Made by a program: the position numbers and the translations under genes | The notes under the pieces: model-generated | What the model saw: the letters and a program-made list of their open reading frames with translations, nothing else | The model's database searches: none | Told to the model about the DNA's origin: nothing | From: Paraburkholderia sp. ZP32-5 | GTDB taxonomy: Bacteria; Pseudomonadota; Gammaproteobacteria; Burkholderiales; Burkholderiaceae | Direction: 5' to 3' | NCBI RefSeq assembly: GCF_021390495.1 | Contig: NZ_JAJEJP010000003.1 | Span: forward strand, 1,116,001-1,180,000 | DNA: 64,000 nucleotides | Part shown: positions 1-64,000 of the stretch, one piece after another | How the letters are laid out: every line of letters starts with the position of its first letter | Position numbering within the stretch: position 1 is the first letter of the stretch

Positions 1-763
1 GCTCGGCCCCGAGTTCGTACATGCGTGCGTCGAGGCGACCAAGCTCGCTTTCAAGGTGCGCGACCAACACGTGACCGATCCGGACCATATGCGAATCGAT
101 CCGGTTACGCAGCTCGGGCACGCGGCACTCGACGCGATGGCGAGCGAGCTGTCGATGTCGCACGCCGCGCCGTGGGGTAAAGGCCGTGGCCCTGGCGACA
201 CGGTCTGGATGGGTGTCATCGATAACGAAGGTATCGCGGTCAGCTTCATCCAGAGCATCTATCACGAGTTCGGCAGCGGCATCGTGCTGCCGCAGTCGGG
301 CATCAACTGGCAGAACCGCGGCTGCAGCTTCTCGCTCGATGCATCGTCGCTCAATCCGCTGATGCCGGGCCGCCGCCCGTTCCACACGCTCAATCCGGCG
401 CTCGCCCAGTTCGCCGATGGCCGCACGATGGTCTACGGCAACATGGGCGGCGATGGCCAGCCGCAGTCGCAAAGCGCGGTGTTCTCGCGCATCGCGCGCT
501 TCGGCTGGAATCCGCAGGCCGCGATCGATGCGCCGCGCTGGCTGCTTGGCCGCACCTGGGGCCAGTCCACCGATTCGCTCAAGCTGGAAGCACGCTTCCC
601 GGCCGAGACCATCGACGCGTTGCGCGCGCTCGGCCACGACGTGGAAGTGCTCGCCGCCTACGACGAAGCGATGGGCCATGCAGGCGCAATCGTTCGCTAT
701 CCCGATGGCTTGTTCGAAGCGGGAAGCGATCCGCGCAGCGACGGCGCCGCCGCGGGCTGGTAA
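1..763 (+). CDS. Gamma-glutamyltransferase-family protein, C-terminal part (cut by left edge)
   Basis: The frame is open from base 2, so the 5' part lies outside the window. The visible part carries the family stretch EATKLAFKVRDQHVTDP before the processing site, then GDTVWMGVID, where the Thr fits the autocatalytic nucleophile that starts the small subunit. FGSGI, a Gly-rich NMGGDGQPQ block and a DAPRW block follow, all typical of the small subunit. Members cleave gamma-glutamyl amides such as glutathione, or related acyl amides. FGSGIVLPQSGINWQNRG resembles the YwrD/acylase-like branch more than E. coli Ggt, so the substrate is open. An MFS gene follows 111 bases downstream on the same strand and may be co-transcribed. 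Confidence 0.85.
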   Translation, partial: LGPEFVHACVEATKLAFKVRDQHVTDPDHMRIDPVTQLGHAALDAMASELSMSHAAPWGKGRGPGDTVWMGVIDNEGIAVSFIQSIYHEFGSGIVLPQSGINWQNRGCSFSLDASSLNPLMPGRRPFHTLNPALAQFADGRTMVYGNMGGDGQPQSQSAVFSRIARFGWNPQAAIDAPRWLLGRTWGQSTDSLKLEARFPAETIDALRALGHDVEVLAAYDEAMGHAGAIVRYPDGLFEAGSDPRSDGAAAGW

Positions 764-874
764 CGCCTCAGGCTGCATCGACCATGAAATGTTGTCTCAC
801 GTCCGGTCCGGCGTTTCGTCGGACTGCAGGGCATTTCTCATTCTTCTGATTCGCAAGGTAACCGGGGAACGCAT

Positions 875-2152
875 ATGAACACACGCATCCAGACGATGCA
901 CGACAATGCCGCCGCAAGCGCGCGCGCCGCCGCGACACATAATCGCTGGCTTCAGCTCGGCCTCGGCCTGCTCTGCATGATGGCCATCTCCAGCCCGCAA
1001 TACGTGTGGACGCTGCTGACCAAACCGCTGTCGGCAAAGCTCGGCGTGCCGCTGCCGGAATTGCAGGTGACCTTCTCGCTGCTCATCATCTTGCAGACCT
1101 TCTTTTCGCCGTTCCAGGGCAAGCTGATCGACCGCTTCGGTCCGCGTATCCTGATCTCGCTCGGCACGGTGATGTCCGGTCTGAGCTGGGTGCTCGCGTC
1201 GATGGCCACGAGCACAACGATGCTCTATCTCACGTACGGTCTCGTCGGCGGCCTGGGCACGGGTATCGTGTATGTCGGTGTGGTCGGGTTGATGGTGCGC
1301 TGGTTCCCGGACCGCCGCGGCTTCGCGGCCGGCGCGGTGGCAGCGGGCTACGGCATGGGTGCGATCGTGACCACGTTTCCGATCTCGGCATCGCTGGCGG
1401 CGCGCGGCATCGACGCCACGCTATGGATTTACGGCATTGCGTTCGCGATCGTGGGCTTCGTCGCGTCGCAGGGCCTGCGCGTACCGCGCGATGTGGCGCC
1501 GGCGAAAGCATCGGCTGACGCGGCCTCAAGCGTGCCGAACCTTCGTCCTTCGCAGATGATCAGATCGCCGCTCTTCTGGCTGATGTTCGCGATGATGACG
1601 ATGATGTCCACCTCGGGCCTCATGGTCACCTCGCAAATGGCAACCTTCGCGGCAGACTTCGGCATCACGAAGGTCGTCGTGTTCGGCATGGCCGCGTTGC
1701 CGCTCGCGCTGACCATCGATCGCTTCACGAATGGCCTTACGCGTCCGCTGTTCGGCTGGGTGTCCGATCACTTCGGCCGCGAAAACACGATGTTCGTCGC
1801 ATTCGGGCTGGAAGGCGTGGCGATGGCGCTGTGGCTCCTGACGCGCGACAATGCCGTGCTGTTCGTGCTGCTTTCGGGTGTGGTGTTCTTTGGCTGGGGT
1901 GAGATCTTCTCGCTGTTCCCGTCCACGCTCACGGATACGTTTGGCACCCGCCACGCCACCGAGAACTACGGCTGGCTTTACATCTCGCAGGGCATCGGCT
2001 CGATCTTCGGCGGGCCACTCGCGGCGCTCCTGCATCAGCATGCGGGAAGTTGGGTGCCCGTGTTCAACGTAGCGATCACGCTGGACATCGGCACCGCGGC
2101 GCTCGCGCTGTTCGTGCTAAAGCCGATGCGCGCGCGCTTTCTCAAAAAGTGA
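875..2152 (+). CDS. MFS transporter, oxalate/formate antiporter (OFA)-like
   Basis: A 425-residue protein with 12 predicted membrane segments. The MFS loop-2/3 signature appears as GKLIDRFGPR near residues 85-94 and its C-half counterpart as GWVSDHFGRE near 295. The N-terminus (SSPQYVWTLLTKPL) and GTGIVYVGVVGLMVRWFPDRRG match the OFA family, which exchanges small carboxylates such as oxalate and formate. The start is supported by GGGGA seven bases upstream of the ATG. It lies just downstream of the gamma-glutamyltransferase-family gene, so it could export or import a product of that enzyme, but this is inference. The next gene converges on it from the minus strand. Confidence 0.85.
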   Translation: MNTRIQTMHDNAAASARAAATHNRWLQLGLGLLCMMAISSPQYVWTLLTKPLSAKLGVPLPELQVTFSLLIILQTFFSPFQGKLIDRFGPRILISLGTVMSGLSWVLASMATSTTMLYLTYGLVGGLGTGIVYVGVVGLMVRWFPDRRGFAAGAVAAGYGMGAIVTTFPISASLAARGIDATLWIYGIAFAIVGFVASQGLRVPRDVAPAKASADAASSVPNLRPSQMIRSPLFWLMFAMMTMMSTSGLMVTSQMATFAADFGITKVVVFGMAALPLALTIDRFTNGLTRPLFGWVSDHFGRENTMFVAFGLEGVAMALWLLTRDNAVLFVLLSGVVFFGWGEIFSLFPSTLTDTFGTRHATENYGWLYISQGIGSIFGGPLAALLHQHAGSWVPVFNVAITLDIGTAALALFVLKPMRARFLKK

Positions 2153-2277
2153 CGGCATAAACGTCAAACCGGTCGAGACGTCGCCCGAATGGCCGCGGTA
2201 GTCTGCAAACTGCCGTAGGCCTCGCATCCGTCGAAAGACAGCAACGGCTCATTCCGCGACATTTTTAAACAGCCCCC

Positions 2278-3117
2278 CTACCGTCCCCCCGCCCCCCTCC
2301 GCCGCAACCATTCCCCAACCACCAGCAACGAAGTCGAAAACACCACGAGAATCGTCGCCAACGCCACGATGGTCGGCGTAATACTGTCGCGAATCCCGCT
2401 GAACATCTGCCGCGGGATCGTCACCTGATCGGGTCCGGCCAGAAACAGCGTAATGACGACTTCATCGAACGACGTCGCGAACGCGAACAACGCACCCGAC
2501 AGCACGCCGGGAAGAATCAACGGCAACGTCACGCGAAAAAACGTCTCCACACGCGCCGCACCGAGACTCAAACTTGCATTCACAAGCGCCCTGTCGAAGT
2601 TCTTCAACACCGCACTGACCGTGGTCACGACGAACGGCGCACCGAGCAATGCATGCGCGATGATCAGCCCGATGAACGTGCCCGCCAGATGCAGCCGCAT
2701 ATAAAACAGGTACATGCCGACAGCAACCACGACCAGCGGCGCCACCAGCGGCGACAGAATCACCGCGGTCAACAGGCGCTTGCCCGGAAAGCTCGCGCGG
2801 TCGAGTCCGAGCGCGCACAGCGTGCCGAGCAACGTGGCCAGCACCGTGGCGCTCGGCGCGACGATGAAGCTGTTGCGAATCGCGCGCCACCAGATGTCGG
2901 AGGTGAACAGCACCCGATACCAGTGCAGCGACCAGTGCGTCACCGGGTACACGAGGAACGAATCCGCCGAGAACGACAACGGCACCAGTGCCAGGATCGG
3001 CAGCGCCAGATAAGCAAGCAGCCCATAGCACAGCACGCGCAACGCGACGTACCAGATCTTCTCCGGCAAGCCAACGGAAGGCTCGAAAGCAGGTATAAGT
3101 TTCACGGCGAGTCTCAC
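2278..3117 (-). CDS. ABC transporter permease, PotC-like
   Basis: Inner-membrane permease of 279 residues with about six hydrophobic segments (near 22-48, 80-105, 115-140, 145-170, 200-225, 245-270). The EAA loop that contacts the ATPase is seen as SLGAARVETFFRVTLPLILPG (about 184-204). It resembles PotC/YdcV permeases for polyamines and related cations. Translation starts at GTG, and the GTGA overlaps the stop of the upstream permease, indicating translational coupling. It is the last gene of a minus-strand run that begins with a LysR regulator and leuCDB-like genes. The substrate is not predictable from sequence. Confidence 0.9.
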   Translation of the reverse strand: MRLAVKLIPAFEPSVGLPEKIWYVALRVLCYGLLAYLALPILALVPLSFSADSFLVYPVTHWSLHWYRVLFTSDIWWRAIRNSFIVAPSATVLATLLGTLCALGLDRASFPGKRLLTAVILSPLVAPLVVVAVGMYLFYMRLHLAGTFIGLIIAHALLGAPFVVTTVSAVLKNFDRALVNASLSLGAARVETFFRVTLPLILPGVLSGALFAFATSFDEVVITLFLAGPDQVTIPRQMFSGIRDSITPTIVALATILVVFSTSLLVVGEWLRRRGAGGR

Positions 3118-4439
3118 GGCGCGGCGACCTCCCTGAACACGTGCCGGCGCCCCGCCATCAGCATCCGGTAGACGACGAACAGCAGCGCGGTCGCGACGAG
3201 CAGCAGCACACTCAACGCGGCGGCGAGCCCCCAGTCGATCGACGTATTGGTGAAATAGGCGATGTAATAGCTGAGCATCTGATCCCCCGCGCCGCCGAGC
3301 AACGCCGGCGCGATGTAGTAGCCGAGCGCGCTGACGAACACGAGCAATGCGCCCGCCGCGACACCAGGCGCAGTCAGCGGCGCGTACACCCGCCAGAACG
3401 CGCTGAACGGATGACTGCCGAGCGAGATCGCCGCGCGCTGATAGGTCGGCGGAATGCCTCGCATCACCGCGTGCAGCGGCAACACCATGAACGGAATCAG
3501 GATGTGCACCATCGAGATGACAACCCCCGTGCGGTTATAGAGCAGATCGAGCGGCGTATCGACGACATGCATCGCCAGCGCCAGCCGGTTGATCACCCCT
3601 TCGCGCGGCAGCACGACCATCCACGCGGCAATGCGCACCAGAATCGAGGTCCAGAAAGGGATCAGCACCGCCATCAGCACGATCCGTTGCCTCGCCGCCG
3701 GCAGCCGGCTCATCCAGTACGTAAGCGGAAAGCCGAACACGACCACCAACGCGGTCACCACCGCGCTGATCCAGAATGTGCGGCCGAGGATCGGCAGAAA
3801 CACCCGTTGATCGGGCGGCTGCATCACGATGCTGCCCGACGCGTCGAGGCGGCCATCGACCGCGCGCAGCAGATAGACAGCCGTCAGAGGCCGCACCGCG
3901 CGCGCGATCACCTGCCACGTTTGCGGCTCGCCCCAATGAGCGTCGGCGGCGATCAGATCCGCCTGGATCGCGGCGGGGTCGCGGGTCACCGCCGACGTCC
4001 CCGCGCTCTCAGCAAGATGGTCCAGATGACGGCGCGTGCGCAACAGCAATTGCCGCATGCCGGGTTCGTCGCGATTCAAGCGGTCTGATGCGTCGCCGAG
4101 CGTGCCGGCATCATCGGCCGCGAGGATATCGGCCGACAGCGCGCCAAACGCGGCAGCGGGTGGCAGCGGCGTGTCGTGCCACGTGGCGAGCGCGCGCGCC
4201 GTGCCCGGAAACGCGGTCGCAACCGTCGGGTCCCAGGCGGCGCGCGTCAACAGGCTCGCGATCGGCACCACGAAAAACACCAGCATGAACAGCGCAAGCG
4301 GCGCGATCAACAGCAGCGCCCCGCCCACGTCGCCGCGCGAGCGCGGCACCCGCGCGGCGCGCGGGCGTGCGGCCGCGAGCGGCAGCGCCGCCGCGTCGAC
4401 CACGCTGCCCACCTCGCTAGCGCCCGACGGATTCGCCAT
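3114..4439 (-). CDS. ABC transporter permease, PotB-like, with a large periplasmic insertion
   Basis: Permease of 441 residues, much longer than the usual 280-310. The first membrane helix (about 40-66) is followed by roughly 150 mostly hydrophilic residues (Ala/Asp/Leu-rich, about 70-215) before the second helix near 220. The rest is a normal PotB-like core with the EAA loop ISLGSHPFSAFWRVYAPL near 340. The insertion should lie in the periplasm, where it could touch the binding protein. The ATG at 4439 is preferred because GGGTGA precedes it closely. An in-frame GTG lies three codons upstream. It starts 13 bases after the binding-protein gene ends and overlaps the downstream permease by four bases. 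Confidence 0.88.
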   Translation of the reverse strand: MANPSGASEVGSVVDAAALPLAAARPRAARVPRSRGDVGGALLLIAPLALFMLVFFVVPIASLLTRAAWDPTVATAFPGTARALATWHDTPLPPAAAFGALSADILAADDAGTLGDASDRLNRDEPGMRQLLLRTRRHLDHLAESAGTSAVTRDPAAIQADLIAADAHWGEPQTWQVIARAVRPLTAVYLLRAVDGRLDASGSIVMQPPDQRVFLPILGRTFWISAVVTALVVVFGFPLTYWMSRLPAARQRIVLMAVLIPFWTSILVRIAAWMVVLPREGVINRLALAMHVVDTPLDLLYNRTGVVISMVHILIPFMVLPLHAVMRGIPPTYQRAAISLGSHPFSAFWRVYAPLTAPGVAAGALLVFVSALGYYIAPALLGGAGDQMLSYYIAYFTNTSIDWGLAAALSVLLLVATALLFVVYRMLMAGRRHVFREVAAP

Positions 4440-4452
4440 GGCCGTCACCCGT

Positions 4453-5496
4453 TCAGCGCGCCGCCCACGCGGCGAAGCGCTGGTCCAGATCGTCGCCGTG
4501 CTCGTCCCAGAACTCGCGGTCGTTCACGACGCCGACCTTTGCATGCTCAGGCGTGTTCGGCAGGTTTTTCAGCTGCTCGGGCGACATCATCGCGAGCGCC
4601 TTGGTATTGGCCGGGCCGCCTGGCTGCTTCGCCAGGAACGCGGCCTGCGGGCCGGCGCCGCTCACATAGTTGATGAACTTCAGCGCGTCGTCTTTCATCG
4701 GCGAGCCTTTCGGAATGACCCAGTAATCGTAGTCGGAGATCGCGCCGTTCCATACGATGTCGAGCGGCTGCCCGGTCTTCTGCGCGGTGATGATGCGCCC
4801 GCTGAACACGGTCGACATCGCGACATCGCCCGACACGAGGAACTGCGCCGGTTGCGCGCCCGCATCCCACCACTGGATGTTGGGCCTCAGTTCGTCGAGC
4901 TTGTGAAACGCGCGGTCGACACCTTGCGGCGTGGCAAGCACCTTGTAGACGTCGGCGGGTTTCACGCCGTCGGCCATCAGCGCGAATTCGAGGTTGCCGC
5001 GCGCGGTTTTACGCATCCCGCGCTTGCCCGGAAATTTCTTCGTGTCCCAGAAGTCCGCCCAACCGGTCGGCGCGGTCTTCAACTGCTTCGTGTTGTACGC
5101 GAACGTATTCGCCCACGCGAAAACCCCCACGCCGCAGCGCGTTTTCGCCGCCTTATCGAGCTGGCTGCCTTCCGGAATCTTCGACCAGTCGATGTGTTCG
5201 TACATGCCGCTGTCGCAACCGCGGCCCACGTCGGTCGATTCGACCTCGACGACATCCCAGCTCACCTGCTTGCCGTCGACCATCGCCTTGACCTTCGCCT
5301 GTTCGCCCGAATACGACGACGCCGTCACGTCGATGCCCGTCGCGGCCTTGAACGGTGCGATGAAGGCGCCTTGCTGCGCATCGGCCAGCGTTCCGCCGTA
5401 GTTCACGACGGACAGCGGGCGCGCGAACACGCCGCCGGAAAGCGATTGAAGTACGCATGCGACCGCCACTGCGCCGACCCATTGAGTATTACGCAT
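4453..5496 (-). CDS. ABC transporter periplasmic substrate-binding protein, PotD-like
   Basis: Protein of 347 residues with a Sec signal peptide (hydrophobic core about 7-24, probable cleavage after GGVFA). The mature part has the PotD/PotF fold pattern: LSVVNYGGTLADAQ at the start, SWDVVEVESTD near 80, and KKFPGKRGMRK near 150. It should capture a small ligand in the periplasm for the two adjacent permeases. The ATG at 5496 has GGAG eight bases upstream and is preferred over an in-frame GTG three codons earlier. It lies 29 bases after the ATPase gene on the same strand. Polyamine-family folds also bind amino acids and other cations, so the ligand remains open. Confidence 0.88.
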   Translation of the reverse strand: MRNTQWVGAVAVACVLQSLSGGVFARPLSVVNYGGTLADAQQGAFIAPFKAATGIDVTASSYSGEQAKVKAMVDGKQVSWDVVEVESTDVGRGCDSGMYEHIDWSKIPEGSQLDKAAKTRCGVGVFAWANTFAYNTKQLKTAPTGWADFWDTKKFPGKRGMRKTARGNLEFALMADGVKPADVYKVLATPQGVDRAFHKLDELRPNIQWWDAGAQPAQFLVSGDVAMSTVFSGRIITAQKTGQPLDIVWNGAISDYDYWVIPKGSPMKDDALKFINYVSGAGPQAAFLAKQPGGPANTKALAMMSPEQLKNLPNTPEHAKVGVVNDREFWDEHGDDLDQRFAAWAAR

Positions 5497-5525
5497 GATG
5501 TCCACTCCGATTGACTGAAAAAGCG

Positions 5526-6632
5526 TTATGCGAAGATCCGCACGTGTTGTTCGGCAAAACGCAGTACGACCGCGTCGCCGTTTTTTATGCCACCGAGGTC
5601 CGCGTCATCGAGCGGCACCTTGACGAACCCTGAAGCCTGCCCAGCCAGCGAGAAGCGGAACCGCACGTGGTCGCCGAAATACAGCGTCCCTTCCGAGCGC
5701 GTGCGCATCGCATTCACGGTCGCCGTCCAGTTCTCCGCGCCTGCGCGTTCGCCCAGCGCGATACGCTCCGGACGCACACAGGCGCGCACCGTATCGCCGA
5801 CGCGCGGTGCGCCGATCACCCGGCCCACCAGCAATTCACCACCGGGCAGCGCAACTTCGCCGCGCTCGCCATCGAGCGACGACAGCCGGCCGACGAACAC
5901 ATTGGTATCGCCGACGAAATTCGCGACGATGCCGTTGCCCGGTGTTTCATAGAGCGCATCGACGCGGTCGATCTGCTGAATCCTGCCGGCGTCGAACACC
6001 GCGACGCGATCGGACATCGTCAGCGCTTCGCTCTGGTCGTGCGTCACGTAGACGAAGGTCAGGCCGAGCTTGCTGTGCAGATCCTTCAGCTCGATCTGCA
6101 TGTGCTCGCGCAACCGTTTGTCGAGCGCGCCGAGCGGTTCGTCCATCAACACGAGACGCGGGTTGAACACCAACGCGCGCGCGAGCGCAATACGTTGCTG
6201 CTGGCCACCCGACAAACTCGCCGGCAGGCGCGCGGCGTACTGGTTCATTTGCACCATGTCGAGCGCGCGTTTGACAGCAGCCTGCTTCTCCGCCGCGCCG
6301 ACTCTGCGCACCGTCAACGGATAAGCGACGTTCTGCGCGACCGTCATATGCGGAAACAGCGCGTAGTTCTGAAACACCATGCCGATGTTCCGCTTGTGCG
6401 GCGGCGTGACGTTCAGCAGCGTGTCGCCGAGCCAGATCTCGCCCTCGGTCGGCGACTCGAAGCCCGCCAGCATCATCAGGCAAGTGGTTTTGCCCGATCC
6501 CGACGGCCCGAGCAGCGACAGAAATTCACCCTCGTAAATATCCAGATCGAGCCCATCGACCACGCGATTGACGCCGTCGTAGCTCTTGGCGACGCCCCGA
6601 AAACGCACCAGCGGTTTGCGGTCATTGCTCAT
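5526..6632 (-). CDS. ABC transporter ATP-binding protein, PotA-like
   Basis: ATPase of 368 residues that powers the adjacent importer. Visible motifs are Walker A GPSGSGKT (42-49), Q-loop Gln88, signature LSGGQQQ (140-146), Walker B VLMDEP (162-166) with the D-loop GALD, and switch His198 in VTHDQ. A TOBE-type C-terminal domain follows from about 285. The ATG at 6632 has a strong GGAGGAGG Shine-Dalgarno; the frame is open further upstream but without support. It lies 46 bases after the leuB-like gene and upstream of the binding protein, so it connects the leuCDB-like genes to the transporter. Confidence 0.93.
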   Translation of the reverse strand: MSNDRKPLVRFRGVAKSYDGVNRVVDGLDLDIYEGEFLSLLGPSGSGKTTCLMMLAGFESPTEGEIWLGDTLLNVTPPHKRNIGMVFQNYALFPHMTVAQNVAYPLTVRRVGAAEKQAAVKRALDMVQMNQYAARLPASLSGGQQQRIALARALVFNPRLVLMDEPLGALDKRLREHMQIELKDLHSKLGLTFVYVTHDQSEALTMSDRVAVFDAGRIQQIDRVDALYETPGNGIVANFVGDTNVFVGRLSSLDGERGEVALPGGELLVGRVIGAPRVGDTVRACVRPERIALGERAGAENWTATVNAMRTRSEGTLYFGDHVRFRFSLAGQASGFVKVPLDDADLGGIKNGDAVVLRFAEQHVRIFA

Positions 6633-6678
6633 GTTGGCCTCCTCCCTGCTGTCCGGTTCGACGCTGTGTACGCGTTCT

Positions 6679-7743
6679 TCAAGACATCGCGGCGACGACG
6701 AGATCGCCCATCTGCGCAGTGCCGACGCGCTTCGTGCCCGCCTCGACGATATCGGCGGTCCGATAGCCGGACGCCAGCACCCGCCGCACCGCGCGTTCGA
6801 TACGCGTGGCCGCCGCATCGTCGGCGAAGCTCATGCGCAGCATCATTGCAGCGGACAGAATCGACGCCAGCGGATTCGCAATGTCCTTGCCGGCGATGTC
6901 CGGCGCGCAGCCATGCACCGGCTCGTAGAGCCCCTTCGTGCCCTCGCCGATCGATGCCGACGGCAACATGCCGATCGAGCCCGTCAGCATCGACGCCTCG
7001 TCCGACAGGATGTCGCCGAACAGATTGCCGGTCACGATCACGTCGAAATGCCGGGGCGTGCGCAGCAGCGACATCGCCGCGGCATCGATATACAGGTGTT
7101 CGAGCGTGACATCGGGATACTCGTGGCCGACCTCTTCCATCACGTCGCGCCATAGCTCCATCGATTCGAGCACGTTGGCCTTGTCGACCGAGCACACGCG
7201 CGACTGACGCTTGCGCGCGGTGCGAAATGCGACGTGCGCAATGCGCCGGATCTCCGTTTCGTCGTAGCGCATCGTGTTCACGCCGACGCGTATGCCGTTC
7301 TCGACGCTCACGCCGCGCGGGCTGCCGAAATACAGATCGCCGGTCAGTTCGCGCAGAATCAGCAGGTCCAGTCCGTCGATATGCGAGGCTTTCAGCGGCG
7401 ACGCGCCGAGCAGCTCCGGATACGTAACCACCGGCCGGAAGTTCGCGAACAGCTGCAGTTCCTCGCGCAAGGTCAGCAATGCGTCGCCGGGACGAAGGCC
7501 GCGCGGCAGCGCTTCATACTCGAAGCCGCCTTCGGCGCCGAACAGGATCGCATCGGCGTCGTGAGCAAGTTGCCGCGTTGCGGGCGGCAGCGGGTGGCCG
7601 GTGCTGTCATAGGCGCAGCCGCCGATCAGCGCGTGCTCGAATTCGAGCGGCATGCCTTCGCTGATGAGCACGTCCAGCACCTTGAGCGCCTGAGCCGTCA
7701 CTTCGGGGCCAATCCCGTCGCCGGGAAGCACTGCGATTTTCAT
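6679..7743 (-). CDS. leuB: 3-isopropylmalate dehydrogenase family protein (LeuB paralogue)
   Basis: NAD-dependent beta-decarboxylating dehydrogenase of 354 residues. Family residues are present: Arg93, Arg103, Arg131 and Tyr138 ([10 protein letters not shown]) for the malate backbone, Lys188 (VDKAN), and metal-binding Asp220, Asp244 and Asp248 ([13 protein letters not shown]). The stretch usually written GAVGGPKWD in housekeeping LeuB is [12 protein letters not shown] here, a divergent substrate-side loop, so the true substrate could be another 2-substituted malate. The ATG at 7743 gives the canonical [15 protein letters not shown] start. It sits 49 bases after leuD and 46 bases before an ABC ATPase gene. 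The symbol reflects family, not proven function. Confidence 0.85.
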
Positions 7744-7792
7744 GGATCGTCCTTTGTTGTCCTGTATCAGTTCTGGTCGGTTCTGTGTTGAG

Positions 7793-8410
7793 CTACGAAG
7801 CGTTCGGGATCGGCGCGCGGACGACACCATGACGGCGCTCGAAGTCGTCGATCTGCGCGGCAAGCCGCAACGTGATGTCGATTTCGTCGAGACCGCCGAG
7901 CAGCGCTTCCTTCGAAAACGGATCGATGTCGAACGAAACCGTCTCGCCATCGGGTGCGATCACGCGTTGCGCCGGCAGATCGACCTTCACGCGCGCCGCG
8001 CTATCTCCACGCAACAACGCGCTCACGTGCGCGACGAAAGCGGCATCGGCCCGCACCGGCAACACGCCGTTCTTCAGACAGTTGGTAAAGAAGATGTCGC
8101 CGAACGTGGTGCCGACAATCGCGCGAATGCCGAAGTCGGCCAATGTGTGCACCGCCTGTTCGCGCGATGAACCGCAGCCGAAGTTCGGCCCGGTCACGAG
8201 GATTTGCGCGTGCGCATAGCCGGCGCGGTTCAACACATAGTCCGGACGCAGTTCGCCGGACTGCGGATCGAAGCGCTGATCGTGGAAGAAGTAGCGTCCA
8301 TAGTCGTCGCGGCGCGCATGCATGAAGCGCGCGGGCAGGATCTGGTCGGTATCGATGTCGGCGGCGGGCAGCGGCACCGCGACGGCATCAAGCGTGGTCA
8401 GCGGTTGCAT
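7793..8410 (-). CDS. leuD: 3-isopropylmalate dehydratase small subunit family protein (LeuD paralogue)
   Basis: A 205-residue small subunit of the isopropylmalate isomerase family, a partner of the adjacent large subunit in dehydrating and rehydrating a 2-substituted malate. It shows the N-terminal [12 protein letters not shown] motif (about 18-29) and the [11 protein letters not shown] loop near 75-85 that completes the active site. It overlaps the end of the large-subunit gene by 23 bases, a typical leuCD arrangement, and GGGAG lies ten bases before the ATG. The acceptor specificity cannot be read from the sequence; related pairs act on dimethylmalate or methylcitramalate-type acids. Confidence 0.87.
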
Positions 8411-9827
8411 CGCGCAGCAACTCCCGATAGTCGACGATAAAGCCCGTTACGGCGGCGCCCGCCGCCATGCCGGGACTCATCAGATGGGTGCGCACGCCAC
8501 GTCCCTGGCGTCCGACGAAATTGCGGTTGGTGGTGGACGCGATCCGCTCGCCCGAGCGGCCTTCGTCGCCGTTGATCGCGAGGCACATCGAACAGCCGGG
8601 CTCGCGCCACTCGGCGCCGGCCGCGATAAAAACGCGGTCGAGCCCTTCCGCGATCGCCGCGTTCTGCACCGCGCGCGAACCCGGCACGATCAGCGTCGGC
8701 ACGCGAACGCGCCGGCCACCCAGTACCGCTGCCGCGGCGCGCAGATCTTCGAGGCGGCCATTGGTGCAGGAGCCGATAAAGACGCGATCGACCGCGACGC
8801 CTTCGATGGGCTGCGCGGGCCGCAAGTCCATATAGTCGAGCGCCGCGAGCGTGCGCTCGCGCTCGGCCGCATCGTCGAGATCGGCGGGATCGATGACCGC
8901 GCCATCGATCGGCGTCGATTGCGAAGGATTCGTGCCCCAGGTCACCATCGGCGCGACGCGTGCCGCGTCGAGCGTCACCTCGCGCGCGAACGTGGCGCCG
9001 GCATCGGTTTGCAAGCTCCGCCATTGCGTCACCGCGGCATCCCATTCGGCGCCTTGTGGCGCGAACTCGCGGCCGCGCAGCCAGGCGAACGTCTTGTCGT
9101 CGGGGGCGATCAGACCGGCGCGCGCACCGGCCTCGATCGACAGATTGCACAGCGTCATGCGTGCCTCGATCGACAGCGCGCTGACCGCCTCGCCCGCGTA
9201 CTCGACCACGTGCCCGACGCCGCCCGCCACGCCGATCCGCGCGATCATCGCAAGCGCGAGATCCTTGGCCGTGACACCGGCGGCAAGCCGGCCCACGAAC
9301 GACGCGCGCATGGTCTCGGGACGGCGTTGCCACAGCGTTTGCGTCGCCAGCACGTGCGCGACTTCCGATGCGCCGATGCCGAAGCCGAACGCGCCGAGCG
9401 CGCCGTGCGTCGACGTATGGCTGTCGCCGCACACCACCGTCATGCCCGGCAGCGTCAGCCCCTGCTCCGGACCGGTCACGTGCACGATGCCGTGGCGCGG
9501 ATCGTCGAGCGCGAACATCGACACGTGTTGCTCGCGGGTGAAATGAATCAGGCTTTCGACGAGTTCGCGCCGCTCGGCATCGACGACATCGGCAATCGAG
9601 CGGCCGCGTGACGGCGCGTAGTGGTCGGCCATCGCAAACGTCGCGTCCGGCCGCCGTACACGCAGACCCTTGCGCTTGAGCGTGTCGAACGTGTCGCGCG
9701 GCAGGTCGTCGCCGACGTAGTGCCGGTCGATGTAGATCAGCGTATGCCCGTCATCGCGCGCGTGGACGACATGCCGTTCCCACAGCTTGTCGAACAGCGT
9801 ACGCGCGGGTGTCGAAGTGGAAATCAC
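8388..9827 (-). CDS. leuC: 3-isopropylmalate dehydratase large subunit family protein (LeuC paralogue)
   Basis: Aconitase-superfamily large subunit of 479 residues. The three [4Fe-4S] ligands are present: Cys354 in GSCTNGR, and Cys412 and Cys415 in EPGCSMC. The CGDSHTSTHGALG motif (near 133-145) and the N-terminal TLFDKLWERHVV are also typical. The start is most likely GTG at 9827, with CGGAG five bases upstream, because this places the conserved N-terminus correctly. No in-frame ATG nearby fits. It is the first structural gene after the LysR regulator, 193 bases downstream. With leuD, leuB and the ABC genes behind it on the same strand, it may serve a catabolic rather than biosynthetic route. 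Confidence 0.87.
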   Translation of the reverse strand: MISTSTPARTLFDKLWERHVVHARDDGHTLIYIDRHYVGDDLPRDTFDTLKRKGLRVRRPDATFAMADHYAPSRGRSIADVVDAERRELVESLIHFTREQHVSMFALDDPRHGIVHVTGPEQGLTLPGMTVVCGDSHTSTHGALGAFGFGIGASEVAHVLATQTLWQRRPETMRASFVGRLAAGVTAKDLALAMIARIGVAGGVGHVVEYAGEAVSALSIEARMTLCNLSIEAGARAGLIAPDDKTFAWLRGREFAPQGAEWDAAVTQWRSLQTDAGATFAREVTLDAARVAPMVTWGTNPSQSTPIDGAVIDPADLDDAAERERTLAALDYMDLRPAQPIEGVAVDRVFIGSCTNGRLEDLRAAAAVLGGRRVRVPTLIVPGSRAVQNAAIAEGLDRVFIAAGAEWREPGCSMCLAINGDEGRSGERIASTTNRNFVGRQGRGVRTHLMSPGMAAGAAVTGFIVDYRELLRDATADHA

Positions 9828-9982
9828 ACAGGCTCCGTGAGGTGCCGCCGGATGGGCGGTATCGATGGAGCTCAGTCTGCGTGCGACAAAAATGCGGCTG
9901 AAGACGTATTTCGGAACACACGCTGCGTGAACCGCGATGGCTGACGTTGCTGCGATGCATCGCAACGGGCAGCCGTGCGCTC

Positions 9983-10018
9983 GGGTATGCGCGCCGGTAC
10001 GCGCTCAGGTACGCGTGT
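9983..10018. repeat. 12-bp tandem repeat, three degenerate copies
   Basis: Units at 9983-9994, 9995-10006 and 10007-10018 share the core GGTAYGCG. The array abuts the end of the LysR gene and lies upstream of leuC. It belongs to a set of similar short arrays in gene gaps of this window. Confidence 0.6.
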
Positions 10019-10020
10019 AT

Positions 10021-10983
10021 TCAGGTGGTGAGGAAATCGACGAGCACGCGCGTCGCGGTCGGCAACTCTTCGCCCTGACGGATGCAGAGTTTGTGCAGCC
10101 GGCTCGCCCATGGCTCGTCGAGCGGAATTTCCGCGATGTGCATCGCGGCCGCGCGGCCCGTGACGAAATAGTCCGGCACCACGCCGATGCCGAGTTCCGC
10201 CTGAGCCATCCGGCACACCGCGTCGAAGCCGGCCACGCGGATGCGCGATCGCAACGTACGTCCCGCTTCGCAGGCAAGGCGCTCGACCAGCGTCTGGATC
10301 GAGCTGTACGGCTCCTGCATGATCAACGTGTGGTCGAGCAGTTCTTCGAAGCGCAGGTTGCGGCGCCCGACGAGCGGATGATTGGCCGGCGCGACGACCA
10401 CGAGCCGGTCCACATAGCACGGCATCACGTCGAGATTGTCGACCGGCTGGTCGCCCCAGAATATGCCGAGGTCGGCCGCGCCTTCGCGCACTGAATGAAC
10501 GACGCCGGTGCTGGTATCCGGCCGCAGTTCGACGGTCACGTTCGGGTAATCCCGCATGAAACGGCCCAGCGCGTCCGGGAAAAAGCCGAACAGCGCCGAC
10601 TCGTTGGCCGACGCGCGAATATGTCCGCGTGCACCCTTCGACTCCGCGGTGAATTCCGCCATCTCGCTTTCGAGCCGCGTCAGATCGCGCAGGATACGGC
10701 GCGAATGACTGAGCAGCGCTTCGCCCGCGCTCGTCAACGTGACGCCGCGACGATGCCGTTCGAGCAGCGGCGCGCCCAGCGCAAGCTCGAGATCCGCGAG
10801 ACGCTTGCTGACCGCCGACGGCGCCAGGTGCTCGCGCTCGGCGGCTTTCGCGATGCTTGCTTCCTCGACGACCGCGATGAAGAGCCGCAGCGTCACGAGG
10901 TCGAGACGCGATACGAGCTGACTGCGAAATGGTGGCGGCTGGGTTTTGTCCTGGTCTGCGCTGTCGGGCCGGTTCTGAAGCAT
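10021..10983 (-). CDS. LysR-type transcriptional regulator
   Basis: A 320-residue LTTR. The winged HTH occupies about residues 28-88, with LDLVTLRLFIAVVEEASIAK and SAVSKRLADLE as recognisable helices, and the effector domain follows from about 115. The ATG at 10983 places about 25 residues before the HTH; the frame is open 65 codons further upstream without a ribosome site. It is co-oriented with and just upstream of the leuCDB-like genes, so it is the probable regulator of that operon and its ABC importer. An LTTR linked to leu genes would normally sense an intermediate such as isopropylmalate; here the effector is unknown. Confidence 0.87.
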   Translation of the reverse strand: MLQNRPDSADQDKTQPPPFRSQLVSRLDLVTLRLFIAVVEEASIAKAAEREHLAPSAVSKRLADLELALGAPLLERHRRGVTLTSAGEALLSHSRRILRDLTRLESEMAEFTAESKGARGHIRASANESALFGFFPDALGRFMRDYPNVTVELRPDTSTGVVHSVREGAADLGIFWGDQPVDNLDVMPCYVDRLVVVAPANHPLVGRRNLRFEELLDHTLIMQEPYSSIQTLVERLACEAGRTLRSRIRVAGFDAVCRMAQAELGIGVVPDYFVTGRAAAMHIAEIPLDEPWASRLHKLCIRQGEELPTATRVLVDFLTT

Positions 10984-11224
10984 GTTTTTGCTGTCCGGGA
11001 TTGATGGAACTATCGCTGGATGAGTCTCCGGCATGCGCGCAACTACACGTTGCGACGGCTGATGCCGTGCGACGGATTGTACGCAGTCAATATTGTGGAG
11101 GTCGATAGGTCCGCGACGGCGGTGCGATGCGCAGAGGTGCGCTGAAGCAGGCAGTTGATTCCCGCGACGCCTTAACAAGACGCTGCGGGCGATACGTTAG
11201 ACAGATTCCAACGGCAAGACGCTT

Positions 11225-12148
11225 TTAACCAGCCGATGCGATGCGCGGGCCGAGCCAGTCGAGCACGACCTTAAACACCTGTTCGCTGTTCGTGTCCATC
11301 ATCATCATGTGCGTATTGCCACGGATGCCGAGCGCGGGCAGATCAAGCCGCTCCGCCTGTCCGCCGGCGGCATTCCACGCCGCGATCGATGCATCCGCAT
11401 GATCGGCAAGCGCACGCCAATGCGCGCTTTGCTCGATGAAATCGCCGAACACCATCAGCGCCGGCTTGCCGGCCAGATCTCCTTCGAACGAAGCCGGCAC
11501 GCCGTGCGGTTCGAGCGCGACGCAGGCGCGCACCAGATCGCGCGCCTCACTCGCAATACCGGCTGCGCCGCATACGAGACCGCCACCCTGACTGAAGCCA
11601 AGCAGCGCGCACGGACCGATACGCTTGACGACTTCGATCAGCGCCTGCTGCTGCAAGCCGCGCGTGCTCGGCCAGCGCGGCACGGTTTGCGCCGACAGGC
11701 CCGGCATCGCCTCCGATGGAAACCGGTGGCCCGCATAATCGAAGCGGTAAATCTGCGCGGCCTCCTCATCGCTGCGCGACAGCGGACGATCGGGCCACAC
11801 ACCGTCGAGCGCGCAGAAGCCCGCGCGCCCGCGCTCGATGTTATCCACCACGTACACCGACACGCCCGCTTCCAGCAGCAGTTGCAGCCAGCCCGGTCGG
11901 CCGTCCGGCGTGTCTTCCCACATCGCGCCCGTCAGGCCGCCGCCATGCATCAGCACGAGCGGCACCTCGTAGCGCGGCGCGGCCTGCAGAAAATACTGCA
12001 CGTACGCGGCCTCGATCCAGTACGTGCCGTTCGGATCGTATTCGCGCGTCTCCGTCGACGATAACGTCACCTGATACGGCGTTTGCCCCGCGACACTCAC
12101 GCGCCGCCCGCCGACGAAAAAGCTGCCTGTCTTGCGAAGTGTAATCAT
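11225..12148 (-). CDS. Alpha/beta hydrolase, esterase-713-like
   Basis: A 307-residue alpha/beta hydrolase. The nucleophile elbow is GFSQGGG with Ser186, the likely catalytic His is His280 (GNTHMMMMD) and a candidate acid is Glu213. The oxyanion region HGGGLTGAMWEDTPDGRPGW and the following VYVVDNIERGRAG closely resemble the Alcaligenes esterase 713 family as I remember it. No signal peptide is visible, so it is probably cytoplasmic. The start at 12148 (MITLRKTGSFF) has GGGA upstream and is preferred to one 33 bases earlier. As the last gene of the cupin operon it probably hydrolyses an ester or lactone intermediate. Confidence 0.8.
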   Translation of the reverse strand: MITLRKTGSFFVGGRRVSVAGQTPYQVTLSSTETREYDPNGTYWIEAAYVQYFLQAAPRYEVPLVLMHGGGLTGAMWEDTPDGRPGWLQLLLEAGVSVYVVDNIERGRAGFCALDGVWPDRPLSRSDEEAAQIYRFDYAGHRFPSEAMPGLSAQTVPRWPSTRGLQQQALIEVVKRIGPCALLGFSQGGGLVCGAAGIASEARDLVRACVALEPHGVPASFEGDLAGKPALMVFGDFIEQSAHWRALADHADASIAAWNAAGGQAERLDLPALGIRGNTHMMMMDTNSEQVFKVVLDWLGPRIASAG

Positions 12149-12196
12149 CGTCCGTTCCCGCTCATGCCGACATGTCGCCATTATGTTGCAGCATGC

Positions 12197-13186
12197 TCAC
12201 ACGCGCACCGCGCTCAACGTCTCGGGCGCGAACAACTCTTCCGGCTTGAGCAGACGATGGCACACGCCCTGTTCATAGCCGAACTTCAGAAACGCTTCGA
12301 GCGTGGTCCGGTTCGGCTCCAGTCCGTAGGGCCACACGTCGGCGCCGAACAGTGCCTGTGCTTCGGCCAGACGCGCGGGCATCCATGGCAGCGGGAAGTG
12401 CGAACAGGTGATATCGCTGAGCCGGTGCAGACTGTTGCGCTTCGCTTCCTCGAACGCCTTGACCAGATTGCCCGCGATCCAACGATTCTTTTCGAAGGTG
12501 TCGCGACGCATCACCATCAGATGCATGATCGGAAAAATGCGCGTGGCCTCGTAGTACTCGCGCTCGCTGTCGATAAAGCTCGGGAAAAGCCGCACGATCT
12601 CGTCCGCGCGTTCGCGCTCCGGCTCGGGCGGCCGCGCGCTCAGCACCGCATCGAGCTTGCCGTCGAGCAGCAGCGAGGTCAGCGAATGGCCCGGCTCCGC
12701 GCGATACGACACACCTTCCGGCACGCGCACGTTGACTTTCTCCTTGCGCCCCGCCTGATTCACGCCGCCCTGCACCCATTCGATCTCGGACAGCGGAATA
12801 CCGAGCGAATGCGCGATCCAGCCGCGCGAATAGATCGCGGCCGTTTGTGCCCACTCGGGGATGCCGATGCGCTTGCCGCGCAGATCTTCGGGGCGCCGCA
12901 CCGGACCATCCCGGCGCACATACAGCGACGACTGCCGAAACGAGCGCGACGGAAACACCGGCAGGCCGACGAGCCGGTCATCGCCCTGCGAGCGCAGCGA
13001 TGAAAACTTGCCGAACGACATCTCCGAAACGTCCCACTCCTGGAAATGCGTGGTGCGATAAAAGATCTCTTCGACATTGAGCACCGACGGCACCAGTTCG
13101 ATGCCTTCAGGCTGCACGCGTCCACTGACGAGGTCACGCACGTGGTCGTAATCGCTGACGGCGAGGCTCAGGCTTAGTTTCGACAT
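12197..13186 (-). CDS. 4,5-dihydroxyphthalate decarboxylase-like (PBP2-fold) protein
   Basis: A 329-residue protein of the family annotated as 4,5-dihydroxyphthalate decarboxylase-like, which has a periplasmic-binding-protein type II fold but no signal peptide here. Recognisable segments are the N-terminal LSLSLAVSDYDHVRDLVSGRV, GLPVFPSRSFRQSSLYVRRD near 78 and DLRGKRIGIPEWAQTAA near 105. Some family members decarboxylate aromatic acids; others are uncharacterised. The ATG at 13186 follows AAGAGAG. It lies in the same operon as a ring-cleavage-type cupin, which supports an aromatic acid role but does not prove it. Confidence 0.75.
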   Translation of the reverse strand: MSKLSLSLAVSDYDHVRDLVSGRVQPEGIELVPSVLNVEEIFYRTTHFQEWDVSEMSFGKFSSLRSQGDDRLVGLPVFPSRSFRQSSLYVRRDGPVRRPEDLRGKRIGIPEWAQTAAIYSRGWIAHSLGIPLSEIEWVQGGVNQAGRKEKVNVRVPEGVSYRAEPGHSLTSLLLDGKLDAVLSARPPEPERERADEIVRLFPSFIDSEREYYEATRIFPIMHLMVMRRDTFEKNRWIAGNLVKAFEEAKRNSLHRLSDITCSHFPLPWMPARLAEAQALFGADVWPYGLEPNRTTLEAFLKFGYEQGVCHRLLKPEELFAPETLSAVRV

Positions 13187-13262
13187 ATCGACTCTCTTCG
13201 GTATGAAAAATTGAATGGATGTTTCCGCGCGCACCCCTCTGTGCGCGCGTTTGAACGTGTGG

Positions 13263-13304
13263 GTTTCAATGCGCGGGTTTCAGTGCGCGAGTTTCAGTGT
13301 GCAT
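13263..13304. repeat. 14-bp tandem repeat, three copies
   Basis: Units at 13263-13276, 13277-13290 and 13291-13304 with consensus GTTTCARTGCGCGR. The array fills much of the gap between the MFS gene and the decarboxylase-like gene, and its last unit runs into the MFS stop codon. Confidence 0.7.
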
Positions 13305-14655
13305 TGGTGACGACGACATGCGGCTGCGAAGGCCCGACCGTCAGCACCAGCATCGCCGTCATCAGCACCGCGACGCCGATCGCCGCGAACATCACGCCGG
13401 GGCCGCCCGACAACTGCTGCAAAATGCCCGCCACGGCCGGCCCGAACATCGCGCCGACGCGCGACAGCCCGAGAAACACGCCGACGCCCGTGCCACGCAT
13501 CTCGGTCGGATAGGCGGCCGCGACGAGGTTGTTCAGCACGATCTGCGAGCCGACCACGAAGGCGCCCGCGCCGGCCACGGCGATCATCGTCGTGGTGCGG
13601 TCGGTCGCCCAGGCGAGCAGTGCGACCGTCGCCGCGCCGAGCACATACGACGCTGAAATCACTCGGCGCCGATCGCCGACGCGGTCCGACACGTAGCCCG
13701 ACACCAGCCCGCCGACCACCGCCATGCCGGCGAACAGCGAGCCATACGCGAAGCTCGACGACAGGTTTTCACCGCGCTTGAGCATGATCGTCGGAAGCCA
13801 GCCCGACAGGCCGTAAGCCGAGAACAGGCTCAACGAGCCGGCGGCCCAGAAGCTTAGCGTGCGCAGCCGGTACTCGCGCGACAACAGCAGCGCGAGCGGA
13901 CTTCTGCGCGACAGCGGACCACCCGACGCGAACTGCCCCGCGTCATAGACTGCCGCGCGCTCCGGGCGCAAGCGGTACAGCAGCGGCTTCACTTCGTCCC
14001 AACGGCCGCGGCTGGCGAGAAAGCGCGGCGACTCCGGCAGCCACAGTTGAATCGCCAGCGCGAACACCAGCGCGGCGCCGCCCATGTAATAGAGGCTCTG
14101 CCAGCCGTAATGCGGCGTGAGCCACGCCGCGATCAGCCCCGCCGACGACGAGCCGCTAACCCAGCCGAGCGAGAAGAACACGGTCGTGAACACATTCGAC
14201 GAACGCTTCGGCGCGATCTCGTTGATATAGGTGATCGCGAGCGGCATCAGCAGGCCGAGCGCGAGCCCCATCACGATGCGCAGCGCCATGTACGACGCGA
14301 GGCTGTGCGCGAACAGTGCGATCGCGACACTCATCGCGCCCGAACCCCAGCAGCCGAGCAGCAGAATGCTGCGCCGTCCGAAGCGGTCGCCGAGCAGGCC
14401 GCTGACGGCCGAGCCCGCCGCGAATCCGGCGAGCCCGCTCGACAGCATGATGCCGATACGGGTCGGCGACAAACCCCACGGCCCCGCCACGTAATGGACG
14501 ATATAGGCCGAGTTGTACAGGTCGTAGCCGTCGAACAGCAGGATCAGCGAGATCAGAATACCGAGCCGTATATGAAAGCCGCCGAGCCGCGCGTCCTCCA
14601 GTTCCTGGCGCACGTCGATACGCCCCGCCGGCATCGACACCTTGTGTTGAGCCAT
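13294..14655 (-). CDS. MFS transporter, aromatic acid:H+ symporter (AAHS)-like
   Basis: Twelve-helix carrier of 453 residues. LILLFDGYDLYNSAYIVH in helix 1 carries the DGYD motif used by AAHS carriers such as PcaK and BenK. GDRFGRRSILLLG (about 89-101) and SDRVGDRRR near 325 are the two MFS loop signatures. LPESPRFLASRG precedes the central loop. Such proteins import aromatic carboxylates with protons across the inner membrane. The ATG has CGGAGA upstream. The porin gene ends 14 bases before this start, so outer- and inner-membrane uptake are encoded side by side within the cupin operon. Confidence 0.87.
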   Translation of the reverse strand: MAQHKVSMPAGRIDVRQELEDARLGGFHIRLGILISLILLFDGYDLYNSAYIVHYVAGPWGLSPTRIGIMLSSGLAGFAAGSAVSGLLGDRFGRRSILLLGCWGSGAMSVAIALFAHSLASYMALRIVMGLALGLLMPLAITYINEIAPKRSSNVFTTVFFSLGWVSGSSSAGLIAAWLTPHYGWQSLYYMGGAALVFALAIQLWLPESPRFLASRGRWDEVKPLLYRLRPERAAVYDAGQFASGGPLSRRSPLALLLSREYRLRTLSFWAAGSLSLFSAYGLSGWLPTIMLKRGENLSSSFAYGSLFAGMAVVGGLVSGYVSDRVGDRRRVISASYVLGAATVALLAWATDRTTTMIAVAGAGAFVVGSQIVLNNLVAAAYPTEMRGTGVGVFLGLSRVGAMFGPAVAGILQQLSGGPGVMFAAIGVAVLMTAMLVLTVGPSQPHVVVTNAH

Positions 14656-14669
14656 GTTGTTCTCCGTTA

Positions 14670-15731
14670 TCAGAAGCTGTGTTTGATGCCGATCATGGCA
14701 CCGGTCTGGTTGCTGCCCGTCGTCACGTCGCCGATGGCGCGCACGCCGATGTTCAGCCCTTTGGAATTGCTGATGTAAGACGCTTCGGCGTAGATATCCG
14801 TACGCTTGGACAGGAAGTAGTCGGCGAGCAGCACGCCGCTGGTGGCCTTCTGGCCGGTGCCGCGAATGCGCTCCTGATAGCCGCCGAGCGAGATCGTCAA
14901 CGGCGCATTGACCTGCCAGGAGGTGCCCAGCCAGTACAGCAGCGAGCTTTGCAGCGTCGACGTGTTGCGGATGTTCAGCCAGCGCGTGCCCACGTACGCC
15001 TTGACCGGTCCGAATGCGTAGGTCGCGCCGCCGACCACGCGCATCTGCGTGTAGTCTTGCGTCGCGATCGACGTGCCCTGCATCTGGTCATAGGCGACAC
15101 CGACATTCGCGGGGCCCGTTGCATATTGCAGCGAGAAGCTGTATTCGCGGCCGACCTTCGAATGCCCCGGCACCTGCGCGCCGTTGGCGATCGTCGAATC
15201 GAAGCCCGAGCTGTACAACGCGCCGAAGGTTACGCCGGAGAAACGCGCGAGATAGCGCACCGAGTTATCGGCGCGGCCGACCAGCGTCGCATCGTAGCCC
15301 TGCGCCGAATAGCTCGGATTGAACTGCAACGGGTCGTACACGAACATCAGTTCGTACAGCAGGTTGTATTGCCGGCCGAGCGTCAGCTCGCCGTAACGCG
15401 TACTCACACCGACGTACGCTTTGCGGCCGAACATGCGGCCGCCCTGGCCGAGCGTGCCGTTGTTCAGCGAGAAGCCATTTTCGAGATCGAATATCGCCTT
15501 GATGCCGCCGCCGAGATCCTCGACGCCGCGCAAGCCCCAGCGCGAACCCGCGAGGCTGCCGGACTGCATGCGCACCGCGGTGCCGGACGTACCGTTCGGA
15601 CCGGGCACGTGATTGGCCACTTCGATACCGACATCAGTGATGCCATACAGCGTCACGGAGCTTTGTGCATAGGCACAAGGCGCGATCGCGCAGGACATCG
15701 AGAGTGCTGCGAGAGTAAAGCGTCTCTTCAC
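14670..15731 (-). CDS. Outer-membrane porin, Burkholderia OmpC/gram-negative porin type
   Basis: A 353-residue porin. The signal peptide (about 1-22, ending CAYA) is followed by QSSVTLYGITDVGIEVAN, the usual first strand. GSLAGSRWGLRGVEDLGGG and the loop after FGRKAYVG are family hallmarks, and the last residues (IGIKHSF) end in Phe as needed for BAM insertion. It starts at GTG with AGGAG eight bases upstream. It would allow passive entry of the substrate of the surrounding operon. Two further members of the same family occur in this window (31463 and 59696), each near a different catabolic set. Confidence 0.93.
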   Translation of the reverse strand: MKRRFTLAALSMSCAIAPCAYAQSSVTLYGITDVGIEVANHVPGPNGTSGTAVRMQSGSLAGSRWGLRGVEDLGGGIKAIFDLENGFSLNNGTLGQGGRMFGRKAYVGVSTRYGELTLGRQYNLLYELMFVYDPLQFNPSYSAQGYDATLVGRADNSVRYLARFSGVTFGALYSSGFDSTIANGAQVPGHSKVGREYSFSLQYATGPANVGVAYDQMQGTSIATQDYTQMRVVGGATYAFGPVKAYVGTRWLNIRNTSTLQSSLLYWLGTSWQVNAPLTISLGGYQERIRGTGQKATSGVLLADYFLSKRTDIYAEASYISNSKGLNIGVRAIGDVTTGSNQTGAMIGIKHSF

Positions 15732-15922
15732 TGGAGTGTCTCCTGAGTTTTTCTATTCGTCTGTGGGGATGGGGTCGCCCTCCCCCGATCGACAGCGCGG
15801 CGCGCGTTGCCGAACGTCGACAAACCAGCCCGTGAAATCACGAGTGGTATTGTCTTCGGTTGGCTTGACCGCCGGTTAGCCGATTCGGCGGTTCAGGCTG
15901 GTTCAGCTCACTTCGGCTCGCC

Positions 15923-16912
15923 TCAGTTGAGGCGTGGTGGTTCGCGGCGCGGCTGCGGCAACGGCAAGCCGAGCCCCGCCTCGATCGCGAGCGCATACAG
16001 ACGCAGGCCGAGCGCGAGATCCGACACGCCCATGCCCATCGCCTTGAACACGGTGATGTCGTCGGAAGCGGTACGGGCCTGCTGTTGCGCGATCACATCG
16101 CATAGCGGGCTCACTTCGTTCCATGCGTTACGTGCGCCGTATGCGCGTACGAACTCCGTCGACAGACGCTGCGCCGCGCCGAGATCGTCGACGACCGCGC
16201 GCGTGCAACGGGCGAACACATCGTCGGCCAGTTCGATGCGCTCTTCGGTGATTGCGCCGACCGCGTTGACGTGCGTGCCGCGCGCAAGCATCGACGCGGA
16301 CAGAAACGCTTCGGTCGCGCGCGTCACCGTGGTGACGATCGGTGCATCGGCAACCGCGGCTTCCACCGACGCGGCCTCGACGATCTCGATGTCGAACTTG
16401 TCGCGCGCCCGCTCGACGAATGCGCGCCGCTTGTCCGGCGTCGGGCTATACACGCGCACGAGTTTCAGCCGACGCACCGCGGCCACCGCGGCCAGTTGCG
16501 CGAGCGCCTGCTTGCCGGTGCCGATCAGCGCGAACACGTCGGCATCGGCCCGCGCGAGCCACTTCGTCGCGACACCTGAAATGCCGCCGGTGCGCATCTG
16601 ACCGAGCGCGAACGCTTCGAGAATCGCCTTCAACTGACCGTTCGCGCTATCGAACAGAATCAGCAGCGGACACGCGCCGCCTTCGGTATGCGCCCACGTC
16701 TTGGTGCCGACGATGCTGGCCTGCTGATACGCGGCGCCGATCGCGTGCAGATTGTTATGCCCCCACGCAACATGCGTCTTGCCCATGTTGCGCGCCGCGC
16801 CGCTCGCCTGTTGCGCGAGGCCGGCTTCGAGCGCTTCGATCGCGCCCGACAGATTCATCAGCGACACGATCTGCTGCTCGGAAATCCACACCGGAGTGTT
16901 CATCGCGTTCAT
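15923..16912 (-). CDS. Ornithine cyclodeaminase/mu-crystallin family protein (first of three)
   Basis: Rossmann-fold protein of 329 residues. Residues that bind substrate and cofactor in the family are present: Arg41, Lys71 (GTKTWAHTE) and Arg107 (QMRTGG), followed by the NAD-binding FALIGTGKQA near 140. The family includes ornithine cyclodeaminase, ketimine and imino-acid reductases and alanine dehydrogenase. It starts at 16912 with GAGG seven bases upstream and overlaps the preceding gene by four bases (ATGA). Within an operon of aromatic-type enzymes it more likely handles an imine or amino-acid intermediate than ornithine; this is inference. Confidence 0.85.
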   Translation of the reverse strand: MNAMNTPVWISEQQIVSLMNLSGAIEALEAGLAQQASGAARNMGKTHVAWGHNNLHAIGAAYQQASIVGTKTWAHTEGGACPLLILFDSANGQLKAILEAFALGQMRTGGISGVATKWLARADADVFALIGTGKQALAQLAAVAAVRRLKLVRVYSPTPDKRRAFVERARDKFDIEIVEAASVEAAVADAPIVTTVTRATEAFLSASMLARGTHVNAVGAITEERIELADDVFARCTRAVVDDLGAAQRLSTEFVRAYGARNAWNEVSPLCDVIAQQQARTASDDITVFKAMGMGVSDLALGLRLYALAIEAGLGLPLPQPRREPPRLN

Positions 16913-17463
16913 GGTTGATCCTCGAAAATCGACGGCACCGGCGGCGTCAGCCGCAGCGTGTTGACGGCCAGCGCGTGCGTCACATAGCGGCCGATCAGCA
17001 TCACGAACGCCATCGCTTCGGCGGGCGTGACGAGTTGGGCGAACGCGTCGAACTCGTCGCGCACATCGAGTCCGCGTGTGCGCAGCGCTTTCAGCGCGTA
17101 GATTTGCGCTGCCTTGTCGACGTCGTTCAACTCACTCGCCGCGACGGGATCGAGCTGGTTGATCTGCGCGATCCACGTGCGCGGAAAACCGAGCTTCTCA
17201 CTCAGGCGTTCATGCTGATGACGCTCGTAGCGGTTCTCCATGAAGCTCGCCACCGTCAGCGCGCCGAGTTCGGTGAGCCGGTCGGGCAGCGCGTCCTTCA
17301 ACGCATCGGTGAAATGCATGAAGTTCAGGATCACGCCGGGCGCATTGCCCGCGCACTTGAACAGCTCGCCGAGATAACGCAGGCGCTCGACGCGCGGCGT
17401 CAGATAAGCAGCCAGATCGGGCCGCAGGTCGGCCATCTCCAGCCGTGGAATCCTGTCGCTCAT
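16909..17463 (-). CDS. Carboxymuconolactone decarboxylase-family (AhpD-like) protein
   Basis: A 184-residue all-helical protein. ELFKCAGNAPGVILNFMHFTDAL and the RLTELGALTVASFMENRYERHQH block match the CMD/AhpD-like fold, where the ExxxxxxxxxxxxYxxxxH-like pattern forms the active site. The CxxC pair of AhpD is absent, so a peroxidase role is unlikely. Members decarboxylate gamma-carboxymuconolactone or are uncharacterised catabolic proteins. CGGAGACACCG precedes the ATG, and the gene is coupled to the downstream ornithine-cyclodeaminase-family gene by a four-base overlap. Confidence 0.75.
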   Translation of the reverse strand: MSDRIPRLEMADLRPDLAAYLTPRVERLRYLGELFKCAGNAPGVILNFMHFTDALKDALPDRLTELGALTVASFMENRYERHQHERLSEKLGFPRTWIAQINQLDPVAASELNDVDKAAQIYALKALRTRGLDVRDEFDAFAQLVTPAEAMAFVMLIGRYVTHALAVNTLRLTPPVPSIFEDQP

Positions 17464-17488
17464 CGGTGTCTCCGTGGGTTGTTGTTCG

Positions 17489-17518
17489 CGTTATGGTTCA
17501 CGTTGCGGTTCACGTTGC
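17489..17518. repeat. 12-bp direct repeat
   Basis: Two good copies, CGTTATGGTTCA at 17489-17500 and CGTTGCGGTTCA at 17501-17512, with the start of a third (CGTTGC). It lies in the 60-base gap between the DapA-family and CMD-family genes. Confidence 0.6.
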
Positions 17519-17523
17519 CGCGC

Positions 17524-18417
17524 TCAGATTAGCCCCGCACGATCGAGCACGCCGTCGAGCCGTGCTTCCAGTTCGCGCGTGGCGGGCATCATCGGCAGGC
17601 GATGTTCGTTGGCCGGCAACAGCCCCATGCGCTTCATCATGTATTTGATCGGAATCGGATTCGTGTCGTAGAACACCGATTGATTCAGCTCGAACAGCGC
17701 GAAATGCAGTGCGCGCGCCGCCGCGTAATCGTTGCGCTCGACCGCCTCGACCAGTTCGGCGACCTTGCGCGGCGCGAGATTGCCGACCGCATTCATCAGC
17801 CCGCACGCGCCGACCGCGAGCATCGGAAAGCTCAACTCTTCGAGACCGACGAACACACGCCAGTCGGGACCGAACTCGTCGAGCATGTGCGTGACGAAGC
17901 CCATGTCGTTGACCGCGTGCTTCATGCCGACGAGATTCGGCACGCGCTCGCGAATCGCTTTCACGGTGGCGAGTTCCATGCTGACCGCCGCGCGCCCCGG
18001 AATGTGATAGATCAACAGCGGCTTTTCGGTGCGTGCGCCGATGTCCGCGTAGTACTCGACGAGCCCGCGCTGCGGCGGACGGATGTAGTAAGGCGTGACG
18101 ATCAGCATGCCGTCGACGCCGGCCTTGTCCGCGTGCTCGGTCAGCTCGACCGTTTCCGCATGCGATTGCGAGCCCGTCGCGGCCAGCACCGGCACGCGGC
18201 CCGCCGCGGCTTCGAGCGCGACGTCGACCAGACGATTGCGCTCGGCCACCGTCAGCAGACTCGGCTCGGCGGTCGTGCCGTTCACGAGCACGCCGTGACC
18301 GCCGCTGACGATCTGCCAGTCGACGAGCCGCGCATAGGTTTCGTAGTCGACGGCCTGGTTGCGAAAGGGCGTGACGATCGGCGTGATCGAGCCCTTCAGC
18401 GATGAAATGTCGCGCAT
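17524..18417 (-). CDS. Dihydrodipicolinate synthase (DapA)-family aldolase/lyase
   Basis: Class I pyruvate-type lyase of 297 residues. The Schiff-base lysine is Lys166 in NLVGMKHA, the catalytic Tyr is Tyr137 in LLIYHIPGR, and the GTTAE carboxylate-binding loop is at 47-51. The family makes or splits C-C bonds next to an alpha-keto acid; besides lysine synthesis it includes hydratase-aldolases of aromatic degradation. The ATG at 18417 has AAGGGAAG upstream, and the frame upstream is unsupported. It sits directly after the bicupin gene, so retro-aldol cleavage of a ring-opened product is a reasonable inference. A housekeeping dapA would not be expected in this operon. Confidence 0.85.
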   Translation of the reverse strand: MRDISSLKGSITPIVTPFRNQAVDYETYARLVDWQIVSGGHGVLVNGTTAEPSLLTVAERNRLVDVALEAAAGRVPVLAATGSQSHAETVELTEHADKAGVDGMLIVTPYYIRPPQRGLVEYYADIGARTEKPLLIYHIPGRAAVSMELATVKAIRERVPNLVGMKHAVNDMGFVTHMLDEFGPDWRVFVGLEELSFPMLAVGACGLMNAVGNLAPRKVAELVEAVERNDYAAARALHFALFELNQSVFYDTNPIPIKYMMKRMGLLPANEHRLPMMPATRELEARLDGVLDRAGLI

Positions 18418-18450
18418 GATTGCACTTCCCTTGATGACGATGTGACGATG

Positions 18451-18480
18451 CGTGGTGACGCGTGGTGACGCGTGGTGGCG
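18451..18480. repeat. 10-bp tandem repeat, three copies
   Basis: CGTGGTGACG occurs at 18451-18460 and 18461-18470, and CGTGGTGGCG at 18471-18480. The array fills the gap between the stop of the bicupin gene and the start of the DapA-family gene. Confidence 0.8.
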
Positions 18481-18482
18481 TG

Positions 18483-19610
18483 TTATGCGGCCTTCGCGGC
18501 GTTCGCGCGATTGGTCGAGAAACCGCTTTGCGTGCCGAGCAGCGCCGGCGGCTCCTTCATGCTTTCCTGCCACAGCAACGACTGCATGTAGATGTTCAGC
18601 GGCTGGTCCTGGATGGTCAGCTCGTACACGTAATCGTCGTAGGACGCATGGTTGTGCACGGCCCAGCCGGGCGCCGACAGCATCAGGTCGCCGGCTTTCC
18701 ACTCGTAGCGGTTGCCGGCCACCATGCTGTAGCCCGAGCCCGAGAAGTAGTAGTTGATTGCCGCGGACACGTGGCGATGCGGACGGTCGACGATCTTCGG
18801 CGGACGGATCGTCATCGTCGCGAAGAAGTTCGGCGTGATGCCGTTGGTGCGGCCGGTAGTCGGGTTGTACATCATGTACAGACGCCGGCCGACGTAATCG
18901 CTACCGAGCGCTTCGAGCTTGTCGAGTTCGGCCTTCACCTGCTGCCACGGAAAATGCAGCGGATGCGATTCGATCACCTGCGGATTGATCAGCGTTTCGT
19001 ACGGCATCAACAGTCCGCCGTCTTCGCCGATCGGGAACATACCGAAAGGATTGCGGCGCTTCGGGTCATCGCTTACGTGCGAGCTAACCGTTTCAGTCGG
19101 TGCTTCGAGTTCGACGCCGTACTCGGGCACATACACTTCCATGTGCTGCAGCAACGGCGTATTCGAATAGACGAGGCGCACCTGGATGTCGTCGGTATCG
19201 TTGGTATGCGCATACGCAACGAAGGCCGGATGATTCCACACGTCGTACTGACGGAACGCGATCGTGCGGCCCGCGACGCGCGTCGAGCCGCCGCCGCGAA
19301 TGCAGAAGTTCACCTCGGTCGCGTTGTGGCGCATCGGCTCGGTCGATTCACCGGGCAACAACACTTGCAGCGACACCTGAATGCCAGGCGCGAGCCCAGG
19401 CGAGCCTGCGCGCGCGGACGGATGAACGATCAACGAATGGCGCCGGCCGTCTTGCGGTTTCGGCAGTGAAGCGAGGCGTTCGACTTCGGCGTCGATCGCT
19501 TCGCGGCTGACGATCACCGGGGCCCAGTAGTGGTTGTCGCGGGCACGCTGGCCGGTCTGATCGACGAAGCTCGCTTGCGCGTCGTCGAATTCGCGTCGGA
19601 GGTCATGCAT
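18483..19610 (-). CDS. Bicupin dioxygenase-like protein (gentisate/hydroxynaphthoate dioxygenase superfamily)
   Basis: A 375-residue two-cupin protein resembling gentisate and 1-hydroxy-2-naphthoate 1,2-dioxygenases, which open an aromatic ring with Fe(II) and O2. A complete metal pattern is seen in the second cupin: His278 and His280 (RPHRH) with His319/His321 (WAVHNH). The first cupin keeps only scattered histidines (His95, His127). In characterised gentisate dioxygenases the iron lies in the first cupin, so this arrangement is unusual. GAGGAG lies eight bases before the ATG. It is the promoter-proximal gene of the operon and diverges from the HTH-citrate-synthase-fold gene. Confidence 0.78.
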   Translation of the reverse strand: MHDLRREFDDAQASFVDQTGQRARDNHYWAPVIVSREAIDAEVERLASLPKPQDGRRHSLIVHPSARAGSPGLAPGIQVSLQVLLPGESTEPMRHNATEVNFCIRGGGSTRVAGRTIAFRQYDVWNHPAFVAYAHTNDTDDIQVRLVYSNTPLLQHMEVYVPEYGVELEAPTETVSSHVSDDPKRRNPFGMFPIGEDGGLLMPYETLINPQVIESHPLHFPWQQVKAELDKLEALGSDYVGRRLYMMYNPTTGRTNGITPNFFATMTIRPPKIVDRPHRHVSAAINYYFSGSGYSMVAGNRYEWKAGDLMLSAPGWAVHNHASYDDYVYELTIQDQPLNIYMQSLLWQESMKEPPALLGTQSGFSTNRANAAKAA

Positions 19611-19728
19611 CGGAAAGTCTCCTCAAGGCACCGCTCGCGAAACACGTGGCTTCGCGGCGCAGTGCGGAAATGGAATCGAGGACTGAAAATTACTCTCCGG
19701 CATTTGATCGATCAAGATTGATATTTCA

Positions 19729-19856
19729 AATCAATATAAAAATGCCAAGTGCCTCAAGAGAGCCCGAAAGCCCAGCAAAATCTAGCTTTCATCGGCATTC
19801 TGATAGACTGACGTTCAGTTCGCTCCGGCCTCTGACCATTCCGTTTTATATTGATT
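19729..19856. promoter_or_regulatory. Divergent control region with 13-bp perfect inverted repeat
   Basis: The 257-base gap between the bicupin gene (start 19610) and the regulator-like gene (start 19868) is AT-rich. AATCAATATAAAA at 19729-19741 recurs as its exact reverse complement at 19844-19856. A second, imperfect palindrome, ATTGAT-N7-ATCAAT, spans 19717-19735 and overlaps the first copy. One site lies about 120 bases upstream of the bicupin gene and the other ends 11 bases before the regulator start. That placement fits a shared operator with autoregulation, inferred and not shown. Confidence 0.6.
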
Positions 19857-19867
19857 ACATTGACTGA

Positions 19868-21121
19868 ATGACGACTAAAGATCTGATGACACGCGAGGAA
19901 GTGCTGGCCCGGCTCAATATCAAGCCGGCCACGCTTTATTCGTATGTGAGCCGCGGGTTGATCGGCACCGCGCCGCACGACGACGGGCGCCGCAGCCTGT
20001 ACGTGCGCGCCGACGTCGAGCGGGTGGGTAGCCGCAAGCGCGGGCGCGTGGCAAAGGCCGCATCGGCCGAATCGACGATGCGCTGGGGCGAGCCGGTGCT
20101 GGCCTCGGGTATCACGCACATCACGTCGCAAGGGCCGCTGTATCGCAACCGCTCGGCGGTGGAAATGGCCAAAGCGGGCTCGTCGTTCGAATCGGTGTCT
20201 CAACTGCTGATGACCGGCGTCTGGCAGGACGGTGTCAGCGCATGGGGCGTGCTCGACACGCCGCACGCGGTGCTGCCGCTATTCGACGCGTACGCGGGCA
20301 AGCTCGACGGCGGCGACATTGCGAACCTGCTCGGCATGGTGCCGCTCGCGCTCGGCATGCAGGGGCGCGGCGCGGCGGAAATTTCCGACGGCAGCGCGGT
20401 GCAGGCCGCGCGCCTGGTCATGCAAACGATGGCCGGATGCCTTGGCTTCCTGAGCCGCGAGCGCGCGTTCGTGATGCGCGAGCGCGGCGAGAGCATCGCC
20501 GCTTATCTGCTGCGCGCGGCGGGCGGCAATTGCACGCCCGATGCGGTGTTTGCCGTCAACGGCGCGCTCGACGTGCTCGCCGACAACGAACTCGCTCCGG
20601 CCACGTTCGCGGCGCGGGTCGCGGCGTCGACGAATGCGGATCTGTACAACTGCGTCGCCGCGGGCATCAGTTCGCACGTCGGTTTTTCGACGGGCACCGC
20701 CACGGAGAAGGTCGAAACGCTGCTGTTGCGCGACATCGCCAATCCGGACACCGCGTCGCGTTTGCAGATGGTGCGCGAGGTCGGCGCAAGCCTGTTCGGC
20801 TTCAACCATCCGCTGTATCCGGAAGGCGACGTGCGCGCCAATCTGATTCTCGAACAGGTGCGCGCGCTGCGGCAGGCCACGCCCGATACCGCCGCGACGC
20901 TCGCGTTTCTCGCACTCGCCGAAGAGCGGCTGTCGATGCGTCCGGGCGTCGCGATCGCACTCGTCGTGCTGGCGCGCGCACTCGGGTTGCCCGACGGCAC
21001 CGCGACCGCCGTGTGGATCATCAGCCGTACCGCGGGCTGGGTTGCGCATGTGCTTGAGCAGCGTTCGCAGGCTTTTCTGCTGCGCCCGCGCGCGAAGTAC
21101 ATTGCGGGTTTGCGCATGTAG
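19868..21121 (+). CDS. HTH domain fused to a degenerate citrate synthase fold (putative metabolite-sensing regulator)
   Basis: A 417-residue protein. Residues 5-55 look like a MerR/excisionase-type helix-turn-helix with a short wing (MTREEVLARLNIKPATLYSY, then GRRSLYVRADVE). From about 70 on it follows citrate synthase: GPLYRNRS, LADNELAPATFAARVAAST (near 237-255), ISSHVGFSTG (268-276), GFNHPLYPEGDVRA (311-324) and RTAGWVAHVLEQ (387-398) with a late RPR. The His of the usual ADHE motif is Asn240, and the catalytic Asp of the PNVDFYS motif is Ala362. His270 and His314 remain. Loss of two key residues suggests a ligand sensor rather than an enzyme. No clear Shine-Dalgarno precedes the ATG. It diverges from the bicupin operon, its likely target. 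Confidence 0.85.
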   Translation: MTTKDLMTREEVLARLNIKPATLYSYVSRGLIGTAPHDDGRRSLYVRADVERVGSRKRGRVAKAASAESTMRWGEPVLASGITHITSQGPLYRNRSAVEMAKAGSSFESVSQLLMTGVWQDGVSAWGVLDTPHAVLPLFDAYAGKLDGGDIANLLGMVPLALGMQGRGAAEISDGSAVQAARLVMQTMAGCLGFLSRERAFVMRERGESIAAYLLRAAGGNCTPDAVFAVNGALDVLADNELAPATFAARVAASTNADLYNCVAAGISSHVGFSTGTATEKVETLLLRDIANPDTASRLQMVREVGASLFGFNHPLYPEGDVRANLILEQVRALRQATPDTAATLAFLALAEERLSMRPGVAIALVVLARALGLPDGTATAVWIISRTAGWVAHVLEQRSQAFLLRPRAKYIAGLRM

Positions 21122-21279
21122 TAAAAGCGCTCGCCGGCGAACGCCGCGCGCGCTTCGCGTGAGTGGTTGCGACACGCCGCGGCACGTCGATGAACGCGGC
21201 AACCGGGTGATAGTGTGCGTGCTACCGCGAGGTGGACGCCGGGCACGAATAAGGTGCTGCCGTTACTCGACCTGATCGA

Positions 21280-22251
21280 TCAGCAGACGGAATCCGGAAG
21301 ACTCAACCCCACGCCCTGTTTCAGTGCCTTTTCACGCAGCAACGCGGCCAATGCAAGATCCGCGGCGCCAAGGCCGGTCGGCATCAACGCCGCGGGCCCG
21401 GCAAAGCGGATCGTGCTATCGCGCTGCCTCGCGTCGATCAACGCCGTCAGCGACTGCGGCGCGCCTCCTGTATAAAGCGGCAGATGTTTATCGCGCGCCA
21501 GCGCTTCGTATTGCGCCGGATCGTCGACGGCGAATGTCGCGAAGCCATTTGCCGCCGTCCAGTCGAACGAGCGCCCCAGATCGACCAGCGATACGAAACT
21601 GCCTTCGCTCAACGCCCTTGGATCGCAGCGCAGTCCATTCGGGCTCGATGTCGATGCGCTGGACACGACGATGTCCGCATCCGCAACGCACGCGGTGGCC
21701 GACGCGGCCACCGCGCTCTCGATGCCAGGCGCTGTCAGTTCCGATGCGAAGTCGCGGGCCGTCGCCTCGCGGCGGCTGTACACGGTGGCCCGCGAAAGCG
21801 GGAAAGCGCGCGCGAGCCACTTCGCGTGCGCGCGAGCCTGCATGCCGCAACCGATGAACGCCACGCGCCGGCTATGCGGATCGGCCAGCGTGCGTGCGGC
21901 GATCAACGACACCGCCACGGTGCGCATCAACGTGATCCAACGCGCGTCCATGATGGCTTCGAGCGCCCCGGTCGTTGCGTTGCCGAGCAGCAGCAGCGCG
22001 CTGGTCTGCGCCGCTTCGCCCGGCGCCGCGCCGGCACGCAGCGACAGCCACTTCACACCGGCAATACCGCGCGCCGCGAGCAGCGCGGGAAACGCGATAA
22101 AGCGTGCGCTCGCCGCGGTCTGCATCACCACGCGCGGCGGCGCGATCGTGGTGCCGTCGTGCAACTGCAGCAACGTCGCGCGCACGGCACTTTCGATATC
22201 GTTGCAATCCAGCTCGAGTTCGTCGATATGCGCCGCGTTCAGATAGAGCAT
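21280..22251 (-). CDS. Ornithine cyclodeaminase/mu-crystallin family protein (second of three)
   Basis: A 323-residue member with Arg40 (APPRVV), Lys67 (GVKWLS) and Arg110 (TLMRT) in the expected positions and an NAD-binding VAFIGCGMQARAHAKW segment near 140. It would use NAD(H) to deaminate and cyclise ornithine to proline, or reduce a related imine. It diverges from a pyrroline-5-carboxylate dehydrogenase gene 211 bases away, which supports an ornithine/proline context. The ATG at 22251 gives a normal N-terminus (MLYLNAAHIDELEL), though the Shine-Dalgarno is weak. Longer starts add sequence not expected in the family. Confidence 0.85.
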   Translation of the reverse strand: MLYLNAAHIDELELDCNDIESAVRATLLQLHDGTTIAPPRVVMQTAASARFIAFPALLAARGIAGVKWLSLRAGAAPGEAAQTSALLLLGNATTGALEAIMDARWITLMRTVAVSLIAARTLADPHSRRVAFIGCGMQARAHAKWLARAFPLSRATVYSRREATARDFASELTAPGIESAVAASATACVADADIVVSSASTSSPNGLRCDPRALSEGSFVSLVDLGRSFDWTAANGFATFAVDDPAQYEALARDKHLPLYTGGAPQSLTALIDARQRDSTIRFAGPAALMPTGLGAADLALAALLREKALKQGVGLSLPDSVC

Positions 22252-22462
22252 ACGTGTGCCGTTCACCGCGTAACGTGGTGAGGATAGTAGAACGCGCGAC
22301 TCGCGAGCGCGCATCATCCAGATGCGTCTGTCTCGCGCCTCTTCGCGACAATTCGCCGGTACGCGCGCCACATCGTCTTGCCAGCGCTTTTCGCGGTCGG
22401 CACACTCGGAACGTCATCTGTCCGACGGCATGCGCCAATTCATTTCCGAGGCTCCGCTACCT

Positions 22463-24049
22463 ATGAACGAATCCCCCATTCTGCCGATGCCGGACAATGA
22501 AATCGCGTTGCCGTATGGCGCGGGTTCGCCCGAACGCAATGCGCTGGATCGCGAACTGCGCGCAACCGATGTGATCGAGATTCCGGCTATCGTCGGCGGC
22601 CAGGAAATTTACTCGGGCGATATCGAAGAAGTCCGCTGTCCGCATGACCATGCACGGGTGCTCGCGCGCGTGCATCGCGCGCAGCCGGAGCACGTGAATA
22701 CGGCAATCAGGGCCGCGACCGAAACAAGCCGCGCATGGGCCGCTCTGCCGTGGTGGAGCCGCGCCGCGGTGTTTTCGCGCGCCGCCGCGCTGGTCGGTCA
22801 GCGGCATCGCGCCTCGCTCAACGCCGCCACGATGCTCGGCCAGAGCAAAACGCTCAGCGAGTCCGATCCCGACGCTGCCTGCGAACTGATGGATTTTCTG
22901 CGCTTCAACGCATGGCACGCGCAGCGCATCGCCGGCGAACAGCCGCTTTCCACCAAAAATGCGGGCAATCGCTGCGAATGGCGTCCGCTCGAAGGTTTTG
23001 TCTACGCAGCCTCGCCCTTCAACTTCACCGCGATCGGCGCGAACCTCAGTTGCGGACCGGCGATGATGGGCAACGGCGTGGTGTGGAAACCTTCGCCGAA
23101 ATCGGTGCTCGCCAACTATCGCTTTTTCAGAATCCTGCAGCAGGCAGGCTTGCCCGACGGCGTGATCAATTTCGTTCCTGGCGATGCCGCCGCGATTACC
23201 GATCAGGCCATGTCGTCGCGCGATTTCGCGGGGCTGCACTTCACCGGCTCGTCGTCGGTGTTCAAGGCACTGTGGGCGAAAGCAGGCGCCAATATCGGGC
23301 GTTATCGGTCGTTTCCGCGGCTCGTCGGCGAAACCGGCGGCAAGGACTTCGTACTGGCTCACCCCGGTGCGGACATGGAGCCGATCGCCGAGGGGCTGGT
23401 CCGCGCCGCTTACGAATATCAGGGGCAAAAATGCAGTGCGGCCTCGCGTGCGTATATACCGCGCAGCATGTGGCCCAGGCTGCGCGAGCGGTTGTGCGAC
23501 CGGATCGCCACGCTGGAAGTGGGAGACGTGGCATCGCCCGATACGTTCATGGGCGCATTGATCGACCGCGCGTCGTTCGACCGTATCACGCAGCGCCTTG
23601 CCGCCGCGCGGGAAGATAGTGCGCTCGAAATCGTCGCGGGCGGCACGCATTGCGCGGATACGGGCTATTTCGTCGATCCCGCGCTGATCGTCACGAGAGA
23701 TCCCGATCACGCGCTGCTGCACGACGAGCTGTTCGGCCCCGTGCTCACCGTGTTCGTGTACGAAGACGACGCGTGGGACGACACGCTGCGGCTGATCGAC
23801 CGTACGAGCGCATACGCGCTGACGGGCTCGATCTATTGCCATGACCGCATCGCGCTGATGCAGGCGGAACAGGTGCTAATGCACGCCGCGGGCAATCTGT
23901 ATGTGAACGACAAGCCGACCGGCGCGATGGTCGGTCAACAGCCCTTTGGCGGAGGCCGCGCAAGCGGCACCAACGACAAGGCCGGGTCGTGGATGAATCT
24001 GCTGCGCTGGACCTCGCCGCGCACCGTCAAGGATAACTTTGCGAATTGA
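22463..24049 (+). CDS. L-glutamate gamma-semialdehyde (1-pyrroline-5-carboxylate) dehydrogenase, ALDH4 type
   Basis: Aldehyde dehydrogenase of 528 residues that oxidises glutamate semialdehyde to glutamate with NAD. Catalytic Cys324 (GQKCSAASR) and Glu290 (VGETGGKDF) are present, as is SPFNFTAIGANL (184-195). The C-terminal NDKPTGAMVGQQPFGGGRAS block closely resembles the free-standing mitochondrial ALDH4A1 enzyme rather than the dehydrogenase domain of PutA. It has no proline dehydrogenase domain. The start at 22463 is the first ATG giving a sensible length; longer in-frame starts run into low-complexity sequence. Together with the divergent ornithine-cyclodeaminase-family gene it points to ornithine or proline breakdown. 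Confidence 0.9.
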   Translation: MNESPILPMPDNEIALPYGAGSPERNALDRELRATDVIEIPAIVGGQEIYSGDIEEVRCPHDHARVLARVHRAQPEHVNTAIRAATETSRAWAALPWWSRAAVFSRAAALVGQRHRASLNAATMLGQSKTLSESDPDAACELMDFLRFNAWHAQRIAGEQPLSTKNAGNRCEWRPLEGFVYAASPFNFTAIGANLSCGPAMMGNGVVWKPSPKSVLANYRFFRILQQAGLPDGVINFVPGDAAAITDQAMSSRDFAGLHFTGSSSVFKALWAKAGANIGRYRSFPRLVGETGGKDFVLAHPGADMEPIAEGLVRAAYEYQGQKCSAASRAYIPRSMWPRLRERLCDRIATLEVGDVASPDTFMGALIDRASFDRITQRLAAAREDSALEIVAGGTHCADTGYFVDPALIVTRDPDHALLHDELFGPVLTVFVYEDDAWDDTLRLIDRTSAYALTGSIYCHDRIALMQAEQVLMHAAGNLYVNDKPTGAMVGQQPFGGGRASGTNDKAGSWMNLLRWTSPRTVKDNFAN

Positions 24050-24098
24050 GTGCCGGACGTCGCCGGTGAGGCACGGCCGGCATCGCGCCGCGCCGGAA

Positions 24099-24998
24099 TC
24101 AGCGCGATGCGTTGGCGTTGCGCCGGCCGGCTTGCCACGCGAGTTCGGCAGCCTGCAGCGTTTGCGCGACGAGCGTCGCAATCGTCATCGGTCCGACGCC
24201 GCCGGGAACCGGCGTATAGGCGCTGCAGCGCGCCGCGAGCTGGCTGGGCTCGACGTCGCCGACGCGCCCCGGATGAAACCCCGCATCGACCACGACCGCG
24301 CCCGGTCGGATCCAGCCGCTTTGCACGAAATGCGGTTTGCCGACCGCGGCCACCACGACATCGGCGCGACTTACTTCGCTGTCGAGCGCAATGGTTCTGG
24401 AATGGCACAACGTCACGGTCGCATTCGCATTGACGAGCATTTGCGCCATCGGCCGGCCCAGAATCGGGCTCCGTCCGATCACGACGGCGCGGCGCCCAGT
24501 CAGTTCGATGCCGTACGCTTCGAGCAGCGTCATGATGCCCGCCGGCGTCGCGCTACCGAATGCGGGTTCGCCGAGCGCCATCAGACCGAAGCCCTGGCTC
24601 GTCACGCCATCGACATCCTTGCGCAGCGCGATCCTGTCGAAACACGCGCGCTCGTCGATCTGCTCAGGAACCGGATGCTGAAGCAGAATGCCGTGAACGT
24701 CGGGATCGGCATTCAGTGCATCGATCTCGGCCAGCAGCTGCGCCGTGCTGGTGTGCTGCGGCAATACGATGGCGCGCGAGTCGAGACCCACGCGGCCGCA
24801 TGCGTCGCGTTTCATCCGCACATAGGTTGCCGAAGCCGGATCGTCTCCGACCAGGATCGTCGCGAGAACCGGTGTGCGAAAACCCGGTTCGCGCGCGAGT
24901 TCGCTCGCCTTGCGCGAGAGTTTTTCCATCAGGCGCGCGGCAGTCGCCGTGCCGTCGAGAATGACGGGCTTCGCTGCCGCCGCGATTGCTGTCGTCAT
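24099..24998 (-). CDS. folD: Methylene-tetrahydrofolate dehydrogenase/cyclohydrolase (FolD)
   Basis: Bifunctional folate enzyme of 299 residues converting 5,10-methylene-THF to 10-formyl-THF. The catalytic YxxxK is Tyr59-Lys63 (ATYVRMK), followed by GILLQHPVP (near 109) and KDVDG, and the NADP-site motif [12 protein letters not shown] near 160. GGAGG lies seven bases before the ATG at 24998. It is the last gene of the sarcosine oxidase operon, 22 bases after purU, where it processes methylene-THF formed from sarcosine. It is probably a paralogue of the housekeeping folD. Confidence 0.94.
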
Positions 24999-25020
24999 GA
25001 CGACCTCCACGAATCCGGTT

Positions 25021-25881
25021 TCAGTCCGGAAAGACGACGGTTTTCCCCGCATTGACCATCACGCGCGCGGCAAGATGCCACGCCACCGCGCGCGACAGAA
25101 CCCGTCTCTCGATGTCGCGCCCTTTTCTGACCAGCACGTCCGCGCTGTCGATATGCGAGACCCGCTCGACATCCTGCTCGATGATCGGACCTTCGTCGAG
25201 ATCCGACGTCACATAGTGCGCGGTCGCGCCGATCAGCTTCACGCCCCGCGCATACGCCTGATGATACGGTTTCGCACCCTTGAATCCGGGCAGAAACGAA
25301 TGATGGATGTTGATGCAGCGTCCGGACAGGCCGCGGCTCAGATCGTCCGACAGAATCTGCATATAGCGCGCGAGCACCACCAGGTCCACGCGCCGCGCGT
25401 CGACGATGCGCATCAGCGCGGCCTCCTGCTCCAGCTTGTTCGCCGATGTGACCGGCAGATAGTCGAACGGGATCTCACCGAAATCGTGATGACGGTATTC
25501 GTCGCGCGGGTAGTTGGCCACGATACCGACGATATCCATCGGCAGTTCGCCGATGCGCCAGCGGTAAAGCAGATCGGCCAGACAATGATCGAAACGCGAC
25601 ACCATGATCAGCACGCGCTGCCTGACATCGAGCCGGCGCAGCGCCCATTGCATCGAAAACTCGCCCGCCACCGCGGCAAGCCGTTCACGCAGCTCGTTCT
25701 CGCCGTCCGCATCCGGCAGTGTGAATTCGAGGCGCGCGAAAAACATCCGCGTTTCGCCGTCATCATGCTGATGCGCGTTGCGAATATCGCCGCCGTTGTC
25801 GAACAGCGCGCAAGCCACGGCGGCGACGATCCCCGGACGATTGGGACAATGCAAGGTCAACGCATAACGAACTTCGTTCAC
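25021..25881 (-). CDS. purU: Formyltetrahydrofolate deformylase (PurU)
   Basis: A 286-residue enzyme that hydrolyses 10-formyl-THF to THF and formate. An N-terminal ACT domain (about 5-85, starting [18 protein letters not shown]) is followed by a formyl-transferase fold with catalytic Asn191, His193 ([20 protein letters not shown]) and Asp229 (SDLDEGP). It begins with GTG overlapping the soxG stop as GTGA. In sarcosine oxidase operons it recycles THF consumed when the N-methyl group is captured as methylene-THF. Confidence 0.95.
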
Positions 25882-26501
25882 GAAACGGCTCCAAACGGGT
25901 GGTCAGATCGAGTCGGATCGACGCGGTGCTCGCGTGGCGCGTGTTCCGATAACCAGTGCGCGAGACTCGCGGCAAAACTGCGGAACAGCGCGAGTTCGAA
26001 CGTCGGGCCTTGCGCCGGGTCGTCGGGCAAACGCCAGAACGTGACGTTCATATGCGCGAGATGCGTGCAGGCCGCGCTATCGACGGCAAACGCGTCGTTC
26101 GACACGTCGATCGATACGCCCTTCGCAAGCAGCGCGGGCACCGCGATGCCGGACAGGCGCAGCAACGCATACCCATCGCTCTGATCGACGACGCTGGCCG
26201 CATCGCGCACGCTTTGCTTCAGATCGGCGGCGAGGCGATTGGGACGCTGCTCCGCGACGATCAGCCAGCTCCGCGGAGCGGTGGCGACCGCAACGATGCC
26301 GCGTTGGCGCGCGCACTTCCCCGCATCGGGCAGATCGATGCCGAAGTCCGCGGCGAGCGCGCGCAATACGTCGTTTTCCCGGCCACGGCGTGCGGTGATC
26401 AGCGCAATGCCGCAGCCGTCCCGGTCGATCGCGCGAATCGCGCCGGTGGGCAGCGCGACGCCGTCGAACGGAGCAACGGCTTTGAGAATCGGCTCATGCA
26501 T
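25878..26501 (-). CDS. soxG: Sarcosine oxidase gamma subunit
   Basis: A 207-residue subunit of heterotetrameric sarcosine oxidase. The middle has RLSGIAVPALLAKGVSIDV and the end AHMNVTFWRLPDD followed by ELALFRSFAASLAHWL, typical of SoxG and distantly related to the aminomethyltransferase fold. The start at 26501 overlaps the soxA stop by eight bases, and the stop overlaps the purU start by four. It sits between the alpha and beta subunits in the complex and has no separate catalytic role that is visible here. Confidence 0.92.
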   Translation of the reverse strand: MHEPILKAVAPFDGVALPTGAIRAIDRDGCGIALITARRGRENDVLRALAADFGIDLPDAGKCARQRGIVAVATAPRSWLIVAEQRPNRLAADLKQSVRDAASVVDQSDGYALLRLSGIAVPALLAKGVSIDVSNDAFAVDSAACTHLAHMNVTFWRLPDDPAQGPTFELALFRSFAASLAHWLSEHAPREHRVDPTRSDHPFGAVS

Positions 26502-29500
26502 GCAAACGCGCCCCCTCTGCATCGATGAAGACCGGCGAGCACACTTCGACCTCGACGTCCGCGCCCCGTACCGCGTCGAACACACGCAGACGTTCGCCGA
26601 GCCGCTGCGCCGCGTGCACGAGCATCGCCAATGCGATCCAGTGGCCGAACTGAGGTGAGTAGGCAGCCGACGTGATGTAGCCGAGATCGTTGTCCATCGT
26701 CGCGGCGGCGCCGGGCGCCAGCAGATGCGCGCCCGCGCGCAGCCGGCTGGCCGGATCGAGCGGCCGCAAGCCGACCAGCGCCGCGCGCGATGCGTCGGTC
26801 AAGCCCGCGCGGCGCGACAGCACCGCGCCGATGAAATCCTTCTTCTTCGACATCATCCGGCCCATTCCCAGATCGGCGGCCGTGGTCGTTCCATTCAGTT
26901 CATTGCCGGCAACGTGCCCTTTCTCGATGCGCATCACGCTCATCGCTTCGATGCCATACGGCGTGATGCCGAAATGCTCGCCCGCCTGCATGATCGCGCG
27001 GATCACCGCATCGCCGTAACGCGCCGGCACGGCCAGCTCATAAGCGCGTTCGCCGGAAAAAGACAGCCGGAACAGACGCACAGTCAGATCGCGCCACACG
27101 AATTCCCCGCATGCCATATAGGGAAACGCTTCGTCGCCAAGATCGACGGCATCGCCGAGCAGTTGCTGCAATACCGCTCTCGACTGCGGTCCGGCGATCG
27201 CGTATTGAGCCCATTGCTCGGTGACCGACGCGAGTTGCACATCGAGATCGGGCCAGCTCACCTGGCACGCGAATTCCAGATGCTGCATCACGCGCGCGGC
27301 GTTGGCGGTGGTCGTCGACATCACGTAGTGATCGTCGGCGAGACGCGCGGTCGTACCGTCGTCGAAAGCGAAACCGTCTTCGCGCAACATCAGGCCGTAG
27401 CGCGCCTTGCCGACCGGCAACGTCGAAAACATATTGATGTACACGCGATCGAGCAGACGGGCCGCATCGCTGCCCTGCACGTCGATCTTGCCGAGCGTCG
27501 ACACATCGCAGACGCCGACACCCGCTCTGACCGCCTTCACTTCGCGAATCACGCTGCTCAACCAATCGGTCTCGCCGGGCCGCGCGAACCATTGCGCGCG
27601 CAGCCACTGCCCGCTCGTCGTGAACGTCGCACCGTTTTCTTCAGCCCAGCGATGACCGGACGTGAGCCGCGTCGGCTTGAAATGGCGTCCGCGATCGGCG
27701 CCGGCGAGCAGGCCGATCGAGACCGGCGTATAGGGCGGACGCGCGAGCGTCGTGCCGATTCCCGCGATGCCGCGCCGCGAGCACGCGGCCATCAGTGCCA
27801 GGCCGTTGATATTCGACAGCTTGCCCTGATCGGTCGCCATGCCAAGGGTCGTATAACGCTTCAGATGTTCGACCGAGCGGAAACCTTCCCGATGCGCCAA
27901 CGCAATGTCTTCACTGGTCACGTCGTGCTGGAAATCGACGAACGCCTTGCCGTTGCCGAACGCCTGCGCAAGCAGCAGCGGGCGATTCTCGACCTGGGCA
28001 AGCGATGCGCGTGGCGCCGTCGGTCTGGCCGCGTGCGCAACGGCAGCCGGTGCCACGTGCGCCGCCGTGCGCTGCGCGGCGCTCGTGCCCGCGAGCGCCG
28101 CCTCCGTGTCGAACAGCGCATTGGCCGCGCCCGCGAGCACCATGCCCGGCGGCAAGACATCCGGCGCGACGAACGCGCCGAGCGTCTCCGACCAGACTGG
28201 CTTGCCGCCCAGATACGTGGTCAGCGCGAGGCTGGGATTCCAGCCTCCCGACATGGCCAGCAGATCGCACGACAACTTGATGCGCCGGCCCGACGCGTCG
28301 AGCAGCGTCACGCTCCGGACTCGCCGCGCACCCTGCGCGGACAATACCCGCGCGCCGGCTAACACCCGCAGACCGGCACGTTCCGCCGCCGCCCGGTCAG
28401 CCTCGGGCACCTCGGCGCGAAGATCGATCACGGCAACCGGACGCACGCCCGCCTCGACGAGATCCTCAGCGAGGCGCCAGCCGCTTTCATTGGTGGTGAC
28501 AATGACGGGCTGCGAACCGGCAACGACGCCGAAGCGGTTCAGATACATGCGAACCGCGGCCGCCATCATCACGCCCGGCCGATCGTTGCCCGCGAACGTG
28601 AGCGGCTGTTCGATCGCGCCGCTCGCGAGTACCGCGCGCGGCGCGACGATTTTCCATAGCCGCTGACGCGGCTCGCCCGCGAGCGGCACCGCGACGTGAT
28701 CGGCGACACGTTGCGCCGCGCCGTAGGTATGCCCGTCATAGACGCCGAACACGGTCGTGCGCGGCAGCACCGTCACGAGCCCGCATGCGTCGAGCGACTC
28801 GCGCATCCTGAGCAGCCACTGCTGCGCGGCGACGCCCGCTATGGTCTCGTTCGATCCGAGCAACTGGCCGCCCAGCGCCGCATGCTCGTCGGCGATGATC
28901 ACCCGTTTGCCGGCCTGCGCGGCCGCCCATGCCGCGCTCAATCCGGCCACCCCGCCGCCGATCACGAGCACATCGCAAAACGCATTGACATGCTCGTAAC
29001 GATCGGGGTCGGGCGCATGCGCCGCGTGGCCCAGACCTGCCGCTCGCCGGATCGCGGGCTCGTACAGACGCTCCCAGAACGATGCGGGCCATTTGAAGGT
29101 CTTGTAGTAGAAGCCGGCGACCAGCAGCGGCGCGAACAGAGAATTGACAGCGCCGACATCGAACGATAACGACGGCCAGCGGTTCTGGCTGAACGCGACG
29201 AGACCGTCGAACAGTTCGACCATCGTCGCTCGCGTATTCGGCTCCCGGCGCGCCCCCGTGCGCAGTTCGACCAGCGCATTCGGCTCCTCGCTGCCCGCGC
29301 ACAGGATGCCGCGCGGCCGGTGATATTTGAACGAGCGGCCGACCAGCGACACACCGTTCGCCAGCAGCGCGGAAGCGAGCGTATCGCCGGCGAATCCGGT
29401 GTACTCGCGGCCATCGAACGTAAAGCGGATCACGCGCTCGCGATTCACCGAGCCTTTGCCGGCAAGCCGCCTCGTGTGGCCGGTGGAAGACTCGTCCGGC

Positions 29501-29511
29501 GCGCGCATCAT
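26494..29511 (-). CDS. soxA: Sarcosine oxidase alpha subunit
   Basis: A 1005-residue subunit that binds NAD and folate. An N-terminal ferredoxin-like region (FTFDGREYTGFAGDTLASALLANGV) is followed by a dinucleotide-binding fold (DVLVIGGGVAGLSAAWAAAQ near 175-195) and a C-terminal GcvT/aminomethyltransferase-like domain (TLGKIDVQGSDAARLLDRVY) that transfers the one-carbon unit to THF. The ATG at 29511 overlaps the soxD stop as ATGA and is chosen over upstream in-frame sequence that lies antisense to soxD-type residues. Length is as expected for SoxA. Confidence 0.95.
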   Translation of the reverse strand: MMRAPDESSTGHTRRLAGKGSVNRERVIRFTFDGREYTGFAGDTLASALLANGVSLVGRSFKYHRPRGILCAGSEEPNALVELRTGARREPNTRATMVELFDGLVAFSQNRWPSLSFDVGAVNSLFAPLLVAGFYYKTFKWPASFWERLYEPAIRRAAGLGHAAHAPDPDRYEHVNAFCDVLVIGGGVAGLSAAWAAAQAGKRVIIADEHAALGGQLLGSNETIAGVAAQQWLLRMRESLDACGLVTVLPRTTVFGVYDGHTYGAAQRVADHVAVPLAGEPRQRLWKIVAPRAVLASGAIEQPLTFAGNDRPGVMMAAAVRMYLNRFGVVAGSQPVIVTTNESGWRLAEDLVEAGVRPVAVIDLRAEVPEADRAAAERAGLRVLAGARVLSAQGARRVRSVTLLDASGRRIKLSCDLLAMSGGWNPSLALTTYLGGKPVWSETLGAFVAPDVLPPGMVLAGAANALFDTEAALAGTSAAQRTAAHVAPAAVAHAARPTAPRASLAQVENRPLLLAQAFGNGKAFVDFQHDVTSEDIALAHREGFRSVEHLKRYTTLGMATDQGKLSNINGLALMAACSRRGIAGIGTTLARPPYTPVSIGLLAGADRGRHFKPTRLTSGHRWAEENGATFTTSGQWLRAQWFARPGETDWLSSVIREVKAVRAGVGVCDVSTLGKIDVQGSDAARLLDRVYINMFSTLPVGKARYGLMLREDGFAFDDGTTARLADDHYVMSTTTANAARVMQHLEFACQVSWPDLDVQLASVTEQWAQYAIAGPQSRAVLQQLLGDAVDLGDEAFPYMACGEFVWRDLTVRLFRLSFSGERAYELAVPARYGDAVIRAIMQAGEHFGITPYGIEAMSVMRIEKGHVAGNELNGTTTAADLGMGRMMSKKKDFIGAVLSRRAGLTDASRAALVGLRPLDPASRLRAGAHLLAPGAAATMDNDLGYITSAAYSPQFGHWIALAMLVHAAQRLGERLRVFDAVRGADVEVEVCSPVFIDAEGARLHA

Positions 29512-29816
29512 CGCGAGATTCCAGCGGCGGCGACGGTCGCGGCAGCGCGTTCGCGCGCCTCGCCAGACGCAAACGCGACACGGCCGATCTCGTGCGTGCG
29601 CGTGTCGCGTTGCACGCGCAACCAGCTGCGGCAACCCGCGGCGTGATACCAGTACTCTTCGTGCGGGCCCGCAGGATTGGTCCGCAGATAAACCGCCTCG
29701 AAAAACTGCTGCTCCGCGTCGGGCGCATCCGGATCGGGTCGCTGCACCGTGGCGTCCCCCTGGTAGATGAACTCGCTCGAATCGCGCGAGCCGCAAAACG
29801 GACAGTGGATTCTCAT
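29508..29816 (-). CDS. soxD: Sarcosine oxidase delta subunit
   Basis: A 102-residue zinc-binding subunit. The N-terminal IHCPFCGSRDSSEFIYQGDA gives the CxxC pair, and YHAAGCRSWLRVQRDT supplies a further His and Cys, the expected three-Cys, one-His zinc site. YLRTNPAGPHEEYWYHAAGC is a hallmark of the subunit. It begins 31 bases after soxB and overlaps the soxA start by four bases. Confidence 0.96.
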   Translation of the reverse strand: MRIHCPFCGSRDSSEFIYQGDATVQRPDPDAPDAEQQFFEAVYLRTNPAGPHEEYWYHAAGCRSWLRVQRDTRTHEIGRVAFASGEARERAAATVAAAGISR

Positions 29817-29847
29817 TGCTTGTCGCGGCCGTCGGGCCGAGCCTTTC

Positions 29848-31098
29848 TCAATGAAGGTTGGGATGGGGGCCCGCGCCCCGTTCGTCGATCAGATGCCCGG
29901 TACGGAAACGATCGAGGCGATAGGCAGCCGCCAGCGGATGCGACGTGCCTGTCGCAAGCAGATGGGCGAAGCACCATCCCGACGCGGGGGTCGCCTTGAA
30001 TCCGCCGTAGCACCATCCCGCGTTCAGATAGAGACCGTCGACCGGCGTCGCATCGATGATCGGCGAGCCGTCCATCGACATGTCGGTGAGTCCGCCCCAG
30101 CCGCGCAATATGCGCAAGCGTCCTAGCCCCGGCATCAATGCCATGCCGCCCGCGCACACGTCTTCGAGCACCGGCAGATTGCCGCGCTGCGCATAGGAGT
30201 TGTAGCCGTCGAGATCGCCACCGAATACGAGGCCGCCCTTGTCCGACTGACTGAGATAGAAGTGCCCCGCGCCGAAGGCCACGACGCCCGGCACCAGCGG
30301 TTTGATCGCCTCGGATACGAATGCCTGCAAGACGTGCGTCTCGATCGGCAGACGCAGGCCCGCGAGCGCGGCGAGACGCGATGAACTCCCTGCGACGGCG
30401 GCACCGACGCGCGCCGCGCGAATGGGTCCGCGCGATGTCTGCACGCCAGCGACCCGGCCGCCCTCCATCAGGAAGCCCTGGACTTCGCAGTTCTGCACGA
30501 TGTCGACACCAAGCTTGCTCGCCGCATGCGCATAACCCCACACGACCGCATCGTGCCGCGCAGTGCCGCCGCGCCGCTGGAACAGACCGCCCTGAATCGG
30601 AAAGCGCTCGTTGTCGAAATCGACGAACGGCAGCATGCGTTGCGCCTCTTCGCGCGGCAGCAGTTCGGAGTCGGCGCCGGCAAGCCGCATCGAATTGCCA
30701 CGACGTGCGAAGTAATCGCGCTGCGCATCCGAGTGATACAGATACAACACGCCCCGCTGACTCACCATCGCGTTGTAGCCGACCTGCTGTTCGAGCGTCT
30801 CCCAAAGCCGCATCGAATGTTCGTAGAACGGTTCGTTGCCGGGCAGCATGTAGTTGGAGCGAATGATCGTCGTATTGCGGCCCGCGTTGCCCGAGCCGAT
30901 CCAGCTCTTTTCCAGTACCGCCACATTGCGCAGTCCGTGGTTTCTGGCGAGGTAATACGCGGTCGCGAGACCATGCCCGCCGCCGCCGATCACGATTGCG
31001 TCGTAAGCCGCTTTGGGTTCGGCATCGCGCCATGTCGGCCGCCATCCGCGATGCCGTGTGAGCGATTCCCTGAATAGGTCGAGCAGCGAATAAGACAT
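29848..31098 (-). CDS. soxB: Sarcosine oxidase beta subunit
   Basis: A 416-residue flavoprotein that oxidises sarcosine to glycine with release of the methyl carbon. An FAD-binding fold begins at about 32 (DAIVIGGGGHGLATAYYLARN). The stretch NAGRNTTIIRSNYMLPGNEPFYEHS is characteristic of SoxB, and GWGGLTDMSMDGSPIID near the C-terminus closes the substrate site. The ATG at 31098 gives the usual MSYSLLDLFRESL start; longer starts are not conserved in character. It is the first gene of the soxBDAG-purU-folD operon. Confidence 0.96.
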   Translation of the reverse strand: MSYSLLDLFRESLTRHRGWRPTWRDAEPKAAYDAIVIGGGGHGLATAYYLARNHGLRNVAVLEKSWIGSGNAGRNTTIIRSNYMLPGNEPFYEHSMRLWETLEQQVGYNAMVSQRGVLYLYHSDAQRDYFARRGNSMRLAGADSELLPREEAQRMLPFVDFDNERFPIQGGLFQRRGGTARHDAVVWGYAHAASKLGVDIVQNCEVQGFLMEGGRVAGVQTSRGPIRAARVGAAVAGSSSRLAALAGLRLPIETHVLQAFVSEAIKPLVPGVVAFGAGHFYLSQSDKGGLVFGGDLDGYNSYAQRGNLPVLEDVCAGGMALMPGLGRLRILRGWGGLTDMSMDGSPIIDATPVDGLYLNAGWCYGGFKATPASGWCFAHLLATGTSHPLAAAYRLDRFRTGHLIDERGAGPHPNLH

Positions 31099-31462
31099 GG
31101 GCAGCGTGGAAAACCGTGGAGGGTCTGCATTCGAACTGGCGTCGCACGCAGCGATTTGTATTTGCAGCGGCGCTTCGTTGTATTGCCAACATTGACGTGA
31201 AGATTGTGCCGTAACGAAATCGGCGCCGGTCGTTCCATGTGCGACCTGAAACACTCCAGATAAGACATCTATTCGAATCGCGCGAAATGGCGCATCAGCA
31301 AGCGAAGCTGTCGCGAACAGGCGCGCGCTGCCAATTTTTGCGTCACTAACATAGGCAGCATCGAAGCAGCCATAGCAAGCGTCTGCTTCGACAGCAAGTC
31401 AATCCATTCATCGAATAGCAGGCTCTACTACCTTTTATAGCTTCCGCCACAGGGAGACCCCC
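31099..31462. promoter_or_regulatory. Divergent intergenic region between soxB and a porin gene
   Basis: This 364-base gap must hold the promoters for the sarcosine oxidase operon and for the porin at 31463. AT content rises at about 31180-31230 and 31330-31445. I see no clear sigma-70 pair or strong palindrome. A GbdR/SouR-type activator site would be expected from the neighbouring GlxA-family regulator, but I cannot place one. Confidence 0.4.
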
Positions 31463-32587
31463 ATGAAGAAGTCCGCGTTTGCATTGATTTCGTCGCTGCT
31501 CCTCGGCACCGCCGCCCATGCGCAAAGCAGCGTCACGCTTTACGGCGTCATCGACGAGGGCTTGACCTATACCAGCAATACGGGCGGCCATTCCGCGTGG
31601 CAGCTTGCCGGCAGCGATATCCAGGGCAACCGCTGGGGATTGCGCGGCAACGAAGATCTGGGCGGCGGCCTGGCGGCGCAATTCGTACTGGAGAGCGGCT
31701 TCAATCTGAGCAACGGCACATTCCAGCAAGGCGGACGTCTGTTCGGCCGGCAAGCGTATGTCGGGCTGTCGTCGAACCGCTGGGGCACGGTCACGCTCGG
31801 CCGCCAGTACGACCCGTTGATTTCCTATGTCGCGACACTCACGTCGAACGGCGGCTGGGGCGGCCTTCTCTTCACGCACCCGCTCGATAACGACAACATG
31901 GACGACTTCTATCGCATCAACAATGCGGTGAAGTACGCGAGTCCCGATATCGCGGGGCTGACGTTCGGCAGCATGTACGCGTTCAGCAATTCGACCGGCT
32001 TCGCGGACAACCGGGCATGGAGTGTCGCGGCGCGCTACACGCACGGCCCGTTCACGCTGGCGGCGGGATATATGGACATGACCAACCCCGGCACGTCGTG
32101 TGGCGGCGCGGTCGCGGGCGGCACCGCCGCCGCATGCGGTGTCACCGGCGATGCCACGTTCACCGCGGCGAAGCAGCGCATTTTCGCGTCCGGCGCCGGT
32201 TATTCGTTCGGTCCGGCGATCTTCAACCTGACCTATACGAATTCATACGTCGGCAACGCCGTCAGCCCGAGCGCGTATCAATCGAGTTCGCTGCGCTTCA
32301 ACAACATCGAATTCAACGCGCGTTACTCGCTCACGGCATCGTTGATGCTCGGCGCGATGTACGACTATACGAACTTCACCAAACACGGCGGCGCCGGCAA
32401 TCCGTCAGGACACTGGAATGAATTCGGCGTGCTGGCCGATTATTTGCTGTCGAAGCGCACCGATGTCTATTTTCAGGGCGTCCATCAGCGCGGCAGCGGC
32501 GTAACGGCCAACATCCTCGGAAGCGCCGGCGCGTCGAGCAGCGGCATCCAGACGGTTGCGCGCATCGGCCTGCGTCATCGCTTCTAG
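31463..32587 (+). CDS. Outer-membrane porin, Burkholderia OmpC/gram-negative porin type
   Basis: A 374-residue porin. The signal peptide (about 1-20, ending AHA) is followed by QSSVTLYGVIDEGLTYTSNTG. GSDIQGNRWGLRGNEDLGGG and FGRQAYVGLSSNRWGTVTLG are typical strands, and the protein ends in Phe (IGLRHRF). AGGGAG lies seven bases before the ATG. It is divergent from soxB and upstream of the GlxA-family regulator gene, so it may serve uptake of sarcosine-related compounds, though porins of this kind are usually unspecific. Confidence 0.93.
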   Translation: MKKSAFALISSLLLGTAAHAQSSVTLYGVIDEGLTYTSNTGGHSAWQLAGSDIQGNRWGLRGNEDLGGGLAAQFVLESGFNLSNGTFQQGGRLFGRQAYVGLSSNRWGTVTLGRQYDPLISYVATLTSNGGWGGLLFTHPLDNDNMDDFYRINNAVKYASPDIAGLTFGSMYAFSNSTGFADNRAWSVAARYTHGPFTLAAGYMDMTNPGTSCGGAVAGGTAAACGVTGDATFTAAKQRIFASGAGYSFGPAIFNLTYTNSYVGNAVSPSAYQSSSLRFNNIEFNARYSLTASLMLGAMYDYTNFTKHGGAGNPSGHWNEFGVLADYLLSKRTDVYFQGVHQRGSGVTANILGSAGASSSGIQTVARIGLRHRF

Positions 32588-32768
32588 CGCTCGCAGTACC
32601 GCGCCGCACCAGGCGCTTGGGGTAAGTGCGTGTTTGCCGCAACTACCCAAACGCTTTTAGACACATTACGATCGATGCATCGCCCGGATGATGCGCTCAT
32701 GGTCATCCGATCGCGATGCGTCGCACGCATCGCGCCACGACAAGGCTTACGACTCTATCGATCCTTTC

Positions 32769-33899
32769 ATGACGCCCGCTCCCGCCAACGCCCGCCCCGC
32801 GAATTCTCCATCCGATATATCCACGCCCTCCGCGAGGTCATCGCGGCGCGGCGCGCGGCGGCGCGATGCGTCCGTCGCACCCTTTATCGACGGCACGCCC
32901 GAGACCATCGGGCCCGCACGCAATATCGGTATTCTGCTGATTCCCGGTTTCGCGATGATGTCGTACGCAAGCGTGATCGAACCTTTGCGCGCGTCGAATG
33001 CGCTATCGGGGCACGAGCTGTATCGCGTCCAGTACGTTACGCTGACGGGCGAACCCGCGCTGTCCTCGTCGGGCGCGACGATCGAGCCCACGTTTCGCGT
33101 CGGCGATCCGGTGGAATTCGACATTCTGCTGATCTGCGCGGGCGGCAATCCCGCAGCCTTCCACGACAAGAAGCTCGACAACTGGCTGCGCCGTCTCGCT
33201 CTCACACCGACGATTCTCGGCGGCGTCTCGGGCGGCGCCTACATGCTCGCGCGCGCGGGCCTGCTCAACGGCTTTCGCTGCACGATCCATTGGGAGCACA
33301 TGCCGGTTTTCCGCGAGGAATTCCCGCAAATCGACGTGCGCCGCACGCTGTTCGAAATCGATCGGAACCGCTGGACCTGCGCCGGCGGCATCGCGCCGCT
33401 CGATCTGCTGTTTGCGATGATCGAGAAAGATCACGGACATGCGCTCGCGGTCGCCGTCGGCGACTGGCTGCTGCAAACCGAGGTGCGTCTCGGCGGACGC
33501 CCGCAGCGCATGAGCATGCAACAGCGCTATCAGATCAAGCATCCGAAGCTGCTGCACGCGCTCGAGCTGATCGAACACCACATCGAAGATCCGATCGGCC
33601 GCGACGAAATCGCGTCGATCGTCGAACTGTCGGTGCGGCAGCTCGAACGTCTGTTCCGCTCGCACCTGGGCCTGTCGTTTCGCGATCACTACATCGCCGT
33701 GCGGCTCGAACAGGCGCAGCGGCTACTGCGTCAAAGCGCGCTGTCGATCGCCGAAATCGCGGTGGCAACCGGCTTCATCAACAGCAGCCACTTCGCGCGC
33801 GTCTATCGCACCAGCTTCGGCCATTCGCCAACCGACGAACGCCAGTTTCTCAGCTGCAAGCATGCTGCGAACGCGCCGGCCGCGCTCCTCATGAGTTGA
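32769..33899 (+). CDS. GlxA-family (DJ-1/PfpI plus AraC) transcriptional regulator
   Basis: About 376 residues. A DJ-1/PfpI-like domain (from NIGILLIPGFAMMSYASVIEP, through GGVSGGAYMLARAGLLNG and the CAGGIAPLDLLFAMI block) is followed by a C-terminal AraC domain (SVRQLERLFRSHLGLSFRDHYIAVRLEQ and GFINSSHFARVYRTSFGHSP). The Cys nucleophile position of PfpI proteases reads GGVSGG, so it is a sensor, not a protease. GbdR, SouR and CdhR, which control betaine, sarcosine and carnitine catabolism, share this architecture, and the soxB operon lies close by. The start is uncertain; an in-frame ATG at 32688 would add 27 residues. Its 3' end overlaps the convergent ABC gene by 11 bases. Confidence 0.87.
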   Translation: MTPAPANARPANSPSDISTPSARSSRRGARRRDASVAPFIDGTPETIGPARNIGILLIPGFAMMSYASVIEPLRASNALSGHELYRVQYVTLTGEPALSSSGATIEPTFRVGDPVEFDILLICAGGNPAAFHDKKLDNWLRRLALTPTILGGVSGGAYMLARAGLLNGFRCTIHWEHMPVFREEFPQIDVRRTLFEIDRNRWTCAGGIAPLDLLFAMIEKDHGHALAVAVGDWLLQTEVRLGGRPQRMSMQQRYQIKHPKLLHALELIEHHIEDPIGRDEIASIVELSVRQLERLFRSHLGLSFRDHYIAVRLEQAQRLLRQSALSIAEIAVATGFINSSHFARVYRTSFGHSPTDERQFLSCKHAANAPAALLMS

Positions 33900-35097
33900 T
33901 GCCCGGGCTCGCCGTGGGGTCGCTATCGAGCATCACGGTGGCGTTTTGCGGCCAGCCGACTCGCACCTGCGCACCGCGCTCGATCGCCACCGCGCTTTGA
34001 TCGGTCAGTTGCGCCACGACGATCTCCGCGCCGTGTTGCATGCGCACGCTCACGCGGGTAATCGATCCCGACAGCACAACGCTTTGCACGATACCTTCGA
34101 CCTCGTTGATGTCATGCTGACCCGGTTCCAGCAGGCGCAGCCGCTCCGGACGCACCATCCAGTTGATCTTCGCGCGTGCGCCGCTCGCGGCCATGGCCGC
34201 CGCGCGAGGCTCGGCGCATACGGGATCCGGCCAGCTGGGCACCGTGATCACGGCACGGCCCGCCTGCTCCGTTACGACGCCGGTAAACAGATTGGTCGCG
34301 CCGAAGAAATCGGCGGTAAAGCGGCTTTGTGGCTTCGCATAGATGCTCGCCGGCCTGGCCGCTTCGCAGATGCGACCGTTCTGCATCAGGCAAATGCGAT
34401 CGGACAGCGTCAGGGCCTCTTCCTGATCGTGCGTGACATAGACCATCGACAGCTTCAGCGTTTCATGCAGGCGCTTGATTTCGTACTGCATCTGCTCACG
34501 CAGCTTTTTGTCGAGTGCGCCTAGCGGCTCGTCCATCAGAATGAGCGGCGGACGATACACGAGCGCACGCGCAATCGCGATGCGCTGCTGCTGCCCGCCC
34601 GACAGTTCCTTCGGCTTGCGGCGCGCGAGATCAGGCAGGCGCACGAGTTCGAGCACTTCATGCACGCGCGATTCGATGTCCCGTTTCGATACGCCGCGCA
34701 CCTGGAGCGGAAACGCGATGTTCTGAAACACGGTCATATGCGGCATCAACGCGAAGTTCTGGAACACCATGCCGATGCCGCGCCGGCGCGCGGGCTCGTT
34801 CGTGATGTCGCGCCCGCGCAGCACGAGCGTGCCCTCGGAAGGGGTGGTCGCGCCGAGCATGATCTTCAGGAGGGTCGTCTTGCCGGATCCGCTCGGGCCG
34901 AGCAAGGTCACGAATTCACCTTCGGCGATACTCAGGTCGACCGCGCGCAGCACCTCGGTGTCGTCATATCGCTTGGTTACGCCACGTACTTCGAGAATCG
35001 GCGCAACAGTCGCGTCCGATCCGGCAACGCCATCGCGAGAGACGCGTGCGCCGCCCGGTTCCAACTGCTTCATGTCTGCCTTGTATGCGAGTTCCAT
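33889..35097 (-). CDS. ABC transporter ATP-binding protein, PotA-like (second set)
   Basis: A 402-residue ATPase with Walker A GPSGSGKT (67-74), Q-loop Gln113, LSGGQQQ (165-171), Walker B LILMDEP (185-191) and switch His223 in VTHDQEEA. A C-terminal TOBE-like region follows from about 300. AGGA lies seven bases before the ATG at 35097. An extra N-terminus of about 33 residues precedes the usual ABC start, and a second Met at codon 9 is possible. It is the last gene of a minus-strand importer operon and converges with the GlxA-family gene. Confidence 0.92.
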   Translation of the reverse strand: MELAYKADMKQLEPGGARVSRDGVAGSDATVAPILEVRGVTKRYDDTEVLRAVDLSIAEGEFVTLLGPSGSGKTTLLKIMLGATTPSEGTLVLRGRDITNEPARRRGIGMVFQNFALMPHMTVFQNIAFPLQVRGVSKRDIESRVHEVLELVRLPDLARRKPKELSGGQQQRIAIARALVYRPPLILMDEPLGALDKKLREQMQYEIKRLHETLKLSMVYVTHDQEEALTLSDRICLMQNGRICEAARPASIYAKPQSRFTADFFGATNLFTGVVTEQAGRAVITVPSWPDPVCAEPRAAAMAASGARAKINWMVRPERLRLLEPGQHDINEVEGIVQSVVLSGSITRVSVRMQHGAEIVVAQLTDQSAVAIERGAQVRVGWPQNATVMLDSDPTASPGINS

Positions 35098-35182
35098 GTG
35101 GTATTCCTGCGCAAGACGTTGTGTTTAGCCTGTTGCGTGTCGTGTTGCAGCTGTTGTCCGGCCGGGTTCGGCAGCGCGTTCG

Positions 35183-36004
35183 TCAATGCGCGACGGCATC
35201 GTGCCCGGGCTTGCGCAGCATCGCCGACACCACGCAGATCGACACCGACGCCACCGACAGCATCGTCGCCGATGCCGCGATGATCGGCGACACCTCCATC
35301 TTGAGGCTGGAGTACATCGTGACGGGCAGCGTCGTCGCGCCGGTGCCGGCGATGAACCACGCGATCACGACTTCGTCGAAAGAAATCAGAAACGCGAACA
35401 GCGCGCCGGACACGATCGACGGAATGATCTGCGGCACGACGACTTTCAGGAACACGCGAAGCCGCGACGCGCCCATCGTGTCGGCGGCAAGCTCGACGTT
35501 CGGATCGATCTGGCGCATGCCGGCGGCCGTGGTCACCATCACGAACGGCAGCGTGAGCGTCGAGTGCGCGAGCACCAGCCCCGCGGTCGTGCCGCTCAGG
35601 CCAAGCTGCGCGAAGTACAGATACGTGCCCAACGCGACGATGATCGCGGGGAACAGCATCGGGCTCATCAGCACGAACGCGATGACTTCCTGTCCACGAA
35701 ACTTGCCGCGCAGCAAACCGTACACAGCGGACGTGCCGAGCACCGTGGCAATGCACGCGCTCAGCGTGGCGACGATCAGGCTTTCGGAAAGCGCCCCCGT
35801 CCACACCGGCGAATCGAAGAAACGCCCATACAGGTAGAACGAAAACGAAGTCGGCGGAAATGTGAGTTCGTCCCGGCCGCCGAACGACATCGGTATGACG
35901 AGCAGACTCGGCACGACCAGAAAGATATAGATCGCCCACGCGAGCACGGACAGCGCGATCCCGCCCAGCCACGTCCCCATGCGGCCCAGCATCGATGACG
36001 TCAT
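35183..36004 (-). CDS. ABC transporter permease, PotC-like (second set)
   Basis: A 273-residue permease with about six membrane segments. The EAA-type loop is DTMGASRLRVFLKVVVPQIIPS near residues 180-200. SFSFYLYGRFFDSPVWTGAL after the first helix is characteristic of PotC/YdcV permeases. The ATG at 36004 overlaps the stop of the upstream permease as ATGA. An 85-base gap follows before the ATPase gene. Confidence 0.92.
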   Translation of the reverse strand: MTSSMLGRMGTWLGGIALSVLAWAIYIFLVVPSLLVIPMSFGGRDELTFPPTSFSFYLYGRFFDSPVWTGALSESLIVATLSACIATVLGTSAVYGLLRGKFRGQEVIAFVLMSPMLFPAIIVALGTYLYFAQLGLSGTTAGLVLAHSTLTLPFVMVTTAAGMRQIDPNVELAADTMGASRLRVFLKVVVPQIIPSIVSGALFAFLISFDEVVIAWFIAGTGATTLPVTMYSSLKMEVSPIIAASATMLSVASVSICVVSAMLRKPGHDAVAH

Positions 36005-36903
36005 TTGCCAAGCCTCCCGGTTGCGCCCGGCACGCGGGACAGAATCGCCACCAGCGCCGCGCTGATCAGCAGGATGAGCACCGCGATTGCCGCGGCCGTA
36101 TTCCAGTCGAGCGCTTCGTGCGTGAACAGATCGACGAGGTTCGCGAGCATCATGTCTTTTGGGCCGCCCAGAAGCGCCGGCGTCACGAAGAAACCGAACG
36201 AGATCACGAGACTCAGCAGCGCGCCCGCGGCCACCGCGGGCAGGCTGAGCGGCAGCGTGATCTTCCACCATGTCCGGAACGCGCCTGCGCCCATCGCTTC
36301 GGCTGCCTGAACGAGGTTGCGGTCCTGAGCCAGCAGATTCGACAGAATCGGGAACACCAGAAACGGCACCAGGTAGTTGGACATACCGATCATCACACCA
36401 GTCCGGTTGAAGATCAGCTCCAGCTGCGGACCATTGCCGAACATCCAGTGCAATGCGCTGTTGATCAGGCCGGCCCGGCCGAGAATCACGGTGAACGCGT
36501 AGCTCTTGACGAGAATACTGGTCCAGAACGGCAGCAGCACCAGCGACGTATAGACCGCGCGCCGCCGCGGCGACTGACGCGCCAGATGCATCGCCACCGG
36601 ATAGGCCAGCACGAGACTCACCAGCGTCGCGCTGACGGCGATGGTCAGCGTGGTGCCGAGCACCTGCACGAACAGACCGTTCGAGATCAGGTGCGCGAAC
36701 GCCTCCAGCGTGAAGTGCCCGTCGCGATAGATGCTCAAGCCGAGCACGTAGACGACCGGCACGAGAAACACCGCGGCCATCAGCACCAGCGCGGGCAACA
36801 CGAACAGCAGCGCACCCGTGCCGGTCGTATCGCGGGTACGCCGCGCGCGCGCATGGGGTGGCGCGGCCGCGCGGGTCAGGTCGAACGCATTGTCAGTCGC
36901 CAT
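36001..36903 (-). CDS. ABC transporter permease, PotB-like (second set)
   Basis: A 300-residue permease with about six membrane segments, the first near 30-52 (GALLFVLPALVLMAAVFLVP). The EAA-type loop EAMGAGAFRTWWKITLPLSLPA lies near 205-226. Unlike the PotB-like protein at 3114 it has the usual short first periplasmic loop. AGGAGA precedes the ATG. The binding-protein gene lies upstream across a 181-base gap that contains a hairpin and a tandem repeat. Confidence 0.92.
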   Translation of the reverse strand: MATDNAFDLTRAAAPPHARARRTRDTTGTGALLFVLPALVLMAAVFLVPVVYVLGLSIYRDGHFTLEAFAHLISNGLFVQVLGTTLTIAVSATLVSLVLAYPVAMHLARQSPRRRAVYTSLVLLPFWTSILVKSYAFTVILGRAGLINSALHWMFGNGPQLELIFNRTGVMIGMSNYLVPFLVFPILSNLLAQDRNLVQAAEAMGAGAFRTWWKITLPLSLPAVAAGALLSLVISFGFFVTPALLGGPKDMMLANLVDLFTHEALDWNTAAAIAVLILLISAALVAILSRVPGATGRLGK

Positions 36904-36921
36904 TCATCGGTCTCCTGTGTC

Positions 36922-36955
36922 GATCGGAGTTGGCGCTTTAGCGCTTACTCCGATC
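36922..36955 (-). promoter_or_regulatory. Intercistronic stem-loop between binding-protein and permease genes
   Basis: GATCGGAGT (36922-36930) pairs exactly with ACTCCGATC (36947-36955), and inside it GCGCT (933-937 of the 36 kb block) pairs with AGCGC (940-944). With a two-base internal mismatch this makes a strong hairpin in the transcript, 18 bases upstream of the permease start. No U-run follows. Such hairpins after a binding-protein gene often stabilise its mRNA or reduce read-through. Confidence 0.6.
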
Positions 36956-37012
36956 CCATGCAAAGCTCTTACTCCGATCCCATGCAAAACCCCTGCTCCG
37001 GTCCCGTGAAAG
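36941..37012. repeat. 24-bp tandem repeat, two near-exact copies and one degenerate
   Basis: Units lie at 36941-36964, 36965-36988 and 36989-37012. The first two differ at one position and share ACTCCGATCCCATGCAAA; the third has drifted (GCTCCGGTCCCGTGAAAG). The first unit contributes the 3' arm of the hairpin at 36922-36955, so the second copy could pair alternatively. Confidence 0.75.
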
Positions 37013-37084
37013 ATCGTTGCTGCAAGACTTGCCGGTCACACGCGCGTTGGGTCCGGCCCGGTCCGGCGCACGGTCGCTTCGCGT

Positions 37085-38170
37085 TCAGCTCAACAGGAAC
37101 TGTGAGAAACGCACCTGCAATTCCGTCGTGCGGCTTGCCCAGTATTCGTCGTCCTGGTAGATGTGATTGTGCTGGCTCAGATCCGGCAGCAGTTTCTTCG
37201 CATCCGCGGACACCTGGCTCATCGCCGCTGGATTGCCGGGCAAATAACTGCTTTTGTTCGAAAACTCGGCCTGCCGGTCGGGGCGCAGCACGAACGCCAC
37301 GAACTTCATCGCCGCGGCCTTGCGCGTGGTTCCCTTGACGACACCAATGGTTTCATTGCCGATGATCGTCTGCTCCAGCGACATCGCAAGCGGCAGGCCC
37401 GCCACCCGCGCCGACTCCACGCGCGCGTTGTAGTCGAAGCCGAAGTCGACTTCGTTGGTCGCGAGCAGCGTGGTCAACTGGTTGGTCGATTCCGCCCACT
37501 TCGGCACGAACGGCTTGATACGCGCGAGCGCCTTGAACGCACGATCGACGTCCAGCGGATAGAGCTTTTGCGGGTCGACACCGTCGGCCACCAGCGCGAG
37601 TTCGAGCACCATGTCGGCGCGATTGCGCAATGTACGGCGGCCCGGAAAACGTTTCGTGTCCCAAAGCTGCGCAAACGTCTTGGGCGTGTCGCCTCCGTTC
37701 GCATGTTTGGTGTTCCATGCCGGCACGCCGACCCAACGGTAAAAGCGAGCATAGTCGCCTTTGCCGAGCACGGCTTCCGCCTGCGTGACGATCGAACGGT
37801 CCAGCGGTTCGAAGAGTCCTTGCTGCGATCCCGCCGGGCCCCACGATCCCGCGCCTTCGAATACGTCCCACTCGGGGCGGCCGCTCATCACCTGCGCTTT
37901 CAGCCTGGCCAGATCGGGCACCCCTGAAAACACGACTTCGATGCCGGTCTCCTGCTTGAATGGCCTCGCGTAGACCTGCTGAATCGTTTCCTCATAGGAG
38001 CCGCCATAAGACGGCACGATGATCCGTTTGTCTTCCTGCGCTTCGGAGCGCGTGATCACATAGGGCGCGCTCAACGCGGCCAGCCCTGCTGCACCCGCCT
38101 TGCGCAGAAACGACCGTCGTCCGGCTCCCGAAGCCCGAATCTCGTTGTTTGCCTTTCCCGACTTTTCCAT
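37085..38170 (-). CDS. ABC transporter periplasmic substrate-binding protein, PotD-like (second set)
   Basis: A 361-residue binding protein with a Tat-type signal (GRRSFLRKAGAAGLAALSAP near residues 18-37). The mature protein begins around EAQEDKRIIVPSYGGSYEE. GRPEWDVFEGAGSW, KRFPGRRTLRNRADM and LDVDRAFKALARIKPF match polyamine-type binding proteins. GAGG precedes the ATG. It is the first gene of the importer operon, followed by two permeases and the ATPase; a GlpD-like oxidoreductase lies upstream on the same strand. The ligand is not predictable, but the Tat signal suggests folding before export. Confidence 0.9.
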   Translation of the reverse strand: MEKSGKANNEIRASGAGRRSFLRKAGAAGLAALSAPYVITRSEAQEDKRIIVPSYGGSYEETIQQVYARPFKQETGIEVVFSGVPDLARLKAQVMSGRPEWDVFEGAGSWGPAGSQQGLFEPLDRSIVTQAEAVLGKGDYARFYRWVGVPAWNTKHANGGDTPKTFAQLWDTKRFPGRRTLRNRADMVLELALVADGVDPQKLYPLDVDRAFKALARIKPFVPKWAESTNQLTTLLATNEVDFGFDYNARVESARVAGLPLAMSLEQTIIGNETIGVVKGTTRKAAAMKFVAFVLRPDRQAEFSNKSSYLPGNPAAMSQVSADAKKLLPDLSQHNHIYQDDEYWASRTTELQVRFSQFLLS

Positions 38171-38365
38171 CGTTGGCCTCGATCAATAGTGTTGCGTGAA
38201 CGACGTTGCCCAAGCGAGCATGAAGCGATGATAGGTGTTCAAAATCGGCCGCCGCGCGTCTGTTTGCGACGGCGCCCGTTTCTGATGCGACACTCGCGCC
38301 GGCGGTTCGCAAAGCCCACCGGCGGCGCCACGGCCGCGCGCACAATCGCTGACAGCCAGCCGCAA

Positions 38366-38413
38366 CCGGTTGTGCCCGGTCGCGCCCGCTCGTGTTCGGC
38401 CGCGGCCGGCTGC
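38366..38413. repeat. 10-bp tandem repeat, about 4.7 degenerate copies
   Basis: The unit resembles CCGGTCGCGC, with copies starting at 38366, 38376, 38386, 38396 and 38406. The array ends at the stop codon of the GlpD-like gene, in the 242-base gap before the binding-protein gene. Confidence 0.6.
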
Positions 38414-40026
38414 TAGGCCGGTTCGCCGGAAATGCGCGCCGTGCTGGCGGGCAGGTTCGTTTCGTCGTCCGTCACGTCGACGAGGTGGCGCACCTTCATA
38501 TGCGTGACGAACGCGTCCACCTGCTCGTCGATCTGCCGCGCACTCCAGCCGAATTCCGGCGCGACCGCCCGCGCGGCACGGCGAATCGCCGAGCGCGTCA
38601 TCGCGTGACGCCAGCCGAGATGCGTACGTCTGAACAGAAGATCGACGAGATTCGTCGCGTCTTCGTTTCGTGCGGCATCAACCAGATCGTCGAGCGAAAT
38701 CGACGGCTCGTCCGGAAACACCGCGCTGTTCGCATCGCCGCCCTTGAAGCGGCTCGCCCCCGCATTGAGCGCGGCCTGCCCGCGTGAAGGTTTCAGCTTG
38801 CGCTTGACCGCCTTCAGAATGTGATTGGCCGACACGCGGTGCAGATTGATCGTTCCCCACGTCAGCGTCAGTACGTTGGGTAACCCATCGGAAGCCAGAT
38901 CGTGCAATACGCTGAACGGCAGGCGCCGTCCTTTCGGATAGCGCGGATCGTAGGTGATCGGACGCACGCCCGCCCACGCGAAGCACACGTCGGAGCGGCT
39001 CAGGTTGATACCCGGCAGCAGATGGTTCGCTTCGTCGATCAGAAATTCGATGCCTTCTTCGTCGGGCGTCACGTCGTCGATATTCTCGTGATAGACGACT
39101 TCGGTCGGCCCGATGTAGTGCAGATCGCCCCAAGGCACGCAGAAGATCGCTTCGTTTTCGCGGTTCAGCGAAGCCAGCCCTTCGCCTTTGAAGTCGTCCG
39201 GCAAGCGCACGAGAATATGGATGCCCTTGACGGCGATCACGCGCCGCGCCGGTGCGGTGCCCTGCGCCGCGGCCTTGTTCAGCGCATCGATCCACACCCC
39301 CGCCGTATTGAGCACGAGCCGCGCCGTGACCGTGGCCGTCTGCGCCGGTTCGAGCGTGTCGCGCAACGCGAGCGACCAGCGGCCGTCCGCGGTGCGGCTC
39401 AACTGCTCCATCGTCGTGTAGTTGCGCACCACGGCGCCGAGCCGGCGCGCATCCATGACCGCGTCGACGCAGATTCGCTCGGGCCAGCGGATCGAGTAAT
39501 CCATGAACACCGTGAAGTCGGTAATGTCGCCGTTGTCGCGAAACCATTTCGCCATCGCGGGAGGTGTCGATCGGCCGTTGCGATAGCGTTTGTACACGAG
39601 CGGCACGCCGAAGCGATTGAAAAAGCCCAGCACCTTTACACCGATATCGACGTGCCAGCCTGAATACGGCATGTTCCGGTACACCGGCATCATCAGGCTC
39701 AGCGGAATGAACCGCTCGGGCATCGTCGACACCAGCTGGCCCATCGCCGTCATCGATTCGATCGCGGAACGCACGCGCCCAACGAAGCGCCGCGGCTGGA
39801 AAACATGCTCCCACAAGGTCTTCGACGGCGCGAAATAACGCAGGCCGCTGTGCAGGATGCGGCTCGAACGGCTCGATGCGGCCGACGCGTAATCGTTCTT
39901 TTCGACCAGCACGACCGAATAGCCCGCTGACGCCAGATGCTGCGCCGCCGACGCACCGTTGATCCCCCCACCGATGATGGCGACGTCGTATTCGCCTCCC
40001 TCCAGCCTGCTCAATGATTCGCGCAC
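38413..40026 (-). CDS. FAD-dependent oxidoreductase, glycerol-3-phosphate dehydrogenase (GlpD)-like
   Basis: A 537-residue flavoprotein. The N-terminal YDVAIIGGGINGASAAQHLAS binds FAD, and SSRSSRILHSGLRYF is the GlpD-type signature. A C-terminal domain from about 400 matches the GlpD cap. It would oxidise a hydroxy- or amino-compound and pass electrons to quinone. The start is taken as GTG at 40026, with GGGAG seven bases upstream; the frame continues 18 codons further. It diverges from a GntR gene across a region with two matching GTATAC sites, and is followed by a polyamine-type importer. This context is not that of a glycerol operon, so the substrate may differ. Confidence 0.83.
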   Translation of the reverse strand: MRESLSRLEGGEYDVAIIGGGINGASAAQHLASAGYSVVLVEKNDYASAASSRSSRILHSGLRYFAPSKTLWEHVFQPRRFVGRVRSAIESMTAMGQLVSTMPERFIPLSLMMPVYRNMPYSGWHVDIGVKVLGFFNRFGVPLVYKRYRNGRSTPPAMAKWFRDNGDITDFTVFMDYSIRWPERICVDAVMDARRLGAVVRNYTTMEQLSRTADGRWSLALRDTLEPAQTATVTARLVLNTAGVWIDALNKAAAQGTAPARRVIAVKGIHILVRLPDDFKGEGLASLNRENEAIFCVPWGDLHYIGPTEVVYHENIDDVTPDEEGIEFLIDEANHLLPGINLSRSDVCFAWAGVRPITYDPRYPKGRRLPFSVLHDLASDGLPNVLTLTWGTINLHRVSANHILKAVKRKLKPSRGQAALNAGASRFKGGDANSAVFPDEPSISLDDLVDAARNEDATNLVDLLFRRTHLGWRHAMTRSAIRRAARAVAPEFGWSARQIDEQVDAFVTHMKVRHLVDVTDDETNLPASTARISGEPA

Positions 40027-40089
40027 GATGCGACTCCCTGGTTGATGCAGCTCGATGAAATTCGCGCGGCGCAATCGCACCGACGCCTA

Positions 40090-40102
40090 TTGGGTATACG
40101 TT
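40090..40102. promoter_or_regulatory. Putative GntR operator, copy 1
   Basis: TTGGGTATACGTT has the palindromic core GTATAC. It differs at two positions from a second copy at 40227-40239. It lies 64 bases upstream of the GlpD-like start, where a repressor would block transcription. Confidence 0.6.
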
Positions 40103-40226
40103 ATTGTTCCCAAAATAAAGTTGTCAACCGGTAGATGCCCGTCGGTGTTCATGGAAGTGCGCCTAAACGCGTCAAAATTACGAGGTTTTCGTTCCGGTCT
40201 TTTCTTTAGATTGACCGTCATCTTTG

Positions 40227-40239
40227 TTAGGTATACATT
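40227..40239. promoter_or_regulatory. Putative GntR operator, copy 2
   Basis: TTAGGTATACATT matches copy 1 at 11 of 13 positions and has the same GTATAC core. It lies 42 bases upstream of the GntR gene start, which suggests autoregulation together with control of the divergent gene. Confidence 0.6.
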
Positions 40240-40281
40240 TTTTCCACCAACCCGAAACGTATTCCGCGGAGAATCTGCTGC

Positions 40282-40974
40282 ATGCATGAGTCCGATACCA
40301 CCGGCATCGTCGTCCCGACACAGGCCACGCGCATGCGCCGCCGGCCTGTCGTGCCGCGCCGCAGCGAAGGCGTATTCGAGCAGTTGAAGCAGTCGCTGTT
40401 GAGCGCGCGCATCAAGCCCGGCGAGCGCCTGTACGAAAGCGGCATTGCCGAACAGTTTGGCGCGAGCCGCACGCCGGTTCGCGAGGCATTGATGCGTCTG
40501 CAGGAAGAGCGTCTGCTCGAACGGGACGGGCGCGCCTATGTCGTGCGCCAGATGAGCTACGACGATCTGCTGCAGTTGTACGAAGCGCGCGAATGCCTCG
40601 AATGTCAGACCTGCATCAAGGCCATTGCGTATCTTCAGCAGGAAGACATCGAACGTTTGCAGGAACGCATCGACCATATGGCGAAGATGATTCGTCGCAG
40701 GAACGTCGACGAGTTCAACCGGCTCGACTCGGAATTTCATCTGGACATTGCGCGTATTTCTCGCAATCAGGTCCTGTACGAAATGCTGACGGGTGTGCAC
40801 GAGCGCGTGACGATGATCCGCAATCTGTTCGCGCGGAATCTGCCTCGGCTCATCAGCGCGAACGAAGAGCATCAACGCATTCTCGACGCGATGGCGCGGC
40901 GCAACCCCGAGATCGCGGTTGCCGAGATGCGCGCGCATCTGGTCACCACGCATCTGGCTTCCGCATTCGCATAA
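40282..40974 (+). CDS. GntR-family transcriptional regulator (FCD type)
   Basis: A 230-residue regulator. The winged HTH lies at about 28-95 (GVFEQLKQSLLSARIKPGER and GASRTPVREALMRLQEERL). The helical C-terminal FCD domain has the metal-ligand pattern with Asp/His residues (RLDSEFHLDIARIS, EHQRILDAM and MRAHLVTTH), so it probably senses a carboxylate. GGAG lies about 11 bases before the ATG. It diverges from the GlpD-like gene and precedes two catabolic-type genes on its own strand. The two GTATAC-centred sites in the divergent gap are its candidate operators. Confidence 0.9.
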   Translation: MHESDTTGIVVPTQATRMRRRPVVPRRSEGVFEQLKQSLLSARIKPGERLYESGIAEQFGASRTPVREALMRLQEERLLERDGRAYVVRQMSYDDLLQLYEARECLECQTCIKAIAYLQQEDIERLQERIDHMAKMIRRRNVDEFNRLDSEFHLDIARISRNQVLYEMLTGVHERVTMIRNLFARNLPRLISANEEHQRILDAMARRNPEIAVAEMRAHLVTTHLASAFA

Positions 40975-41034
40975 CGGCGCGCGGCGGTGCCTCGAACCGC
41001 CTCCCTTCTTCCCTGCTATCAAGGACGTTTCGTC

Positions 41035-42000
41035 ATGGCTTCGATTCCCCGGACCGGCTCCGCCGCGCCGCCCACGGTTGCATTCATCTGGTCCGACGGC
41101 GACGCCGCCGCGTGGCGCGAGCGCATGACGCAAACGCTCGGCGAATTCGACATGCGCGTGTATCCCGACATCGGCAACGCGGAGGACATCGACTTCGCGA
41201 TGGTATGGATGCCGCCATGCGGCGAACTGAAACGCTATCCGAACCTGAAGGGCATCTTCTCGATCGGCGCGGGGGTCTCGCATATCCTGCGCGATCCCGA
41301 GCTTCCGAGGCACGTGCCGATCGTACGGCTGACCGACGACACGTTGAGCCTCGACATGAGCTGCCACGCGATTCACTGGGTGCTGCATTTTCATCGCGGC
41401 TACGACCGCTATCTCGAACAGCAGCGCGCGGGTATCTGGCATCGGCCGCCGTACCCGCCCAACGCAACGCGGCGCATCGGCATCCTCGGCATGGGTGCGA
41501 TCGGCGAATACACCGCGCGCTGCCTGCGCGATCTGCAATTCGACGTGGCGGGCTGGAGCCGCACGCAAAAAGCGCTGAACGGCGTGCAAAGCTTCTTCGG
41601 CGACGATCAGCTCGAAGCCTTTCTGAACCGCACCGACATCCTCGTGTGCGTGCTGCCGCCCACGCCCGCCACCACGGGTCTCATCGATGCGAAGGCACTC
41701 GCCATGCTGCCCGCCGGCGCATACCTCGTGAACATGGGGCGCGGGGAAGTGCTGCACGACGATGCGTTGCTTGCCGCACTGGATAGCGGACACATCGCCG
41801 CTGCCGCGCTCGACGTATTCGTCGAAGAACCGCTGCCGAGCGCAAGCCGCTATTGGCAACACCCGCGCGTGCGCGTCACGCCACATGCGGCGGGGCCGAC
41901 CTCGATCGAGTACGGCTCGCGCCGCATTGCCGAAAACATGCTGTTGCTGCGGCAGGGCGTGATGCCCGACGCGGTCATGGACGCCGCGCAAGGCTATTGA
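41035..42000 (+). CDS. D-2-hydroxyacid dehydrogenase, glyoxylate/hydroxypyruvate reductase A-like
   Basis: A 321-residue NAD(P)-dependent reductase. The dinucleotide-binding loop is GILGMGAIGEYTA (149-161), and the catalytic triad of the family is Arg236 (NMGRGEV), Glu265 (VFVEEPLP) and His284 (TPHAAGPTS). FSIGAGVSHIL near 75-85 is typical of the GhrA subgroup. It would reduce glyoxylate, hydroxypyruvate or a similar 2-keto acid. AAGGA lies nine bases before the ATG at 41035. It follows the GntR gene by 60 bases, probably in one transcript. Confidence 0.88.
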   Translation: MASIPRTGSAAPPTVAFIWSDGDAAAWRERMTQTLGEFDMRVYPDIGNAEDIDFAMVWMPPCGELKRYPNLKGIFSIGAGVSHILRDPELPRHVPIVRLTDDTLSLDMSCHAIHWVLHFHRGYDRYLEQQRAGIWHRPPYPPNATRRIGILGMGAIGEYTARCLRDLQFDVAGWSRTQKALNGVQSFFGDDQLEAFLNRTDILVCVLPPTPATTGLIDAKALAMLPAGAYLVNMGRGEVLHDDALLAALDSGHIAAAALDVFVEEPLPSASRYWQHPRVRVTPHAAGPTSIEYGSRRIAENMLLLRQGVMPDAVMDAAQGY

Positions 42001-42078
42001 TAGCGAAGCGCACGCGCGGCCCCTCCCGCACCGCATAGACCGCCCCCAACGAACGCATCGATTACCGGAGAAAACCCC

Positions 42079-42864
42079 ATGGAAGCTGTGCATGATTCGC
42101 CCACTCACGAACTCGCGGATGAAGCCGAATGGGCCGTTCGCGTCGAACTGGCCGCACTGTATCGTCTCGTCGCGCACTTCCGGATGACCGATCTGATCGA
42201 CACGCACATTTCGGCGCGCCTGCCGGGCGACACACCGTCGTTTCTGATCAACCGCCACGGTGTGCTGTTTCACGAAATGCGAGCCTCCGATCTCGTCAAG
42301 ATCGACTATCAGGGCCGCGCGATCGATCCCCGCGCGAAGCACGACCCCGCGTCGTGCCGCGTCAACGCCGCGGGCTTCACGATTCACTCGGCGATTCATA
42401 TGGCGCGGCCCGACCTGCATTTCATCGTCCATACGCATACCGCCGCCGGTATCGCCGTGTCCGCGCAACAGCACGGCTTGCTGCCGATCAGCCAGCACGC
42501 GCTCAAGTATTACGAAAAGCTCGCGTATCACGACTACGAAGGTATCGCGCTGAATCTCGCCGAGCGTGAACGGCTGGTTCGCGATCTCGGCCCACACAAG
42601 GCGATGATTCTGCGCAATCACGGTCTGCTCGCGGCGGGGTCGAGCGCCGCCGACGCATTCCAGGAAATCTACTTCCTGGAGCGCGCGTGTCAGGCCCAGG
42701 TTCAGGCGCTCGCGGGCGGCTCCGCACTCACGATTCCATCGCCGGAAGTGTGCCGCGTAACCGCAAGCCAGTACGTGCGCGAAGACTCGCCCGAACTGGC
42801 CGAACTTGCGTGGCAGGCCGCCAGGCGGCTGATCGATAACGTCGGCACCGATTACCGCAGTTGA
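42079..42864 (+). CDS. Class II aldolase/adducin-family protein
   Basis: A 261-residue protein. The zinc-binding histidines are His118 and His120 (FIVHTHTAAG) and His181 (ILRNHGLLAAG). The Glu that acts as base in fuculose- and ribulose-phosphate aldolases (SSEWxxH) is missing; the matching stretch reads NAAGFTIH (96-103). It may therefore not be a classical aldolase but a decarboxylase or an adducin-like protein of unknown activity. GGAG precedes the ATG. It follows the hydroxyacid dehydrogenase gene and is the last of the GntR-linked set, ending before a strong terminator. Confidence 0.87.
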   Translation: MEAVHDSPTHELADEAEWAVRVELAALYRLVAHFRMTDLIDTHISARLPGDTPSFLINRHGVLFHEMRASDLVKIDYQGRAIDPRAKHDPASCRVNAAGFTIHSAIHMARPDLHFIVHTHTAAGIAVSAQQHGLLPISQHALKYYEKLAYHDYEGIALNLAERERLVRDLGPHKAMILRNHGLLAAGSSAADAFQEIYFLERACQAQVQALAGGSALTIPSPEVCRVTASQYVREDSPELAELAWQAARRLIDNVGTDYRS

Positions 42865-42876
42865 GGCGGGCACGAT

Positions 42877-42903
42877 CGAGGCCTTCGCGGACCGAAGGCC
42901 TCG
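42877..42903. terminator. Bidirectional terminator hairpin
   Basis: CGAGGCCTTCG (42877-42887) and CGAAGGCCTCG (42893-42903) form a perfect 11-bp stem with a five-base loop, placed between the convergent class II aldolase-like and ALDH7-type genes. There is no U-run on either side, so it may work as a shared Rho-independent-like barrier or mRNA end. Confidence 0.75.
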
Positions 42904-42911
42904 GCGATGTT

Positions 42912-44417
42912 CTACCCCGCTACCGAAAACTGGATGCCCTGCGCGAGCGCGAGCGTGGTCGAATAGTTGACGGTGTTCGTCGCGCGCCGCATGTAGGCTT
43001 TCCACGCATCGGATCCCGATTCGCGCCCACCGCCCGTTTCCTTTTCGCCCCCGAATGCGCCGCCGATTTCCGCACCGCTCGGTCCGATATTGACGTTGGC
43101 GATACCGCAATCGCTGCCGACGCTGCTCAGGAAAGTTTCCGCTTCCCTGACATCGGTCGTGAACACGCACGAAGCGAGTCCGTGCGACGCCGCGTTATTG
43201 GCGGCGATCGCTTCGTGGAAGTCCCGATAACGCGTGACGTACAGGATCGGCGCGAAGGTTTCGCGCAGCATCCCCGCTTGCTGCTTCGGCATCTCGACGA
43301 GCGCCGGTTGCACGAAAAATCCGCCCGCGCAGCCGGACGGTTGTACCGGCTTGCCGCCCGTCACCGTCGCGCCAAGCGACGCCGCTTCGGATAGCGCGGC
43401 CTGCATCGAGTCGACGGCGCGCGCATCGATCAGCGGTCCCATCAACACAGCGGGATCCAGCGGATCGCCGATCGCCACCTTGCCGTACATGGCCTTTAGA
43501 CGCGCCACCACGCCGTCGTAGATGGACTCGTGAACGAACAGGCGGCGCAGCGAGGTACAGCGTTGCCCGGCCGTGCCGACCGCGGAAAACAGAATGCCCT
43601 GCAACGCCAGATCGAGATCGGCGCTCGGACACACGATGCCCGCATTGTTGCCGCCGAGTTCGAGAATCGAACGCCCGAATCGCTTTGCAACGGCGAGACC
43701 CACGTTGCGGCCCATTTCCGTGCTGCCGGTCGCGCTGACGATCGCCGAACGCGGATCGCTGACCAGCTGTTCGCCGAGTGCGCGGCCACCGATCAGCACA
43801 TCGGCGAGTCCTTCGGGCGCGTCGCTGCCGAACCGCGCCAGCGTCGCGTCGAAAATCCGTTTGACCGCGAGCGCGGTAAGCGGCGTCTTCTCCGACGGCT
43901 TCCAGATCACCGCGTTGCCGCACACGAGCGCGAGCGCGGCATTCCACGACCACACCGCTACCGGAAAATTGAACGCGGAGATCACCGTGCACACGCCCAT
44001 TGGATGCCAGCTTTCCGACATGCGATGGCCGGGACGTTCGCTTGCGATGGTTAAACCGTACAACTGCCGCGACAGGCCGACCGCGAAATCGCAGATGTCG
44101 ATCATTTCCTGCACTTCGCCGAGCCCCTCGGTCAGAATCTTGCCGGTTTCGAGTGTCACGAGCCGGCCGAGCGCGTCCTTGTTTTCACGCAACGCCTCGC
44201 CGAATGCGCGAATCAACTGTCCGCGCCGTGGCGCGGGCACCGTGCGCCATTGCAGAAACGCGCGGTGCGCGCGGGCAAGCGCGCGATCGGCGGCACCGGC
44301 ATCATGCGTGCCGACGTTGCCGATCACTTTTCCATTGATCGGCGAGCGAACTTCGAGGTCGCCGCCGGACACCGCGTCCGTCATATGCAACGCGTTGAAA
44401 ATAGACTGCTGGTCCAT
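42912..44417 (-). CDS. Aldehyde dehydrogenase, ALDH7/AmaB type (alpha-aminoadipic semialdehyde dehydrogenase-like)
   Basis: A 501-residue dehydrogenase. Catalytic Cys287 (TAGQRCTSLRR) and Glu253 (LELGGNN) are present, as are ISAFNFPVAVWSWN (146-159) and IWKPSEKTPLTA. INVNIGPSGAEIGGAFGGEKETGGG-type sequence near the C-terminus places it in the ALDH7 group, which oxidises alpha-aminoadipic semialdehyde in lysine and pipecolate breakdown. GGGAGC precedes the ATG. The 356-residue unrecognised gene lies 57 bases upstream on the same strand, suggesting a two-gene operon. Confidence 0.88.
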   Translation of the reverse strand: MDQQSIFNALHMTDAVSGGDLEVRSPINGKVIGNVGTHDAGAADRALARAHRAFLQWRTVPAPRRGQLIRAFGEALRENKDALGRLVTLETGKILTEGLGEVQEMIDICDFAVGLSRQLYGLTIASERPGHRMSESWHPMGVCTVISAFNFPVAVWSWNAALALVCGNAVIWKPSEKTPLTALAVKRIFDATLARFGSDAPEGLADVLIGGRALGEQLVSDPRSAIVSATGSTEMGRNVGLAVAKRFGRSILELGGNNAGIVCPSADLDLALQGILFSAVGTAGQRCTSLRRLFVHESIYDGVVARLKAMYGKVAIGDPLDPAVLMGPLIDARAVDSMQAALSEAASLGATVTGGKPVQPSGCAGGFFVQPALVEMPKQQAGMLRETFAPILYVTRYRDFHEAIAANNAASHGLASCVFTTDVREAETFLSSVGSDCGIANVNIGPSGAEIGGAFGGEKETGGGRESGSDAWKAYMRRATNTVNYSTTLALAQGIQFSVAG

Positions 44418-44474
44418 CTGCTGCTCCCTGAAGCGACGTCGTTGATCGAATGAAAACGAAGGCGCACACGGCGC

Positions 44475-45545
44475 TCACCAGAGCCAGCGGCCCGTATCGC
44501 GGATCTCCCAGACCTCGGTGAGATCGTGTCCGGTACCGGTCTCCGCGCGGCTCACGGCGATGCGGCCATTCAGCATGCGCGTGGCCACGACCTGAAGCTG
44601 GAAGAACGCCTCGCGCAGCGCGAGCGTCGGCATATTCAGAAACGGCTTCGGGCCGGCGACGCTCAGCGTCAGATGGCCCGTCGCGATCTGCCGCTGTTCG
44701 ACGGACTGTCCGCATGCCACCGCGAGGCGCGTGAACAGCGTGGCCACCGCGGCAACGTCGTTGCCCGTCACCGACGCGGCGTCACACAGCGCCGGAGTGA
44801 ACTGCACCGCCACGCACGCCGCCGCGGTCTCGCACAGATAGGCAGCGGTGCGCTCGCCGAACATCGCGCGCAACACGCCGACCAGTTCGTCCAGATACCC
44901 TGTCGCATAGTTGCGCGACGCTCGCGCGAGACGCAACGCGGACCACTGCCCTTCAGGCAGTTGCGGCGCTTTTGCCGGATCGAATTCGGGAGACTCGGAC
45001 ACCGCCTCGAAGCGGACACGCTCTTCGGGTTTCAGATCGTGGTCGTATTCGTAGAAATAGCCTTCGTCGTATGGCTCGCCAAATGCGACGGTTTTCGTCA
45101 GCACCCAGCCGAGCCGCGGACAACCCATCAGTTCGCCATTGCGCGGATGCCATGTCGACAGGATGGTCCGGCGTAATGCGATCGGCGCCATCAGCATGGC
45201 CATGCCAGGGTACGAGCCGAGCGGCGCGAGATAGCGTATCCACACCTTCTTCGGTGATTCCTCGATGTAGTGCAGACGCAAGCCGCCGATCGTGTTGCTC
45301 AGATAGTGATACTTGGCGGCGCGCACAGCGGGCGGTTCGGTATCGAGAATGCCGCACTTGCGCGCGCCTTCCAGATACTTGTCCGATTGCTGGCCGAGCA
45401 TTAGCCGCCGCCAGACTTCGCTCGCTACCTCCTCGCCTTTTTCGCGCAGCACGATGCTATGAATGCCCGCATGCAGATACCAGCGCAGTGTGCCGTTCAA
45501 TTCGCATTCGGCAATGCGCGCGGCCTGGTCGTCGTCAAGTGTCAT
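44475..45545 (-). CDS. Unrecognised 356-residue protein
   Basis: I do not recognise this family. The protein has no signal peptide or membrane segments. A conserved-looking centre contains IRYLAPLGSYPGMAMLMAP, STWHPRNGELMGCPRLGWV and GEPYDEGYFYEYDHD (about 105-195), rich in His, Cys, Asp and Glu that could bind a metal or substrate. The C-terminal half is helical and Ala-rich. Codon use and GC pattern match neighbours. The ATG follows GAG closely. It is positioned as the first gene of a two-gene operon with the ALDH7-type dehydrogenase, so it may act on the precursor of that aldehyde; this is inference from position only. Confidence 0.75.
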   Translation of the reverse strand: MTLDDDQAARIAECELNGTLRWYLHAGIHSIVLREKGEEVASEVWRRLMLGQQSDKYLEGARKCGILDTEPPAVRAAKYHYLSNTIGGLRLHYIEESPKKVWIRYLAPLGSYPGMAMLMAPIALRRTILSTWHPRNGELMGCPRLGWVLTKTVAFGEPYDEGYFYEYDHDLKPEERVRFEAVSESPEFDPAKAPQLPEGQWSALRLARASRNYATGYLDELVGVLRAMFGERTAAYLCETAAACVAVQFTPALCDAASVTGNDVAAVATLFTRLAVACGQSVEQRQIATGHLTLSVAGPKPFLNMPTLALREAFFQLQVVATRMLNGRIAVSRAETGTGHDLTEVWEIRDTGRWLW

Positions 45546-45645
45546 GTGAGGTCTCGCTCGGATCGTGTAAGTCAGGTCGTGAGAGGTCGGGCCGGTTGGC
45601 CGCCGCTCGCTCGTACCGGTAAACGGAAGCGATGCTGGGCGGCGC

Positions 45646-47202
45646 TCACGCCTTCTCGCCGTCCCAGCAATCGGTGATCGATTTCGATAATTCCTTCTTC
45701 TGGATGCGCTCCGACGGCGTCTTGCTGAACGCGTCGACGAAGGCGACGAAGCGCGGCACCTGGAATGACGGCATCTTCGGCTTGCACCACGCGATCAGGT
45801 CGCGCTCGTTCAGCGTCGCGCCGGTCGAGCGGCGTACGAAAATTTTCAGATCCTCGTCGTTGAACTCATTGACGACGCCAACCAGTGCACTCTCCTCGAC
45901 TTCGGGATGGGCATTGATGACGCGCTCCACTTCCCACGCCGAAATATTTTCGCCACGCCGCCGCACCGAATCCTTGATGCGGCCTTTGAATATCAGATGG
46001 CCTTCGTCGTCGAGATAGCCGCGATCGCCGGTTTGCAGCCAGCCATCGAGGACGAGCCCGCGCGTCGCCTCGGGGTTGTTGAAATAACCCGCCGTCAGAA
46101 GACCCGGTTCGAGTGCCTTCACGACGACCTGCCCTTCGACGTTCGCCGCGACCGGCTCGCCGGTGTCGATATCGACCACGCGCACGTCGAACCACGGGAT
46201 CGCCGTGCCGACTGTACCGATCTTGTTGTCGAGGTTGATGGTCGCGAAGCTCGAGGTTTCGGTCATGCCGTAGCCTTCGCGAATCTCGACACCGAAGCGG
46301 TCCTGAAACACGTTCCACGTCTGCACCGGGCAACCGCCGCCCCATGCGATCCGCACCCGATGGTCGCGGTCTTGCGGCGAGGGCGGCTGACGCAGCAGCA
46401 GTTGCAGTACGCCGCCGACAAAGTGCATATGCGTCGCGCCGCACGCGCGGCATTCGTCCCAGAAGCGCGACGCGCTGAAACGCGCGGCGATCGCCAGCGT
46501 GATCGGTTCCATGATGCCGATCACGAGCGTTTCGCTGCCGGTGACGTGATAGAACGGCTCCCACAGATAAAACACGTCATGACGCTTCAGATCGGCAATC
46601 AGGATGCAGCCGAGCGCGGTGGCGCGCACCATTTTCTCGGTGACCATCACCCCCTTCGGCATGCCCGTCGTGCCGGACGTGTAGGTCAGAAACAGCAGAT
46701 CGTCGGGCTGCGGACCGCCATGCAGCGCGGCGGTGTCGCGCTGCACGAGCAGCGCTTCGAGATCGCGATGCGCGGCGGGCGCGCCGTCAGGCACACCGCG
46801 ATGCCAGAACACCTGCGACAGATGCACGTCGTCGAGCACCGGCAGCACCTGCGCGGCGAGCGCCGTATCGGCGATCAACGCTTTCGGCTGCGAATGTTCG
46901 AGCAGGAATTGCAACGATGCGCCCGTGTGCTTGACGTTGACCGGCACCTGCACGAGCCCGGCCTTGATGCACGCGAAAAACAGCAGCACATGTTCCAGCG
47001 AATTCGGCAGCATCAGACAGATGCGGTCGCCGCGTTCGAGCCCGGTTGCGAGCAGCGCAGCGGCAAGCGCGTCCGTGCGCCGGTCCAGCTCCGACATCGT
47101 GAGGCTTTGGCCTTCGAACGTGCAGTACACGTGCTCGGGCTGTTCACGCGCACGCTGGCGCATCAGTTCGGGGATGGTCGGCTTGCCAGTCAGATATTGC
47201 AT
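45646..47202 (-). CDS. AMP-dependent acyl-CoA ligase, CaiC-like
   Basis: A 518-residue adenylate-forming enzyme. The P-loop is YTSGTTGMPKG (174-184), with GYGMTETSS near 330 and the hinge region LQTGDRGYLDDEGHLIFKGRIKD, and a C-terminal KTPSERIQKKEL with the probable catalytic Lys. RRRGENISAWEVE is typical. Length and motifs are close to E. coli CaiC, the carnitine/crotonobetaine-CoA ligase, but the acid used here is unknown. The start at 47202 (MQYLTGKPTIPEL) is preferred; a further ATG lies nine codons upstream. The MmgE/PrpD gene lies upstream on the same strand. Confidence 0.87.
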   Translation of the reverse strand: MQYLTGKPTIPELMRQRAREQPEHVYCTFEGQSLTMSELDRRTDALAAALLATGLERGDRICLMLPNSLEHVLLFFACIKAGLVQVPVNVKHTGASLQFLLEHSQPKALIADTALAAQVLPVLDDVHLSQVFWHRGVPDGAPAAHRDLEALLVQRDTAALHGGPQPDDLLFLTYTSGTTGMPKGVMVTEKMVRATALGCILIADLKRHDVFYLWEPFYHVTGSETLVIGIMEPITLAIAARFSASRFWDECRACGATHMHFVGGVLQLLLRQPPSPQDRDHRVRIAWGGGCPVQTWNVFQDRFGVEIREGYGMTETSSFATINLDNKIGTVGTAIPWFDVRVVDIDTGEPVAANVEGQVVVKALEPGLLTAGYFNNPEATRGLVLDGWLQTGDRGYLDDEGHLIFKGRIKDSVRRRGENISAWEVERVINAHPEVEESALVGVVNEFNDEDLKIFVRRSTGATLNERDLIAWCKPKMPSFQVPRFVAFVDAFSKTPSERIQKKELSKSITDCWDGEKA

Positions 47203-47296
47203 ATGCGCTGTACCTCGGGCAGAAGTCATGAATCGTTGGATGAATCGATAGTGCCTGACCAGAATCGCGTACTGTCGCTCCGAATGCGCCGCGCGA

Positions 47297-47323
47297 TGCG
47301 CCAGGTGCGCCAGGTGCGCCGCG
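47297..47323. repeat. 9-bp tandem repeat, three copies
   Basis: TGCGCCAGG at 47297-47305 and 47306-47314, then TGCGCCGCG at 47315-47323. It lies in the 197-base gap between the CaiC-like and MmgE/PrpD genes, which also has GCTTGCG-type repeats at about 47360-47392. Confidence 0.7.
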
Positions 47324-47399
47324 TATCGTGTGCGGCGAGGCACGCGACATTTGCGTCGGCTCGCGTTCGCTTGCGTCTGCTTGCGCGGAAGCCGCGCCG

Positions 47400-48839
47400 T
47401 CAAATCACGCGTAACGCGCCGACGATCGGCTCGATATCGCTCAGCGTGTCGACGTTCATCACCGCCTCGATCAGTGCATCGGCACGCGCGCTGTCGAGGC
47501 CGCAGGCGATGCGAAATTTCGCGATCACATCTTCGTCCGACCACGCGGTATCGCGCTCCCACGGGTCGCCCAGCGCGAATTCCGTTTCCGCCGTGAAGGT
47601 TTCGCCGCTCGTCAGCGTGATCGTGGCGCGCGCCGGCATATTGCGCACCTGACCGTGCACGATGTGCTGCGAGAACGCGTTCGCGCGGTCCCAATGCGAC
47701 ACGGTGACCTTGTTGCGCAGCGCGACCACGCGGGGGTCGTCATCCTGACGTTCGTCGAGCCACGCGGGACCGACCGGCACGTTCAGCAACAGCATCGCGA
47801 CCGCATGCGGGATGCTGAACTGGCGCGCGCAGAACGTGCGCGGCGTCGGATTGCGAAAACGCGGCGTGCACAGCAGCACGTTGGTTTCGATCAGCACGGA
47901 CGCGATCTTCGCCACATCGACACCGGCACCGTGGCCGGCCCAGTCGAGCGCGGTCAGCGGCTGATGCGTCCAGCGGCACGTCGGCCACGGCTTGTACGTG
48001 ATGTCGGAAAGCATCCAGCGCGAGCCGAATCCGCCGATCAGCGTATCGGGATCGAAGCTTTCGGTGCCGCACATGCGGATCAACCCGCGATCGCCGTCGA
48101 AGATCGTACCGAAGCCGGTCGCGCCGAGCGCCGCCGATTGCGCGGCGAACACACCAGCCAGCGACGCCCATCCGGCATCCGCGTATTTGCAGTCCGGCAG
48201 GTCGGGCGACTCCGACCATTTGCTCATCACCGGCAGCGGCGCGTTCGATCCGGCGATGCCCAGCGTTTGCCGCGCGAGCGCAGCGTCCTGGCCCAGCAGC
48301 TGGATTGCGACGCCCGCGGCCGCGAATACCACCGATGCGCCGAAACTGTACAGATCGGGATAGCCCGTCACGAAGCCGTCCTCGATGAACATCGGCGGCC
48401 CGCTGGCGCTCGCGACGCGCCCGCCGAGCTCGTATCCGGTGATCAACGCCTGCAGCAGTTGCGCGCCGGTGGCGCGCCGCGCTTCGCCGAGCGCGAGCGC
48501 GGCCACGACCGCGCCAACGCCGAAGTGATGGCCGACGGGAAACGTCTCGTCGAGATCCATGCAGTTGGCGAGCCGTCCGTTCGCGTACAGCGCGGCGGCG
48601 AGACTCGCGCGCTCGCGCCGCCCGGCAATCGAAGCGAGGTTGCCGGCGCCGAGAAAATCGGCCATACCGTAGGCGATCGGCGCGATACGCGTGTGGGTCG
48701 CCGCCAACATGCAGCCGATCGAGTCGAGCAGCAGACGGCGGGCGTCGGCTTTCACACCGTCCGGAACGTCACGCACGTCGAGCGTCGAGGCGAAATGCGC
48801 AAGCGCACCGGTGAGATCGGTCGTCGCGGTGTCGTTCAT
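47400..48839 (-). CDS. MmgE/PrpD-family protein (2-methylcitrate dehydratase-like)
   Basis: A 479-residue protein of the MmgE/PrpD fold. Recognisable parts are RRLLLDSIGCMLAA near 38-51, ANCMDLDETFPVGHHFGVG near 91-109, and YKPWPTCRWTHQPLTA near 280. Members dehydrate 2-methylcitrate, decarboxylate cis-aconitate, or are uncharacterised dehydratases of plasmid and catabolic operons. AAGGA lies nine bases before the ATG at 48839. It lies upstream of a CaiC-like ligase, and no prpB/prpC is adjacent, so the propionate cycle is not implied. Confidence 0.87.
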   Translation of the reverse strand: MNDTATTDLTGALAHFASTLDVRDVPDGVKADARRLLLDSIGCMLAATHTRIAPIAYGMADFLGAGNLASIAGRRERASLAAALYANGRLANCMDLDETFPVGHHFGVGAVVAALALGEARRATGAQLLQALITGYELGGRVASASGPPMFIEDGFVTGYPDLYSFGASVVFAAAGVAIQLLGQDAALARQTLGIAGSNAPLPVMSKWSESPDLPDCKYADAGWASLAGVFAAQSAALGATGFGTIFDGDRGLIRMCGTESFDPDTLIGGFGSRWMLSDITYKPWPTCRWTHQPLTALDWAGHGAGVDVAKIASVLIETNVLLCTPRFRNPTPRTFCARQFSIPHAVAMLLLNVPVGPAWLDERQDDDPRVVALRNKVTVSHWDRANAFSQHIVHGQVRNMPARATITLTSGETFTAETEFALGDPWERDTAWSDEDVIAKFRIACGLDSARADALIEAVMNVDTLSDIEPIVGALRVI

Positions 48840-49171
48840 CCGGAATGTCCTTAGCGTTGATGGCTTGCGTCTCGCCAACGTCGAACAGGCACGCCGTGAT
48901 CATTCCAGCCGGCGCTTGCCGAAGCCGGATGCGAAGTCCTCGCTTCGCTTCGGCTCGACGGCGTCGGCGGATTCGCACGGATTCGCACCTGTCTGTCAAT
49001 GGATGTTAATGGCATCGCGAGCACTGGCGCCGCTCTCAACGCGTCGCCCGATGCTCCCGATGCGACATCGCAACCACATTGCGACACCATCACGCCGGCG
49101 CTATCGCCGGTTCGAGCAGGCTGATGCAGGATGGCGCGGCGACGGGCCGTGCCTGCCGATGCGAGGGTGGC
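48840..49171. other. Intergenic stretch without a convincing gene
   Basis: No frame here shows family motifs. It contains a 10-bp direct repeat, GGATTCGCAC, at 48969-48978 and 48979-48988. To the right it meets the dihydroorotase remnant. Confidence 0.4.
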
Positions 49172-49357
49172 TCAGAAGGATTGTTTCGCGTGGCCGCAGG
49201 CGGTGTATCGGCATCGCCGCAGCAGGCAAGTCGAGCTTTCGCAATCGACCAGATCGACTCGACAATTGAAATAGCACAATACGGTGCGAAGCATCTCATC
49301 GCAACGCAGATGCAGGTGCATATCGTCCGGGCGACGAATGGTGATCGATTGAGTCAT
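49172..49357 (-). pseudogene. pyrC: Dihydroorotase (PyrC) N-terminal remnant
   Basis: The first 27 codons from the ATG at 49357 read like the start of E. coli-type dihydroorotase: TITIRRPDDxHLHLR is seen here as SITIRRPDDMHLHLR, followed by DEMLRTVL, including the metal-binding HxH. After about 49277 similarity stops, and the frame ends at 49172 without the expected RAIVMPN segment or any later domain. The usual Trp before HLHLR is Met, and DGDML is CDEML. A fair Shine-Dalgarno (GAGGA) precedes it, 26 bases after the amidase stop. This looks like a truncated gene or the scar of a recombination event. Confidence 0.65.
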
Positions 49358-49383
49358 CAAGGTTCCTCAATCAATGCCAGTCG

Positions 49384-50637
49384 TCAAAGACACTCGATAG
49401 TGCGAGCAAGCACGCGTACGCCGAGCATGAAATCATCGATTTCCATCGCTTCGCGCGGGTTATGGGATCCGTTGTCGTTTCGGATAAACAGCATGCCGCT
49501 GGGAATGCCGGCATTTGCGAACAACGATGCGTCGTGTCCTGCGCCGCTGGGAACCGTCTCCCAACGTATTCCGATGTGATCGCATGCGCGCTCGAACGCC
49601 TCGCAGATTCGTTTGTCCATGACTGCCGGTGCGGACTCGATGGCCCGGTCGAATTCGAATGTCACACCTCGCTCGCAGGCGATCGACGAGCACTCGCTCC
49701 GCATGAGCTGATAGAAGCTCTCCAGTGTCTCCCGAGACTCGCTTCTCGCCTCGAAGCTGAAATTGACCGTTTCGGGAATGCGAGAAATCGAATGAACAGC
49801 TGGATCGGTTTCAATGATTCCGGCCGTGACAACCAGGTCGATGCCCCGTTCGAGCAACGCGCGCCAATGCTCATCGAGGCGAGTAATAAGCTGCGCTACC
49901 GCGAATACCGCATCGTGCCGCAGCCAACGGGGTACCGCTCCGGAGTGGCCGGCCTGCCCGATACAGGTCACGCGTTTGTGTCTGACATTACCGCGAATGC
50001 CGGGTACGATGCCGAGAGCAATCTTGCGCGCGACCATCACCGGTCCCTGTTCGATATGCAATTCCAGGTAGGCTTTTGCCTTCGTTTTATCGAACAACAC
50101 TTGCTGGGCCGCGATAGCGACGGTATCGGCTCCAACGTCTTCCATGTAACCTGAAAGTGCCTGGCCCGAGGTTCGATGCCTGAGCTGCAGGTCGTCCGCG
50201 GAAAGCTTGCCGAATATCGCGCTGGAACCGACATATGCCCTGCCGAACCAGGCGCTCTCCTCGCCGCGCAAAGCAATCACGCGCAATGCGGTTTGTGATC
50301 CCATGCCTCTTTGCTTTTGTGCAACGAGACACAAAAGCCCCGCCACGATCCCCGCCAGACCGTCGAAATTGCCTCCCCGCGGAACGGAATCCATATGCGA
50401 TCCAACCCAGACAGCCGGCTGTTCCGGGCCGACGCCCGAAAGGCTGAAGACGAGATTCGCGGCACGATCGACCTCGACGCGCAGGCCCTGCTCCTCGGCG
50501 AATCGTCGCAGATAGTTCGCCGCGGCGGTCTCGCCACTTCCATAGCTATCACGGGTGATGCCTACACCATCGAATGAGAGTGCTCGAATGTCATCGAACA
50601 GCTTTCGCGCAAGTTCGGCGAGATCGACGATTTCCAT
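49384..50637 (-). CDS. Zinc-dependent amidase/hydantoinase-carbamoylase family (M20, HyuC/AllC-like)
   Basis: A 417-residue hydrolase of N-carbamoyl compounds. The two-metal site is intact: His81 (GSHMDSVPRGG), bridging Asp92 (NFDGLAG), Glu126/Glu127 (RGEESAWFG), His194 (ELHIEQGP) and His392 (NGSHNPRE). The family includes beta-ureidopropionase, allantoate amidohydrolase and N-carbamoyl-L-amino-acid hydrolase. The ATG at 50637 lacks a strong Shine-Dalgarno but gives the right length. Its promoter region carries a CTATAA-type inverted repeat also found before the XRE gene. With the neighbouring ring-opening amidohydrolase it could hydrolyse a ureido product. Confidence 0.9.
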   Translation of the reverse strand: MEIVDLAELARKLFDDIRALSFDGVGITRDSYGSGETAAANYLRRFAEEQGLRVEVDRAANLVFSLSGVGPEQPAVWVGSHMDSVPRGGNFDGLAGIVAGLLCLVAQKQRGMGSQTALRVIALRGEESAWFGRAYVGSSAIFGKLSADDLQLRHRTSGQALSGYMEDVGADTVAIAAQQVLFDKTKAKAYLELHIEQGPVMVARKIALGIVPGIRGNVRHKRVTCIGQAGHSGAVPRWLRHDAVFAVAQLITRLDEHWRALLERGIDLVVTAGIIETDPAVHSISRIPETVNFSFEARSESRETLESFYQLMRSECSSIACERGVTFEFDRAIESAPAVMDKRICEAFERACDHIGIRWETVPSGAGHDASLFANAGIPSGMLFIRNDNGSHNPREAMEIDDFMLGVRVLARTIECL

Positions 50638-50959
50638 AAATCTGTCATTCACTAAATTGAGCCGACGACAATCGGGCATTGACGATGAGCGACCACGCTG
50701 AGGATCCGTTTCTCGCCGAGCCTCAACGCGGGAACCACGCGATCACGGTAATAACGCCAGATTTATAGTCAAATATTTGCATTAATCTATAAAATAATAC
50801 GATCGCAAGGTGTTCCGGCATCCCCGATACCAAAGACGAGGGGTAGCGACCGACTCTTTCTGCCAACGGTTCCGCCGAGGCGGACGTAAAACTCGCGAGG
50901 ATAGTCAGTCGTCTTCGCGACGACTGACCGAGAACTCCTTACGCCCGACGCAATGCAAA
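50638..50959. promoter_or_regulatory. AT-rich region upstream of the amidase gene with TTATAG/CTATAA inverted repeat
   Basis: This 322-base gap has no credible gene. TTATAG at 50763-50768 is matched by CTATAA at 50787-50792 (extended TTTATAG and CTATAAA). The half-site starts are 24 bases apart. The same half-sites occur 14 bases apart upstream of the XRE regulator gene (59391-59410), exactly one helical turn less, which suggests a common DNA-binding protein. Confidence 0.5.
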
Positions 50960-51277
50960 CTACTTTAGGGACGCTCGATGAGCGGCAAAATTGTTGAGTG
51001 CGTCGACAAATGCGGTATCGGACTCACCACTTGCCTTCTTCAGCGCGGTTGCGTGCGCTCGCATCTCCATCAAAAACTCATGGACGAGCTCCGCACTGAC
51101 AGCGGTATCCGCATGCATATCGACGAACTCGGCGATACGCTCGGCCAGCAAAACAAGCGCCGCGGAGTCGCGTTCGGCGCGTTGAGCACCGGACCAGCAT
51201 TGCTTCGCGAATTCCCGGAGTTCCGAGAACCCTGCCCGATCGCGTTCCAGCCACACAGTCGCAAGAAGTAAGTCCAT
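50960..51277 (-). CDS. Small helical protein, 105 residues, unknown
   Basis: A short coding frame with AAGGTGA before its ATG. The product is almost wholly alpha-helical by eye (FSELREFAKQCWSGAQRAER and VHEFLMEMRAHATALKKASG) with no signal peptide or known motif. An overlapping frame on the other strand (50978-51271) has a weaker case: its residues lack pattern. It lies between the amidase and the ring-opening amidohydrolase operon, facing the amidase. No function is proposed. Confidence 0.55.
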   Translation of the reverse strand: MDLLLATVWLERDRAGFSELREFAKQCWSGAQRAERDSAALVLLAERIAEFVDMHADTAVSAELVHEFLMEMRAHATALKKASGESDTAFVDALNNFAAHRASLK

Positions 51278-51698
51278 GTCGTCACCTTTTTCTAAAAAAA
51301 AAGATTAGCTTCATCGACGCGGATTAGCAATATCTGTCAAAAAAGACCCAGCTTACGAAGGGCCGCGCGCTCAAACACTGAGCGCGCCAGCACCGCTTCT
51401 ATCGATGCAACAGCATGCATGTCAATGAGATTCCCCATTCATTTTTGACGCAGGCATGCTGTACGAATCTGGCCCGCCGGAGCACACGCGAGCAGGCAGA
51501 CGAGCAGCGGCAAACGGGCACTACGTTGGACAGTACGCGAGGCCGGCGCGGCAGCTTTTTTGGTTGCTTGACATAGTCTCATAAAATATCCAGTATCTAA
51601 AAAATATGCACAAACAGCGGCGTGCCGCCCGATGAGAAGACCGGCGCACACCTCCTCGCTCGCGGGTGCGTCGTTGATACGGGAAGGAGATCGGGCGG
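51278..51698. promoter_or_regulatory. Divergent control region of the ring-opening amidohydrolase operon
   Basis: The 421-base gap is AT-rich and without a convincing gene. A perfect -35 TTGACA (51568-51573) with a 17-base spacer leads to CAGTAT (51591-51596), a fair -10 for the plus-strand operon. GCGCGCTCA (51365-51373) and TGAGCGCGC (51379-51387) form a perfect 9-bp stem with a five-base loop. Read on the minus strand it is followed after about 20 bases by a six-U run (51344-51339), so it could act in the leader of the small gene. Confidence 0.5.
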
Positions 51699-52859
51699 AT
51701 GAGTATTGGTGTAATTCGATTTGAAATGTCGACGCCGGCAGACTGCGCGGCGTTATTAGCCGTGCTGGAAAGCATCGATGCCAGAAGAGCGTCGCGGCTC
51801 GCCATCATCGCCAAAACCGAAGGGACAGCCACGGTTAACGATTTCGGACGCTCGCTCGCGACGCTGGCCATACAGACCGCGCTGGAGCGGGCGAACGTCA
51901 CCGCGCCGTGCCAGGTGATTCTGTCGATGGGTTGTGAAGGGATCATCACGCCGGGCGGATATTTGTTTGTCGACATGCCCGAGCGCGATGACGGTATCGA
52001 AGGACTTGCGCTCGGCATGGCGTATTCCGATCCGATGGCGCCGTCGGATCTCGTCAACGATCGACACATCGCCATTACTCGCGCCACTGTCGACCGAGCA
52101 ATCGCCGATGCCGGAATCGGCGCGAAAGACGTTGCATTGGTCTTCGCGAAATCACCTCTGCTTACTCACGCAATGGCCGCCGGTTTGCCTGCCGAGGCGC
52201 GCGAGCGTGCCAACAGATCCTCGGCGGCCAGAGCCGCGGCGGCGCTCGGCATCGGCGTCGCGCTCGGCGAGATCGCAGCCGATGCCGCCAACAGTGCCGC
52301 AATCGGCAGACGCGCCGATCTGTACTCGCGTCGCGCGATGGTGTTCTCCGGAACCGAGACCGCGCGCACCGAGATCATCGTGCTCGGCAATCGTCCCGGT
52401 GAACACCAGAGTGTTCGAAGCGGTCTGTTCGCCGATTTGCTGGACGTCGACAGCATGGCGGCAGTGATCGCCGGAACTTCCGGCGAGCCATTCCAGGCCG
52501 TCCGTCGAATGAAATCCGGCGGCCATCTCGCGGCCGTCTTCCTGAAGGCCGGTCTTGCCGCCGACGGAAAACTACGCGGCAACCGGACCACCGTGTTCTC
52601 CAGCGAAGTCGATCCCGACAAGCAGATGAGAGCGGCTGCCTCAGGCGTGTTGGGATCCCTGCTGGGTGACACGCGAATGTTCGTGTCCGGCGGCGCGGAA
52701 CATCAAGCGCCGATGGGAGGCGGAGTACTGGCTGTTATCTCCGCAAGCGAAACCCCGTGGGGCGGCCACGACCAGATCGCGTCTCGAACCTCTGGCCCGC
52801 ACGCAGCAGCGATTCACCCTGGTGCCGCTCGCACTGACACATCGATAAACCACAAATGA
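51699..52859 (+). CDS. Ring-opening amidohydrolase, cyanuric acid amidohydrolase/barbiturase family
   Basis: A 386-residue enzyme with the rare three-repeat fold of AtzD/TrzD and barbiturase. One Ser-Lys pair per repeat is visible: Lys39 (AKTEGTATVNDF) with Ser76 (ILSMGCEG), Lys151 (FAKSPLLT) with Ser217 (MVFSGTE), and Lys283 (FLKAG) with Ser330 (FVSGGAEHQAPMGGG). These hydrolyse a cyclic ureide-type ring such as cyanuric acid or barbiturate. AAGGAG precedes the ATG. It is slightly longer than characterised members, with a C-terminal tail. It is translationally coupled to the next gene (ATGA overlap), and an AtzA/TrzN-type amidohydrolase and tripartite importer follow. Confidence 0.9.
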   Translation: MSIGVIRFEMSTPADCAALLAVLESIDARRASRLAIIAKTEGTATVNDFGRSLATLAIQTALERANVTAPCQVILSMGCEGIITPGGYLFVDMPERDDGIEGLALGMAYSDPMAPSDLVNDRHIAITRATVDRAIADAGIGAKDVALVFAKSPLLTHAMAAGLPAEARERANRSSAARAAAALGIGVALGEIAADAANSAAIGRRADLYSRRAMVFSGTETARTEIIVLGNRPGEHQSVRSGLFADLLDVDSMAAVIAGTSGEPFQAVRRMKSGGHLAAVFLKAGLAADGKLRGNRTTVFSSEVDPDKQMRAAASGVLGSLLGDTRMFVSGGAEHQAPMGGGVLAVISASETPWGGHDQIASRTSGPHAAAIHPGAARTDTSINHK

Positions 52860-53809
52860 TCAAAATCATCGAAGACCAGGAAGTTCAAACCCTCGTGAAT
52901 TGCGCGGACGCATTCGAGGTAATCCAGCAGTGCTATCGGGACGTTGCCTGCGGAAGAGCGTCGGTGTCGCAGCCGTCGGCCATGACGCTCGCCAGTGTCG
53001 CGGGCGCTCAGGCGACGTTCAAAACCAAAGGCGCGATTCTCGACAATCTGAACGTCGCCGGATTTCGGCTGGTTGCCGACTCCAATGTTTTGTTGGGCGA
53101 TGGTACTTCCTATGTCTACCTGATGAGTCTCGACGCCGCGGCGCCCATCGCTTTCGTTGGAGAGAACTGGTTGCACAGGTTGCGTACGGCGTCGAGCGCG
53201 CTGGTCGCCTGCCGCAAGCTGGCTGCACCCACGGCATCGACACTCGCACTGATCGGAACCGGGCGAATCGCGGAGCAGTTCGTTCGTATCGTCGATTCGC
53301 AGTTCCCGGGCCTTCGCATCATTCTCAGCTCGCGTTCGGCCGAGCGTGCCCGTAGCACCGCGCAGCGATGGAGCGCACTGACGTCGAACGAGCTTTCCGC
53401 GGCGAACAGCATTGCCGAGGCCGTGGCCGCGGCGGACATCGTGGTGACGTTGTCCGATGCCGACGAGCGCCTCTTCAAGGCGACCGATCTCAAACCCGGC
53501 GCGCTCGTCTGCTCGCTCGGCGGCCAGCATGAGTTCGACGTCGACGTGCTCGAGGCCGCGGACAAGTTCGTTGTCGACGAAATTGATTTCGTCTGCAATG
53601 CCGGAAACGGCGCTCATTGGATTGAATCCGGACAGATCACACGCGAACGAATGGAGCAACGAGTCGACGCGACGTTGGGTGAGCTGTTGTCGAGCAACCA
53701 GCCTCGCACCGGCAACGGCATCGTTCTAGCCATCGTGCAGGGCATGGCCGTTTGCGACATTGCGTTGGCGAAGCTCGCCTACGATCGTGCGATCGAGCGC
53801 GATCGTTGA
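52856..53809 (+). CDS. Ornithine cyclodeaminase/mu-crystallin family protein with altered active site (third of three)
   Basis: A 317-residue protein with the family NAD-binding segment STLALIGTGRIAEQFVR (128-144) and the LHRLRTASSAL block with Arg110. The substrate-binding Arg near position 40 is replaced (SVSQPSAM), and the usual Lys near position 70 (GVK in paralogues) is Arg71 (AGFRLVAD). The other two copies in the window keep both residues. It may reduce an imine without the normal deamination or have a different substrate. It is co-translated with the ring-opening amidohydrolase, an unusual partnership. The Shine-Dalgarno is weak, consistent with coupling. Confidence 0.85.
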   Translation: MIKIIEDQEVQTLVNCADAFEVIQQCYRDVACGRASVSQPSAMTLASVAGAQATFKTKGAILDNLNVAGFRLVADSNVLLGDGTSYVYLMSLDAAAPIAFVGENWLHRLRTASSALVACRKLAAPTASTLALIGTGRIAEQFVRIVDSQFPGLRIILSSRSAERARSTAQRWSALTSNELSAANSIAEAVAAADIVVTLSDADERLFKATDLKPGALVCSLGGQHEFDVDVLEAADKFVVDEIDFVCNAGNGAHWIESGQITRERMEQRVDATLGELLSSNQPRTGNGIVLAIVQGMAVCDIALAKLAYDRAIERDR

Positions 53810-53885
53810 GCCCCAGGCAAGCCCCGACCTCTACCGTCAACGCTCCAGAATCGTTGCACGGGTTTTCTCGACCGGAAATCGAATC

Positions 53886-54851
53886 ATGACCAAATTGCTT
53901 CTGTCGCGCCGTCGCCTGCTGAAGGGAGCCACCGCGCTAGGCGCCATGGCGGCCCTGACGCGCAACGTCAGCTTTGCTGCTTCTACCTATCCCGAGCACG
54001 ATCTGCGCTGGGTCATCTATCAGGCGCCCGGTGGCCTGATCGACGGATCGACGCGTGCGCTGCAGCCGTTCCTCAAACAGCATGGATTTTCCAGCACCGT
54101 CGATTACGTGCGTGGTGCATCCGGCCGTATCGCCCGCACCCAACTTTATCGCGCCCACCCCGATGGACTGACGATCATGACTGAAGCCAGCCCCGAGGAG
54201 GTGCTCGGCGAAGTCATCTACGGCGCTGAATACAAGGTTGCGGAATTCCAGCCCGTATACGGCTGGTTCCGCAATGCGTTCAACATCTGCGTGCTGAAGA
54301 ATTCGCCGTTCAAGACATTCGCCGATCTCGTCAACGCGGCAAAGTCGCGCAAGGTGACGATCGGCACGCTCGGCAAAGGCGGTCCGAGCCACTTGCAGAT
54401 GGCGATACTCAACAAGCAGTTTGGCCTGAAACTGCAACTGGTTCATTTCGACGGCGCCGCGCCGGCCTATGCGGCCGTCGCCGGCGGACATGTCGATGCC
54501 GCGATGGGCGGCTCGACTTCGGTCCAATGGTCGAGCACGGTGAATTTCCTCGTCGTCTTTCGCAACGGGCGCGATCCAGCTCTGCCGGACGTTCCCACCG
54601 CCAAAGAATGCGGTTACGACATCGTGCCGGTCAACGAGGTGATCTATGCGAACGCCGGCCCGAACGTGCCCGCGGACCGGATCAAGAAGCTCTCCGACGC
54701 CTTCGCCGCGGCGCTGGCCGACCCGGCCGCGATCGAGGCGCAAAAGAAGCTCGGCATTTTCATCGCGCCGATTACTCCGGCGGAGCTGCGGCAGTCGATC
54801 AAGAGCCTGTATGCGCTGGTCGACGAATATAAAAGCGATCTGCTCGGGTAA
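53886..54851 (+). CDS. Tripartite tricarboxylate transporter substrate-binding protein (TctC/Bug family)
   Basis: A 321-residue periplasmic receptor with a Tat-like signal (SRRRLLKGATALGAMAAL near 7-24). The fold shows DLRWVIYQAPGGLIDGSTRAL, FADLVNAAKSRKVTIGTLGKG and a C-terminal VPADRIKKLSDAFAAALADP, as in Bug proteins. It delivers its ligand to the TctBA membrane unit encoded next. The ATG at 53886 follows GGA. Bug proteins bind carboxylates, amides and nicotinate-type compounds. Its position after the ring-opening amidohydrolase suggests the operon's cyclic substrate or a breakdown acid. Confidence 0.88.
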   Translation: MTKLLLSRRRLLKGATALGAMAALTRNVSFAASTYPEHDLRWVIYQAPGGLIDGSTRALQPFLKQHGFSSTVDYVRGASGRIARTQLYRAHPDGLTIMTEASPEEVLGEVIYGAEYKVAEFQPVYGWFRNAFNICVLKNSPFKTFADLVNAAKSRKVTIGTLGKGGPSHLQMAILNKQFGLKLQLVHFDGAAPAYAAVAGGHVDAAMGGSTSVQWSSTVNFLVVFRNGRDPALPDVPTAKECGYDIVPVNEVIYANAGPNVPADRIKKLSDAFAAALADPAAIEAQKKLGIFIAPITPAELRQSIKSLYALVDEYKSDLLG

Positions 54852-54860
54852 GCGAACACC

Positions 54861-55313
54861 ATGTCCCAGCAAAACCGGCATCCGGCTCCGGCCCTCGGCG
54901 AGCGCATTTTCGTGGGCGTGATCGGACTGGTGTTCGTGATCCAGTTCGGCCTGGCGATGTCATACCCGGCCGACCCACGGCTCTTTCCGCTGATCGTTGC
55001 CGCGATCGGTGTGAGGCTCGCCATCGCGACGCAGATTCGCGGACGCGAAAAAAAGCCGCCGCGGGCGCCGGAGCCGATTGCCCCGAGGCGGCTGGCGTTG
55101 GCACTGATCGTGCCGCCGCTGTACGGCGTCGTGCTTTGGGCACTGGGCTTCTGGATGGCGACGATTCTGGCCATTCCGGCACTGTCGCTTCTGCTCGGAT
55201 ATCGCCGCTATTTTCTTATTCTGCTCGTCACGCTCGGCATGGCCCTCGCTGTCGGCCTGCTTTTCCCCGTCGTCAATATCACCGTTCCGCAGCCCGCGTT
55301 GTTTGCCCACTAG
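54861..55313 (+). CDS. Tripartite tricarboxylate transporter small membrane subunit (TctB family)
   Basis: A 150-residue protein with four hydrophobic segments (about 14-35, 38-55, 78-98, 105-145), typical of TctB. It couples the large membrane subunit and the receptor in a sodium- or proton-driven importer. YPADPRLFPLIVAAIGVRLAIA is a family hallmark. It lies ten bases after the tctC-like gene. Confidence 0.87.
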   Translation: MSQQNRHPAPALGERIFVGVIGLVFVIQFGLAMSYPADPRLFPLIVAAIGVRLAIATQIRGREKKPPRAPEPIAPRRLALALIVPPLYGVVLWALGFWMATILAIPALSLLLGYRRYFLILLVTLGMALAVGLLFPVVNITVPQPALFAH

Positions 55314-55408
55314 TTTTGCGCTGCGGTGCGCATTGCGATGCCGGCCGATCCGATCCATTTTGCGAAAACTGATTCAACCATGTTCATGCGTCAAGGGTGG
55401 TGAGCACT

Positions 55409-56914
55409 ATGTTGCATCTCCTTCTCAACGGCCTCGTCACCGCATTGCAATGGCACAACCTGGAGGTCATCGCACTGTCCACGCTGCTTGGTTTGTGGAT
55501 CGGCGTGATTCCGGGTTTGGGACCGGTAATGGCAATGGCCATCCTGTTCCCCTTCACTTTCTTCATGGAGCCGCTGGCTGGCCTGCTGATGCTGGCCAGC
55601 ATCCATGTCGCGGGAACCTATAGCGGTTCGATCAGTGCCATTACGATCAATGTTCCCGGCGATCCGGCATCGGCGGCGACTACGTTCGACGGCTATGCGA
55701 TGGCCCGTCAAGGCAAGGCGCGCGTCGCGATGGGCATCTCCATCACTGCCTCGTTTATCGGTGCGCTGGTCGGCTCGTTCACGCTGATCGCCGCGTCGAA
55801 GCCGCTTGCCGCGGTCGCGCTGCATTTCGGACCGGCCGAGAACTTCGCGCTGGCGGTCCTCGGCCTGTGCGTCGTTGCCGCCGCATCGACCGGCTCCACC
55901 AGCAAGGCGTTGTTGATGGGCGCACTGGGCCTCGCGATCAGTTTCGTCGGCACCGACGATGTCCTCGGGTATCCGCGCTTCACGTTCGGCTTTGTCGAGC
56001 TCGAATCGAAGATCGGCTTCGTCCCGGTGCTGATTGGTTTGTTCGCGGTCGCGGAACTGATGCATCTGATGGTGGCTGGCGGCAAGATCTCCGAAAGCGG
56101 CCAGTTGCACGGCCGTCTGTCCGATGGTGTCCGCGAGGTATTCAGGCACCCCGCCGCGCTCGCTCGCGGCTCGCTCATCGGTGTGATCTGCGGCGTCATC
56201 CCCGGTGTGGGCGCGGTCACCGCCAACCTGCTCGCGCACATGTTCGAAACTCGGGTCGCGCGCGAGCCTGGACGTTTCGGCAAGGGCGCGCCGGAAGGCA
56301 TCATCGCTCCGGAAGCATCCAATAACGCATGCGTCCATGCGGCGCTGATCCCCACGTTGACGCTAGGCATTCCGGCCAGCGGCGGCACCGCGCTGGTGCT
56401 GGTGGCGGTCACGATTCACGGATTGCGGCCTGGCCCGATGCTGTTTTCCAGCCAGCCCGACCTCGTCTACGGGTTCTTCGCCGGCATGCTGGTCGGGGCT
56501 GTGCTGTTTACCGTGTTCGGTCTGCTGTTCGCGCGATGGCTCGCGTTGATCACGCTTGCGCCCGCCCCGTTGCTCGTTCCGTGCCTGCTGGTCGTCAGCC
56601 TGATCGGCGCTTACGCCTATAACCAGAGCTTCCTCGATGTCGCGTGGGCAGTCATCTTCGGCGTGGTGGGTTTCATGGCACGGCGATACGGATTTCCTGT
56701 CGTCGGGCTGGTGATGGGACTGCTGCTCGGCGGGTTGACCGAGACCTCGTTCCATCAGTCGCTCGAAATCAGCGACGGGTCCTATCTGATCTTTCTGCAG
56801 CAGCCGATCGCCGCGACGATCCTCGGGCTTGCCGCCTTGCTGGTCGTCGGATCGGGCCTGCTGGACGCACGCTCACGCAAGGCCCTGAGCGTGGCGAATC
56901 TCGACGAGGCATAA
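55409..56914 (+). CDS. Tripartite tricarboxylate transporter large membrane subunit (TctA family)
   Basis: A 501-residue carrier with about twelve hydrophobic segments. The stretch GLWIGVIPGLGPVMAMAILFPFTFFMEP, GTYSGSISAITINVPGDPASAATTFDGY and PEASNNACVHAALIPTLTLGIPASGGTALVL are the family's repeated G-x-P-G and N-A signatures. It forms the transport channel with TctB and takes ligand from TctC. The ATG at 55409 is chosen because GGTGGTGAG lies just before it; four codons upstream a GTG is also in frame. It lies two bases before the amidohydrolase gene, strongly suggesting one transcript. Confidence 0.93.
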   Translation: MLHLLLNGLVTALQWHNLEVIALSTLLGLWIGVIPGLGPVMAMAILFPFTFFMEPLAGLLMLASIHVAGTYSGSISAITINVPGDPASAATTFDGYAMARQGKARVAMGISITASFIGALVGSFTLIAASKPLAAVALHFGPAENFALAVLGLCVVAAASTGSTSKALLMGALGLAISFVGTDDVLGYPRFTFGFVELESKIGFVPVLIGLFAVAELMHLMVAGGKISESGQLHGRLSDGVREVFRHPAALARGSLIGVICGVIPGVGAVTANLLAHMFETRVAREPGRFGKGAPEGIIAPEASNNACVHAALIPTLTLGIPASGGTALVLVAVTIHGLRPGPMLFSSQPDLVYGFFAGMLVGAVLFTVFGLLFARWLALITLAPAPLLVPCLLVVSLIGAYAYNQSFLDVAWAVIFGVVGFMARRYGFPVVGLVMGLLLGGLTETSFHQSLEISDGSYLIFLQQPIAATILGLAALLVVGSGLLDARSRKALSVANLDEA

Positions 56915-56916
56915 AC

Positions 56917-58425
56917 ATGAACAACGCAATGAAACCTCTACTGCTATCCGGTGCTCGCGTGTTCCGGCACGACGGTGACCTCGACAAGCCGGCGGTCGCC
57001 GACGTGCTGGTCGTCGACGGCAGAATTCAGGCAATTGGTCCACTGGCAGCAAACATGCGCAGCGACGCCGAGGTGATCGACCTGGCCGGCCATCTGCTCA
57101 TTCCGGGTTTCGTCAACGCTCACTATCACTCGCATGACGTACTGGCGAAGGGTTGTTTCGAATCGCTGCCGCTCGAGCAATGGGGATTGATCGCCGGGCC
57201 GATCGCCAATCATCGCAGCCTCGAGGAAATCCGCCTGCGCACGCTGCTTGGCGCGATCGAGGCCCTGCGCAACGGTGTCACTACAGTGCAGGATTTCAGC
57301 TCGTTCGCGCCGATGGAGGATCGCGTCGTCGACACGATCCTGGATGCGTATCGCGAAGCCGGACTGCGCGTCGTTTATTCGATCACGGTGCGTGACCGTT
57401 CGCAGCTCGCGACCATCCTCGATGCGCGAGAAGTGGTACCGCCGGAACTCCATGCACTGGTCGGCGAACACGCCGAGGAGCCCGCAGGGCAACTGGCATT
57501 TGTCGAAAAGCAATTGTCGCGGGTGGGCGACCGGGATGGCATGGTGATCTGGGCGCTCAGCCCATCGGCGCCGCAGCGCTGCTCACCGCAATTGCTTGCG
57601 GGAATGGCCGAACTCGCGAACAGACATCGCTTGCCCGTCTACACGCACGTGTACGAGTCGCGCTCACAGCGCATATTCGCTCAGCGGCACTTCGCGCAGC
57701 ACGGTGGCTCCGTGATCCGCTACATGGAGGAGCATGGTCTCGTTGGCCCGCACGTCAACATTGCGCACGGCGTGTGGCCCGATGACGCCGAGATCGGGCA
57801 TCTGGCGCGCACCGGCACCGGCGTGGTTCTCAACATGCTCAGCAACCTGCGGCTGCGCAATGGGGTTGCGCCCATCGCGGCATACCGGAACCTCGATGTT
57901 CGACTTGCGCTTGGTAGCGACAATTGCAGTTGCTCGGACATTCACAGCATGTTTCCCGTGATGAAGATGTACTGCCTGCTGGGCGGGATCAGCGACCCGA
58001 ACGAAGCGGCGCCCCTCGCGGCCGAAGCGATGAGGCTCGGAACGTCCGGCGGCGCGCGCAGCGCCGGCAAGGACGATGAACTGGGCGCCATCGAGCCGGG
58101 AATGCGAGCGGACCTCGTAGCGCTCGACCTGAACGATCCGGCGTACCGGCCGCTGCATAGCGTGGTCCGCCAGATCGTCTTTGCGGAAACCGGCCGCGCG
58201 GTGCGGCATGTCTGGGTCGACGGCCGTCAGGTTGTGCGTGACGGGAAATCGGCCTGCGTCAACGAAGCAGGTCTTATCGAGGACATGACGCGCCTCATGC
58301 CGGCAGTCATCGAGAAACTCGATCGGCTACGGGCCGATTCCGACAGGCTGTCGCCGTTTTTTGCGGAACTTCAGCGCAGGGCATGGGCGCATCCGGTTCC
58401 GTACAACCGTTATCTGCAGCGCTAA
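56917..58425 (+). CDS. Amidohydrolase-family deaminase/chlorohydrolase-like protein (AtzA/TrzN/SsnA type)
   Basis: A 502-residue metal-dependent hydrolase of the subtype used for guanine, cytosine and s-triazine derivatives. Metal and catalytic residues are His69, His71 (FVNAHYHSH), His244 with Glu247 (YTHVYES), His284 (NIAHGVW) and Asp335 (LGSDNCSCSD). The C-terminal ADLVALDLNDP and VWVDGRQVVRDGK close the composite beta-sandwich domain. It would remove an amino or similar group from a heterocycle, feeding the ring-opening amidohydrolase upstream. It begins two bases after the tctA-like gene and is the last gene of the operon. Confidence 0.9.
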   Translation: MNNAMKPLLLSGARVFRHDGDLDKPAVADVLVVDGRIQAIGPLAANMRSDAEVIDLAGHLLIPGFVNAHYHSHDVLAKGCFESLPLEQWGLIAGPIANHRSLEEIRLRTLLGAIEALRNGVTTVQDFSSFAPMEDRVVDTILDAYREAGLRVVYSITVRDRSQLATILDAREVVPPELHALVGEHAEEPAGQLAFVEKQLSRVGDRDGMVIWALSPSAPQRCSPQLLAGMAELANRHRLPVYTHVYESRSQRIFAQRHFAQHGGSVIRYMEEHGLVGPHVNIAHGVWPDDAEIGHLARTGTGVVLNMLSNLRLRNGVAPIAAYRNLDVRLALGSDNCSCSDIHSMFPVMKMYCLLGGISDPNEAAPLAAEAMRLGTSGGARSAGKDDELGAIEPGMRADLVALDLNDPAYRPLHSVVRQIVFAETGRAVRHVWVDGRQVVRDGKSACVNEAGLIEDMTRLMPAVIEKLDRLRADSDRLSPFFAELQRRAWAHPVPYNRYLQR

Positions 58426-58448
58426 AGGTTGCCGCGCAGGTATCCGGA

Positions 58449-59360
58449 TCAGGAGCGCTGCAGCAGTTCACGGAGCAGCGCGGCGCCCTCCTTGCCCTTC
58501 GCCGCTCCCGCCCAAAGCTGCTGGATCAGCCCTCTGTACATGTTGATCGCATCCGGAGATGTCGTGATCGTCGCGATGCCACTTCGTATATTGGGCATCT
58601 CGCCCAGGCGGAATGGCGACACCGCGACATGCGTTTTGCCAGCTTCTTCGAAGATCTGGAAATTCTCGTTCGGCACGTTGTCGCTGACGATACCGATCTG
58701 GATGCCGACGGGCTCGCTCTCGATCAACTCGATCATGTGCATCACTTCATCGCGAGCCGCAATCTTACGTTCGAGCTGTTGACCGGGCGGCAGATTCAAC
58801 TTACCGACCAGACCATGGTGAAGGAACTGCTCGACTTGACGCAGTCCGATCAGGCTCAAAACACCAGGGCGTGTTGCCTCGAAGCTCTTTCTGCGCTCGC
58901 TCAGAATTTCCAGCACCCTGTCGACCTGATACTTCGAAGCGTCATCGACCAACGCTTCCGGCACGTTTTCTTCCAGCATCTTCCGCAGGAAGCCGCTGTA
59001 GGCCCGCGACGTCAGCAGGAAAGAAATCGGATCGAAGTTCGCCAGCACTCGGACACAGCGACTCTCCAACTGGCGCATCCGCTCGAAATAGCTGACCGCG
59101 TTGTTGTGATACTCGGCCTCGATACCGAGCAGATTCTGCAGACTGACACCAAGCAGGTTGGCGAGTCGGCCTAGTGTTTCTATCTTGACGATTTCGCCGC
59201 GCTCGAGCTTGTACACCGCGGCGCGGGAAATGTTCAATCTATCCGCAATGTCGTCGGAGCGGAGCTCTTTGCCCAGGCGATACGCACGCAGGCGCTCCCC
59301 GATGTCCGCAAAGTCCACTGAGACGGGTGCTGGCTCAACTTTTGGGCCGCGTTTCGCCAC
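58449..59360 (-). CDS. XRE-family helix-turn-helix transcriptional regulator
   Basis: A 303-residue regulator. The HTH lies at about 18-75 (IGERLRAYRLGKELRSDDIA, NISRAAVYKLERGEIVKIE and RLANLLGVSLQNLLGIEAEY). The large C-terminal part, about 80-300, is of unknown fold; SGIATITTSPDAINMYRGLI near the end suggests a ligand-binding role. The GTG at 59360 follows CAGGA by six bases. It converges with the amidohydrolase gene and faces the porin across a 335-base gap, so it is the probable regulator of the ring-opening amidohydrolase operon. A TTATAG-CTATAA repeat lies upstream of it. Confidence 0.85.
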   Translation of the reverse strand: MAKRGPKVEPAPVSVDFADIGERLRAYRLGKELRSDDIADRLNISRAAVYKLERGEIVKIETLGRLANLLGVSLQNLLGIEAEYHNNAVSYFERMRQLESRCVRVLANFDPISFLLTSRAYSGFLRKMLEENVPEALVDDASKYQVDRVLEILSERRKSFEATRPGVLSLIGLRQVEQFLHHGLVGKLNLPPGQQLERKIAARDEVMHMIELIESEPVGIQIGIVSDNVPNENFQIFEEAGKTHVAVSPFRLGEMPNIRSGIATITTSPDAINMYRGLIQQLWAGAAKGKEGAALLRELLQRS

Positions 59361-59695
59361 TATTCGTCCTGTATACAAAAATAAATCAGATTATAGCGTC
59401 CGGGCTATAAGAGGAAAAGAAAGATCCGACAACGCGTGTCGTTCGGGCTTTTGGGCGACATCGTTATATATTTTTTTATCATTGTCGTTTTTTTTGAACG
59501 ATGGCAGCATCAATTCGTGGAACGGGTGATACGGCCGTTGACCTCACCGCGCGCAGAGAAAGCGCATTCGGCGGAGGGCAGCTGAATTTTCAACCTTCGA
59601 TCATTCCGCGAAGCAACAGGTTTGCGACTGTTCCAAATGGGTGGAGTTTCGGCAAACGCATGAGCATTCCAAATCATTAAAATTGGAAAATACAA
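59361..59695. promoter_or_regulatory. Divergent control region between XRE regulator and porin
   Basis: AT-rich 335-base gap without a gene. TTATAG (59391-59396) and CTATAA (59405-59410) form an inverted repeat 31-50 bases upstream of the XRE start. GTATAC lies at 59371-59376. Just before the porin start, TTCCAA (59667-59672) can pair with TTGGAA (59683-59688), which includes part of the porin Shine-Dalgarno. Confidence 0.5.
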
Positions 59696-60886
59696 ATGAA
59701 AAGAAATTCAATGGCGGCAGCGATTCTCGCGGCATTTGCGCTGCCCGCCTATGCACAGAGTAGCGTGACCCTCTACGGCGTTATCGACGAGGGTCTTCAA
59801 TTCAACACCAATGCCAAAAACGTAGTGAACGGCCACAACGTTGGAGGCAGACTGTGGAACCTCGATTCGCTCTCGGGCCCATGGGGCAGTCGCTGGGGTA
59901 TCCGCGGAGTCGAAGACCTCGGCGACGGGCTAAGTACGGTCTTCGCTCTTGAATCCGGCATCAACATCAATTCCGGCGCGTTTGGACAAGGCAACACGCC
60001 CTTCGGGCGCCAGGCCTACGTCGGCCTGCGCAGCCGGCACTACGGCGGCATCCTGCTAGGCCGGCAGTACGACAGCATCGCCGATTACGTCGGATCGTTC
60101 ACCTTCGGTCTGGCCGACTACGGCAATGCATTGAGTCACCCGGGCGATCTCGACAATGCGGCACACAATTACCGCATGAACAATTCGATCAAGTACACGT
60201 CCCCGGACCTGAACGGTTTGACTTTCGGCGGACTGGTCATGGTCGGCGGAATCGCCGGCTCGGTATCACAGAATAGCGGCTATTCGCTTGGCGCCGGCTA
60301 CCACCGTGGCCCGCTGGCCCTGGGTGTGGCTTATCAGATGTTCAAGAATCCTTCCAGCATCGGCGGCGCATTGAATGGCAACGCAAACGCCGTCGCGCCA
60401 ACCAGCACGTCGATTTTCGGCTCCATCAATTCGGGCTACCTGAGCGGCGCGCATCCTGCAACGTCATGGCAGGTTGCCGGCATCGGTGGGTCGTACAACT
60501 TCGGTCGAATGCTGCTCGCGGCTGTCTATTCGAACATCCGTTACGGGAACATCGGTAACTTCAATGGAGCGACGGCGACGTTCAACGATGTGGAAGTGAA
60601 CGGAATGTACCGGTTCACGCCGACGATGTTCGTGGGGCTCGCCTACAACTATATGAAGGGCAACGCGGTCTCGGGAGACATCGGCGACCAGACGTATCAC
60701 CAGGTTGAGGGGTTTGCGGATTATCTGATCTCGAAACGTACGGATGTCTATCTGTCTGCCGCTTATCAGCTCGCGCGCGGGACCAACTCGTTAGGCGCAC
60801 CGGCTGTCGCGAACATTTCACTGCAGGGTGACTCGTCAAATGACCGCCAGGCGCTTTTCCGCGTCGGCATCCGTCACAAGTTCTGA
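59696..60886 (+). CDS. Outer-membrane porin, Burkholderia OmpC/gram-negative porin type
   Basis: A 396-residue porin. The signal peptide (about 1-21, ending AYA) precedes QSSVTLYGVIDEGLQFNTNA. GPWGSRWGIRGVEDLGDG and FGRQAYVGLRSRHYGGILLG are family strands, and the chain ends in Phe (GIRHKF). The last loop carries a longer insertion than in the other two porins of the window. A weak GGA precedes the ATG inside a possible hairpin. It sits between the XRE regulator and an MFS gene and probably serves entry of the same compound. Confidence 0.93.
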   Translation: MKRNSMAAAILAAFALPAYAQSSVTLYGVIDEGLQFNTNAKNVVNGHNVGGRLWNLDSLSGPWGSRWGIRGVEDLGDGLSTVFALESGININSGAFGQGNTPFGRQAYVGLRSRHYGGILLGRQYDSIADYVGSFTFGLADYGNALSHPGDLDNAAHNYRMNNSIKYTSPDLNGLTFGGLVMVGGIAGSVSQNSGYSLGAGYHRGPLALGVAYQMFKNPSSIGGALNGNANAVAPTSTSIFGSINSGYLSGAHPATSWQVAGIGGSYNFGRMLLAAVYSNIRYGNIGNFNGATATFNDVEVNGMYRFTPTMFVGLAYNYMKGNAVSGDIGDQTYHQVEGFADYLISKRTDVYLSAAYQLARGTNSLGAPAVANISLQGDSSNDRQALFRVGIRHKF

Positions 60887-61288
60887 AGCACCGGCGGGCG
60901 ACTGCCCGCCTGAATCGTTACCCTGCCGCGATGGTTGATCTTGCCGCGCCCGGAATACCGGCCGAACCCACTACGCCGTCGTGCGCCTCGTCGACACGAG
61001 GCGCCGGATTACCGGCCCGCGGTTTTGGGGACTCGCTCCTGATCACGAAAGCACTTAGGCAATCCGCCGCAATGGCTTCACGATAATCAAGCGCGAAGGC
61101 CGCCCGCGCGGGCATGACTGCATTGCGGGGCGGCGCGACGATGACCATTGCGGCCTCGTCATTGGCAGGAGCGGCGTGGCGCCAGTGGCAAGCCACGCTT
61201 GCGGTGCTTCGTTCGTTGCAAGCAACGTACATCGCGTCATTGAATCGCGGCGGGCGGCTCGATATCCTTCGATCTGCCATGAACCACT
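60887..61288. other. Intergenic region with terminator-like hairpin after the porin gene
   Basis: The stretch between the convergent porin and MFS genes. GGCGGGC (60893-60899) and GCCCGCC (60904-60910) form a perfect seven-base stem with a four-base loop, seven bases past the porin stop, without a following U-run. A 120-codon minus-strand frame (60918-61280) shows no recognisable motif and is not called. Confidence 0.5.
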
Positions 61289-62539
61289 TTAATCCAGGGC
61301 TTTACCCTTCAGCTCCGGAATCAGGAATAGTGTCGCGATCATATCGAGCACATAGAGACTCGCCAGCAAAGCTATTGCAATCTGAAACGAGTAGCGGGAT
61401 GCGAGGGAACCGACCACGACCGGACCGAAAGCACCCACCGATCTGCCGAGATTCCACAGAACGTTCTGCGCGGTAGCACGCGCCGCGGTCGGATAGACTT
61501 CGGACATCAATGCTCCGTAACCGCCTATCATCCCGTTGACGAACATGCCCATCAAGGCGCCAGCCCAAAGCATGACAGTGGGATCATTGAGGCGCGCATA
61601 AACCAGTACCATCACAACCGCGCCGAGTTGATAAAGCAGAAACGTTGGCTTGCGGCCAATGCGGTCGGCGAGGTTTCCGAAGATGCAAACGCCAACCATC
61701 ATCCCAAGGATCGTTACGGCGGTCCACAAGCCTGATTTACCGAGCGAAAAGCCCATTTGTTTCGACAGGAACGTGGGTAGCCAGATCATGATTCCGTAGT
61801 AGCCGAAATTCTGCACGGCGCACAGTATGACGATCCCGATGCTGACGCGAGTCGTGCGGGCGTCGGCAACCAGTAGCCTGAATGTGTTCGGTTTCTTTCT
61901 CTCGGCGCGGGCGGTACGAGTGAACAGTTCGGGCTCGTGCAGCTTGCGACGCATGATCCACGCGCCTACGGCCGGCACCACGCCGATCACGAACATCCCT
62001 CGCCAGCCGATATGGGAAATAAGAAGCGGCGTCAGCACGGCAGCCAGAAGCACGCCACATTGCGCGCCGAGGGCGACATAGGAGGATACGCGCGCGCGCA
62101 TGTTGGCCGGCCAGGCTTCGGCGGCAAGCGCCATGCCGATACCGAACTCTCCACCCAGACCAATGCCGGAAATGGTTCGATAGGTGAGAAGATCCCAGAA
62201 ACCTCGGGCGAATGCGCAAAGGGCCGTGAAGATCGCGAAGACCAGAATCGTCCACGCCAATACACGGACACGCCCGAAATGATCGCTCAATGCACCGAAG
62301 ATAAAGCCGCCCAGCACAGTACCGATCAGCGTCCACGTGACGAGCGCGCCACCTTGCGCGCTGGTGAGTCCCAGCGACACCGTGATAACCGGCATCATGA
62401 ACCCGAGAATGATCAGATCGAACCCGTCCATCGCGTAACCGATGGCCGAACCGGCGAGGACTTTCCACGCATAGGCACTCACCTGCTCCCGCTCGCCTTC
62501 AGGGGTCTGCGCTACCGACGATTCCATATTTGCTTCCAT
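61289..62539 (-). CDS. MFS transporter, aromatic-acid/metabolite:H+ symporter-like
   Basis: A 416-residue twelve-helix carrier. GYAMDGFDLIILGFMMPVI in helix 1 has the MDGFD motif of the AAHS/MHS-type carriers, GALSDHFGRVRVLAWT (near 85-100) and GNLADRIGRKPTFLLYQ (near 295) are the loop signatures, and GIGLGGEFGIGMALAAE is typical of helix 4. Such carriers import organic acids or heterocycles with protons. The start at 62539 has GGGGA upstream; ATG four codons later is also possible. It is beyond the porin and convergent with it, so it could belong to the ring-opening operon's uptake set. Confidence 0.85.
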   Translation of the reverse strand: MEANMESSVAQTPEGEREQVSAYAWKVLAGSAIGYAMDGFDLIILGFMMPVITVSLGLTSAQGGALVTWTLIGTVLGGFIFGALSDHFGRVRVLAWTILVFAIFTALCAFARGFWDLLTYRTISGIGLGGEFGIGMALAAEAWPANMRARVSSYVALGAQCGVLLAAVLTPLLISHIGWRGMFVIGVVPAVGAWIMRRKLHEPELFTRTARAERKKPNTFRLLVADARTTRVSIGIVILCAVQNFGYYGIMIWLPTFLSKQMGFSLGKSGLWTAVTILGMMVGVCIFGNLADRIGRKPTFLLYQLGAVVMVLVYARLNDPTVMLWAGALMGMFVNGMIGGYGALMSEVYPTAARATAQNVLWNLGRSVGAFGPVVVGSLASRYSFQIAIALLASLYVLDMIATLFLIPELKGKALD

Positions 62540-63403
62540 GAGTATCCCCGAGCCATCAGGCTCCGCCGAAGGTCTCATCGACCATCTATTCAATAATCTA
62601 TTTTTTTAGAACGCGTGCCCGCGACAAGGCCGTTTACAAGGAGACGACGCGAGCATTACAGCGGCACTTTTTCTACGTACCCAAACCTTCGCAATACAGC
62701 CCGCGAGCTCGCCAGGGGCGAGATAAACAGAACGATCCGACAACAAGGAGTGCCGCGATGCCAATGCCCCGCAAAACGGCAGGCCCGCTACCTTCCCCCG
62801 AAATCTGGCGGCCCGGCGCAACTGGAATTCCGGTAGCAAACATCACGAGCACTGGTCGAACGCCGTCGCGGAAACGTACCGCGGGCTCGCTGATATCGAC
62901 ACGAGCGAGCGGCATTTCCGGCTAGCTACGCGCGGCAAATAACACGGCGCAAGTCTGCTTGCGCGCATAGTCTACATATTTAGACTACCGGCAAGTCCCA
63001 GTTCTTGCAAGCCGAAAAAAAATCAATGGATGAGCCGATAGCCGACGTGCTGAATGGCCGTAGAGCGCGCGGATCATGTCGATGGCGGCAGGTCTCCGCG
63101 CGGAGTTCAACGAGTTTGACTGTCTGGAGAAACTGCGGTGATGCGGGCACCGGTTGCCGAGGTGCCTGGTTCTTGGTTCTTCCTGCCGCCAGAATATTTA
63201 CCAGCCTCCGAAAGTGGTCACGTGCCTGTCGAACCTGAGCGGTCCCACAAGCACGTTTTTCAGCAAGCTCTTCCTGGTAGGAATGGGGTCGCTTGGCAGA
63301 TACGCAACGACACGGTTTTCGTTCAGCTTGTGGTCCCCGCGCGACGCAGCCTGTTCGCCCTTCTTCGGCGAAGCGTGCTTCGCCTTATAACAGGACGCGG
63401 TCC
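62540..63403. other. Intergenic region of 864 bases, no convincing gene
   Basis: I see no frame with family motifs or a good start signal. TAGTCTA (62968-62974) and TAGACTA (62981-62987) form a seven-base perfect inverted repeat around a six-base spacer, resembling an operator. GGCGAAGC (63367-63374) and GCTTCGCC (63377-63384) form a hairpin near the 3' end of the gene that begins at the right edge. An AT-rich segment lies at 62590-62610. Confidence 0.4.
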
Positions 63404-64000
63404 TCACTTCACGTTCAATGCAAACCGCCGCTCCGTCTCCACCGCCTCCGGCAAACCAATAAACCGCTTGAAGTCATCGAACGTCGTCAGCCGATCGGCA
63501 ACCGCCTCCGTCGTACCTTCCCGCATGAAGATATCGAACATCTCCTTGACCGCCTTATGCGCGGCCGTCATCGATTCGATCGGCGCCAGCGCGTACGCGA
63601 AGCCCAACCGATACGCTTCGTCCAGCGACACATAAGGACTCTTGCCGGTACGCGCCATGTTGAAAAGGATCGGCTTGTTCAGGTGCTTGAGCCGCCTCGT
63701 TAATTGCTGCATATGCTCGATACTTTCCGGCGCGTCAGCGTACAGACCGTCCGCGCCCGCCTCGGCGTAGGCTTCGAGCCGATCGCACGCATCGTCGATA
63801 CCGGTGACCGCAATCGCGTCCGTGCGCGCGACGACGAAGAAGTCCGGATCGCGCCTCGCCTCCAGCATCGCTCGCAGCTTCAATTGCATCTCCTCGGTCG
63901 ACACGAGTTGCTTGCCCGCAAAGTGTCCGCATTTTTTCGGCAACGCCTGGTCCTCCAGATGCAACACCGACGCGCCCGCTTCTTCCCATAGCCTGATCGT
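63404..64000 (-). CDS. Isocitrate lyase/PEP mutase-family protein (C-terminal part, cut by right edge)
   Basis: The frame is open at the right edge, so the 5' part is missing. Visible are EDQALPKKCGHFAGKQLV with the catalytic Cys of the KKCGH loop, DFFVVARTDAIAVTGIDDA, AYAEAGADGLYADAPES and LAPIESMTAAHKAVKEM. These belong to the 2-methylisocitrate lyase, carboxyphosphonoenolpyruvate mutase and oxaloacetate hydrolase group, which split or rearrange a 2,3-substituted malate-type acid. About 198 residues are seen, out of an expected 290. No operon partner is visible on the left. Confidence 0.88.
   Translation of the reverse strand, partial: TIRLWEEAGASVLHLEDQALPKKCGHFAGKQLVSTEEMQLKLRAMLEARRDPDFFVVARTDAIAVTGIDDACDRLEAYAEAGADGLYADAPESIEHMQQLTRRLKHLNKPILFNMARTGKSPYVSLDEAYRLGFAYALAPIESMTAAHKAVKEMFDIFMREGTTEAVADRLTTFDDFKRFIGLPEAVETERRFALNVK

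Follow-up and report, generated by a model that had tools for sequence, protein, structure and literature searches.

Which ring is opened by the ring-opening amidohydrolase (ROA) of Paraburkholderia sp. ZP32-5, and within what pathway, is the question raised by a gene group in the 64,000-nucleotide stretch of DNA analysed here (the window). An earlier note had grouped nine genes at 49384..60886, placed the TctCBA importer and an ornithine-cyclodeaminase-family gene within one transcript and read the group as a candidate N-heterocycle degradation system. All nine were present, each scoring above the threshold of its principal Pfam family. On the forward strand, ROA (51699..52859), which represents a new branch of the Toblerone fold, is followed by an NAD(P)-dependent enzyme of the ornithine cyclodeaminase (OCD)/mu-crystallin family (52856..53809; PF02423, 99 bits) overlapping the ROA stop by 4 bp, a TctC-type periplasmic receptor (about 53886..54851; PF03401, 94.6 bits), TctB, the small membrane part (54861..55313; PF07331, 38.4 bits against a cut-off of 29.1), TctA, the large membrane part of the tripartite tricarboxylate transporter (55397..56914; PF01970, 445.6 bits), a deaminase-type metal amidohydrolase, AmiH (56917..58425; PF01979, 148.7 bits), and a porin (59696..60886; Porin_4, 149.7 bits). 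The M20 amidohydrolase (49384..50637) and the XRE regulator (58449..59378) lie on the strand opposite to ROA, OCD, Tct and AmiH and are thus not in the same transcript as this cassette. The interval also proved too narrow, the full unit extending from a PyrC remnant at 49271 to the end of an MFS gene at 62593.

Relation to orotate-type operons

The same genome carries another operon (L111, L149) encoding XRE, orf105, porin, MFS, DHODB, DHOD, M20, PyrC (TIGR00856, 446.1 vs 292.95 bits), AspA (TIGR00839, 692.3 vs 681.2 bits), OPRT and malic enzyme; this gene content suggests the function for which we call it orotate-type. Operons of this type were also found in related genomes (L143, L144, L146 and, in part, L145), with AspA and OPRT in some. 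Four window genes are diverged relatives of theirs. M20, whose start at 50637 was set by homology within an ORF opening at 50679, is 76% identical to the M20 of L111. On the reverse strand, orf105 (50960..51277), a small conserved protein of these operons without any Pfam family above its cut-off, is 55% identical to the own-genome copy in L149 and 55, 49 and 45% to those of L143, L144 and L146. XRE shares 70% with the own-genome copy in L149, 71, 69 and 67% with the same three relatives, and 51% with L002; the MFS importer (61289..62593, reverse strand) shares 72% with L111 and 72, 71 and 75% with those three. The nearest relatives of XRE and MFS are indeed those of orotate-type operons. The porin, 28–31% identical to the porins of L111, L143, L144 and L146, is by this measure not an orthologue of the orotate-operon porin.

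Two further operon genes persist as reverse-strand remnants. Dihydroorotase residues 1–29 are left of PyrC (49271..49357; 82.8% over 29 aa, E 2.6e-9; 59–83% identity to five PyrC proteins), beginning 26 bases past the M20 stop codon, where intact operons carry PyrC. Of DHOD, residues 73–131 of 375 remain (60951..61127, 59 codons; tblastn 52.5% over 59 aa, E 4.5e-14); the 120-aa ORF at 60918-61280 matches Pfam DHO_dh with E 3.2e-5 and 23.7 bits, under the cut-off of 27. ROA-OCD-TctCBA-AmiH is located between these retained parts. While XRE, orf105, MFS and M20 are common to the window and the orotate-type operons, the latter have DHOD and PyrC where the window has ROA-OCD, and no relative of TctCBA or AmiH was seen in them. 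OPRT was absent from the window by tblastn; the genome has two outside it. On sequence evidence, the locus is a hybrid of a diverged second orotate-type operon copy and this cassette, a pathway replacement whose debris, the stubs of DHOD and PyrC, has not yet disappeared.

Among 30 M20 loci examined from the genus, DHOD and PyrC adjoin all 5 whose M20 is 67% or more identical to that of L111 (L111 included), compared with 0 of the 23 at 43% or less; two relatives at 52–55% (L118, L119) are without DHOD or PyrC, which counts against an orotate reading. The window M20 combines high identity with DHOD and PyrC neighbours, the latter as remnants only. It scored 404.5 vs 399 bits with NF006771 (PRK09290.1-5), and from the operon content it is predicted to be an N-carbamoyl-aspartate amidase. 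Carboxymethylhydantoinase provides the model for another reading, in which ROA would open 5-carboxymethyl- or 5-carboxymethylidene-hydantoin, yielding N-carbamoyl-aspartate or the corresponding dehydro compound for M20 to finish. The M20 product would be identical, the orotate setting fits equally, and the profile TIGR01879 (282.4 vs 204 bits) puts M20 in the hydantoinase/carbamoylase subfamily; we nevertheless regard this as unlikely, given that the activities described for the Toblerone fold in the literature excerpts concern six-membered rings and that OPRT adjoining M20 in relatives points to orotate.

The ring-opening amidohydrolase and its accessory enzymes

ROA passed the family profiles PF09663 (240.9 vs 25 bits) and TIGR02714 (163.9 vs 153.1 bits) and conformed to the Toblerone fold. 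The earlier note had credited it with all three Ser-Lys pairs. Its residues at the relevant positions are K39, R51, S76, K151, R178, F216, S217, K283, D307, R311 and S330: the domain-B serine (AtzD S233, Azorhizobium cyanuric acid hydrolase (CAH) S226) is replaced by F216, a Ser following only one residue later, and this pair is broken, while the other partners K39, K151, K283, S76 and S330 are kept. The register of F216 is given by an alignment that is ungapped there and agrees with the internal S-x-G-x-E repeat. Phe occupied this position in 131/131 aligned branch rows, with Tyr in one later row (L104), and Asp occupied AtzD position 321 in 69/69 clade rows; Asp307 and Phe216 mark the ROA branch. 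In a tree of locus rows longer than 300 aa and proteins of at least 320 aa, the branch was supported 100/100 and stood apart from the characterised members included, four CAHs and barbiturase.

ROA is 30–34% identical to AtzD/TrzD and related CAHs in structural alignment, from which it differs in having Phe instead of the domain-B Ser, Gly instead of the metal ligand Glu298, and an Asp at AtzD position 321. It retains the three arginines that bind ring oxygens in CAH. Against the CAH signature R195/T321/R325/G345/G346 given in the excerpts of PMC3758960, ROA has R178/D307/R311/G331/G332, four of five matching and position 321 differing. The Ser226/Lys156 dyad, called absolutely conserved in CAH in the excerpted text of PMC4051656, reads F216/K151. 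Barbiturase (PDB 5hwe) shares the fold and the ring-opening amidase family with ROA but lies on the CAH side of the tree and, according to the same PMC3758960 excerpts, has the signature N/H/K/V/S where ROA has R/D/R/G/G. The CAH equivalog CyanAcHdlAtzD gave 224.1 vs 360 bits. Profile cut-off, signature residues and tree together led us to reject a plain s-triazine or barbiturate operon.

The same fold is found in PDB 5hy0, an entry titled 'orotic acid hydrolase' that was not among the tree sequences and to which ROA is 27% identical. We take 5hy0 to be a Frankia protein of group V. The group V signature, as it appears in the PMC3758960 excerpts, differs from that of ROA.

OCD carries the FKxK and RxRTA motifs, present in 7/7 sequences compared. 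With the enzymes of its family (BhcD iminosuccinate reductase, ketimine reductase, SbnB) it shares PF02423 and the Rossmann and Lys/Arg motifs, but it scores too low for any of the NCBIfam models listed, including that of BhcD (NF045643, 72.1 vs 500 bits). AmiH has conserved HxH, H, E, H and D motifs, whose roles we take to be those of a metal amidohydrolase of deaminase type. It is 54–56% identical to its f13 relatives and passes PF01979, yet stays under every NCBIfam cut-off listed, such as that of 8-oxoguanine deaminase (NF006055, 212.1 vs 532 bits). Its first PDB matches were two chains named only amidohydrolase, followed by 8-oxoguanine deaminase/hydroxydechloroatrazine ethylaminohydrolase and AtzA chains.

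These matches, the placement of ROA in the AtzD/TrzD family by Pfam and TIGR02714, and its CAH-like residues at positions 195, 325, 345 and 346 would suit a series in which AmiH deaminates, ROA opens cyanurate or barbiturate and M20 takes the ureido product. We consider that series highly improbable in view of the CAH profile score, Asp at 321, Phe for the domain-B Ser and the separation of the branch from all five characterised members placed; moreover, none of the nine scanned genes matches the Pfam amidase family of AtzE/AtzF. In the excerpts of PMC6219798 the known CAH setting is the atzDGEHF operon, whereas the neighbours of ROA are OCD, M20 and Tct.

Recurrence of the ROA branch in other genomes

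As the earlier note had proposed, gene order was compared with that in other genomes. OCD lay in the examined flank of 16/17 ROA-branch loci and of 0/68 CAH-side loci, a set that includes divergent rows (L016, L019, L032, L038, L057) and counts some places twice, such as L077/L107 and L080/L108. With double entries merged (L027/L054, L076/L104), OCD was near ROA in 15/15 distinct places, and the association is more than chance. The flanks were unequal, mostly 1.5 kb each side and up to 20 kb in some; the later locus classification took rows longer than 250 aa, and L028, L029, L041-L043, L046 and L047, among others, are absent from the OCD count. The relatives' genes came from a custom caller that missed or wrongly started some: OCD missed in L048 and L051 shows up with tblastn in L020 and L024, and DHOD missed in L144 and L146 was seen in L115 and L117.

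M20 accompanied the ROA branch in 8/16 places; the other 8 had none in the stretch examined, and although most of these are short contigs, the stretch of L054 covers 20 kb. In the ROA-branch places elsewhere that have it (L002, L004, L104, L049, L052, L053, L055), M20 adjoins OPRT, in L004 with a PyrC fragment between them. In the ROA-branch stretches, tblastn with genus PyrC queries (E <0.05) detected no intact PyrC, a search that would miss another dihydroorotase type or one beyond a contig end; intact DHOD occurred in L002 only. OPRT had no strong match in the L003 genome; in G012 and G301 no OPRT was found besides that of the cluster, which may therefore have a housekeeping role.

The lack of an intact PyrC in these stretches, the survival of DHOD in L002 and the DHOD of the own-genome operon L111 would agree with ROA substituting for dihydroorotase only, converting dihydroorotate to N-carbamoyl-aspartate with DHOD supplied in trans or nearby and OCD acting elsewhere. 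This is rather unlikely, since the genome also has an intact PyrC and a redox-neutral step does not call for the OCD-family redox enzyme that lies near ROA in 15/15 distinct places.

The ROA type itself is patchy. Among 398 genomes of the family, the window ROA was the sole match above 40% identity; in the phylum sample, PF09663 occurred in 14/398 genomes, all 14 classified and the window's own alone in the branch; in the order of G817, 67/397 genomes matched, and among the loci listed (at most 30 genomes) and classified only G1330 fell in the branch. In PLSDB, 130 plasmid records matched, all below 60% identity; among the 40 matches listed, the majority carry the annotation cyanuric acid amidohydrolase and the remainder ring-opening amidohydrolase. 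Such patchiness, together with the two remnants and the intact operon copy, could reflect a chance insertion into a decaying spare operon, with an unrelated heterocycle as substrate and M20, MFS and XRE as leftovers. We hold this to be very unlikely: M20, MFS, XRE and orf105 are still open reading frames, sharing 55–76% identity with the other copy, and M20 also accompanies ROA-OCD in seven further places belonging to other families or classes.

A proposed route from an orotate-like ring

That this is a catabolic system for an N-heterocycle and differs from a standard s-triazine operon is well supported, because ROA stays below the CAH cut-off, lacks the CAH and barbiturase signatures and recurs with OCD in other lineages; the orotate-type setting, which the earlier note had missed, points away from s-triazines and barbiturates and towards a pyrimidine carboxylate. 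On balance, we think it somewhat more likely than not that the cassette within the decayed orotate-type operon opens orotate or a close analogue. The second operon copy would have diverged and lost DHOD and PyrC, with ROA-OCD-TctCBA-AmiH in their place. MFS, TctCBA and porin would import a carboxylated pyrimidine-type cyclic ureide, and AmiH would strip an amino group from a precursor where present. ROA would hydrolyse one ring amide to yield an N-carbamoyl C4-dicarboxylate (2-ureidofumarate in the case of orotate); the OCD-family enzyme would then reduce C=N/C=C and M20 remove the carbamoyl group, in either order, giving aspartate, CO2 and ammonia under presumed regulation by XRE. The order anticipated in the earlier note, ring opening followed by cleavage of a ureido product, fits.

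The window relatives of four own-operon genes with the two remnants, the genus control of M20, the M20-OPRT adjacency without intact PyrC, the contrast in OCD counts, the title of 5hy0 and the three retained arginines all favour orotate-like ring opening. Several observations oppose it: DHOD is kept in L002, half of the ROA-branch places are without M20 (L054 included), OPRT has no strong match in the L003 genome and may be housekeeping in G012 and G301, OCD lies far under the BhcD cut-off, 5hy0 is distant and its group signature different, and AmiH alone has no orotate role. The intact orotate-type operon elsewhere would make orotate itself redundant, which argues for an orotate analogue. Searches of the open-licence PMC literature showed no paper joining these gene families, no report of orotate opening by a Toblerone fold and no assay of the ROA branch.

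More tentatively, a hydrolytic pathway for orotate or an analogue may exist in more than one proteobacterial lineage, a Toblerone-fold enzyme opening the ring directly and an OCD-family reductase saturating or aminating the product, in replacement of the DHOD and dihydroorotase route within the same operon framework; loss of the domain-B serine would then leave catalysis to the domain-A (S76-K39) or domain-C (S330-K283) dyad. For this large branch of an uncommon fold, the proposal supplies a concrete substrate class to test. The excerpts of PMC4051656 and PMC3758960 propose Ser226-Lys156 and Ser85-Lys42, respectively, as the catalytic dyad, and the ROA branch, in which the Ser226-equivalent serine is gone and the Ser85-Lys42-equivalent pair kept, constitutes a natural experiment on this point.

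Gene content of the locus and its kinship with orotate-type operons

All nine genes claimed in the earlier note were present at the claimed positions; its observation was confirmed in part. Genes for a ring-opening amidohydrolase (ROA), an ornithine-cyclodeaminase/mu-crystallin family enzyme (OCD), TctC, TctB, TctA and a deaminase-type metal amidohydrolase (AmiH; nearest group, TRZ/ATZ deaminases) follow in that order on the plus strand (51699-58425), the ROA and OCD reading frames overlapping by 4 bp. M20, an inferred N-carbamoyl-aspartate amidase, and the XRE regulator are encoded on the minus strand, as are a small ORF between M20 and ROA (orf105; 50960-51277) and an MFS gene to the right of, and outside, the region first described (61289-62593). 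The reading frames of XRE and orf105 are unbroken. The G+C content is 0.624 for the cassette operon, 0.58 for M20, 0.55 for the M20-ROA gap and 0.565 for XRE-porin (window, 0.633). A 90%-cluster protein labelled Paraburkholderia (P0014) shares 89% identity with ROA across 58% of the ROA length, and Paraburkholderia plasmids give an 86-87% match over 1.1 kb of the window. A host of this kind, in the order Burkholderiales, is therefore probable. An aldehyde dehydrogenase at 42912-44417, above the NCBIfam L-piperidine-6-carboxylate dehydrogenase cut-off (784 vs 730 bits), lies in one run with genes for acyl-CoA ligase and MmgE/PrpD.

Searching the genome for OPRT revealed an orotate-type operon at C3:704000-723000, with porin, MFS, DHODB, DHOD, M20, PyrC, AspA, OPRT and malic enzyme on one strand and XRE and orf105 just outside this run. 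Its proteins resemble those of the window (MFS 72%, M20 76%, XRE 70%, orf105 55% identity). On paper it would lead from orotate through dihydroorotate, N-carbamoyl-aspartate and aspartate to fumarate, a step series assigned from general pathway knowledge, including the clostridial ureidosuccinate route. A 356-aa protein without Pfam family (window 44475-45545) has a 43% relative near this operon (L111:4086-5159).

We then searched the window by tblastn with the orotate-type operon proteins. MFS and M20 were intact, DHOD was reduced to residues 73-131 (61127-60951; 52.5%, E 4.5e-14) and PyrC to residues 1-29 (49357-49271; 82.8%, E 2.6e-9), the first codon of the latter lying 26 bases from the M20 stop codon. 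MFS, DHOD remnant, M20 and PyrC remnant retain the strand and relative order of the orotate-type operon. Between the DHOD remnant and M20 stand the ROA-OCD-TctCBA-AmiH cassette and a porin that is not orthologous to the one of that operon. Given the remnants, the intact XRE and orf105 and the position of the cassette, the locus has the appearance of a second, diverged orotate-type operon that lost its ring-reducing and ring-opening genes to decay and acquired another ring-opening gene and an oxidoreductase; the cassette was probably inserted into the operon rather than the operon built around it.

In a genus sample of 97 genomes, M20 context was compared at 30 loci among the matches listed. 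DHOD and PyrC adjoin M20 at all five loci with at least 67% identity to the L111 M20, including the genome's own operon, and neither is present at the 23 with at most 43%. The remaining two (52-55%) have an orf105 relative without DHOD or PyrC, which speaks against the orotate-type reading. Of the operon's relatives, L143, L144 and L146 contain XRE, orf105, porin, MFS, DHODB, M20 and PyrC; DHOD was called in L143, and for L144 and L146 it was found in L115 and L117 with tblastn. L145 has MFS, DHOD, M20, PyrC and AspA, with no XRE or orf105 within the stretch covered. AspA also occurs in L143 and L144, and OPRT in L144 alone. In another genus cluster (L147:4902-10995; L148:9002-15068), M20 (52-55%; two separate ORFs in L148) stands with an XRE relative (33%) and an ABC importer; an orf105 relative adjoins M20 (L118, L119), and DHOD, PyrC and ROA are missing.

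Recurrence of the ROA branch with OCD and M20

Among 398 family genomes, no ROA other than that of the window matched above 40% identity, and among 398 phylum genomes no other belonged to its branch. The branch is also carried by three metagenome-bin relatives (47-53%) and a group of genomes from a different family in the window's order (f13). Because the type is rare, much of the support is drawn from metagenome proteins and from bins, which may be impure. Within the flanking sequence covered, OCD was found at 16 of 17 ROA-branch loci and at 0 of 68 loci on the cyanuric acid hydrolase (CAH) side; the sole exception, L076, duplicates in shorter form a place covered over 20 kb by L104, where OCD is present. 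The importer type varies (TctCBA, TctC, ABC, TRAP).

M20 was found in eight of 16 distinct places (window, L002, L004, L104, L049, L052, L053, L055) and, within the stretches covered, not in L003, L048, L050, L051, L054, L056, L062 and L063, which are mostly short or end beside AmiH or ROA, although L054 covers 20 kb. That half of the places show no M20 counts against the orotate-type reading, the chief support for which is independent of this count: the remnants and the kinship of M20, MFS, XRE and orf105. OPRT of L053, L104 and L002 scores above its NCBIfam cut-off. Genomes G1501 (L002) and G1330 (L104; same phylum) each have two strong copies, one of them at the ROA locus; in G012 and G301 the copy at the ROA locus is the only one found, and the L003 genome gave weak matches only. 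In f13, OPRT may be housekeeping, a further point against the orotate-type reading.

The long f13 stretches L049, L052, L053 and L055 carry an amidase (absent from the gene calls of one), OPRT, M20 (53-54%), AmiH (54-55%), ROA (38-39%) and OCD (31-32%), surrounded by TctC-type receptors. Such receptors crowd f13 loci L048-L063, forming most of one 34-protein blast cluster. L002 (Rhodospirillales bin) contains a second ROA, amidase, LysR, ROA (53%) and OCD (56%), followed by OPRT, M20 (55%), DHOD, DHODB, XRE (51%) and a Mo-hydroxylase. The DHOD retained there counts against the proposed reading and points to an alternative in which ROA might replace PyrC alone. L004 (Rhizobiales bin) has an ABC importer, ROA (48%), OCD, OPRT and M20 (53%); between the last two lies a PyrC fragment (7388-7720; residues about 3-113), so that, counting the window, dihydroorotase fragments accompany this branch at two loci. 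L003 (Hyphomicrobiales bin) contains an ABC importer whose receptor is of the NMT1 type, ROA, OCD, another NMT1-type receptor and a Mo-hydroxylase, with no M20 within 12 kb. L104 comprises ROA, TRAP DctM, amidase, LysR, OCD, a second ROA, OPRT and M20. Two different ROAs of the branch occur within ~10 kb in L002 (1-1077, 3921-4970), L104 (6643-8181, 14554-15552) and L054 (6921-8564, 9959-11035), an arrangement that suggests a single pathway with two activities of this kind.

Proposed pathway and substrate

The earlier note had proposed a candidate N-heterocycle degradation system; its interpretation was supported in part, with orotate-type pyrimidine acids taking the place of s-triazines. As M20 of orotate-type operons is expected to act on N-carbamoyl-aspartate, the ring product here should be this compound or its dehydro form. 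ROA would cut orotate at N3-C4 to 2-ureidofumarate, which the OCD-family reductase and M20, in either order, would convert to aspartate; AmiH would deaminate an amino-pyrimidine acid upstream of ring opening. ROA keeps three arginines whose CAH counterparts bind the three oxygens, and these would suit two carbonyls and one carboxylate. Its altered domain B, with Phe216 in place of the CAH serine, and Asp307 would suit an unsymmetrical ring. Against the orotate-type reading, OCD falls outside the recognised iminosuccinate reductases. PDB entry 5hy0, titled 'orotic acid hydrolase', is distant from the window ROA, which is also unlike the published group V signature. Since the genome keeps an intact orotate-type operon, an orotate analogue beyond the reach of DHOD and PyrC is at least as likely a substrate as orotate.

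A search of open-licence PMC literature (Seffernick 2012, Seffernick 2016 and Peat 2017 lie outside this coverage) did not find this gene combination and operon setting, although the fold and the partner families are each known. A CAH-side ROA in another genome of the family (L058:10122-13631) has neighbours that include an AmiH relative (33%) as well as genes clustering by blast with ABC-type ones, possibly a further variant.
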